From the IMG/VR virus record IMGVR_UViG_3300005436_000274, positions 1 to 20,627 of that record: 20,627 nucleotides of DNA; one strand, 5' to 3'. Numbering within the stretch: the first letter of the stretch is position 1; each line of letters starts with the position of its first letter. A program made the translations under genes and the position numbers. This document shows, in pieces, positions 1 to 20,627 of the stretch. This DNA is from a virus. Below the pieces are notes generated by a model. That model ran no database searches. It saw only the letters and a list, made by a program, of their open reading frames with translations, and was not told the origin of the DNA.

Positions 1-227
1 CGAATATTCATCATATCCGCGAGAGCTGTCGTTAGCATAGTGTCGTCTTGAAGGTCTCTTTCCGTACTAGAGCCGACCATATGCACAACTGGCGTAATCT
101 CATTACCGGCGCCTAGAGGTCCATCCATACCAATGGGTTCCATTGATGCTGTATAGATAGTAAAGTCTGGTAGGAGTTCTCTTAATGAAGAGCTGCCCTC
201 CAGGCTATCCTCATACGTTTGTGCCAT
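1..227 (-). CDS. Unidentified phage protein, N-terminal part (runs off the window)
   Basis: An ATG at 227 lies one base after the TAA of the preceding gene and opens a frame that stays open to the window edge (75 codons seen). It begins MAQTYEDSLEGSSSLRELL and is acidic with several Met residues, with no recognisable motif. The upstream AAGAAAG is only a weak SD, so translational coupling to the preceding gene is likely. It lies downstream of the portal gene in the virion-structure operon, where a head-maturation protease, scaffold or minor head protein would be expected. That is positional inference only. Confidence 0.6.
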   Translation of the reverse strand, partial: MAQTYEDSLEGSSSLRELLPDFTIYTASMEPIGMDGPLGAGNEITPVVHMVGSSTERDLQDDTMLTTALADMMNI

Positions 228-228
228 T

Positions 229-537
229 TTACGGTATTACTTTCTTAGCTACTGTAGGACTGGCCTTAGTCGGAGCGGGTTTTACTGGTGGAGGCGTTTC
301 CGCAGGAGCTTCACTAGCAACCTCTTCCGGTGGCGCTGCAGGTATAGTATGCATTACAGGAGACACACCATCTGTCATAAAGATGTGCGTGAGATCTTGA
401 TAGGCCTTCTTACCGTCGAGCTCGAGCTCCAACACTAGATGCTGAACGCCACCCTCAACCTGAGCGAGTGTAGCCTTCAGCACACGCAAAACATCCATTG
501 GAAACTCCACGACGTGTGGATTCTGATCGTGATACAT
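229..537 (-). CDS. Small hypothetical virion-operon protein with Pro/Ala-rich tail
   Basis: 102 residues starting MYHDQNPHVVEF. The ATG at 537 is preferred over the overlapping ATG at 552 because GAGGT lies 8 bases before it, just after the portal stop. The N-terminal 60 residues are mixed alpha/beta and acidic. The C-terminal 40 residues are rich in Pro, Ala, Glu and Lys and end in a basic stretch, so they are probably disordered. It is directly downstream of the portal gene and one base upstream of the next gene, so it is co-transcribed with head genes. No family recognised. Confidence 0.7.
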   Translation of the reverse strand: MYHDQNPHVVEFPMDVLRVLKATLAQVEGGVQHLVLELELDGKKAYQDLTHIFMTDGVSPVMHTIPAAPPEEVASEAPAETPPPVKPAPTKASPTVAKKVIP

Positions 538-551
538 ATTCGCGTACCTCA

Positions 552-2312
552 TTATTTTATGTAGGCAACGGACCAACGTTTACCCGGAGGTCTATTGTCC
601 CACGCCTTCGCTGGAGAGAGTCCTGCACCCGGAGCGGATGTAGTAGGTCCAGCGTCTTGTGGTGGCGTTAGTTGAGAAGTTGGTCCATCTGGTTGAATCT
701 GCGGCATCTGCGACATATCTCGACCAGAACTCTCATCGTTTGGAGAACTCTCTTCAGCGTCCGGACCGGACACAGCGTCTTGCGAACCCAACGTGCCACC
801 CGTTGACCTTGGACCGTAATCGCCGTAGTCGTTGTCGTACGACAGCATCGGAATGGGACCAGCTGAGGTTGCAAAGTAGAAAGTGTTTCCACCCTTAACT
901 GGTTGCTCACCTCGCATCATCAACGCTTGATTTGGAGTCATCGACGGAATGTTTCGCATACCCTTAGACGCCATCTCGATTGCTCGTTCCGCATGCATCT
1001 GTCTAGCCGCTTCAGACACTTCAGGATAGATAATGCGTAAGTTGACAGCGTCAAGATCTACACGGTCCATCGGCAACTTGGGAGCGAAGTCTGCTAGAAG
1101 CTCCCGATTCAAGAACTCTTCTAATAGTAACAAGAGTGGAATCAAGCCGGTGTCCTCAAAGATCTCTTGCTGCACTTGTGCAGTCGCCTTGTTGATATCG
1201 AAAGTAACCCCCAGTTGTTGTGGAGACAGCTGAAAGACCGCAGCGATCTTACGCAGTAAGTATATCTGCCACTCTAACCACTGATTATCCTTCGCGGAGA
1301 AGACCAACGGAAACTCTTTAGCGGCTTGTGCGCCACCGAACCAGAAGATCTCTTTCCGGCCGGCGATCTCCGTATCGTACATCGTACGCAACTGTCGCAA
1401 CTGCTGTTCCGTAGCGCCGGGTATTTGAATCGCATGTGGTGGCGGCTTCATGTCCACCATGTGCATCGCGGCTTCCGACGCTTTCAGATCAGCTCTGATG
1501 GTCTCGTATAGCACTTGCACTGGAGACAGACCGTAACGGTACGATGCAGGGTTCGCCATGATGACAATCGCCTCATCGTTTCGAAGCGGTATCTTAGTTA
1601 TGCCGTCTGTCGACTCATATAAGTACCGTGGCTCTTTCGGATTGCCGGACCACTGTGGATAGATCTTAATAGTCGAGCCATCTTCGTAGTAGAGCGCAAC
1701 TGGCTTTCGGTCCGGTGTCATGTCTTTTGAGATGACACCGCGATCTAGCACTAGGATGTCCTCTAGCACAGGTTCTATGAGAGATCGATAACTATCTCGT
1801 AGCTCGTTCGGCTGGTCCAGTAGGTGCTGCAACGCCTTCATCAAGCGCTTGTTATATGGTTTACGCTCATTCAAGGGCACAACAGCGATGTCCGCTCGGC
1901 CGATCTGTTGTCTGCGTGCGGTGATAGCAGCTCTCACCCAAGGATCAGTATCCGCGAGGTTGCGTAGCACTCGAGTGTTAGGCACACCCAACGGGGAGTT
2001 TCTCGTGCCAGTCCACGCGGACGGTAGTCCATTGACCTGTGGAGTAGCCCCTGTCGGAGCGGTTTTGCTTACTTCTGGAAGCATAGCCAACTCACGGGCT
2101 TCCTCACGCAAGCGAACGTTGTTGAGATACGAAGTCAGCTTTGGGTTTGTATTCAGCAAGGTGAAGACTTCCGCGTCTTTTGGCCCGTTCTCCTCTAGCA
2201 GACGCTGTAGGTCCATCCAAGCGCGTACAACCTGCGGGTCCATACCACCAGAGATGCGAATGTCTTCTGGCTTCGTTCTCGATCTAGGTTTTCGACGTTT
2301 GTTACGTGACAT
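552..2312 (-). CDS. Phage portal protein
   Basis: 586 residues, the usual size for HK97/SPP1-type portals, which form the dodecameric ring at the capsid vertex through which DNA passes. The basic N-terminus (SRNKRRKPRSR) is followed by a long core with typical portal features: a 'DPWVRAAITARRQQI' helix near residue 123, an 'IVIMANPASYRYGLSPVQ' segment near 248-265, and a central region ending 'FQLSPQQLGVTF' followed by a long helix. The C-terminal 110 residues are Gly/Ser/Pro-rich and low in complexity. ATG at 2312 has AGGTGG 10 bases upstream, overlapping the stop of the preceding gene. It sits in the same operon as the terminase. Confidence 0.92.
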   Translation of the reverse strand: MSRNKRRKPRSRTKPEDIRISGGMDPQVVRAWMDLQRLLEENGPKDAEVFTLLNTNPKLTSYLNNVRLREEARELAMLPEVSKTAPTGATPQVNGLPSAWTGTRNSPLGVPNTRVLRNLADTDPWVRAAITARRQQIGRADIAVVPLNERKPYNKRLMKALQHLLDQPNELRDSYRSLIEPVLEDILVLDRGVISKDMTPDRKPVALYYEDGSTIKIYPQWSGNPKEPRYLYESTDGITKIPLRNDEAIVIMANPASYRYGLSPVQVLYETIRADLKASEAAMHMVDMKPPPHAIQIPGATEQQLRQLRTMYDTEIAGRKEIFWFGGAQAAKEFPLVFSAKDNQWLEWQIYLLRKIAAVFQLSPQQLGVTFDINKATAQVQQEIFEDTGLIPLLLLLEEFLNRELLADFAPKLPMDRVDLDAVNLRIIYPEVSEAARQMHAERAIEMASKGMRNIPSMTPNQALMMRGEQPVKGGNTFYFATSAGPIPMLSYDNDYGDYGPRSTGGTLGSQDAVSGPDAEESSPNDESSGRDMSQMPQIQPDGPTSQLTPPQDAGPTTSAPGAGLSPAKAWDNRPPGKRWSVAYIK

Positions 2313-2326
2313 GTAAATGCTTCCAC

Positions 2327-2983
2327 CTACCGAATTTTTCCGATAGACTTATGATTGCCTATTAAAAGAGGTCCCGCAAGAGTCGATGAATTGTTCGTTA
2401 CCGTAAACGCTCCGTAAGAGACTGTACTACCGCTACTAATAAATACACTCACACCGAAGTTCCCGCTACTGTACGATGTCTCAGCCTGGTTAACGAACGG
2501 ACTGTTAAAATTGCTCGGCTCGCTTCCACCATCAGCCCACCATCGAATTTGTAGGGTGCCACTAGCAATGTGTATTAGGCGAATCCACTGGTCGACATTG
2601 ATACTATAACTAGTAATAGCGTTGTCGACAACGTTCGATCTGGTGCCACCGGTGTATTTATCAACGACGAACTGATTGCCAGAATAGAATCCCGCACGAT
2701 AGCCAGAACCTCCACCCGCAGCGGAATACCTCCATAGCACACCCGCAACGTTAGCAACGTCCGATGTTGAGACCTTGACTAACATATTGATGTCTGTCGC
2801 ACTTGTAGAGCCACAGATCATCTGAGCGTCTAAGTTGAAGTTTCCGAAGATACCACGATTGGAAGCTATCGACGCGGTCGCATTTCCATTGACAGGCGCA
2901 CCCCAGACGTTTAAGCCATCCGACGCAGTACCGAAGCCTGACTGATTCGCACGAGTAAACGTATCTTGTGCATACGTTGTCAT
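2327..2983 (-). CDS. Beta-rich virion protein with lectin-like (concanavalin A-type) fold
   Basis: 218 residues starting MTTYAQDTFTRANQSGFG. The pattern 'DTFTRAN..G.G.ASDG...W' followed by alternating beta strands and a 'IRLIHIASGTLQIRWWADG' segment resembles LamG/concanavalin-A-like domains seen in phage appendage proteins and in secreted proteins of soil bacteria. The likely role is a decoration, fibre or receptor-binding component (inference). ATG at 2983 overlaps the previous stop as ATGA, with GAGG 7 bases upstream. The segment 2575-2757 also reads open in another frame but has no start signal. Confidence 0.75.
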   Translation of the reverse strand: MTTYAQDTFTRANQSGFGTASDGLNVWGAPVNGNATASIASNRGIFGNFNLDAQMICGSTSATDINMLVKVSTSDVANVAGVLWRYSAAGGGSGYRAGFYSGNQFVVDKYTGGTRSNVVDNAITSYSINVDQWIRLIHIASGTLQIRWWADGGSEPSNFNSPFVNQAETSYSSGNFGVSVFISSGSTVSYGAFTVTNNSSTLAGPLLIGNHKSIGKIR

Positions 2984-3336
2984 AGCCAGCCTCGAACTAC
3001 AATATTACCACTAGAGTTACCATTTACGTTTGGAGTGTTGGAGAGTGAGAACAGGTGTAGCACTAACGTCTGCACGTCCATAAAGAGTACCTGTCCAGCG
3101 GCGAGTGTCGGACTAGCTACCGTTGCGGATGCGTCTAACTCCCAATTGATTGACGCCGCTGTGTTATTCTGTACCATGATGTGATTGACTTGCGTTGTAC
3201 CTCCGGCACCCCACTTGAATTGGTAGTCGGTATTCGCCGTTAAGGCCGCAGCATTACTTCCATACGCCGCTACATAGCCGAGTGCAGCGCTAGGCGCGAG
3301 TAGAGGCTCTCCTAAGATGTCCACGGGTCCAGCCAT
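2980..3336 (-). CDS. Small virion-associated beta protein
   Basis: 118 residues starting MAGPVDILGEPL. It is rich in Ala, Asn, Thr and Val, has no charged clusters, and ends '..GNIVVRGWL', a style common in small decoration or fibre-associated phage proteins. AGGAG lies 9 bases before the ATG and overlaps the preceding gene's end. The stop overlaps the next start (ATGA), so translation is coupled. Function is inferred only from position between terminase and portal and from composition. Confidence 0.7.
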   Translation of the reverse strand: MAGPVDILGEPLLAPSAALGYVAAYGSNAAALTANTDYQFKWGAGGTTQVNHIMVQNNTAASINWELDASATVASPTLAAGQVLFMDVQTLVLHLFSLSNTPNVNGNSSGNIVVRGWL

Positions 3337-3340
3337 AGCA

Positions 3341-3877
3341 CTACACTCCTGAGTCCGCCGCGTTGATTGTATAGTCTCCCGGCGTACCTGCTAACGTATA
3401 GAACAGCCCGCGCGGGCACCAACAGTTGAAGACGTACGACGCACCAACAGCGGGGGTTAGTACACTGAATGAGGTCCCCGCTACCGGTAGTGTTGATGGA
3501 TGGCCGTTATACAATGTAATAGTCACGCCAGATCCAGCTGCACCGACAACAACAGATCCTAGATAGGAGCCTCTAAGTGAGATAATGGTGTATGCACCGG
3601 AGTGGTTGTTCGCAAACGTAGCAGTAAACGTCCCAGCACCCTTATCGATAGCAGTAACTAAGACGTTCTCCGCTGTCCCTGTGCCGTTAGCGACGTTCAG
3701 CTGCATACCCGCAAAGATATTAGACATGGACGCCGGCGTCACAACCACGTTCGCACCTGCAGTAATGGTCGTCGCGGAGGTGGTACTAACTAGTGAACCC
3801 ACAGGGACGGTTGTACCGGTCGAAGTCACGTGAAGTGGTGTATAGTCCCCAATGGGTGAATATCTAACATGTGGCAT
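3341..3877 (-). CDS. Beta-rich virion protein (decoration or fibre-like)
   Basis: 178 residues starting MPHVRYSPIGDYTPLH. The middle (about residues 35-100) has an Ig-like or beta-sandwich pattern ('VVVTPASMSNIFAGMQLNV', then 'TFTATFANNHSGAYTI') often found in phage and Chloroflexi surface proteins. The C-terminal 70 residues form a second small beta domain containing 'YVFNCWCPRGLF'. The start is two bases after the terminase stop, with AAGGA about 13 bases upstream (weak), so coupling is probable. A virion role is likely; the exact role is unknown. Confidence 0.7.
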   Translation of the reverse strand: MPHVRYSPIGDYTPLHVTSTGTTVPVGSLVSTTSATTITAGANVVVTPASMSNIFAGMQLNVANGTGTAENVLVTAIDKGAGTFTATFANNHSGAYTIISLRGSYLGSVVVGAAGSGVTITLYNGHPSTLPVAGTSFSVLTPAVGASYVFNCWCPRGLFYTLAGTPGDYTINAADSGV

Positions 3878-3879
3878 TT

Positions 3880-5247
3880 TTAGAATTGAATCCTTCGGTG
3901 ACCAGAGACATCTTTGAGAAACTGCTCGACAGCAGTCTGCCGACTCTGTAGGTAGTCATCTACGATAGCATGTCTCTGAGGTACAAGTGTGATATGGTGC
4001 TCCGGAACGGGAGCCGTCCTAGAGACTAGGAACGGAATGGATGCGCCTTCCTTAACGGACCAAGCCAGTAAGGCTAGCGCCATCACGCAGTCGTCATGTA
4101 GATTATCTGGAGCGGAGTAGATATAGTTACCAGAAGGCGTCAAGTGATATTCAAACGACTTCAGCTCTTCGACAAGCACAGGTATGTTCGGAAATGTAAT
4201 ACGCTCATGCTCGAGCTCAACGGTCAAGTTCTCGATCAGGTTCGCTTTTGTTTGATTTGTGAATGTGTATCCCGTGGCATGAATACCCAACGACCTGACC
4301 ATATCCAATAGCGGATCTCCCACACCGGTGCAGTCCATTATGACAGATGCGTTGTTATAGAGTTCACTCAGGTTGCGAACGCGCTGTGCTTGCGCAACGT
4401 AGTCCACTCCGGAGAACCTCTCGAATGCGACTACGTGCCGCTCCTCCATATCGAGTATCATTAGTACAGAGAAGTCAGCATGCTTTGCAGGGTCCCACGA
4501 GAGCTTGTACGGCCTACCCGGAACGGGTTCTTGCAGCTCTCCGTACGTACAAGCGTCGACCGTACGGAAGACTCCTGCAGACTCCTCTAAGAACTCTGCT
4601 TCATACTCCTGTCGGAATACATCAACCGGCAGAGTCCTACGCGCCTCTTCAATATCCGCTCTACCGATATACGGGTTAGCCCACGTTGGGAACGTGAAGG
4701 ATCGATAGACATCTTGCGTCTCGTCCAATCCGCGAAGGAACAAGCGGTAGAACCAGTTCCTTCCAAGGGGAGTTGAAATGAAGATGGCTCTACCATTTGT
4801 ATCTGACAGCGCCGGACGTAAAGCTGCTTCCCAAGCCTCTTGAGCGACACGTGCAGCCTCGTCCATAACGAGAAAGTGTATGCCATCACCACGTAGGTTA
4901 TCGAACCTCTCCGTCGACCGAAACTCCACAGCGGATTCATTGATTAGTTCAAGACGCAACTCGGACTTATTAGGCTCAGAAGCGAGCACACCTCTTAGAC
5001 TACGTGCCATTAGCCTAAAGGCAATCTGCGTCTGTCTATAAACAGGAGCAACCCACATTGAGAGCGTCCCAGGGTGCTCTAGAGCAAACTTCGACACTTC
5101 GTTTGCGCACGCCAACGTCTTGCCAAATCTTCGACCACAACTCATGACACGGTAGCGTGCTGCACAATCATGCAACAGCATCTGTCCAGCGTGCGGAGAA
5201 TAGAGGTGAACGGTGACTTCTTTTGTCTCGGGGCGGTTATCGAACAT
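3880..5247 (-). CDS. terL: Terminase large subunit (packaging ATPase/nuclease)
   Basis: 455 residues. The ATPase domain has Walker A 'SCGRRFGKT' at 36-44, Walker B plus catalytic Glu 'FLVMDE' at 125-130 and the coupling motif 'ISTP' at 157-160. The RNase H-like nuclease domain has its acidic residues at D252 ('SWDPAKHAD'), D305 ('VIMDCTGVGD') and D385-D386 ('HDDCVMA'). The enzyme cuts concatemeric phage DNA and pumps it through the portal. The SD is weak (AGTGAAGC before ATG 5247). It lies 24 bases after a 23-bp hairpin, so expression may depend on readthrough or antitermination. No small terminase is visible in the window. Confidence 0.95.
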   Translation of the reverse strand: MFDNRPETKEVTVHLYSPHAGQMLLHDCAARYRVMSCGRRFGKTLACANEVSKFALEHPGTLSMWVAPVYRQTQIAFRLMARSLRGVLASEPNKSELRLELINESAVEFRSTERFDNLRGDGIHFLVMDEAARVAQEAWEAALRPALSDTNGRAIFISTPLGRNWFYRLFLRGLDETQDVYRSFTFPTWANPYIGRADIEEARRTLPVDVFRQEYEAEFLEESAGVFRTVDACTYGELQEPVPGRPYKLSWDPAKHADFSVLMILDMEERHVVAFERFSGVDYVAQAQRVRNLSELYNNASVIMDCTGVGDPLLDMVRSLGIHATGYTFTNQTKANLIENLTVELEHERITFPNIPVLVEELKSFEYHLTPSGNYIYSAPDNLHDDCVMALALLAWSVKEGASIPFLVSRTAPVPEHHITLVPQRHAIVDDYLQSRQTAVEQFLKDVSGHRRIQF

Positions 5248-5261
5248 GCTTCACTGACAGG

Positions 5262-5420
5262 TTAAAAATGCAAAAACTAAAAGACGTTATAGCCTTGCGG
5301 GAAGCTATAACGTCTTTTAGTTTTTGCTCACCTTGAACGACTAGCCTATTGGAGGTAACAACAGTTTGTCTCACCAGGTGCGAGGGGCTAGAAACGCTAG
5401 TTTTCCAAGCTCTTCCTCTT
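5262..5420 (-). ncRNA. Candidate short leader RNA between promoter and terL terminator
   Basis: Transcription from the promoter at 5456-5427 should start near 5420 and meet the strong hairpin ending at 5271, giving an RNA of about 150-160 nt. The stretch has no ORF with an SD. It can pair CTAGCC with GGCTAG over about 40 bases and forms smaller hairpins (CTAG-CGTTT-CTAG and CAC-CTG-GTG). It is either a separate small RNA or an attenuated terL leader. Confidence 0.4.
5271..5326 (-). terminator. 23-bp hairpin with A/T tracts, terminator-like, in the terL leader
   Basis: A perfect 23-bp inverted repeat (5271-5293 with 5304-5326) has a 10-base loop. Both ends of the stem are A/T tracts, so it would terminate in either direction, and on the minus strand it is followed by CATTTTTAACC. 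It stands between the promoter at 5427-5456 and the terminase ATG. Confidence 0.85.
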
Positions 5421-5426
5421 GATTTT

Positions 5427-5456
5427 ATTATAGTATATATCCATCGGCAAAATCAA
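5427..5456 (-). promoter_or_regulatory. Sigma70-type promoter upstream of terL
   Basis: -35 TTGATT (5456-5451), 18-bp spacer, -10 TATAAT (5432-5427). It belongs to the same family as seven others in the window and is placed directly after the stop codon of the macro-domain gene. Confidence 0.75.
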
Positions 5457-5475
5457 GGGGTCTTCTTGGAATCTG

Positions 5476-5931
5476 TCAGTGATCTATCAGCCACGTAGGA
5501 ATTTGCAGTTGAGTGACGACGTTGACTAGTAACTCCTCAGAGGCGGCCTTTGGTAAATCGCCATACCGACCTTCGTACAGCGGCATTATCGCAACTCTAG
5601 CATCTGCAAGTCCGGAGACGAACTCTACAAGCGATCGTAGTGCGACCTCGACGTTCTCTAACTTCATCGGGGACTTCCAGTGACCACGAACACCGACGTG
5701 AATGAGATTCGGTGTTGCCTCTACGTTCAAGTAGCACTTGCCGAGCTTCAAGTCATGACGAACACAGGCGTTGTGGTAGGTCAGGAACGTATCTTCGCCT
5801 AGCAGTCGTATGAGGGTATCGTACTTACTAGAGGACTCTTGCATCACTCCGGAGATGTTTGTAAAATGTACCACATGCGTGGACATAAGGAAGGCTTCTT
5901 CGATCGGAAGACGGGCTATCATAGTTGGCAT
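5476..5931 (-). CDS. Divergent macro-domain (ADP-ribose-binding-like) protein
   Basis: 151 residues from ATG 5931; the longer TTG-start form would begin inside a terminator. The order of motifs follows DarG/ADP-ribose-phosphatase-type macro domains. There is an N-terminal 'NISGVM' (25-30) where those proteins have an Asn-x-x-GVMG loop, then 'TYHNACVRHDLKLGKCY', then 'GHWKSPMKLENVEVALRSL' (83-101) matching the usual '(PTK)xHWR-S-x-LE-I-x-x-GL', and 'IMPLYEGRYGDLP' (115-127) in place of 'P-x-GCG-GG-L'. The ADP-ribose-contacting glycines and the catalytic Lys (here Arg82) are changed, so it may bind but not hydrolyse. It could counter host ADP-ribosylation defence. Family assignment is from memory. 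Confidence 0.6.
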   Translation of the reverse strand: MPTMIARLPIEEAFLMSTHVVHFTNISGVMQESSSKYDTLIRLLGEDTFLTYHNACVRHDLKLGKCYLNVEATPNLIHVGVRGHWKSPMKLENVEVALRSLVEFVSGLADARVAIMPLYEGRYGDLPKAASEELLVNVVTQLQIPTWLIDH

Positions 5932-5950
5932 TAAAAGGTCCGCCCTTTGC

Positions 5951-5987
5951 AAAAAGAACCCACATGCGGTATACTACATGTGGGTTC
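5951..5987 (-). terminator. Intrinsic terminator after the 84-residue gene
   Basis: An 11-bp perfect stem (5956-5966 with 5977-5987) with a 10-base loop is followed on the minus strand by TTTTTGC. It lies 19 bases after the stop of the gene at 6007-6261 and 20 bases before the macro-domain ATG. Confidence 0.8.
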
Positions 5988-6006
5988 ATGAACTCGAAGG
6001 CTCGTG

Positions 6007-6261
6007 CTAGCCCCCGACGACTCTTGGAATCAAGATCACAGTATCGTACTCCAACGCGCTTGGGAATTCCATGACACGAACCGTGCCTCGCTCAGCAGAA
6101 ATGCCATACGCAGACCCACTGCGCGCGGCAACCTCAGCGAAGATCTCACGTGCGGCTTTGATGGCCGCTAGCGCCGCGGGATCGTTCGTAGCGACCTTGT
6201 CCGTATCGACAATAGTCACGTCATCTCCACGCTTGGAGAGCTGTCGGAAAGTAACCTTCAT
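6007..6261 (-). CDS. Hypothetical small phage protein
   Basis: 84 residues starting MKVTFRQLSKRGDDV, with an excellent SD (AGGAGG, 9 bases before the ATG). It is predicted as beta strand, then an Ala-rich helix (residues 27-47), then beta strands with 'VRVMEF' and 'DTVILIPRVVGG'. No family recognised. It follows the 200-residue gene closely (18 bases) and is followed by a terminator, so it is the last gene of that unit. Confidence 0.75.
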   Translation of the reverse strand: MKVTFRQLSKRGDDVTIVDTDKVATNDPAALAAIKAAREIFAEVAARSGSAYGISAERGTVRVMEFPSALEYDTVILIPRVVGG

Positions 6262-6279
6262 CTTCGTGAACCTCCTGTG

Positions 6280-6882
6280 CTATTCCGTGGGGTATTGTCC
6301 GGTACCGATCATGTACTCCAGTAGTGGCCACAAGCAGCCATCTGGAACAGCAGATGATCGATTTTTATTTGCAGTACGCTCTAGTCTTCCCTCATCCCCC
6401 CGAATGAGAAGTAAGAGCCATATTACTCTGTCTGGTTCAGGCAAGCCGTATTCTGAGGCGTCTATGCACCAATATGAGAACTCTCTCGACTTTGGACTCA
6501 AGGCGTATAGTGCACCGTCCCAAATCATGTAGACACGACCCGCTACACGTCGACTGGGTTCGAAGACCACACTATTGCGAGTGTAGAGCTCAAATTCCTG
6601 TGGCGTTAGCAGAGTTTGTAATAAGTTCAGAGCAGTCTGTCTAGCCTCTTCAGCCTCTCGACGTCTAGCGACCCGTTCCTCTTCGCGCTGGCGTTCGACC
6701 ACTGCTATACTAAGTCCTTCTGGATGATCCTCACCCGGCCGGAGCCAACGCAACGTAGCGTAATAGTCTGCTGAGGGAGTATAGATCGTACCCGTGCCGG
6801 CTTGTGTAGTAGCAGTGACGTGCAGTTGGATGTCACCAACCGAGGCGAACTCCCCGTTGTATAGACTAAAATAGGGCGCCAT
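6280..6882 (-). CDS. Hypothetical protein with coiled coil and small alpha/beta domain
   Basis: 200 residues, SD GGAGGT 12 bases before ATG 6882. Residues 60-95 are a highly charged coiled coil (RQREEERVARRREAEEA). Residues 85-172 ('LLQTLLTPQEFELY...GRVYMIWDG...YGLPEPDRVIWLLLLIRGDEGRLERTAN', given here only in fragments) match a small conserved domain I have seen in actinobacterial and phage proteins, where it reads 'LLxExLTPEQ...Y.I..G..G.V...C..P...lP..D..l..kL.l..dE..FL..AN'. Function is unknown. A 6-bp hairpin (6913-6929) lies between tRNA-Ile and the SD. Confidence 0.75.
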   Translation of the reverse strand: MAPYFSLYNGEFASVGDIQLHVTATTQAGTGTIYTPSADYYATLRWLRPGEDHPEGLSIAVVERQREEERVARRREAEEARQTALNLLQTLLTPQEFELYTRNSVVFEPSRRVAGRVYMIWDGALYALSPKSREFSYWCIDASEYGLPEPDRVIWLLLLIRGDEGRLERTANKNRSSAVPDGCLWPLLEYMIGTGQYPTE

Positions 6883-6931
6883 TCTCTCTTTGTTACCTCC
6901 AAGGCATTGTCTTCACGGCATATCCGTGAGG

Positions 6932-7004
6932 TGCTCTGAATTGGAGTTGAACCAATCGCCACTCACTTATAAGGTGAGCGCTCTAACCGCTGAGCTACCA
7001 GAGC
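6932..7004 (-). tRNA. tRNA-Ile(TAT)
   Basis: 73 nt. Acceptor GCTCTGG pairs with TCAGAGC; anticodon loop CTTATAA lies in the CTCAC/GTGAG stem; T loop TTCAACT; discriminator A. It reads AUA. CCA is not encoded. Confidence 0.9.
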
Positions 7005-7382
7005 TTGGCGGAGTCCGATAGGAGTTGAACCTATCGCGTTATGTCTTTTGCTTTACGTTATAAAATGCACAATTTATCAGCGATATACAAACAACAGAAC
7101 GCAAGCCTTGAACTCCACGTGTGATGGACTCGATCGTATCGGTGAGCGGCGCGATTGCGATCGTTAGAGATCAGTGCTCTCACTGGCTGACCATCATAGC
7201 CCTGGGCACGCAGTTTTCTCAGTCCTTACGCTCACGGACGCCCGGGACAGGTACTGCTAGAAACCTAGTACATCTTGTTTGTACTCACAACGGTTCTTTA
7301 TCTAGGAATGCACGAGAGGGCTTCCTCCTGGAACCGATAAGGCAATCTCGACTAGTTTCCTATTCGCAAACTAGTAAAGCAA
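7005..7382 (-). ncRNA. 378-nt structured non-coding region ending in a tRNA-like T arm
   Basis: This gene-free stretch lies between tRNA-Ala and tRNA-Ile. Its 3' end has a canonical T arm (GATAGG-TTCAACT-CCTATC) followed by GGACTCCGCCA, but no D or anticodon arm precedes it. GAGTCC at 7131-7126 could pair with GGACTC at the 3' end, closing a 119-nt element. Other stems: 7352-7359/7369-7376 (ACTAGTTT/AAACTAGT), AGTACA/TGTACT near 7268-7286, and GTGAGCG (7142-7148) with CGCTCAC (7229-7235). A plus-strand ORF crosses it but also crosses a tRNA and is not believed. Confidence 0.45.
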
Positions 7383-7454
7383 TGGACCTGAAGAGATTCG
7401 AACTCTTAACCTACTCCTTGCAAAGGAGGTGCACTACCATTGTGCTACAAGCCC
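7383..7454 (-). tRNA. tRNA-Ala(TGC)
   Basis: 72 nt. Acceptor GGGCTTG/CAGGTCC, loop TTTGCAA, T loop TTCGAAT, A73. Its first 10 bases overlap the stop-codon end of the upstream gene (7445-7723). Confidence 0.9.
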
Positions 7455-7723
7455 TCAAGCATATGCGTGCGTATTTCATCTTCGCTGGTGCCAAGTATGA
7501 TAACATTTCTCGCCCTGATGATCTTTGACGCCTTGTTAATAAATCTTCTCTCCCCACTCTCGATACGGATCACTACGAACTTATCCCCACGAACCTCCTT
7601 TGGGCTCACTAACTCACGGATTACTAATGCATCGTAGTCGAGATTGGATGACTGCCGCCGCACATGCACGCACACGTCGCCTATATGAATAGCTCGACCA
7701 ATAGCGTCTTTCGTCTCTTCCAT
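7445..7723 (-). CDS. Hypothetical small protein, beta-barrel-like
   Basis: 92 residues starting MEETKDAIGRAIHIGDV, SD AGAGGA 7 bases before the ATG, start overlapping the previous stop (TAATG). The 'G..I.IGDVCVHVRR' opening and alternating beta strands ('KFVVIRIESGERRFI') resemble small SH3-like phage proteins whose function is unknown. The last codons and the TAG stop lie inside the 5' end of tRNA-Ala. tRNA excision would therefore remove the stop codon from this mRNA. Confidence 0.7.
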   Translation of the reverse strand: MEETKDAIGRAIHIGDVCVHVRRQSSNLDYDALVIRELVSPKEVRGDKFVVIRIESGERRFINKASKIIRARNVIILGTSEDEIRTHMLEGL

Positions 7724-7992
7724 TAAGAATCCTCTACGATATCAGTATTCGGATCCGGGTCCGTACCGTACTGAGAGCTCGCACGGTACTCGAGAATCTC
7801 TCCCCACAGATCAGGAAACGCCTCCTTGACCCAGTCGTCTACGAAGCGTCTAGCATCTAGACTATCTGTCGATGCATACATCACTAGTATGGGTCGATAG
7901 AGATGGTTCTCTTCGTAAATCTCTCGAAAGGCGGTATGCAACCTCTCATAGGCTCCTAGTGCGCGCTCCAGTCTCTCGTCTGCGGTTAACAT
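7723..7992 (-). CDS. Hypothetical small acidic protein
   Basis: 89 residues starting MLTADERLERALGAYERL. Mainly helical in the first 75 residues with an acidic, Asp-rich tail (DPDPNTDIVEDS). SD AAAGGG lies 9 bases before the ATG. The first 47 bases overlap the 3' end of the preceding gene in another frame, and its stop overlaps the next start. No family recognised. Confidence 0.7.
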   Translation of the reverse strand: MLTADERLERALGAYERLHTAFREIYEENHLYRPILVMYASTDSLDARRFVDDWVKEAFPDLWGEILEYRASSQYGTDPDPNTDIVEDS

Positions 7993-8182
7993 CTATACAG
8001 CCCTTTGCTATTTGCCAAACATACTCATCATACTCCGACCACGGGTACTCCGTGGAACCATCTGACAAATATAACTCCAGAGGTAAGTCTGGAGCGTACT
8101 GTAGTAGTAGTTCTCGAACTCTATCTACAAATGCATCCGCGTACGCGTTGGGTACTCTACCCAGTTTGATAACCTTTTCCAT
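7946..8182 (-). CDS. Hypothetical small protein whose SD lies inside tRNA-Arg
   Basis: 78 residues starting MEKVIKLGRVPNAY. The ATG at 8182 is three bases after the 3' end of tRNA-Arg(TCT). Its only SD, GAGG, is part of the tRNA acceptor stem, so the message is translatable only while the tRNA is unprocessed. The body is helical and acidic ('YADAFVDRVRELLLQYAPD') and the C-terminus is Arg-rich. It overlaps the next gene by 47 bases. The longer start at 8215 would lie within the tRNA and is rejected. Confidence 0.6.
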   Translation of the reverse strand: MEKVIKLGRVPNAYADAFVDRVRELLLQYAPDLPLELYLSDGSTEYPWSEYDEYVWQIAKGCIDVNRRRETGARTRSL

Positions 8183-8185
8183 AGG

Positions 8186-8258
8186 CGACCTCAGCGAGAC
8201 TCGAACTCGCAACATCCGACTTAGAAGGTCGGCGCTCTGTCCATTGAGCTATAAGATC
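8186..8258 (-). tRNA. tRNA-Arg(TCT)
   Basis: 73 nt. Acceptor GATCTTA/TGAGGTC, D stem GCTC/GAGC, loop CTTCTAA in CCGAC/GTCGG, T stem GCGAG/CTCGC, G73 (usual for Arg). The acceptor 3' strand supplies the SD of the next gene. Confidence 0.92.
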
Positions 8259-8270
8259 TCGCAACCAAAG

Positions 8271-8344
8271 TAGCCATCGAGGGACTCGAACCCACAACAA
8301 AACGATTTTGAGTCGTTCGCCTCTGCCAGTTGGGCTAGATGGCC
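8271..8344 (-). tRNA. tRNA-Leu(CAA), class I body
   Basis: 74 nt. Acceptor GGCCATC/GATGGCT, anticodon stem AACGA/TCGTT with loop CTCAAAA (anticodon CAA), A73. The variable loop is only 5 nt (TTGTT), unlike the long arm normal for bacterial tRNA-Leu. Confidence 0.85.
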
Positions 8345-8353
8345 AAGTAGTAG

Positions 8354-8429
8354 ACGATCGAACTTGTGTCATGTCCGTTGCCGTACATAGAGAGATTGGT
8401 CGTATGCACAGTAAAAGACGTTCGATCGT
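8354..8429 (-). repeat. 10-bp spacer hairpin at the 5' end of the Leu/Arg transcript
   Basis: ACGATCGAAC (8354-8363) is the reverse complement of GTTCGATCGT (8420-8429). The predicted start of transcription from the promoter at 8445-8473 is only a few bases before it, so the RNA would begin with this hairpin. Confidence 0.7.
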
Positions 8430-8444
8430 TTCTACCTTATAATA

Positions 8445-8473
8445 ATTATAAGGTAAGTCACGAGGTAAATCAA
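8445..8473 (-). promoter_or_regulatory. Sigma70-type promoter for tRNA-Leu(CAA)/Arg(TCT) unit
   Basis: -35 TTGATT (8473-8468), 17-bp spacer, -10 TATAAT (8450-8445). The -10 sits in the inverted repeat CCTTATAA..TTATAAGG. Confidence 0.85.
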
Positions 8474-8479
8474 GAGAAA

Positions 8480-8536
8480 AGATCGTTACAGCTACACAAA
8501 GAGGTTTCAACTGAAAGTGCAAGACCGTAACGATCT
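8480..8536 (-). terminator. Possible terminator after tRNA-Ser(TGA)
   Basis: AGATCGTTAC (8480-8489) pairs perfectly with GTAACGATCT (8527-8536) over a 37-base loop. On the minus strand the stem is followed by TTTTCTC. It begins 4 bases after the tRNA 3' end and stands just before the next promoter. The long loop makes termination uncertain. Confidence 0.5.
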
Positions 8537-8539
8537 CAG

Positions 8540-8621
8540 CGGTAGGGACAGGAGTCGAACCCGCTACTGCTCATCACAGCGACTCTTTTCAGGAGAGCTC
8601 CACACCGTTGTGCTCCCTACC
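8540..8621 (-). tRNA. tRNA-Ser(TGA) with C33
   Basis: 82 nt, class II. Acceptor GGTAGGG/CCCTACC, G73, a variable arm (CTG...CAG), T loop TTCGACT. Anticodon stem GCTCT/AGAGT encloses the loop CCTGAAA, so position 33 is C instead of U. The D arm is short (CACA/TGTG). Confidence 0.8.
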
Positions 8622-8627
8622 CAGTAA

Positions 8628-8719
8628 AGACAGTTAAGCATGTACAATCGATGAACGCGAGACCAACCCTGTTGCGTACAATCAATTAGTAAGACAATGC
8701 GCACCGTACTTAACTGTCT
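8628..8719 (-). repeat. 11-bp hairpin bracketing the spacer between tRNA-Arg(TCG) and tRNA-Ser
   Basis: AGACAGTTAAG (8628-8638) and CTTAACTGTCT (8709-8719) are perfect complements. The arms end 6 bases from the tRNA-Ser 5' end and 3 bases from the tRNA-Arg 3' end. Confidence 0.75.
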
Positions 8720-8722
8720 CGG

Positions 8723-8795
8723 AGGAGCGTATGGGATTCGAACCCATAGAGGCCTGATTCGAACTCAGGTGAGCGATCCGCCGCTCGCACGCTCC
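8723..8795 (-). tRNA. tRNA-Arg(TCG)
   Basis: 73 nt. Acceptor GGAGCGT/ACGCTCC, D stem GAGC/GCTC, anticodon stem CCTGA/TCAGG with loop GTTCGAA, T stem ATGGG/CCCAT, discriminator T. Confidence 0.88.
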
Positions 8796-8798
8796 AGA

Positions 8799-9014
8799 CT
8801 AGTCACGTACCTCAAAAATAACGCTCAAGCGCTGTCCCGGCGACATCATCTTCGTAACGTGCACTACCATGTTCTCAATCGTTGTTAACAGTTCCTCGTG
8901 TGAGAGTAAGTTACCCGTACTACGAACCGTCCAAGGTTGCCCCTCTTGCGGTTGATAGTCTGAGAATCTCAACGTAGCTCTTACTGCTACACCGACGTCA
9001 TCTTCATCCGTCAA
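8799..9014 (-). CDS. Hypothetical small protein (TTG start)
   Basis: 71 residues starting MTDEDDVGVAVRATL. There is no in-frame ATG early in the frame. TTG at 9014 has AAGGAG 7 bases upstream and is the clear start. The pattern is beta strand, loop, beta strand, helix ('SHEELLTTIENMVVHVTKMM'), then a strand ('RLSVIFEVRD'). It overlaps the preceding gene by 11 bases and stops 3 bases before tRNA-Arg(TCG). No family recognised. Confidence 0.7.
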   Translation of the reverse strand: MTDEDDVGVAVRATLRFSDYQPQEGQPWTVRSTGNLLSHEELLTTIENMVVHVTKMMSPGQRLSVIFEVRD

Positions 9015-9219
9015 TTGCTAACTCCTTCTTGAGTACCTCAAAGCGTTTGATCGCGTCCTGCTCTTTAGCCTTCCATCGACAAGACCAACCGCGCTTGTGA
9101 GATTTGCACATCTTACAGCAGCGCTTTTTGTTCTTCAACATCTTTCGCATAGTCTCATCCAATGCGCCGTAGATTGCTACCCTCTTGCAGGTAGCTGGCG
9201 CGTCGGTGGATGAGACCAT
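9004..9219 (-). CDS. Small Cys/Lys-rich, possibly metal-binding protein
   Basis: 71 residues from ATG 9219. The centre 'KRCCKMCKSHKRGWSCRW' has four Cys and one His within 14 residues and is very basic, which suggests a small zinc site. The 'CKxHKRGW..RWK.KE' pattern resembles a family of tiny phage proteins of unknown function. The tail 'AIKRFEVLKKEL' is helical. No good SD precedes ATG 9219. ATG 9150 (residue 24) with a weak GGATGAG is an alternative start. Confidence 0.6.
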   Translation of the reverse strand: MVSSTDAPATCKRVAIYGALDETMRKMLKNKKRCCKMCKSHKRGWSCRWKAKEQDAIKRFEVLKKELAIDG

Positions 9220-9231
9220 CGAAAAGCCATA

Positions 9232-9444
9232 CTAGTTCAAGCCTCCACGATAGCCTAAACGCCTCATCAGCCACGTAGGCCGAATTCCGATAAACACACC
9301 TATATCGAAAGCGACGCTCTTCCACACCGATTGCTCAAACCACCAAGTGGTAACTTCTTGATCGTCGATCGGACCTTTGTTAAAGGCTTCTGCGAACTCA
9401 GGATCTTTCAAGTCTCTATGCAGTCTCTGATGAAACCTAGTCAT
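9232..9444 (-). CDS. Hypothetical small protein
   Basis: 70 residues starting MTRFHQRLHRDLKDPEF. ATG 9444 is chosen for its very strong SD (AAAGGAGGT, 7 bases before the ATG); the longer frame would run through the tRNA-like gene upstream. The N-terminal 'L..DLKDPEFAEAF' is like the start of small XRE/antitoxin proteins, but no helix-turn-helix follows. The C-terminal half is hydrophobic and Trp-rich and ends basic. Function unknown. Confidence 0.65.
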   Translation of the reverse strand: MTRFHQRLHRDLKDPEFAEAFNKGPIDDQEVTTWWFEQSVWKSVAFDIGVFIGIRPTWLMRRLGYRGGLN

Positions 9445-9460
9445 AATGACACCTCCTTTA

Positions 9461-9521
9461 CGAGTGCTAGAGGATTCGAACCTCTCTTCACCACTACAGC
9501 TATCTCCCGAGAGAAACACTC
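9461..9521 (-). tRNA. 61-nt tRNA-like gene lacking a normal anticodon or D arm
   Basis: Acceptor GAGTGTT pairs with AGCACTC, and the T arm is canonical (AGAGG-TTCGAAT-CCTCT). Only about 29 nt lie between acceptor and T arm: a TCTC/GAGA hairpin and a D-arm-like TAGCTGTAGTGGTGA. No anticodon arm can be drawn. It is a degenerate tRNA or a tRNA mimic. Confidence 0.5.
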
Positions 9522-9576
9522 TGCACACCGACTTGTACTTCGTCAGCGCTACCAGCGGCTGTGTGCACTACCGCGA

Positions 9577-9647
9577 AGCCGTAGGAGGGACTCGAACCCT
9601 CAACGCAGTTGTTCCTACTGCACCGTACCCCTAAGTCGTCCCACGGC
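9577..9647 (-). tRNA. tRNA-like gene, anticodon uncertain (GAA if standard)
   Basis: 71 nt. Acceptor GCCGTGG/CTACGGC and T arm GAGGG-TTCGAGT-CCCTC are good. Anticodon stem GCAGT/ACTGC is perfect but the loop AGGAACA has G33, the variable loop is 3 nt and the D arm is poor. A normal tRNA-Phe(GAA) exists at 18336-18408, so this copy is probably degenerate or altered. Confidence 0.55.
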
Positions 9648-9652
9648 GTATA

Positions 9653-9835
9653 TTACGGAGAGACGTAGATCGCGTCTTGATAGTTATAGACTCGATACGC
9701 ATCCAGCGTACCCGCCAGGAAACCGAAGTAGCGCTCCAACGCTTGCAGAATTCTCGCTGCAGAGTCTCTTGACTCATCGTCAAGATGAACGCTCTGGAAC
9801 GCGCCCCGTTCGCTAAATCGAAAGTACACTTGCAT
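9653..9835 (-). CDS. Hypothetical small protein
   Basis: 60 residues starting MQVYFRFSERGAFQSV, SD GGGAG 8 bases before the ATG. A beta hairpin, then an amphipathic helix ('SRDSAARILQALERYFGFLAG'), then a strand ('DAYRVYNYQDAIYV'). The stop is 5 bases before the tRNA-like gene at 9577-9647. The overlapping frame 9631-9843 is low-complexity and lacks an SD. No family recognised. Confidence 0.65.
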   Translation of the reverse strand: MQVYFRFSERGAFQSVHLDDESRDSAARILQALERYFGFLAGTLDAYRVYNYQDAIYVSP

Positions 9836-9851
9836 GCATCCACTCCCTTTA

Positions 9852-9926
9852 TGTGACTGAAGGGACTCGAACCCTTAACGATAAGACCCTCGATCTTACG
9901 CCTCTACCGAATTGGGCTACAGTCAC
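9852..9926 (-). tRNA. tRNA-Leu(GAG) with C33, class I body
   Basis: 75 nt. Acceptor GTGACTG/CAGTCAC, A73, T arm AAGGG-TTCGAGT-CCCTT. The perfect stem TAAGA/TCTTA encloses TCGAGGG, so the anticodon is GAG and position 33 is C. Variable loop of 5 nt. Confidence 0.78.
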
Positions 9927-10222
9927 AAATCAAATGATCCAGTCCAAACCTTGTGCTCATCTCCAGCCGGTCCAGCGGAGTCTAAGCCATTTCGGCGACC
10001 ACTAGTTGGTGACCTTCGTTGTTCCGCAACTACAGCACGTTCCGCGACCTCTTGTAGCTCCTTTTGCCACTCTTGCAGACACACGAGATAGTGATTGCGT
10101 GTCGCAGCGTCTAGTGTCTTGTCTTTCAGAAGCTTCTCGTACCTACGAATGTTCGTCTCCGCAATGGCACGTGGCCCAGTAGGCTCCTCTGGTATGCGTC
10201 CCTGCACGACTTTCTTTGTCAT
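9923..10222 (-). CDS. Hypothetical coiled-coil protein
   Basis: 99 residues starting MTKKVVQGRIPEEP, SD GGAGGT 7 bases before the ATG. Residues 20-70 are strongly helical and charged ('ETNIRRYEKLLKDKTLDA', then 'LQEWQKELQEVAERAVV'), consistent with a coiled coil. The C-terminus is Gly/Ser/Arg-rich and probably disordered. The last four bases overlap the 5' end of tRNA-Leu(GAG). An 11-bp hairpin (10240-10287) lies in its leader. Function unknown. Confidence 0.7.
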   Translation of the reverse strand: MTKKVVQGRIPEEPTGPRAIAETNIRRYEKLLKDKTLDAATRNHYLVCLQEWQKELQEVAERAVVAEQRRSPTSGRRNGLDSAGPAGDEHKVWTGSFDL

Positions 10223-10239
10223 CGCTACCTCCGATAATA

Positions 10240-10287
10240 AAGAGTGTTACTTTAGGCCCAAACAGCGCACTGCGACGTAACACTCTT
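10240..10287 (-). terminator. Leader hairpin before the coiled-coil gene
   Basis: AAGAGTGTTAC (10240-10250) pairs with GTAACACTCTT (10277-10287) over 26 bases. On the minus strand the stem ends in TTTATTATC and is followed by the GGAGGT SD. It begins 2 bases after the tRNA-Ser(GCT) 3' end. It may be a weak terminator or an mRNA 5'-end structure. Confidence 0.55.
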
Positions 10288-10288
10288 A

Positions 10289-10371
10289 CGGAGAGAGCAG
10301 GATTCGAACCTGCGGGGCATACGCCCGACGGTTTAGCAAACCGTTCCAATAAGCCACTCTGGCATCTCTCC
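10289..10371 (-). tRNA. tRNA-Ser(GCT)
   Basis: 83 nt, class II. Acceptor GGAGAGA/TCTCTCC, G73, anticodon stem ACGGT/ACCGT with loop TTGCTAA, long variable arm CGGGCGTATGCCCC, T arm GCAGG-TTCGAAT-CCTGC. Confidence 0.95.
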
Positions 10372-10372
10372 A

Positions 10373-10419
10373 TACAGTTGTAGTAGCAATCCATTGCACG
10401 GTGAACTACTACAACTGTA
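10373..10419 (-). repeat. 14-bp hairpin flush with the 5' end of tRNA-Ser(GCT)
   Basis: TACAGTTGTAGTAG (10373-10386) is the perfect complement of CTACTACAACTGTA (10406-10419), with a small inner CAAT/ATTG pair. One base separates the stem from the first base of the tRNA. Confidence 0.8.
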
Positions 10420-10434
10420 ACAGAATTCGGCAAG

Positions 10435-10550
10435 CTAGCAAAGCAGCGCCCGAACGCGCACGTTAGTTCCTAGGCGCATACACCCTAGAGATCTTACGGT
10501 TTCTCTCCGACTTCGATCTCTATTGAGAACCCCTCACGCCGCTTCGCTAG
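10435..10550 (-). repeat. Nested hairpin filling the spacer after tRNA-Thr
   Basis: Arms 10435-10448 and 10537-10550 pair at 12 of 14 positions and end exactly at the tRNA-Thr 3' end. Inside, AGAGATC (10487-10493) pairs with GATCTCT (10515-10521). No coding sequence is seen here. Confidence 0.6.
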
Positions 10551-10622
10551 AGGCTCACAAGAGACTTGAACTCTCAACCTATCGCTTACAAGGCGATTGC
10601 TCTACCGTTGAGCTAATGAGCC
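10551..10622 (-). tRNA. tRNA-Thr(TGT)
   Basis: 72 nt. Acceptor GGCTCAT/GTGAGCC, D stem GCTC/GAGC, anticodon stem ATCGC/GCGAT with loop CTTGTAA, T arm GAGAG-TTCAAGT-CTCTT, discriminator T. Confidence 0.92.
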
Positions 10623-10767
10623 ATATGTCTCCGCAGGTGGCAACACGTACGGAGACAGCACAGACCAAATGCAATCGAACCCAGGCTTGTAAAGTTTCAT
10701 GTCCCGAGTGCGACTTTCTCAAGGCCTCACTAGTTCGTAGGCGGGTATCCGGACTGGCAAAGTCCAT
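10579..10767 (-). CDS. Possible small protein reading into tRNA-Thr
   Basis: 62 residues starting MDFASPDTRLRTSEAL. It is supported by a strong SD (GAGGAG, 6 bases before ATG 10767) and a consensus promoter about 30 bases upstream. Against it, the last 44 bases and the stop lie inside tRNA-Thr, and the C-terminal residues look tRNA-derived. If real, it is an mRNA whose 3' end is a tRNA. A leader-peptide role is possible. An 8-bp hairpin (10626-10657) lies within it. No family recognised. Confidence 0.4.
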   Translation of the reverse strand: MDFASPDTRLRTSEALRKSHSGHETLQAWVRLHLVCAVSVRVATCGDIWLISSTVEQSPCKR

Positions 10768-10801
10768 TGCGAACTCCTCAACATAATACTTCACTATTTA
10801 T

Positions 10802-10830
10802 ATTATAAGGTAAACTTAGAGGATTTTCAA
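10802..10830 (-). promoter_or_regulatory. Sigma70-type promoter for tRNA-Thr unit
   Basis: -35 TTGAAA (10830-10825), 17-bp spacer, -10 TATAAT (10807-10802), immediately after the stop of the gene at 10834. Confidence 0.8.
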
Positions 10831-10833
10831 GGG

Positions 10834-11043
10834 CTACCCGTAGATAGCTTCTGGACGCACTACGATAGCTGTCGCGTTGCGCACAACCACATGATCCGCC
10901 AGCTCTGCTAATGGGAGATCCAGATGACGCGCAACTGCGCTAAGAATGTCTCCATCTGTAGACTGTGTTGAAAGATCCAGATTCGCGAGTTCATACTCGC
11001 TTGAGCGGCCGTTGTGCCGAACGTGTAAGATATCTACTGCCAT
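10834..11043 (-). CDS. Small conserved-type protein, possible beta-grasp fold
   Basis: 69 residues starting MAVDILHVRHNGRSSEYEL, SD AAAGGAGGT 7 bases before the ATG. The arrangement 'VRHNGRSSEYEL..LDL...STDGDILSAVARHLDLPLAELADHVV' and the end 'IVVRPEAIYG' match a small bacterial/phage protein family that I recognise by pattern ('VRHNGRS..I.L..LDI...S.D..IR.AVA.HL..P...L..F.V.R...+.RP.A.FG') but cannot name. The beta-alpha-beta order suggests a ubiquitin-like fold (inference). Function unknown. Confidence 0.75.
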   Translation of the reverse strand: MAVDILHVRHNGRSSEYELANLDLSTQSTDGDILSAVARHLDLPLAELADHVVVRNATAIVVRPEAIYG

Positions 11044-11158
11044 TGTCTTACCTCCTTTTGTACTAAGAGGACCGTCCGCTGCTTCGTCTCTAGTTTAAGA
11101 AGGGTTCCGGTCAAGCGCACCTCTAGAGAGCGTTATCCTACTAACAGCGTTTACCGAA

Positions 11159-11222
11159 GAAGTCTAGCAAGGTTCGAACTTGCGCTAGCGGTACCACTAG
11201 TGGCCCTGAATGCACTAGACTT
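11159..11222 (-). tRNA. 64-nt tRNA-like RNA with its own promoter
   Basis: Perfect 7-bp acceptor AAGTCTA/TAGACTT and perfect T arm GCAAG-TTCGAAC-CTTGC. Only 32 nt lie between them, containing the self-complementary CCACTAGTGG and GGTACC; no D arm or 7-nt anticodon loop can be drawn. The promoter at 11243-11271 places its 5' end about 14 bases after the transcription start. Confidence 0.5.
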
Positions 11223-11242
11223 CATAATTTCTTTATACTATT

Positions 11243-11271
11243 ATTATAATATAAAGAAATGTGAAAAACAA
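11243..11271 (-). promoter_or_regulatory. Sigma70-type promoter for the 64-nt tRNA-like RNA
   Basis: -35 TTGTTT (11271-11266), 17-bp spacer, -10 TATAAT (11248-11243), in an AT-rich inverted repeat (TTTATA...TATAAA). Confidence 0.75.
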
Positions 11272-11274
11272 GAG

Positions 11275-12009
11275 TTAACTGGCGAATAGATAGCCTAAGA
11301 CGGACTCTCCGACTTTGACGTCGCGCACCTCGATGGCATTTGCTTCCTCTCGTGCGACCTTAACAGCCTCTTGCAATTTGATCACACGCGACAGGAGCTC
11401 GTTAACGCGGTGCGCTGGAAGCGCTCCAGAGAACTTGACCGTTCTCCAGTGTCCGACTGTGATGTCTTCATAATAGACATCGACCTGCGCGGGATGCTTA
11501 TCCGTAGCTTCTGCCTTGATGTGATTGCGAGGAACCTTCTTAGTCTTCGTTGTCATGACAGGCTCAGTAGCCCATACGTCTGCTGACTGATCGAATGCCC
11601 ACGTCTCGCTTGGATCTAGCACAGGCAGCTTTTTGATGAACGTGTGCAGATCGACCAACTGCTTCTCCAGAAACAGTAAGTATGTCGCGGGGACATCGAA
11701 CAGCAAGGTCTGCCCATCGATAACGACGTTCGCCTTTGCCTGGCAGTTTGCCCAGTCCTTAATTGCAACGACGTCAAACAGTTTGGTCAGAGTCTCACTC
11801 GTCTTGCGGATGACGGCTTCAGCCTTCAACTGAACGCGCGTTGACTCCGGTGGATACTGTTCGCCTTCTTCGTCCCGAGGTCGATACGTTCTCGCAATGC
11901 CGGCTAGCATCGTTACTTTCTGCAGCGAGTGATGTGCGTCAGTCAAATCTACCATAGCACGACTCTTCGTGCCTTTCTCTAACGCTATTACTTGATTGAG
12001 CTTCGCCAT
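11275..12009 (-). CDS. Conserved phage protein of unknown function (DUF7873-like)
   Basis: 244 residues starting MAKLNQVIALEKGTKSRA. ATG 12009 is chosen because GGAGGT stands 3 bases before it and the family typically starts 'MAKLNQIIAIEKG'. The whole length matches a protein common in actinobacterial phages (segments 'HHSLQKVTMLAG', 'DVVAIKDWANCQAKANVVIDG', 'TYLLFLEKQLVDLHTF', 'KLPVLDP', 'EVRDVKVGESVLGYLF'). Family identification is from memory. It is soluble and helical, with no signal or membrane segment. A 12-bp hairpin lies in the leader, and a TATAAT without a good -35 lies at 12119-12124. Confidence 0.85.
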   Translation of the reverse strand: MAKLNQVIALEKGTKSRAMVDLTDAHHSLQKVTMLAGIARTYRPRDEEGEQYPPESTRVQLKAEAVIRKTSETLTKLFDVVAIKDWANCQAKANVVIDGQTLLFDVPATYLLFLEKQLVDLHTFIKKLPVLDPSETWAFDQSADVWATEPVMTTKTKKVPRNHIKAEATDKHPAQVDVYYEDITVGHWRTVKFSGALPAHRVNELLSRVIKLQEAVKVAREEANAIEVRDVKVGESVLGYLFAS

Positions 12010-12032
12010 TGTACCTCCACTTGATAAAAAGT

Positions 12033-12066
12033 GGAGACCTAACGTAATATCCACCGTTAGGTCTCC
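12033..12066 (-). terminator. Terminator-like hairpin in the leader of the 244-residue gene
   Basis: GGAGACCTAACG (12033-12044) pairs with CGTTAGGTCTCC (12055-12066), 12 bp with a 10-base loop. On the minus strand ACTTTTTATC follows, then the SD. On the plus strand TTTTATG follows, so it looks bidirectional. Confidence 0.75.
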
Positions 12067-12147
12067 TTTTATGTCTGCCCATTTGCACACACCAACGCAA
12101 GTTGCTTGAAGTTCACTTATTATACCTAGCGCTCTGCGATTAAGCTA

Positions 12148-12169
12148 CCGTGGCACGAAAAAGCCACGG
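12148..12169 (-). repeat. 7-bp hairpin CCGTGGC/GCCACGG
   Basis: Its 5' arm on the minus strand (CCGTGGC) is also the segment that could pair with the 5' acceptor strand at 12302-12308. The 8-base loop is TTTTTCGT. No U-tract follows. Confidence 0.5.
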
Positions 12170-12267
12170 GCCGGAATTGCACCGGCATCTCAACGGTCTC
12201 GACTTCAGCGTTTAGATTTGGCGTTCGGCAGCGAAATGCTGAGTTTGGGTTGAGAGTCTCAGCTTGA
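12170..12267 (-). other. Structured non-coding stretch downstream of the split tRNA
   Basis: It contains CTGAG/CTCAG and CTCAAC/GTTGAG pairs, a CAGC/GCTG pair, and a GCCGG-TGCAATT-CCGGC stem-loop resembling a T arm with an abnormal loop. If joined to the 5' half at 12308 it would make a 147-nt tRNA-like RNA with a 6/7 acceptor match. No ORF with an SD is present. Confidence 0.4.
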
Positions 12268-12356
12268 GTGGATTGCGCATGCGCCTCTGCCAGTTGGGCT
12301 ACTGCGGCATGGGAGCCGCAGGTAGGACTCGAACCTACACTTTTAACGCTTACCCG
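12268..12356 (-). tRNA. Candidate circularly permuted tRNA (3' half before 5' half)
   Basis: In transcript order: a 3' half (T arm GTAGG-TTCGAGT-CCTAC, then acceptor strand CTGCGGC, 12315-12321), six bases (TCCCAT, 12309-12314), then a 5' half (acceptor strand GCCGCAG, 12302-12308, then TA and the D arm GCCC-AACTGGCAG-AGGC). The two acceptor strands are perfect complements. No other 5' half lies upstream of the 3' half. The anticodon arm cannot be fixed: GCGTT in the 3' half can pair with GGCGC or CATGC of the 5' half. Confidence 0.5.
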
Positions 12357-12357
12357 T

Positions 12358-12382
12358 CAGACTAAAATTGAATTTGAGTCTG
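12358..12382 (-). repeat. Hairpin upstream of the permuted tRNA 3' half
   Basis: CAGACT (12358-12363) pairs with AGTCTG (12377-12382), with AAAT/ATTT inside. It occupies the place where a D arm of an ordinary tRNA would have to be. Confidence 0.6.
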
Positions 12383-12390
12383 AAACCCGG

Positions 12391-12462
12391 GGTGCCTAAC
12401 GGGGTTCGAACCCGTAATGGGAGAGCCACAATCTCCAGTGTTACCATTACACTATAGACACC
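12391..12462 (-). tRNA. tRNA-His(GTG)
   Basis: 72 nt including G-1 paired with C73, the histidine hallmark. Acceptor GTGTCTA/TAGGCAC, D stem GTG/CAC, anticodon stem GGAGA/TCTCC with loop TTGTGGC, T arm ACGGG-TTCGAAC-CCCGT. Confidence 0.95.
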
Positions 12463-12475
12463 ATAGCAAAGCAAA

Positions 12476-12531
12476 CTAGCGAGCGGCAGTGGAGGGTAAA
12501 GTATGGAAAAACTCTTGCTGTCGCTCCCTAG
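12476..12531 (-). repeat. Spacer hairpin between tRNA-Gln(TTG) and tRNA-His
   Basis: CTAGCGAGCGGCAG (12476-12489) pairs with CTGTCGCTCCCTAG (12518-12531) at 12 of 14 positions. It ends 4 bases from the tRNA-Gln 3' end. Confidence 0.65.
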
Positions 12532-12535
12532 TCGG

Positions 12536-12608
12536 CACGACCTTCAGGATTCGAACCCGAATAGTTTGAGTCAAAGTCAAACGTCCTACCTAGTTAGACG
12601 AAGGTCGT
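12536..12608 (-). tRNA. tRNA-Gln(TTG)
   Basis: 73 nt. Acceptor ACGACCT/AGGTCGT, G73, D stem GTCT/GGAC, anticodon stem TTTGA/TCAAA with loop CTTTGAC, T arm TCGGG-TTCGAAT-CCTGA. Confidence 0.9.
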
Positions 12609-12612
12609 AGGA

Positions 12613-12657
12613 AAGACCGTTACCACACCCTCTGTGCCGACGCGCAGTAACCGTCTT
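12613..12657 (-). repeat. Spacer hairpin between the anticodon-less tRNA and tRNA-Gln
   Basis: AAGACCGTTAC (12613-12623) pairs with GTAACCGTCTT (12647-12657), 10 of 11 positions. It fills the spacer, leaving 4 bases at one end and 1 at the other. Confidence 0.7.
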
Positions 12658-12658
12658 A

Positions 12659-12718
12659 TGGAGATGGTCGGATTCGAACCGACGACCTCTAGCGCTCTTC
12701 CAACTGAGCTACATCCCC
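12659..12718 (-). tRNA. 60-nt tRNA lacking its anticodon arm
   Basis: Acceptor GGGGATG/CATCTCC, D arm GCTC-AGTTGGAA-GAGC, T arm GTCGG-TTCGAAT-CCGAC and A73 are all perfect. The 17-nt anticodon arm plus variable loop is reduced to CTAGAGGTC. It looks like a precise deletion in a normal tRNA, possibly between the two sides of a CTAGA/TCTAG stem, with the T- and D-domains kept intact. Confidence 0.7.
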
Positions 12719-12721
12719 GAG

Positions 12722-12766
12722 TGCGTAGAGTACCAAAAATCGGACCCGGGTTTGATACCCTACGCA
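12722..12766 (-). repeat. Spacer hairpin upstream of the anticodon-less tRNA
   Basis: TGCGTAGAGTA (12722-12732) pairs with TACCCTACGCA (12756-12766) at 10 of 11 positions, starting 4 bases from the tRNA 5' end. Confidence 0.65.
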
Positions 12767-12779
12767 TGTGACACACTGT

Positions 12780-12877
12780 CTGGCTTCTCCGAGCGATCCC
12801 ACTAGTGAGCGAAAGGACAAACTCTCACTAGCCGTGGCAGGCGGGATTTGCTAAAGCGATAAAGTGTCCGAAGCCAG
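12780..12877 (-). repeat. Nested spacer hairpins next to tRNA-Val
   Basis: CTGGCTTC (12780-12787) pairs with GAAGCCAG (12870-12877). Inside, CTAGTGAG (12802-12809) pairs with CTCACTAG (12824-12831). The outer arm ends 1 base from the tRNA-Val 3' end. No gene is seen. Confidence 0.7.
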
Positions 12878-12878
12878 G

Positions 12879-12951
12879 TAGCGACAACTGGGCTCGAACC
12901 AGTGGCCTCCTCTTTGTAGGAGAGGCGCTCTTCCAACTGAGCTATGCCGCT
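12879..12951 (-). tRNA. tRNA-Val(TAC) with C33
   Basis: 73 nt. Acceptor AGCGGCA/TGTCGCT, A73, D arm GCTC-AGTTGGAA-GAGC, T arm ACTGG-TTCGAGC-CCAGT. Anticodon stem CCTCT/AGAGG with loop CCTACAA, so position 33 is C. A shifted pairing with loop CTACAAA would need a mismatch and an unusual frame. Confidence 0.82.
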
Positions 12952-12955
12952 ACGC

Positions 12956-12987
12956 AACGTGCAGCAGCCTCAAAAACAGTGCACGTT
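12956..12987 (-). repeat. Spacer hairpin upstream of tRNA-Val
   Basis: AACGTGCA (12956-12963) pairs with TGCACGTT (12980-12987), 4 bases from the tRNA-Val 5' end. Confidence 0.65.
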
Positions 12988-13028
12988 ACGCTCTCTGTTC
13001 CCCTTTAAGGAGCCATCCAAAATGGGGA

Positions 13029-13101
13029 TGGAAGTGAAGAGATTCGAACTCTCACTGACTAGTTCTTAAATCTAGTGCCTCTGCCGTTGGGCTACACTTC
13101 C
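13029..13101 (-). tRNA. tRNA-Leu(TAA), class I body
   Basis: 73 nt. Acceptor GGAAGTG/CACTTCC, A73, anticodon stem CTAG/CTAG plus one mismatch, loop TTTAAGA, 5-nt variable loop TCAGT, T arm GAGAG-TTCGAAT-CTCTT. Confidence 0.85.
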
Positions 13102-13102
13102 A

Positions 13103-13160
13103 CGCTAGCGTGTTGAGAAAGGGCTTGGAGCCAAGTGTCAAAGCTCCACACGTTCTAGCG
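13103..13160 (-). repeat. Nested spacer hairpin between tRNA-Met and tRNA-Leu(TAA)
   Basis: CGCTAG/CTAGCG (13103-13108 with 13155-13160), GTGT/ACAC inside, then GGAGC/GCTCC (13127-13131 with 13143-13147). It starts 1 base from the tRNA-Leu 5' end. Confidence 0.65.
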
Positions 13161-13177
13161 TTCGGCCAATTGCCGAG

Positions 13178-13249
13178 TTGCGACAGACGGATTCGGACCG
13201 TCAACTTCCATCTTATGAAGATGGCGCTCTACCATTGAGCTATATCGCA
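13178..13249 (-). tRNA. tRNA-Met(CAT), elongator type (or Ile2)
   Basis: 72 nt. Acceptor TGCGATA/TGTCGCA fully paired (so not initiator), anticodon stem CCATC/GATGG with loop TTCATAA, A73. T loop is TCCGAAT, with C55 instead of the usual T. Confidence 0.88.
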
Positions 13250-13255
13250 AAGTGA

Positions 13256-13319
13256 GAGGTAGTACGTCAGTGGAACTACCTCATTCCGGAAAACCTTATG
13301 CGCGCACCGAGAGGTGTGC
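13256..13319 (-). repeat. Two spacer hairpins between tRNA-Ile(GAT) and tRNA-Met
   Basis: GAGGTAGT/ACTACCTC (13256-13263 with 13275-13282) and GCGCACC/GGTGTGC with a GAGA loop (13302-13308 with 13313-13319). Confidence 0.65.
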
Positions 13320-13321
13320 GG

Positions 13322-13395
13322 TGGAGACAGCTAGACTCGAACTAACAACCTCCGCCTTATCAGAGCGGCGCTCAGACCAATTGAGCTATGTCTCC
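13322..13395 (-). tRNA. tRNA-Ile(GAT)
   Basis: 74 nt. Acceptor GGAGACA/TGTCTCC, A73, D arm GCTC-AATTGGTCT-GAGC, anticodon stem CCGCT/GGCGG with loop CTGATAA, T arm GTTAG-TTCGAGT-CTAGC. Confidence 0.95.
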
Positions 13396-13453
13396 ACGAT
13401 GTAGACGCGCGAGCCTACATCGTTTGGTCCCACTAGTGCTCCACAGTGGGGAC
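13396..13453 (-). repeat. Two spacer hairpins between tRNA-Asn and tRNA-Ile(GAT)
   Basis: ACGATGTAG/CTACATCGT (13396-13404 with 13415-13423) directly abuts the tRNA-Ile 5' end. GTCCCACT (13427-13434) pairs with AGTGGGGAC (13445-13453), which runs into the discriminator base of tRNA-Asn. Confidence 0.75.
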
Positions 13454-13524
13454 TCTCTAGACTAGATTCGAACTAGTAACCACTCGATTAACAGTCGAGA
13501 GCTCTACCATTGAGCTACTAGAGA
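13453..13524 (-). tRNA. tRNA-Asn(GTT)
   Basis: 72 nt. Acceptor TCTCTAG/CTAGAGA, G73, D stem GCTC/GAGC, anticodon stem CTCGA/TCGAG with loop CTGTTAA, T arm ACTAG-TTCGAAT-CTAGT. Confidence 0.95.
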
Positions 13525-13528
13525 AGGC

Positions 13529-13597
13529 AGCGCCAAGTCGCTTCTGCCGTCGACTTAGCGCTTGAGCAGTAAGCGAAAGGGCCGTAACTCTTACTGC
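13529..13597 (-). repeat. Two spacer hairpins between tRNA-Gln(CTG) and tRNA-Asn
   Basis: AGCGCCAAGTCG (13529-13540) pairs with CGACTTAGCGCT (13551-13562), 11 of 12. GCAGTAAG (13566-13573) pairs with CTTACTGC (13590-13597). Confidence 0.75.
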
Positions 13598-13600
13598 CGG

Positions 13601-13671
13601 CTCCCGATGATGGATTCGAACCACCGTTCTTGGAGTCAGGGTCCAATGTGATACCATTACACTAATCGGGA
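13601..13671 (-). tRNA. tRNA-Gln(CTG) with C33
   Basis: 71 nt. Acceptor TCCCGAT/ATCGGGA, G73, D stem GTG/CAC, T arm GGTGG-TTCGAAT-CCATC. Anticodon stem TTGGA/TCCAA with loop CCCTGAC: anticodon CTG, position 33 is C. The other glutamine tRNA (12536) has CTTTGAC. Confidence 0.88.
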
Positions 13672-13673
13672 AA

Positions 13674-13747
13674 GTGAAGAGGCTAACTTTTTCCACTGTA
13701 AGTAGGATTTTGTAAGCCTCTAACTTATTAGCAACGACACTCTTCAC
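13674..13747 (-). repeat. Spacer hairpin with two alternative pairings, next to tRNA-Gln(CTG)
   Basis: GTGAAGAG (13674-13681) pairs with CTCTTCAC (13740-13747). The overlapping AGAGGCT (13678-13684) instead pairs with AGCCTCT (13715-13721). The two stems share four bases and cannot both form. Confidence 0.65.
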
Positions 13748-13756
13748 AGAGTGCGG

Positions 13757-13829
13757 CGACTCATACGGGATTTGAACCCGTGATCTCTAGCGTGACAGGC
13801 TAGCGCGATAACCCCTTCGCTAATGAGCC
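13757..13829 (-). tRNA. tRNA-Asp(GTC)
   Basis: 73 nt. Acceptor GGCTCAT/ATGAGTC, G73, D stem GCGA/TCGC, anticodon stem CTAGC/GCTAG with loop CTGTCAC, T arm ACGGG-TTCAAAT-CCCGT. Confidence 0.95.
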
Positions 13830-13832
13830 TCA

Positions 13833-13873
13833 CAGTTTTCTCGCTCCACTTAGCCTTGGCGCGCTTAAAACTG
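13833..13873 (-). repeat. Spacer hairpin upstream of tRNA-Asp
   Basis: CAGTTTT (13833-13839) pairs with AAAACTG (13867-13873), 3 bases from the tRNA-Asp 5' end. Confidence 0.55.
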
Positions 13874-13918
13874 GTAAACTAGCATCTTTGCAGACCACTT
13901 ACGCGAAAGCGCGATCAA

Positions 13919-13990
13919 TAGCCCGTACCAGACTCGAACTGGTGTCTTGACATTGAGGGTGTCAAATGCTAGCCGCTACACCAACGGGCC
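13919..13990 (-). tRNA. tRNA-Glu(CTC) with C33
   Basis: 72 nt. Acceptor GGCCCGT/ACGGGCT, A73, T arm ACCAG-TTCGAGT-CTGGT. Anticodon stem TGACA/TGTCA with loop CCCTCAA. It is clearly a sister of the gene at 14203-14274, whose loop is CTTTCAA; bases 33 and 34 both changed T to C. Confidence 0.88.
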
Positions 13991-14202
13991 TCGCCGGATC
14001 AAGGCTACTCACCTCTATGCACGCTGTGACTTTCACCCTCACACTGCAAGCGGAATCGTACTGTAGCGTACATCACCGACCGCGAATTTGCAACATGTTT
14101 TAATCCGACTAGCTAGTTGAGTGACCATTCTAGTCTGGACACTCCTGATTCACTTTCACTAGATGCGTCAGCGAATCCTTTGGACTGTACTAGCACAGTC
14201 AA
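13991..14202 (-). other. 212-nt non-coding spacer with hairpins
   Basis: Between the two Glu tRNAs. Pairs seen: CGGAT/ATCCG across about 100 bases, TGCAA+GCGG with CCGC+TTGCA (14045-14092), GACTAG/CTAGTC, and GACTGT/ACAGTC (14183-14200) just before the tRNA-Glu(TTC) 3' end. No ORF with an SD and no tRNA arm seen. Confidence 0.5.
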
Positions 14203-14274
14203 TAGCGCGTACGAGACTCGAACTCGTGTCTTGACATTGAAAGTGTCAAATGCTAACCTTTACACCAACGCGCC
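14203..14274 (-). tRNA. tRNA-Glu(TTC)
   Basis: 72 nt. Acceptor GGCGCGT/ACGCGCT, A73, anticodon stem TGACA/TGTCA with loop CTTTCAA, T arm ACGAG-TTCGAGT-CTCGT. Confidence 0.94.
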
Positions 14275-14309
14275 AGATATGCCACTACGACATATACCCC
14301 CTCAAACAT

Positions 14310-14540
14310 TCATTCCCGCATAGCCATCTCCACAAAGCCACTCCTTGCAAGTTCCGTACTGATATGTACTACCTGTTTGATAGGCTTACGTAGTAGATGC
14401 GAAATGCGATCCACACTTCGCTCGCCATCAGATAAAATAAACACTTGCCTGTGTGCTCGGTCCCACTGTGGTGGCCACTGCGGATGGTACACCATTAGCT
14501 TCTTACCGTTCACCGTGCGACGAGAGACTAGCACCGTCAT
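14310..14540 (-). CDS. Small winged-helix-like protein inside the tRNA array
   Basis: 76 residues starting MTVLVSRRTVNGKKLM. ATG 14540 has GAGGAG 7 bases upstream; the 81-residue GTG form lacks one. A basic N-terminal half ('YHPQWPPQWDRAHRQ') is followed by 'VFILSDGERSVDRISHLLRKPIKQVV' and 'LARSGFVEM'. This is the 'L.DG.RT...I..LL..P...V...L..L...G.V' pattern of small winged-helix domains. It could bind DNA or RNA. Its place amid tRNAs invites a role in their expression, but nothing shows this directly. Confidence 0.7.
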   Translation of the reverse strand: MTVLVSRRTVNGKKLMVYHPQWPPQWDRAHRQVFILSDGERSVDRISHLLRKPIKQVVHISTELARSGFVEMAMRE

Positions 14541-14594
14541 TGCATTTCTCCTCACACCCTACTGCACTTACTACTGAGAAGCGACTCTCAAGAA

Positions 14595-14667
14595 AGCCCT
14601 GAACGAGACTCGAACTCGTACCACAACGTTGGCAACGTTGCATGCTAGCCTATTGCACCACCAAGGC
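14595..14667 (-). tRNA. tRNA-Gly(GCC)
   Basis: 73 nt. Acceptor GCCTTGG/TCAGGGC, U73, anticodon stem CAACG/CGTTG with loop TTGCCAA, T arm ACGAG-TTCGAGT-CTCGT. Confidence 0.93.
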
Positions 14668-14672
14668 ATGGT

Positions 14673-14745
14673 CACGACAGTACGAGTTGCTACAGCTGTT
14701 CACTAACTCAAGTATGTAAGCTGTCGCCGTTAGAGTACTGTCGTG
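14673..14745 (-). repeat. Nested 11-bp spacer hairpin between tRNA-fMet and tRNA-Gly(GCC)
   Basis: CACGACAGTAC (14673-14683) is the perfect complement of GTACTGTCGTG (14735-14745). Inside, ACAGCT pairs with AGCTGT. It fills almost the whole spacer. Confidence 0.8.
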
Positions 14746-14751
14746 GCACTA

Positions 14752-14825
14752 TTCAGCGGGAAGGATTCGAACCTCCGACCTTCGGGTTATGAGCCCGACG
14801 AGCTAACCACTGCTACCACCGCTGG
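14752..14825 (-). tRNA. Initiator tRNA-fMet(CAT)
   Basis: 74 nt. C1 faces A72 (acceptor CCAGCGG/CCGCTGA), and the anticodon stem TCGGG/CCCGA carries the three consecutive G-C pairs diagnostic of initiators. The loop is CTCATAA. The stretch from the D stem through the variable loop is close to the E. coli initiator. Confidence 0.95.
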
Positions 14826-15095
14826 ATGGAACTCCTGTGTGTACGTTTCGGCAGAGAAGCATACCGTACCTACTCCGTACTCTCGCAGCTAAGTTAGACG
14901 CAGCCCCACAGGTAGGGCGCTTGGCTAAGTGAATCTCACCCTTATGCTTCTCGATCGCTAGGGATCCCACTTATTGGATGCCGCATCTTGCTTGCGACCG
15001 CTGAGCCTGAGGCGTGGTCGTGTGCACTCAAGAAGCTATCTGTGCTTCAGGCGAGGGTCACTTCCAGAGTGTGCTGGTGGCACGGATTCAGGCCA
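14826..15095 (-). other. 270-nt non-coding region with long-range pairing
   Basis: GAGAAGCATA (14854-14863) pairs with TATGCTTCTC (14943-14952). CCTGA/TCAGG and GAAGC/GCTTC pairs and a GTGC/GCAC hairpin lie further right. No tRNA arms, no SD-preceded ORF. It is far longer than the other spacers in the array and may hold a separate structured RNA. Confidence 0.4.
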
Positions 15096-15169
15096 TTCGG
15101 GAGAGAGGATTTGAACCTCTGATCTTCGATTTATGAGACCGATGGGTACGACCTCTACCCTACTCCCGG
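15096..15169 (-). tRNA. Second CAT tRNA with C1-A72 mismatch
   Basis: 74 nt. Acceptor CCGGGAG/CTCCCGA (C1 faces A72), D arm GGGT-AGAGGTCGT-ACCC, anticodon stem TCGGT/ATCGA with loop CTCATAA, T arm AGAGG-TTCAAAT-CCTCT. It lacks the three G-C pairs of an initiator, so it may be a variant initiator, an elongator Met or a lysidine-type Ile tRNA. Confidence 0.82.
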
Positions 15170-15174
15170 GCGTT

Positions 15175-15234
15175 GTGACCTTCGGCTAAGAAATGCAACG
15201 GTAGGCAACTACTCTATCACAAACCGAAGGCCAC
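15175..15234 (-). repeat. Spacer hairpin between tRNA-Trp and the CAT tRNA
   Basis: GTGACCTTCGG (15175-15185) pairs with CCGAAGGCCAC (15224-15234), 10 of 11 positions, ending 1 base from the tRNA-Trp 3' end. Confidence 0.7.
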
Positions 15235-15235
15235 A

Positions 15236-15309
15236 CACCAGTGCAGAGACTCGAACTCTGAACCTACCGTTTTGGAGACGGTTGCTGCTACCAATTGAGC
15301 TACACTGAT
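15236..15309 (-). tRNA. tRNA-Trp(CCA)
   Basis: 74 nt. Acceptor ATCAGTG/CACTGGT, G73, anticodon stem ACCGT/ACGGT with loop CTCCAAA, T arm CAGAG-TTCGAGT-CTCTG. Confidence 0.95.
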
Positions 15310-15344
15310 ATACCCGATCGTGTACGAGTCGTTAGAGCAAAAGC

Positions 15345-15416
15345 AACTTTTGTCAGGAGTCGAACCTGAAATCGATTGATCCGAAGTCAATTGCCTTACC
15401 ATTAGGCAACGAAAGT
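15345..15416 (-). tRNA. tRNA-Arg(TCG), second copy
   Basis: 72 nt. Acceptor ACTTTCG/CAAAAGT (one C-A mismatch), D stem GCCT/AGGC, anticodon stem ATTGA/TCAAT with loop CTTCGGA, T arm TCAGG-TTCGACT-CCTGA, discriminator T. Its body is unlike the copy at 8723-8795. Confidence 0.8.
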
Positions 15417-15454
15417 TTGTACGCTCTGAACTATTAGAGTACACTCTCGGATAG

Positions 15455-15527
15455 AGCGCCTAGAGAGATTCGAACTCTCGTCTCCACGTTGGAAGCGTGG
15501 CACACTATACCGCTGTGTTATAGACGC
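15455..15527 (-). tRNA. tRNA-Gly(TCC)
   Basis: 73 nt. Acceptor GCGTCTA/TAGGCGC, U73, anticodon stem CCACG/CGTGG with loop CTTCCAA, T arm GAGAG-TTCGAAT-CTCTC. First gene of the big array, about 20 bases from the promoter start point. Confidence 0.94.
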
Positions 15528-15553
15528 TTACTATTTATTTACTCTACATTATA

Positions 15554-15583
15554 ATTATAAGATAAAAGATTTGGTGAAATCAA
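15554..15583 (-). promoter_or_regulatory. Sigma70-type promoter of the main tRNA array
   Basis: -35 TTGATT (15583-15578), 18-bp spacer, -10 TATAAT (15559-15554) inside the perfect palindrome TTATAATTATAA. The spacer is identical to that of the promoter at 18289-18318, a recent duplicate. Confidence 0.85.
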
Positions 15584-15942
15584 GTGATTATAGAAGTTGC
15601 TTCTGTCTCCGCCCTAGCAAACTCTAACTTCTCATCCGGCACTTGATGTATCTCCGTCGGAGCCTGCGAAATGACTAACGCCTCCATGTCGAGTATCAGC
15701 GCTGTCGTCACCTCTGGAATGTCGACTGTCTCTTCGATGTCACTAAGATCTGAAGCGATGTCCGTCCGAACCCAAGCCTCATAGTGCGCAAAGTCCGGGA
15801 ATGCATCGCGAAGCCCCACACATTGTTCTGCACGCCGTTGTGCAGCCTCTGTTTGCTTCTGACGGTGTTGCGCCATACGCCTTCTACGGCGAGTCAGTGA
15901 GGGGCGATAGATGAGGGCGAGCCTCCTACGCCACCAACGCAT
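15580..15942 (-). CDS. Hypothetical protein with Arg-rich N-terminus
   Basis: 120 residues, SD GGGAG 8 bases before ATG 15942. The first 40 residues are extremely basic (MRWWRRRLALIYRPSLTRR) and could bind nucleic acid; the remaining 80 are acidic. A later ATG (residue 23) lacks an SD. The stop overlaps the -35 box of the tRNA-array promoter. No family recognised. Confidence 0.6.
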   Translation of the reverse strand: MRWWRRRLALIYRPSLTRRRRRMAQHRQKQTEAAQRRAEQCVGLRDAFPDFAHYEAWVRTDIASDLSDIEETVDIPEVTTALILDMEALVISQAPTEIHQVPDEKLEFARAETEATSIIT

Positions 15943-15961
15943 TTGACTAACTCCCTAGTCG

Positions 15962-16318
15962 CTAGGCGTGCATGATCTCCTGGTAGTGCGATGTACGTTG
16001 AGGATGCACTACTACCAACGGCGGCTTCCCTACATAGATTCTCAATCGCGTCTGCAACGCAGATCTAAGAACCCGCTCATACAAGCACGCGGTACTTATA
16101 CTATCCGATATAACTTGATCTGATACGGCGTCATCTATCTCAGCCATCGTAACCGCATAGACTTCCGCCGTCAGATGCGGCCAAACTAGCACTTGATCTT
16201 CATCAACTAGGTCTGTTAGTACAAACCCAGCTACTGCTGCAGAGGTGGACTCTACAAAGCCCCTTGCGAGCAAGAGTGCACGCACTAGTATCAACAAATC
16301 ACTTTCGGTTTCTTCCAA
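15962..16318 (-). CDS. Hypothetical acidic helical protein (TTG start)
   Basis: 118 residues. TTG 16318 is preferred because GGAGG lies 9 bases before it. The longer frame starting at 16333 would use the SD itself as codons. It is acidic and mostly helical ('ETESDLLILVRALLLARGF'), with a beta segment in the middle and a basic C-terminus ending 'YQEIMHA'. It lies between a membrane-protein gene and the Arg-rich gene in one unit from the promoter at 17173. No family recognised. Confidence 0.65.
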   Translation of the reverse strand: MEETESDLLILVRALLLARGFVESTSAAVAGFVLTDLVDEDQVLVWPHLTAEVYAVTMAEIDDAVSDQVISDSISTACLYERVLRSALQTRLRIYVGKPPLVVVHPQRTSHYQEIMHA

Positions 16319-16350
16319 GGCTCTAACCTCCAAAACAAATTTTTGAAATA

Positions 16351-16370
16351 CGGGTAGGCATGAAGCCTAC
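16351..16370 (-). repeat. 6-bp hairpin over the stop codon of the membrane-protein gene
   Basis: GTAGGC (16354-16359) pairs with GCCTAC (16365-16370). The TAG stop at 16367-16369 is inside the stem. No U-tract follows directly, so it is unlikely to be a full terminator. Confidence 0.45.
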
Positions 16371-17092
16371 ACCGCTTGAGTCTGAGCCTTGAACAGACCC
16401 TGCCCCTGGTTGAGAAACACAACTCTCTGCCCATGAACAAGCAAGATCATATCAAGCTTCCCATCGTAGTTGACGTCTTGAAACGTAACGACCGCTGGCG
16501 CCTGATCTGGCTGTGCCTCAAAAGAAAGATCCGGACCAGCATAGACGCGTGGCGTTGACACCAAATCACCATCTATGAACTCTACAATGTAGATCTTCCC
16601 CTTGACGTTCCAAACCACAAACTGCGACGGTACGCCAGACGTGTCAACAATCGCCTGCGTGTGGTACGATCGCGGGTAGCCGTACGCTACAGCGTTATAC
16701 GCACTCTCTGCTTGACTGATTGCCGTCGACCAACCCCAGAACATCAAGATGGCAATCACGACTCCCGCAACGATTTGGAATGCCACTCGACCATCAAAGT
16801 GATGTGCTCCCGACGGTGCACTATACGGCATCAACTGCCGATCCGGTGCGACTCCACCATGGCCCTTGGGAAAGCCAGGAATGACGCCGGCGTGACCCTT
16901 AGGACTTGCTGGTTGTGGCTGCTGCTGCGGTCGGTGCCGTTGCTGTTGTTGTAACTGCGCAGCAACGGTCGGATCGAACAAGTCGAACTCTTCGTCGCCT
17001 AACAGGTCTCCCGGCAACTGGACCTGCTTCCGATTGCCCTGATTCTGTCCCTGACCTCGCGCGCTGTTGAGAAGATCTCTGTGATCTTTCAT
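16367..17092 (-). CDS. One-pass membrane protein with Q-rich cytoplasmic tail and FG-GAP-like outer domain
   Basis: 241 residues, SD GGAGGT 10 bases before the ATG. Residues 1-100 are Gln/Pro/Gly-rich and likely disordered and cytoplasmic. Residues 104-125 ('VAFQIVAGVVIAILMFWGW') are a transmembrane segment. Residues 135-236 are beta-rich and end with 'DVNYDGKLDMILLVHGQRVVFLN' (shown by key residues D206, N208, D210, D214), the calcium-loop pattern of FG-GAP/VCBS repeats. Its 'AYGYPR..H....VD' opening and overall plan resemble a protein common in Ktedonobacteria genomes (from memory). It could be a surface or superinfection protein. Confidence 0.75.
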   Translation of the reverse strand: MKDHRDLLNSARGQGQNQGNRKQVQLPGDLLGDEEFDLFDPTVAAQLQQQQRHRPQQQPQPASPKGHAGVIPGFPKGHGGVAPDRQLMPYSAPSGAHHFDGRVAFQIVAGVVIAILMFWGWSTAISQAESAYNAVAYGYPRSYHTQAIVDTSGVPSQFVVWNVKGKIYIVEFIDGDLVSTPRVYAGPDLSFEAQPDQAPAVVTFQDVNYDGKLDMILLVHGQRVVFLNQGQGLFKAQTQAV

Positions 17093-17120
17093 GTCGGTGG
17101 TTACCTCCAGTAAAAAATTG

Positions 17121-17144
17121 AGCTACGTCGCGTTCGACGTAGCT
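17121..17144 (-). terminator. Leader hairpin with U-tract before the membrane-protein gene
   Basis: AGCTACGTCG (17121-17130) pairs with CGACGTAGCT (17135-17144) over a 4-base loop. On the minus strand CAATTTTTT follows, then the SD and ATG 17092. It stands between promoter and gene. Confidence 0.75.
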
Positions 17145-17172
17145 TGGCTAGCGGAGTATCACTCCTATTTAT

Positions 17173-17201
17173 ATTATAAGATGTTTCACTCCGGAAATCA
17201 A
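17173..17201 (-). promoter_or_regulatory. Sigma70-type promoter for the membrane-protein gene
   Basis: -35 TTGATT (17201-17196), 17-bp spacer, -10 TATAAT (17178-17173), just after the winged-helix gene. Confidence 0.85.
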
Positions 17202-17211
17202 GTCCGGCGGG

Positions 17212-17700
17212 TTACAGTGACGGACCCTTACGACGCCGCTTCGGAATACCCGGAGGCCAATAGATCAACGTGTAACCCGTTGCCAGGATTGAGGAAATCT
17301 CGATATCAAAGTCGCGCAGTTTGAATCGTGCCCGAGAGAGCACATTCCGTAACGGGCGCATTTCGTAGTCCCACACGCCGGCGTAGAGAGCTTCCTCTAA
17401 TCGCAGTCGGTGCCGAGCGATATTCTCCTCTGACATGTTGTTATCGCTAAAACTGGCGAGTAACTCTTCGTACGGACAGTAGTGCGGATACGATGTGATC
17501 AGCGGGTAGAGCGCACTCATCTCGCTCGCACCGAACTGTTGCTCAACTAGCAGCGTTGCGTGTCCGACGGTGGAACTGCTCGCTAGCAGACTAACCGTCC
17601 CAAGCCGAGTGTTTACTGCGAGCGTCCAATCAGTTGTCGGAAAGAGACCCGCCATCTCGAAGTGTTGGATATCCTCCCCTAAAGATACATTATGTTGCAT
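17212..17700 (-). CDS. OmpR/PhoB-type winged-helix protein (no receiver domain)
   Basis: 162 residues. ATG 17700 has a near-perfect SD (AAGGAGGT, 7 bases before the ATG); the longer frame would translate a tandem repeat as KTL units. Residues 1-55 are a beta-rich N-terminal part. Residues 57-148 follow the winged-helix pattern of response-regulator DNA-binding domains: 'MSALYPLITSYPHYCPYEELL', then 'LRNVLSRARFKLRDFDIEI', then 'ILATGYTLIYW' (the C-terminal beta hairpin 'G.GY.L'). The C-terminus is very basic (PKRRRKGP). Seven 9-bp repeats lie directly upstream, so autoregulation is plausible. Confidence 0.72.
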   Translation of the reverse strand: MQHNVSLGEDIQHFEMAGLFPTTDWTLAVNTRLGTVSLLASSSTVGHATLLVEQQFGASEMSALYPLITSYPHYCPYEELLASFSDNNMSEENIARHRLRLEEALYAGVWDYEMRPLRNVLSRARFKLRDFDIEISSILATGYTLIYWPPGIPKRRRKGPSL

Positions 17701-17727
17701 TGTAGTTACCTCCTTACAAGCAAAAGA

Positions 17728-17752
17728 GCTAGGACGACGTAATCGTCCTAGC
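17728..17752 (-). terminator. Leader hairpin before the winged-helix gene
   Basis: GCTAGGACGA (17728-17737) pairs with TCGTCCTAGC (17743-17752), 5-base loop. On the minus strand TCTTTTGC follows, then the SD. It directly abuts the tandem repeat. Confidence 0.65.
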
Positions 17753-17815
17753 GTCTTAAGTGTCTTAAGTGTCTTAAGTGTCTTAAGTGTCTTAAGTGTC
17801 TTAAGTGTCTTAAGT
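17753..17815 (-). repeat. Seven perfect 9-bp tandem repeats (ACTTAAGAC)
   Basis: The unit GTCTTAAGT (plus strand) occurs seven times without a mismatch. Each contains the palindrome CTTAAG. The first repeat begins at the discriminator base of tRNA-Leu(TAG) and the last ends at the leader hairpin of the winged-helix gene. The 9-bp spacing is close to one DNA turn, as in operators of OmpR-type proteins. Confidence 0.9.
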
Positions 17816-17888
17816 GTCGACGGAGAGACTCGAACTCTCAACGACTAGACTCTAAATCTAGCACCTCTGCCAATTGGGTTACGTCGAC
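17815..17888 (-). tRNA. tRNA-Leu(TAG), class I body
   Basis: 74 nt. Acceptor GTCGACG/CGTCGAC, A73, D arm ACCC-AATTGGCAGA-GGT, anticodon stem CTAGA/TCTAG with loop TTTAGAG, 5-nt variable loop TCGTT, T arm GAGAG-TTCGAGT-CTCTC. Confidence 0.88.
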
Positions 17889-17892
17889 TCGA

Positions 17893-17963
17893 AGGAGACC
17901 TATGCAGGACTCGAACCTACTTACTATTGAGAGTATGAATCTCAACGTCCACCCGTAGTCTCC
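17893..17963 (-). tRNA. tRNA-like gene with CAT loop and no D arm
   Basis: 71 nt. Acceptor GGAGACT/GGTCTCC, anticodon stem TTGAGA/TCTCAA with loop TTCATAC (CAT), T arm GTAGG-TTCGAGT-CCTGC. Only about 12 nt stand in place of the D arm, and three extra bases (ATA) separate T stem and acceptor. Confidence 0.5.
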
Positions 17964-18017
17964 TCCTAACCTGGCTGCGCCAGACAACAGCGGTGGCGTG
18001 CAATGAGCAAGCGCCGG

Positions 18018-18081
18018 TGGCGATACAGGTATCGAAACCTGCACACTTGAGCGTGAAAACACAAGTGGTACCCACTCGCCA
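18018..18081 (-). tRNA. 64-nt tRNA-like gene without D arm
   Basis: Acceptor TGGCGA/TCGCCA (6 bp), a long middle stem CACTTG/CAAGTG with a 12-nt loop containing GTG-TTTT-CAC, and a T-arm-like GCAGG-TTTCGATA-CCTGT with an 8-nt loop. No D arm, and the anticodon cannot be assigned. Confidence 0.4.
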
Positions 18082-18115
18082 GCATTGGTATAGTGAAGGC
18101 GACACCTCACCAACC

Positions 18116-18144
18116 CGTATGGCGGACTCTGGAGCGACCATACG
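18116..18144 (-). repeat. Spacer hairpin next to tRNA-Pro
   Basis: CGTATGG (18116-18122) pairs with CCATACG (18138-18144), 4 bases from the tRNA-Pro 3' end. A second pair (TTGGT/ACCAA) lies to its left. Confidence 0.6.
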
Positions 18145-18148
18145 TTAA

Positions 18149-18222
18149 TCTAGGTGACAGGATTCGAACCTGTGTGATCCTGGTCCCAAACCAGGCGCGA
18201 TAGGCCTCTACGCGACACCTAG
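18149..18222 (-). tRNA. tRNA-Pro(TGG)
   Basis: 74 nt. Acceptor CTAGGTG/CACCTAG, A73, anticodon stem CCTGG/CCAGG with loop TTTGGGA, T arm ACAGG-TTCGAAT-CCTGT. Confidence 0.93.
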
Positions 18223-18288
18223 TTGCAAGAGCACGCAGACACGCACTCTTCGCTATTCGGTTACAAGAATCTTTCAACTCTTATAATT

Positions 18289-18318
18289 ATTATAAGATAA
18301 AAGATTTGGTGAAATCAA
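18289..18318 (-). promoter_or_regulatory. Sigma70-type promoter for tRNA-Pro/Leu(TAG)/winged-helix unit
   Basis: -35 TTGATT (18318-18313), 18-bp spacer, -10 TATAAT (18294-18289), in the AT-rich inverted repeat TTATAATTATTATAA. Same spacer sequence as the promoter at 15554-15583. Confidence 0.85.
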
Positions 18319-18335
18319 TTGGACCTTGATCGGAA

Positions 18336-18408
18336 TGCCACCAGTAGGATTTGAACCTACAACACCGAGTGCTTCACGCTCGCGCTCTGCCTATTGAGCT
18401 ATAGTGGC
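18336..18408 (-). tRNA. tRNA-Phe(GAA)
   Basis: 73 nt. Acceptor GCCACTA/TGGTGGC, A73, D stem GCTC/GAGC, anticodon stem CGAG/CTCG plus one C-A mismatch, loop GTGAAGC, T arm GTAGG-TTCAAAT-CCTAC. Confidence 0.9.
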
Positions 18409-18482
18409 TTGGCATGGAGATACTGATCCCGAATCGTATCTCCACCGGTGGCTGCGTACAGAAAGTTTCAGCTCCTTATATT

Positions 18483-18511
18483 ATTATAAGGTAGAAAACT
18501 CGGCAAATCAA
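18483..18511 (-). promoter_or_regulatory. Sigma70-type promoter for tRNA-Phe
   Basis: -35 TTGATT (18511-18506), 17-bp spacer, -10 TATAAT (18488-18483), inside the inverted repeat CCTTATA..TATAAGG, 3 bases after the thyX stop. Confidence 0.85.
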
Positions 18512-18514
18512 GGC

Positions 18515-19426
18515 CTAAACCTTTGCGAAAGCCGTCTCGACCGCCTGTGTACCATCTCCTAGCTCGACGATCTTGTAGTCAGAGAACAACAACGGCTCAG
18601 CATAGTACAAGCACAGGAAGATGCGAAACGCTACCTCACGGATCTCAACCTCCGCATGCGCACTAGCACGAGACTCAATAATGTGTCTCCAAGCGCGGAC
18701 GTTGCCAGTTGCAACTATCGGAGACTCAGTCTCGTTTGGCAAGATCGATCGCGCGGCTTGCTGTACCTTCTTACGCAAGTCCGTTCGGTCGACAGCGCTC
18801 AGTAGCATATCTCCTTCCTGTTGCAATTGCAGCATCACTTCGCTAATGGCTTTATGCTCTTGCGCAATACGATCGATGCGATCACAGAAAAGCATATGTA
18901 GTTTCGGATGACTAATATACTCTGGTCGCTCTACGAAGCGCAATACACTACCCGCGACGTAGCGTTGTGACTGCTGAGAGAACGCCATTCCCGCTCGATG
19001 CCGCACTAACTCGTGCGTAACCGACCTAGAAAGCCCATACAGCAACAGACTAAAGTTCGCGTGCTCTAACACAGAGCCGTGGCCACTGTCTTTGATATTA
19101 TCGAGATACGCACTAGCCTGTGCATTTGTCGTTCGGCGTCGACCAAAGCTCATATAGCACAGTTGACCTGCCGCCTTGCAGATCTGCGCTGCGCCAGATA
19201 GTAACGTCGGGTCTTGCAAGTACTCATCATATCGGAGACTCGGTGAGTAGTTGCTCAGAAAGTGATCGACACCTAGTATGTTCGTGCTTGGTACAGACAG
19301 CACGACAACACCGGGCTCAACTAGGTACGGCGTACCATAAGCTGTTGCAAACGCCTCAGCCTCGATACTAGGAAAGCCTCCATTCGTACTGCCACCGAGT
19401 AGCTCGAACCTTTCGTTAATGTCCAC
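18515..19426 (-). CDS. thyX: Flavin-dependent thymidylate synthase
   Basis: 303 residues from GTG 19426, which has GAGGAGGT 4 bases upstream; the TTG at 19456 would include this SD as coding. ThyX makes dTMP from dUMP using FAD, NADPH and methylene-tetrahydrofolate. Motifs: 'GHGSVLEH' (115-122), 'SVTHELVRHR' ending at the RHR signature (142-144), then eight residues and 'SQRY' (153-156), 'LPNETES' (230-236), and the substrate-binding 'NVRAWRHIIESR...EIREVA'. The RHR-X8-S spacing is one residue longer than the common X7 form. The first 65 residues extend the usual N-terminus. It is 10 bases downstream of the lipoprotein gene. Confidence 0.95.
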   Translation of the reverse strand: MDINERFELLGGSTNGGFPSIEAEAFATAYGTPYLVEPGVVVLSVPSTNILGVDHFLSNYSPSLRYDEYLQDPTLLSGAAQICKAAGQLCYMSFGRRRTTNAQASAYLDNIKDSGHGSVLEHANFSLLLYGLSRSVTHELVRHRAGMAFSQQSQRYVAGSVLRFVERPEYISHPKLHMLFCDRIDRIAQEHKAISEVMLQLQQEGDMLLSAVDRTDLRKKVQQAARSILPNETESPIVATGNVRAWRHIIESRASAHAEVEIREVAFRIFLCLYYAEPLLFSDYKIVELGDGTQAVETAFAKV

Positions 19427-19436
19427 GAATACCTCC

Positions 19437-20528
19437 TCATGAATATCGTGTAGCAATCGTTGCGACAGCGACGCTACCCTTTAGATCGAACGCTCCGGTA
19501 TCTTGCCATCCCCACAAGAAGACGCCAGCCACGTGCGTGTCCGCTCGCAACTCCGCAATTGCGACATCGAACAGCCACGACTGCTCTTGTGGATCTTTAC
19601 GCCCACTATTACTAGACTGCCAAGTAGCGTATCCCGCGAACTCATCGTCACGAAAGCCCATCTCACCGATAATGATCTCCCGACCGAGTTGCCGGGATAG
19701 ACTGTCTAACTGAGGTTTGACGATTGCCAACCACTGAGAGGTGATATCCGCCATTGACAGCTTACGCTTATAGCTCGTTAACGGCCAATATGCATCTACA
19801 CCGATAGTCGTCAGCGACTTGTTACGCATCCAATCCTGCAAGACTACGCCAGAGGCCGACCAATTCATATCGTAAACCAACTGTCGACTGTAGACGTGCG
19901 AGACCGCAGAGATCAGTTGATTCCACAAGTTCGGGCTTGCGAACGTTTGTAGCCATTGCTCCTCTACTCCGAAGGCTAACTGATCTACCATAGAGACTTC
20001 CGCCGCCTGCGTATACGGTGCAATCGCCTTCCAGTAGTTTGCAAACCACGCCATCTCATCGAGCAGATTCGAAAACCGAATCGATCCAGCCCAACCACCG
20101 GGTTGCTTAACGGACATCAAGAACGTAACGAAGACTTTCAGGCCGAGACTGTGCGCGTACTCAACGCCTGCGGTCAGTGCAGCCGGCGTTGGAGCATTGG
20201 ATTCCGCCTGCATACTAGTCGAAGAGTTCGACATCTGTGTAAACAGCACTGGCATCTCGATCCAACACGAGTTCGTTTGAGCCTTTAGGGTCGCAACCTC
20301 AGAGCGCCACACGGTATCATTCGCTCCGTAACCTGAAGAGTTCCACTGCGGATACGCAATACCCGTCTCCCAAGGTATCGTACAGAACGTTGGCTGTGGA
20401 GAAATGGTTACGGAACGCGTCACCGGTGGCGACGGTACGGGCATGACCTGTATAGGCTTTCCACAGCCGACGGCAACAACCACAAGTACTAGCAACAACC
20501 ACAAGCCTCTACTTCCAGTTTGTGACAA
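19437..20528 (-). CDS. GH113-like glycoside hydrolase lipoprotein
   Basis: 363 residues from TTG 20528, chosen because AGGAGG stands 6 bases before it and it gives a textbook lipoprotein signal: short basic start, 'LWLLLVLVVVAVGC', lipobox Cys at residue 22. The alternative ATG 20594 adds 22 residues and has no SD. After a Pro-rich linker, a TIM-barrel domain follows the plan of GH113 (beta-mannanase-like) enzymes: 'GIAYPQWN', 'TNSCWIEMPVLFTQ', 'VFVTFLMSV', 'QLAFGVEEQW' with acid/base E189/E190, 'IGVDAYWP', 'IIIGEMGF' with nucleophile E289, and 'GVFLWGWQDTG'. It would be exported by the host and anchored in the membrane. The substrate is unknown. Confidence 0.75.
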   Translation of the reverse strand: MSQTGSRGLWLLLVLVVVAVGCGKPIQVMPVPSPPVTRSVTISPQPTFCTIPWETGIAYPQWNSSGYGANDTVWRSEVATLKAQTNSCWIEMPVLFTQMSNSSTSMQAESNAPTPAALTAGVEYAHSLGLKVFVTFLMSVKQPGGWAGSIRFSNLLDEMAWFANYWKAIAPYTQAAEVSMVDQLAFGVEEQWLQTFASPNLWNQLISAVSHVYSRQLVYDMNWSASGVVLQDWMRNKSLTTIGVDAYWPLTSYKRKLSMADITSQWLAIVKPQLDSLSRQLGREIIIGEMGFRDDEFAGYATWQSSNSGRKDPQEQSWLFDVAIAELRADTHVAGVFLWGWQDTGAFDLKGSVAVATIATRYS

Positions 20529-20543
20529 AGACCTCCTCCTCTC

Positions 20544-20559
20544 GAGGAACAAGTTCCTC
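20544..20559 (-). repeat. Small hairpin upstream of the lipoprotein SD
   Basis: GAGGAA and TTCCTC pair over a CAAG loop, a few bases before the AGGAGG SD of the lipoprotein gene on the minus strand. This repeats the hairpin-then-SD arrangement seen before other genes. Confidence 0.5.
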
Positions 20560-20627
20560 TTTAACACTAAATTCTTCGGTAGTTTGGAATCCATAGTGAC
20601 GAATCATCGAACCGATCAGTCCCAACA

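Follow-up and report, generated by a model that had tools for sequence, protein, structure and literature searches.

A tRNA 3′ half that stands before its own 5′ half raises the question of whether the locus is a circularly permuted tRNA gene, an arrangement known from some red and green algae and archaea, or something else built from the same parts. The element lies in a viral record of 20,627 bases (the whole stretch analysed, hereafter the window), which contains terminase, portal and ThyX genes and 27 tRNAs identified by ARAGORN, every one on the minus strand. A preliminary description had proposed a permuted tRNA gene consisting of a 3′ half, a six-base linker and a 5′ half with a D arm, and this order was verified at 12338-12283, with all parts on the minus strand. 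The perfect match claimed for the acceptor strands is borne out by seven of seven Watson-Crick pairs between CTGCGGC and GCCGCAG, and the hairpin said to stand in place of an upstream 5′ half was located as well. A descriptor scan additionally identified a second element of the same kind nearby. The parts of both elements are:

12283-12338, minus strand: module A (T arm, acceptor 3′ strand, linker, acceptor 5′ strand, TA, D arm), found by the descriptor scan
12338-12322, minus strand: T arm of module A, GTAGG-TTCGAGT-CCTAC
12321-12315, minus strand: acceptor 3′ strand of module A, CTGCGGC
12314-12309, minus strand: linker of module A, TCCCAT, 6 nt
12308-12302, minus strand: acceptor 5′ strand of module A, GCCGCAG
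12301-12300, minus strand: TA spacer of module A
12299-12283, minus strand: D arm of module A, GCC-CAACTGGCAGA-GGC
12274-12350, minus strand: module A with its closing outer stem (GCG 12349-12347 with CGC 12277-12275, plus a G-U pair), from a fold of this piece of the window
12382-12358, read on the minus strand: hairpin CAGACT...AGTCTG, upstream of module A
12131-12186, minus strand: module B, the second permuted tRNA-like module, found by the descriptor scan
within 12186-12131, minus strand: parts of module B, namely T arm GCCGG-TGCAATT-CCGGC, acceptor strand CCGTGGC, linker TTTTTCGT, acceptor strand GCCACGG, TA and D arm GCTT-AATCGCA-GAGC

Exactly two elements in the window reached a score of at least 26 in the scan, modules A and B, the latter escaping detection when GG is demanded in the D loop. 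Module B repeats the layout of module A in a different sequence, again with a perfect 7-bp acceptor stem. A chance origin was rejected, as none of 400 sequences resampled from the window with a first-order Markov model reached 26 on either strand. Adjacent ordinary tRNAs do not explain the layout either, because in 24 neighbouring pairs of ordinary tRNAs from the window the 3′ strand of one and the 5′ strand of the next formed at most six of seven pairs and never seven, in a control where the 3′ strand was placed automatically and, for some tRNAs, wrongly. Also rejected was a colinear reading, in which the 5′ half of module A joins the 3′ half of module B: it gives six of seven pairs in the window, worse than the permuted pairing, and five to six of seven in a few relatives compared by eye. 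Maturation of the 5′ half of module A with the distal T arm at 12170-12186, which the preliminary description had named as the competing possibility, fails because that T arm belongs to module B and has its own perfectly matching 5′ half. The element first noticed is half of a larger two-module feature.

To define this feature, 98 loci were aligned between the modules. Conservation extends over approximately 80 nt 5′ of module A, over the A-to-B interval (mostly 85-100 nt) and over approximately 100 nt after module B, followed by a terminal hairpin whose loop motif, GGAUAU, is common to many relatives. The resulting elements in the window are:

12033-12388, minus strand: the whole structured RNA, approximately 350-370 nt with an approximate 5′ limit, from conservation and the family alignment (UP-A-MID-B-DN-terminal hairpin)
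12218-12224, minus strand: 5′ strand of long-range helix H2, ACGCCAA, pairing with 12095-12089
12089-12095, minus strand: 3′ strand of H2, TTGGTGT, from family covariation
12202-12209, minus strand: 5′ strand of long-range helix H3, GCTGAAGT, from family covariation, with the pairing in the window made by eye
12104-12112, minus strand: 3′ strand of H3, ACTTCAAGC, with a one-base bulge, pairing with 12209-12202
12033-12067, minus strand: 3′-terminal hairpin, AGGAGACCTAACG-GTGGATAT-..., from 21 loci compared by eye

H2 and H3 join the middle of the RNA to its 3′ part and played no part in the selection of alignment rows. Up to 94 of 97 sequences pair in H2, versus at most 68 in 300 shuffles, and up to 86 of 93 pair in H3, versus at most 55; in the window the H3 pairing was matched by eye because its row is misaligned there. 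A short helix linking the 5′ part and the middle is weaker than either. The outer stem of module A occupies the place where an anticodon stem would sit, and relatives, compared by eye, pair there too in a register that shifts by one.

Within the modules, 98.7% of cells are paired for A and 99.8% for B, compared with 41-55% and 40-45% in slid registers, near-complete pairing that is there by construction because the scan picking the rows demanded it. The covariation evidence for the modules is instead the variety of pair types: 12 of 15 pairs in module A and 13 of 16 in module B change on both sides, including all seven acceptor pairs of each, and the covariation score was reached by none of 500 shuffles. 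Taken together, comparison of sequences establishes the tandem permuted modules, the long-range helices joining them, the 3′ hairpin, the linkage to a neighbouring gene described below and compensatory evolution. We are nearly certain that the element is module A of a two-module structured RNA in a conserved cassette with the gene of a DUF7873 protein.

This gene lies beside the RNA on the same strand:

11275-12009, minus strand: gene of a 244-aa DUF7873 (PF25283) protein (Pfam 373 bits, E 1e-111)

The match covers residues 1-243 and compares with a curated Pfam cut-off of 27 bits. Cellular proteins up to 75% identical to that of the window were found in Chloroflexi, Herpetosiphon, Streptomyces, Nocardia, Actinoplanes, Deinococcales and others. 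The preliminary description had suggested looking for the same arrangement in relatives, and modules were indeed found beside DUF7873 in phages, viral contigs and bacterial genomes. In Arthrobacter phage Mimi, Gordonia phage Phendrix, Rhodococcus phage NiceHouse, Pseudanabaena phage Pam2 and an IMG/VR contig, two modules approximately 150 nt apart lie directly 3′ of DUF7873. The module stretches carry no annotation in the four named phage records; in phage records the protein is labelled hypothetical and the RNA left blank.

To quantify the linkage, 167 DUF7873 loci were assembled from seven annotated phage records, the best 80 of 365 IMG/VR loci and the best 80 of at least 480 genome loci; the 162 with at least 450 nt of 3′ flank were counted and five were dropped. 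At least one module was present within 1 kb 3′ of the gene and on its strand in 147/162 loci, and at least two in 95/162; modules upstream occurred in 1/162 and antisense modules in 0/162. Viral and phage loci had two modules in 42 cases, one in 32 and none in nine, and genome loci two in 53, one in 20 and none in six. Among the 15 misses, a covariance model or a relaxed scan resolves three (L091, L112, L162), one (L145) carries modules on the strand opposite to DUF7873, one (L065) has them approximately 1.8 kb downstream, one (L107) has a single module by the relaxed scan alone, and four (L160, L166, L119, L135) gave weak matches by one of these methods, that of L135 lying elsewhere. The five loci without a module by either method (L084, L085, L151, L159, L163) indicate that DUF7873 can occur without a recognisable RNA. 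Genes flanking DUF7873 look unconserved, judged from ORF sizes at 17 genome loci.

DUF7873 is carried by 92/150 Streptomycetaceae genomes. Among the DUF7873 matches listed for this family, 89/94 had a module-B match 174-321 nt downstream with covariance model R2, which was trained with Streptomyces. The five misses comprise one genome in which a direct search recovered both modules (G065), a fragment (G025), G092, G148 and the second copy of G138. This last copy (L238, G138 C2) is a divergent second DUF7873 of 195 bits, with a module A match of 64.9 bits approximately 80 nt downstream. Separately, a viral locus (L139, 3822-5570) was observed to contain five permuted-type modules, at 3822, 3972, 5131, 5331 and 5499, which could include tandem tRNAs.

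The structure might instead not be a separate RNA at all and be a cis-acting element regulating DUF7873 (through mRNA stability, attenuation or autoregulation by tRNA mimicry). In favour of this, it lies nearly always on the strand of the gene, mostly 3′ of it and, in the window, 5′. Its position varies, however: the RNA precedes DUF7873 in the window and comes after it in nearly all relatives, the modules of L145 are on the opposite strand, and in Microcoleus phage My-WqHQDG (L065, 4747-6901) the RNA lies approximately 1.8 kb downstream of DUF7873, beyond an extra gene at 5184-6461, which suggests an insertion between the two. This variability is easier to reconcile with a partner RNA than with a cis switch, and the size and complexity of the RNA also argue against the latter, which we regard as decidedly unlikely.

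Covariance models were used to score the membership of the window modules in the family. With the window in their training sets, R1 gave window module A 79.5 bits and R2 gave window module B 69.9 bits. R3, trained on 23 cellular module A sequences only, with neither the window nor phage sequences, gave window module A 74.2 bits (E 8.7e-17) and window module B 33.9 bits, and ordinary tRNA neighbours at most about 30 bits. Acceptor-strand complementarity likewise distinguishes modules from neighbouring tRNAs, save for tandem identical tRNAs. In Streptomycetaceae, identical tRNA-Asn genes 4-5 nt apart mimic the layout and score 55-66 bits with models of our own, so that one could imagine the modules as decayed tandem duplicates of which a single 3′ half and a single 5′ half happen to survive. 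Against this reading stand the compensatory changes seen at every acceptor pair, the fixed module spacing and conservation across phyla, which leave it a negligible probability; in the window, the other halves of tandem identical tRNAs are absent. When seven other strong R2 matches in Streptomycetaceae were fetched, six proved to be tandem tRNA-Asn, and a call of 'permuted tRNA' therefore needs a check for tandem tRNAs, a strong source of false calls of which annotators should be warned. The seventh (L233, 1227-1506, genome G055) is a module pair in a genome with no PF25283 match, either an orphan RNA or one with a divergent partner.

Could the two-module RNA nevertheless yield a working tRNA, its halves maturing via a circle or RNA ligation? 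The permuted order on which that proposal was built stands, and it has been kept by selection, with compensatory changes in all seven acceptor pairs of both modules; the perfect acceptor stem and the tRNA-type T and D loops agree with it. The tRNA identity is not borne out. Inspection of the flanks of A and B revealed no 5-bp stem with a 7-nt loop and U33, and across the family these flanks are conserved as other helices. Moreover, there are two modules and not one, they lie beside DUF7873, usually paired and in bacteria too, and their acceptor stems are free to vary in sequence and share no conserved identity set. Because neither module has an anticodon arm, a permuted tRNA gene is unsupported, and we consider it very unlikely. 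A group I permuted intron-exon arrangement giving a circular tRNA was rejected as well: the group I intron model RF00028 had no match in the one record searched, that of the window, split intron halves being able to evade this model. RtcB was found in 0/8 records.

The acceptor loops retain a further tRNA feature. Linkers range from 4 to 43 bases, most of them 6-8, in a scan that permitted 3 to 45. CCA occurs at linker positions 2-4, equivalent to tRNA positions 74-76, in 22/45 (A) and 14/45 (B) viral copies and in 17/50 (A) and 14/50 (B) cellular copies, a frequency in many relatives that also speaks for a true tRNA gene; at any other of four offsets tested it occurs in at most three copies, and ordinary tRNAs of the same viral loci have it at 74-76 in 22/284. 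Position 73 is A in 83/99 module A copies. CCA at 74-76 together with A73 fits recognition or cleavage by enzymes that process tRNA ends. Not every copy shows it, and neither linker of the window, TCCCAT or TTTTTCGT, has CCA at positions 2-4.

The window contains other tRNA-related features. At 12659-12718 (minus strand) lies a tRNA-like gene of 60 nt whose acceptor, D and T arms are complete and which has no anticodon arm, scoring 54 bits with the Rfam tRNA model and 36.3 bits with that of tmRNA; an annotated 62-nt 'tRNA-His' of Gordonia phage GodonK (L068, 1463-1524) may be similar. Three tRNA-like elements on the minus strand (8723-8796, 8541-8621 and 9577-9648), missed by ARAGORN, gave sub-threshold tRNA-Sec scores of 37.9, 30.2 and 20.6 bits. 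Many tRNA spacers in 11900-13400 hold long inverted repeats, seen by eye (e.g. 12612-12660 and 12955-12990), which are perhaps processing signals. A scan of 11900-12700 for promoters and terminators found no minus-strand signal exceeding chance. In Gordonia phage Phendrix (L061, 8072-8600), an unannotated tmRNA (RF00023, 89 bits) lies between annotated tRNAs.

To look for clues to the partner protein, its structure was predicted with AlphaFold2, giving a model of long helices and long strands (pLDDT 93.4, pTM 0.78). Neither a PDB sequence search (no relative, best E 0.27) nor Foldseek of the model against the PDB (nothing at E ≤ 0.001) identified a relative; VIA-align returned TolC as its best match (Z 6.7, rmsd 12.8), and no PADLOC or NCBIfam family matched the protein, a Cmr3 match at 0.029 being counted as noise. 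In a viral structure library the best useful row was A0A7M1RW91 of uncultured phage cr118_1 (prob 1.00, TMt 0.59, E 0.016), which has no named function. None of these sequence or structural matches points to RNA binding. In the family consensus, the residues around 153-176 form a basic and conserved segment (R-T-K-K-V-P-R-N-H...KHPAQ), a candidate RNA surface.

We consider it probable, with moderate confidence, that the RNA and DUF7873 form a ribonucleoprotein containing two tRNA mimics. DUF7873 would bind the RNA, and both modules would imitate the elbow and acceptor stem of a tRNA, so that tRNA-binding proteins or enzymes (e.g. T-loop modifiers, RNase P, nucleases) could recognise the particle. 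In some copies, enzymes that process tRNA 5′ and 3′ ends may cut at the acceptor hairpin loops, as in two-piece tmRNA, to leave a multi-piece RNA with tRNA-type CCA ends; such cleavage, in at least some copies, is a tentative suggestion to which we give slightly less than an even chance. More speculative, and on balance doubtful, is the full proposal of a new kind of ribonucleoprotein in phages and many soil bacteria, in which host RNase P and 3′ processing would cut both loops and leave an RNA in three pieces, with two tRNA-type CCA ends, which the long-range helices and the protein keep assembled and which captures or blocks tRNA-directed enzymes (e.g. anticodon nucleases, or those of aminoacylation or ribosome rescue).

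If the ribonucleoprotein reading is right, a conserved RNA-protein pair has gone unannotated in most of the 92 DUF7873-bearing genomes among the 150 Streptomycetaceae, and in phages of Arthrobacter, Gordonia, Rhodococcus, Pseudanabaena and Klebsiella. It would also open a first way into a protein whose fold has no known match, show that permuted tRNA mimicry, known from Y RNA with its single module, extends to an RNA with two modules, and offer Streptomyces as a model for why tRNA-rich phages also carry tRNA imitations. In Rfam 15 no family reaches its threshold over the RNA in any locus scanned, and no description of the RNA or of DUF7873 was found in the open-access literature; an RNA of two permuted tRNA-like modules with DUF7873 is apparently undescribed.

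Among characterised RNAs, the closest candidate for kinship is YrlA. The RNA could be a divergent Y RNA of this type, remaining uncut, binding Ro60/TROVE and using its module to gate an exoribonuclease, with DUF7873 replacing or assisting Ro60. The module order is permuted as in YrlA, and the YrlA model (RF02553) gives sub-threshold scores to window module A (21.3 bits, E 0.089), L053 (32.3) and module B of L061 (37.1, E 8e-5). With L001 at 26.5 and L227 at 24.3, these scores all lie below the gathering score of 69; they mean little because closely spaced ordinary tRNAs also score 20-25 bits, and YrlA identity by score was rejected for this reason. Furthermore, TROVE (PF05731) is absent from 10/10 phage or viral records (five full phage records and five that are possibly fragments), and in four bacterial genomes it gave partial matches only in two (profile 290-351) and none in the other two (G006, G008). 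Considering also the two modules in one RNA and its long-range helices, we judge membership of the YrlA type to be unlikely.

The ribonucleoprotein reading can finally be placed among known systems. The algal and archaeal permuted tRNA genes share a 3′ half placed before the 5′ half and a short linker, whereas the DUF7873 RNA lacks an anticodon arm, has two modules and occurs in bacteria and phages. Two-piece tmRNA has a permuted gene order. Its permuted form (RF04321) resembles the DUF7873 RNA in having acceptor ends in an excisable internal loop, often with an encoded CCA, and differs from it in that the DUF7873 RNA has two tRNA-like modules and a D arm with a real stem, mostly with GG; neither RF04321 nor RF00023 matched module A or B, RF04321 scoring 15.8 bits elsewhere only. 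RAGATH-36 (RF03104) has a T-arm-like hairpin followed by a hairpin and matches module B weakly (19.6 bits), far from its gathering score of 70. A bacterial Y RNA, according to a published study, superposes on tRNA with a circular permutation (PMC11472068). YrlA (RF02553) has the same permuted series of T arm, acceptor hairpin and D arm, an outer stem in place of the anticodon stem and a gene beside that of its protein partner. It differs in that the DUF7873 RNA has two modules, extra long-range helices and a 3′ hairpin, adjoins DUF7873 instead of Ro60/TROVE and scores far below the gathering score of 69. In its tRNA mimicry the DUF7873 RNA would thus work most like Y RNA or two-piece tmRNA, yet it scored outside both families in the tests run; in architecture, YrlA with its permuted tRNA mimic is a closer counterpart than the permuted tRNA genes of algae and archaea.

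Follow-up and report, generated by a model that had tools for sequence, protein, structure and literature searches.

Self-pairing of spacers beside the tRNAs in a T5-like phage tRNA region

Spacers between the tRNA genes of a phage tRNA region are self-paired beyond chance, above all right beside the tRNAs. The window (the whole 20,627-nt stretch analysed, IMG/VR record IMGVR_UViG_3300005436_000274) belongs to the genome of a tailed phage whose tRNA region is T5-like. Here about 30 tRNAs are accompanied by small ORFs, several unusual tRNA-like modules, and strong sigma70-type promoters, with everything on the minus strand. The spacers in its operons are long, mostly 50-210 nt. Promoters precede the tRNA blocks, and the 30-mer found before the main tRNA array recurs identically at 18289-18318. 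The features are listed in Table 1.

Table 1. Main tRNA array, its promoter, and tRNA spacers in the window, with folding z-scores against shuffled sequences
Positions	Strand	Feature	Score or remark
12389-15527	-	Main tRNA array: 17 ARAGORN tRNAs and tRNA-like 12659-12718, structured spacers, one small ORF	
15554-15583	-	Sigma70-type promoter TTGATT-18-TATAAT, before main tRNA array	0 matches expected in shuffles
12462-12533	-	Spacer, interrupted hairpin beside tRNA-Gln	z -2.5
12609-12658	-	Spacer, one hairpin of ~15 bp with interruptions	z -3.1
12659-12718	-	60-nt tRNA-Ala-like module without anticodon arm	Rfam tRNA 54 bits; missed by ARAGORN
12719-12876	-	158-nt spacer: 98-nt closed multi-branched module and 16-bp hairpin	z -2.2
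12952-13025	-	Spacer with hairpins; ~12 bp hairpin beside tRNA-Cys	z -2.4
13103-13176	-	Spacer, two hairpins	z -3.3
13250-13319	-	Spacer, hairpins at each tRNA end	z -2.2
13396-13449	-	Spacer, two hairpins (11 bp, ~8 bp)	z -3.8
13526-13598	-	Spacer, two hairpins (9 and 12 bp)	z -2.5
13672-13754	-	Spacer, two hairpins	z -3.4
13830-13918	-	Spacer folding no better than chance; includes claimed 13833-13873 hairpin	z +0.8
13991-14201	-	211-nt spacer, several hairpins	z -2.1
14668-14750	-	Spacer closed by 11-bp perfect stem	z -4.1
15170-15234	-	Spacer closed by 13-bp stem	z -4.6
8622-8721	-	Spacer closed by 13-14-bp stem, between Ser-like 8541-8621 and tRNA-like 8722-8796	z -2.8
10373-10549	-	177-nt spacer; 15-bp hairpin (10373-10419) abuts tRNA-Ser 5' end	z -3.8
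18223-18335	-	Spacer: promoter palindrome and ~12 bp hairpin beside tRNA-Pro	z -3.6

An earlier note on this DNA had described inverted repeats in the spacers beside the tRNA ends, and had proposed folding against shuffled controls as a check. The repeats are indeed there, adjoining the tRNA ends on the transcribed (minus) strand. The window has 31 perfect inverted repeats (arms of at least 9, loops of at most 80), while its shuffles have 2-5. For the folding, all 18 tRNA-tRNA spacers of 30-220 nt within the window were compared with 500 shuffles each, in which dinucleotide composition was preserved. Fifteen are more stable than their shuffles (p < 0.05), with a mean z of -2.55 for the 18 and a Fisher combined p of 2.5e-16. 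In the array 12462-15453 alone, 12 of 15 spacers pass (combined p 1.5e-12). The three that do not exceed their shuffles are 13830-13918, where a hairpin had been listed, and the short spacers 15418-15453 and 15311-15342 (36 and 32 nt). These short ones, the first two downstream of the array's promoter, are unpaired and without structure.

The shape of the spacers is less regular than the single end-to-end hairpin described by the earlier note. A typical spacer has two hairpins, or one hairpin and filler, and closure by a single end-to-end stem is found in 29% of spacers vs 25% in control viral arrays. Each of 13256-13319, 13396-13453, and 13529-13597, entered as one hairpin, holds two separate ones. 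The entries 12722-12766 and 12780-12877 are two modules of one spacer, which starts right beside the tRNA-like 12659-12718. The distance of 0-7 bases given for the arms from the tRNA ends is roughly right, but on the leader side of 12462-12533, at its His end, the gap reaches about 12 nt. The longest uninterrupted stem per spacer is 3-16 bp (6-16 bp in most), and helices with bulges reach at most 19.

The pairing is concentrated at the spacer ends. In the first 15 nt of the spacers the pairing probability is 0.69 vs 0.52 (p 0.002), and in the last 15 nt it is 0.69 vs 0.51 (p 0.004). Unlike these stretches beside the tRNAs, the middle of the spacers has no pairing excess. Leader-side pairing in the window is also higher than in 260 control spacers (p 0.0003); in the control arrays the leader-side excess is near zero. 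Spacers with pairing that is above chance and concentrated beside the tRNA ends are tentatively assigned here to "tRNA-flank insulating hairpins", a functional class proposed in this analysis.

We propose, with a probability of about 0.5, that spacer pairing mainly insulates the tRNAs from invasion by leader and trailer RNA, and that the tRNA ends are generated by RNase P together with a 3' endonuclease. Insulation against tRNA misfolding, one of the uses suggested before, is supported by computation. When tRNA-spacer-tRNA units are folded, cross pairing is 6.7 with real and 14.7 with shuffled spacers (p 0.0006), a reduction that a self-paired spacer brings about almost by construction. The native tRNA pair probability is 0.58 with real vs 0.47 with shuffled spacers (p 0.008). 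Insulation is just as good with random sequences that form the same stems (0.562 vs 0.584 for the native ones, p 0.6), which rules out sequence-specific insulation and implies that pairing, not sequence, matters. With no spacer at all, the native tRNA pair probability is higher still (0.676). Therefore, insulation would explain the pairing of a long spacer but not its length.

Under this proposal, long spacers in tRNA operons would be kept self-paired, above all over the 15 nt next to each tRNA, and the pairing would prevent leaders and trailers from invading nearby tRNAs while the RNA is being transcribed. The cuts at the tRNA ends would be made by host RNase P and an RNase Z-type 3' endonuclease. 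The RNase Z type is suggested because most of the tRNAs are without an encoded CCA. These cuts would free the spacers in the form of hairpin RNAs that may be long-lived, like the stable RNAs of T5. A single precursor transcript, the enzymes acting on it, and the cause of selection are all inferred.

Escherichia phage T5 (AY543070) is the closest known case. Its tRNA region also has many same-strand tRNAs mixed with promoters, tiny ORFs, and tRNA-like modules. As in the window, tRNAs are interspersed with structured non-tRNA RNAs that fold similarly, several of them with closed ends. The resemblance is one of organisation only, since stems differ even among the window modules. In T5, many neighbouring tRNAs are 5-7 nt apart and the stable RNAs are fewer and longer, whereas in the main array of the window a paired spacer of about 50-90 nt lies between nearly every tRNA pair. 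The tRNA cluster of T4 (NC_000866) likewise combines tRNAs with stable non-tRNA RNAs (species 1 and 2), but there most tRNAs follow one another at 0-10 nt and hairpin spacers are absent.

The stable RNAs annotated inside the T5 and T4 clusters have unknown functions. Those annotated in T5 are RNAI, RNAIII, RNAIV, RNA1, RNA2, RNA2H, and RNA3, and several have closed ends with z of -2.6 to -3.0. Similar closed modules of 73-98 nt are found in the window at 8628-8719, 12780-12877, and 14673-14745. The spacers might thus encode stable small RNAs that have a function of their own, as annotated in those phages. This is rather unlikely, as neither stems nor loops have related sequences when modules or phages are compared, Rfam scans (gathering and E-value) gave no non-tRNA family over the cut-off, and many spacers are merely two short hairpins.

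Close relatives that might show compensatory changes were sought by scanning viral and genome contigs for the terminase and viral contigs for ThyX. These scans gave only a 99.94% identical contig and a divergent phage with a 69% identical terminase. The near-identical contig has no differences from the window within hairpins. The divergent relative (contigs L003/L004) also has chains of hairpins between its tRNAs, several with z of -3 to -7, in unrelated sequence. This supports, together with the equal performance of random stems, the earlier suggestion that the pairing rather than the sequence is conserved. Hairpins are not exclusive to tRNA spacers: the relative's protein-gene intergenic regions are also rich in them. 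The implied novelty of a tRNA-specific feature is weakened by these regions, by other viral tRNA arrays, and by the T5 stable RNAs. Note that with strong hairpins between protein genes in the same lineage, a general cause could yield both.

It is reported that template switching can make and repair perfect hairpins (PMC8794818). Perfect palindromes in untranslated stretches could be made and kept by this DNA-level process during replication, with no selection at the RNA level. The abundance of hairpins between the relative's protein genes agrees with this, as does the absence of strand bias in the folding z-scores, the hairpins being about equally stable on both strands. However, the pairing excess lies beside the tRNAs in tRNA spacers, while in the protein-gene intergenic regions (relative G001) it lies in the middle, with none significant at the ends. 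Moreover, G-U pairs in stems are commoner on the transcribed strand (41/371 vs 19/346, p 0.01), which is unexpected from a DNA process and expected if selection acts on RNA. An origin by template switching is quite unlikely for these reasons.

In T7, as is proposed for the window, hairpins punctuate a polycistronic phage transcript, and cleavage of the T7 intergenic hairpins by RNase III is established. The T7 sites, which separate protein genes, are longer and have been proven to be substrates, whereas the hairpins of the window are predicted. The earlier note had named RNase III and RNase E signals as possible uses, and the spacer hairpins could be processing signals at which RNase III, or another endonuclease attracted to them, separates the tRNAs. 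A helix of at least 11 pairs, small bulges allowed, is found in 79% of the lineage's spacers vs 51% of shuffles. Most uninterrupted stems, however, are under the optimum for double cleavage, and none of the spacers reaches the regular stem of at least about 20 bp that marks T7-type sites. No RNase III, CCA enzyme, or RNase E/G was found encoded by the relatives (the RNase III domain was sought in G001 and G002), though a host RNase III could act. RNase P and RNase Z can cut tRNA ends without hairpins. Processing by RNase III thus seems improbable. An RNase E signal is disfavoured as well, because direct entry of RNase E on tRNA precursors requires adjacent single-stranded segments (PMC3985628) and these flanks are the paired part here. 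It is very improbable that the hairpins are transcription terminators or attenuators: T-runs occur at some intergenic hairpins of the window (e.g., 17121-17144 and 17728-17752), but no listed tRNA spacer has a G+C stem followed directly by a T-run except a weak one at 15231-15246, mostly within tRNA-Trp, and terminators in all the spacers would shut the array off.

Descriptions of phage tRNA arrays usually list which tRNAs are encoded and ignore the RNA between them. This RNA has measurable structure here and, to a lesser degree, in viral tRNA arrays that are unrelated. In the literature collection searched, no account of hairpin spacers in phage tRNA arrays turned up. A more far-reaching reading, less likely than not, is an unrecognised rule for arrays with long spacers, in which the RNA flanking the tRNAs would be paired by hairpins of arbitrary sequence, maturation would be RNase E-independent, and tRNAs would alternate with hairpin modules along the precursor. 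If maturation depends on the pairing, the pairing would give a testable rule for how misfolding is avoided in long polycistronic tRNA precursors, and it might shed light on the T5 stable RNAs, which are so far unexplained.

The control arrays came from 94 sampled IMG/VR contigs (spacers of 30-160 nt). Their spacers also fold beyond shuffles, with mean z of -1.74 and -1.79 and an average of about -1.75 over 287 spacers. A z below -2 is found in 37-40% of spacers in these arrays vs 75% in the window. The window ranks near the top within this general tendency of phage tRNA arrays. In contigs L143, L145, L135, and L096 spacer folding is as strong as in the window. L135, L145, and L148 were set aside as proof because of promoter overlap and because kinship with the window is not shown; this separate phage group also has hairpin spacers, some of them overlapping TTGACA-type promoters.

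An earlier note had proposed that nearly every spacer between consecutive tRNAs carries a hairpin, and the claimed stems are indeed present when the spacers it listed are folded on the transcribed strand. Each tRNA-tRNA spacer of 30-220 nt in the window was compared with 500 dinucleotide-preserving shuffles (folding energies at 37°C; all p-values are per single test). Fifteen of the 18 spacers fold better than chance at p < 0.05 (mean z = -2.55, Fisher combined p = 2.5e-16), as do 12 of 15 in the main array alone (combined p 1.5e-12). Sliding windows over the coding regions show no folding excess (mean z near 0). The exceptions are spacers 13830-13918, 15311-15342, and 15418-15453, which do not fold better than their shuffles at p < 0.05. 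The further proposal, that the arms close each spacer end to end, is not borne out: a single stem does so in only 29% of window spacers vs. 25% of controls. The commonest form is two hairpins, or a single hairpin plus filler.

The clearest tRNA-specific signal found is the position of the pairing. Base-pair probabilities show an excess confined to the 15 nt adjoining the tRNAs on both sides (0.69 vs. 0.52, p 0.002, and 0.69 vs. 0.51, p 0.004), where tRNA ends are predictor boundaries with a possible error of up to about 3 nt on the 3' side; the middle shows no excess. Between protein genes of the relative G001, it is the middle of the intergenic region that has the excess (p 2e-5), and the ends have none that is significant. 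Of the 36 contigs that have three or more spacers, the window ranks fourth in flank pairing.

Folded spacers are also found in other viruses. The 287 spacers of 30-160 nt from 94 other viral tRNA-array contigs have a mean z of -1.74 (40% below -2); these contigs were picked by T-loop patterns within a restricted range of spacing, and some of their spacers may conceal undetected tRNAs or promoters. A repeat run gave -1.79 (37% below -2), more folded than protein-gene intergenics of the control contigs (-1.36, p 0.001; gene calls here and in G001 are simple ORF calls). Compared with these controls, spacers of the window and G001 are more strongly folded (p 0.006), chiefly on the leader side (p 0.0003). 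G001 protein-gene intergenics are themselves hairpin-rich (mean z -2.04, 42% below -2), many of the hairpins having no T-run, and lineage tRNA spacers do not differ significantly from lineage protein intergenics in z (p 0.16). Since lineage intergenics and control arrays are also hairpin-rich, the window is a strong case but not a unique one; noncoding RNA rich in hairpins characterises the lineage and is also a tendency that viral tRNA arrays show in general. Hairpins adjoin tRNAs in arrays of another viral group too (L135, L145, L148, L134, L063, and L143), where some are palindromic TTGACA-N17-TATAAT-type promoters inside spacers.

That pairing rather than sequence is conserved agrees with what is seen in the divergent relative L003/L004 (contigs of 177 and 106 kb; terminase 69% identical). 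Its tRNA cluster is at the equivalent place, upstream of the terminase gene, and the spacers there are chains of strong hairpins unrelated in sequence to those of the window (e.g., spacer 6333-6408, z -6.7; the 405-nt spacer 5750-6154, with several long hairpins). Contig L002 is the same phage as the window (99.94% over 11.5 kb), and none of the seven differing positions is inside a listed hairpin. Scanning viral and genome contigs for terminase, and viral contigs for ThyX, brought up no relatives intermediate between these.

Partition-function folds of tRNA-spacer-tRNA units suggest that spacers would insulate tRNAs through pairing as such, the stem sequence being arbitrary. Expected tRNA-spacer pairs number 6.7 with real and 14.7 with shuffled spacers (p 0.0006), and native tRNA pairing is 0.58 vs. 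0.47 (p 0.008). Random stems of the same structure give a comparable 0.56 (p 0.6). In these folds insulation does not explain spacer length, because removing the spacer altogether gives 0.68. The transcribed strand has more G-U pairs in its stems (41/371 vs. 19/346, p 0.01), which favours RNA selection over template switching (PMC8794818) or another process acting purely on DNA.

RNase E enters tRNA precursors directly via adjacent single-stranded segments (PMC3985628), and the predicted hairpins would remove such segments. Stable leader structure near the cleavage site affects the rate of RNase P (PMC10731613), which may give importance to the few leader nucleotides that usually stay unpaired. 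Most stems are shorter than RNase III typically needs for double cleavage. RNase III, CCA-adding enzyme, and RNase E/G are not recognisable in the relatives' records; ORF115 of PP885687.1 (Tunturi_4) is annotated 'RNase E', and that entire record has no Pfam RNase_E_G match.

The closest known system is T5. The annotation of its tRNA region lists promoters, tiny ORFs, tRNA-like RNAs, and function-unknown stable RNAs between tRNAs. Folding is significant for T5 RNAIII, RNA2H, RNAIV, and RNA3, and long closing stems are present in three of the four. T4 has two function-unknown stable RNAs, yet its tRNAs are mostly 0-10 nt apart. Given these precedents, the window is best regarded as a variant of T5-type organisation in which the hairpin spacers are unusually regular; the likeness is one of organisation. 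Several tRNA-like modules of the window (all -) that have T arms, with D/anticodon arms degenerate or missing or with long inserts (9578-9647, 17886-17962, 9462-9521, 12308-12390, and 12148-12312), bring to mind the tRNA-like stable RNAs of T5. Another, of ~63 nt (11160-11222, -), has acceptor and T arms without normal D/anticodon arms and immediately follows a promoter-like TATAAT (about 11240-11267).

Features of the 20.6-kb IMG/VR virus fragment
Feature	Position	Strand	Remark
Portal	552-2312	-	
Terminase large subunit	3880-5247	-	
Sigma70-type promoter	8445-8473	-	
Sigma70-type promoter	10802-10830	-	
60-nt tRNA-Ala-like sequence	12659-12718	-	Acceptor, D, T arms intact; anticodon arm absent; Rfam tRNA 54 bits
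Sigma70-type promoter	15554-15583	-	TTGATTTCACCAAATCTTTTATCTTATAAT
Sigma70-type promoter	17173-17201	-	
Sigma70-type promoter	18289-18318	-	TTGATTTCACCAAATCTTTTATCTTATAAT
Sigma70-type promoter	18483-18511	-	
ThyX	18515-19456	-	

The minus strand carries all 27 tRNAs that ARAGORN finds, and Rfam adds the tRNA-Ala-like sequence; Ser/Sec-like tRNAs 8541-8621 and 8723-8796 are detected solely at a relaxed threshold. The promoters have the form TTGATT/TTGAAA-17/18-TATAAT, and several immediately precede tRNA blocks. The 30-bp promoter-like sequence TTGATTTCACCAAATCTTTTATCTTATAAT, identical at two sites, belongs to a family of TTGATT-N17/18-TATAAT sites, which often overlap with an AT palindrome. 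Many tRNA 3' ends encode the discriminator and CC without the final A of CCA (e.g., 12534, 12877, 13320, 13599, and 13755, -), and tRNA-Cys (12877-12951, -) has anticodon ACA, with A at position 34, unusual in bacteria. An 81-aa ORF within the array (14310-14555, -), between tRNA-Gly and tRNA-Glu, is perhaps winged-helix-like by eye. Just upstream of terL is a perfect 24-bp inverted repeat with a 10-nt loop followed by TTTTT (5269-5327, -), which has a 22-bp counterpart in L003 (9012-9062). Adjoining tRNA-Leu(tag), a short repeat in tandem copies (about 17755-17815, -) reads as LKT repeats in the frame of a 209-aa ORF.
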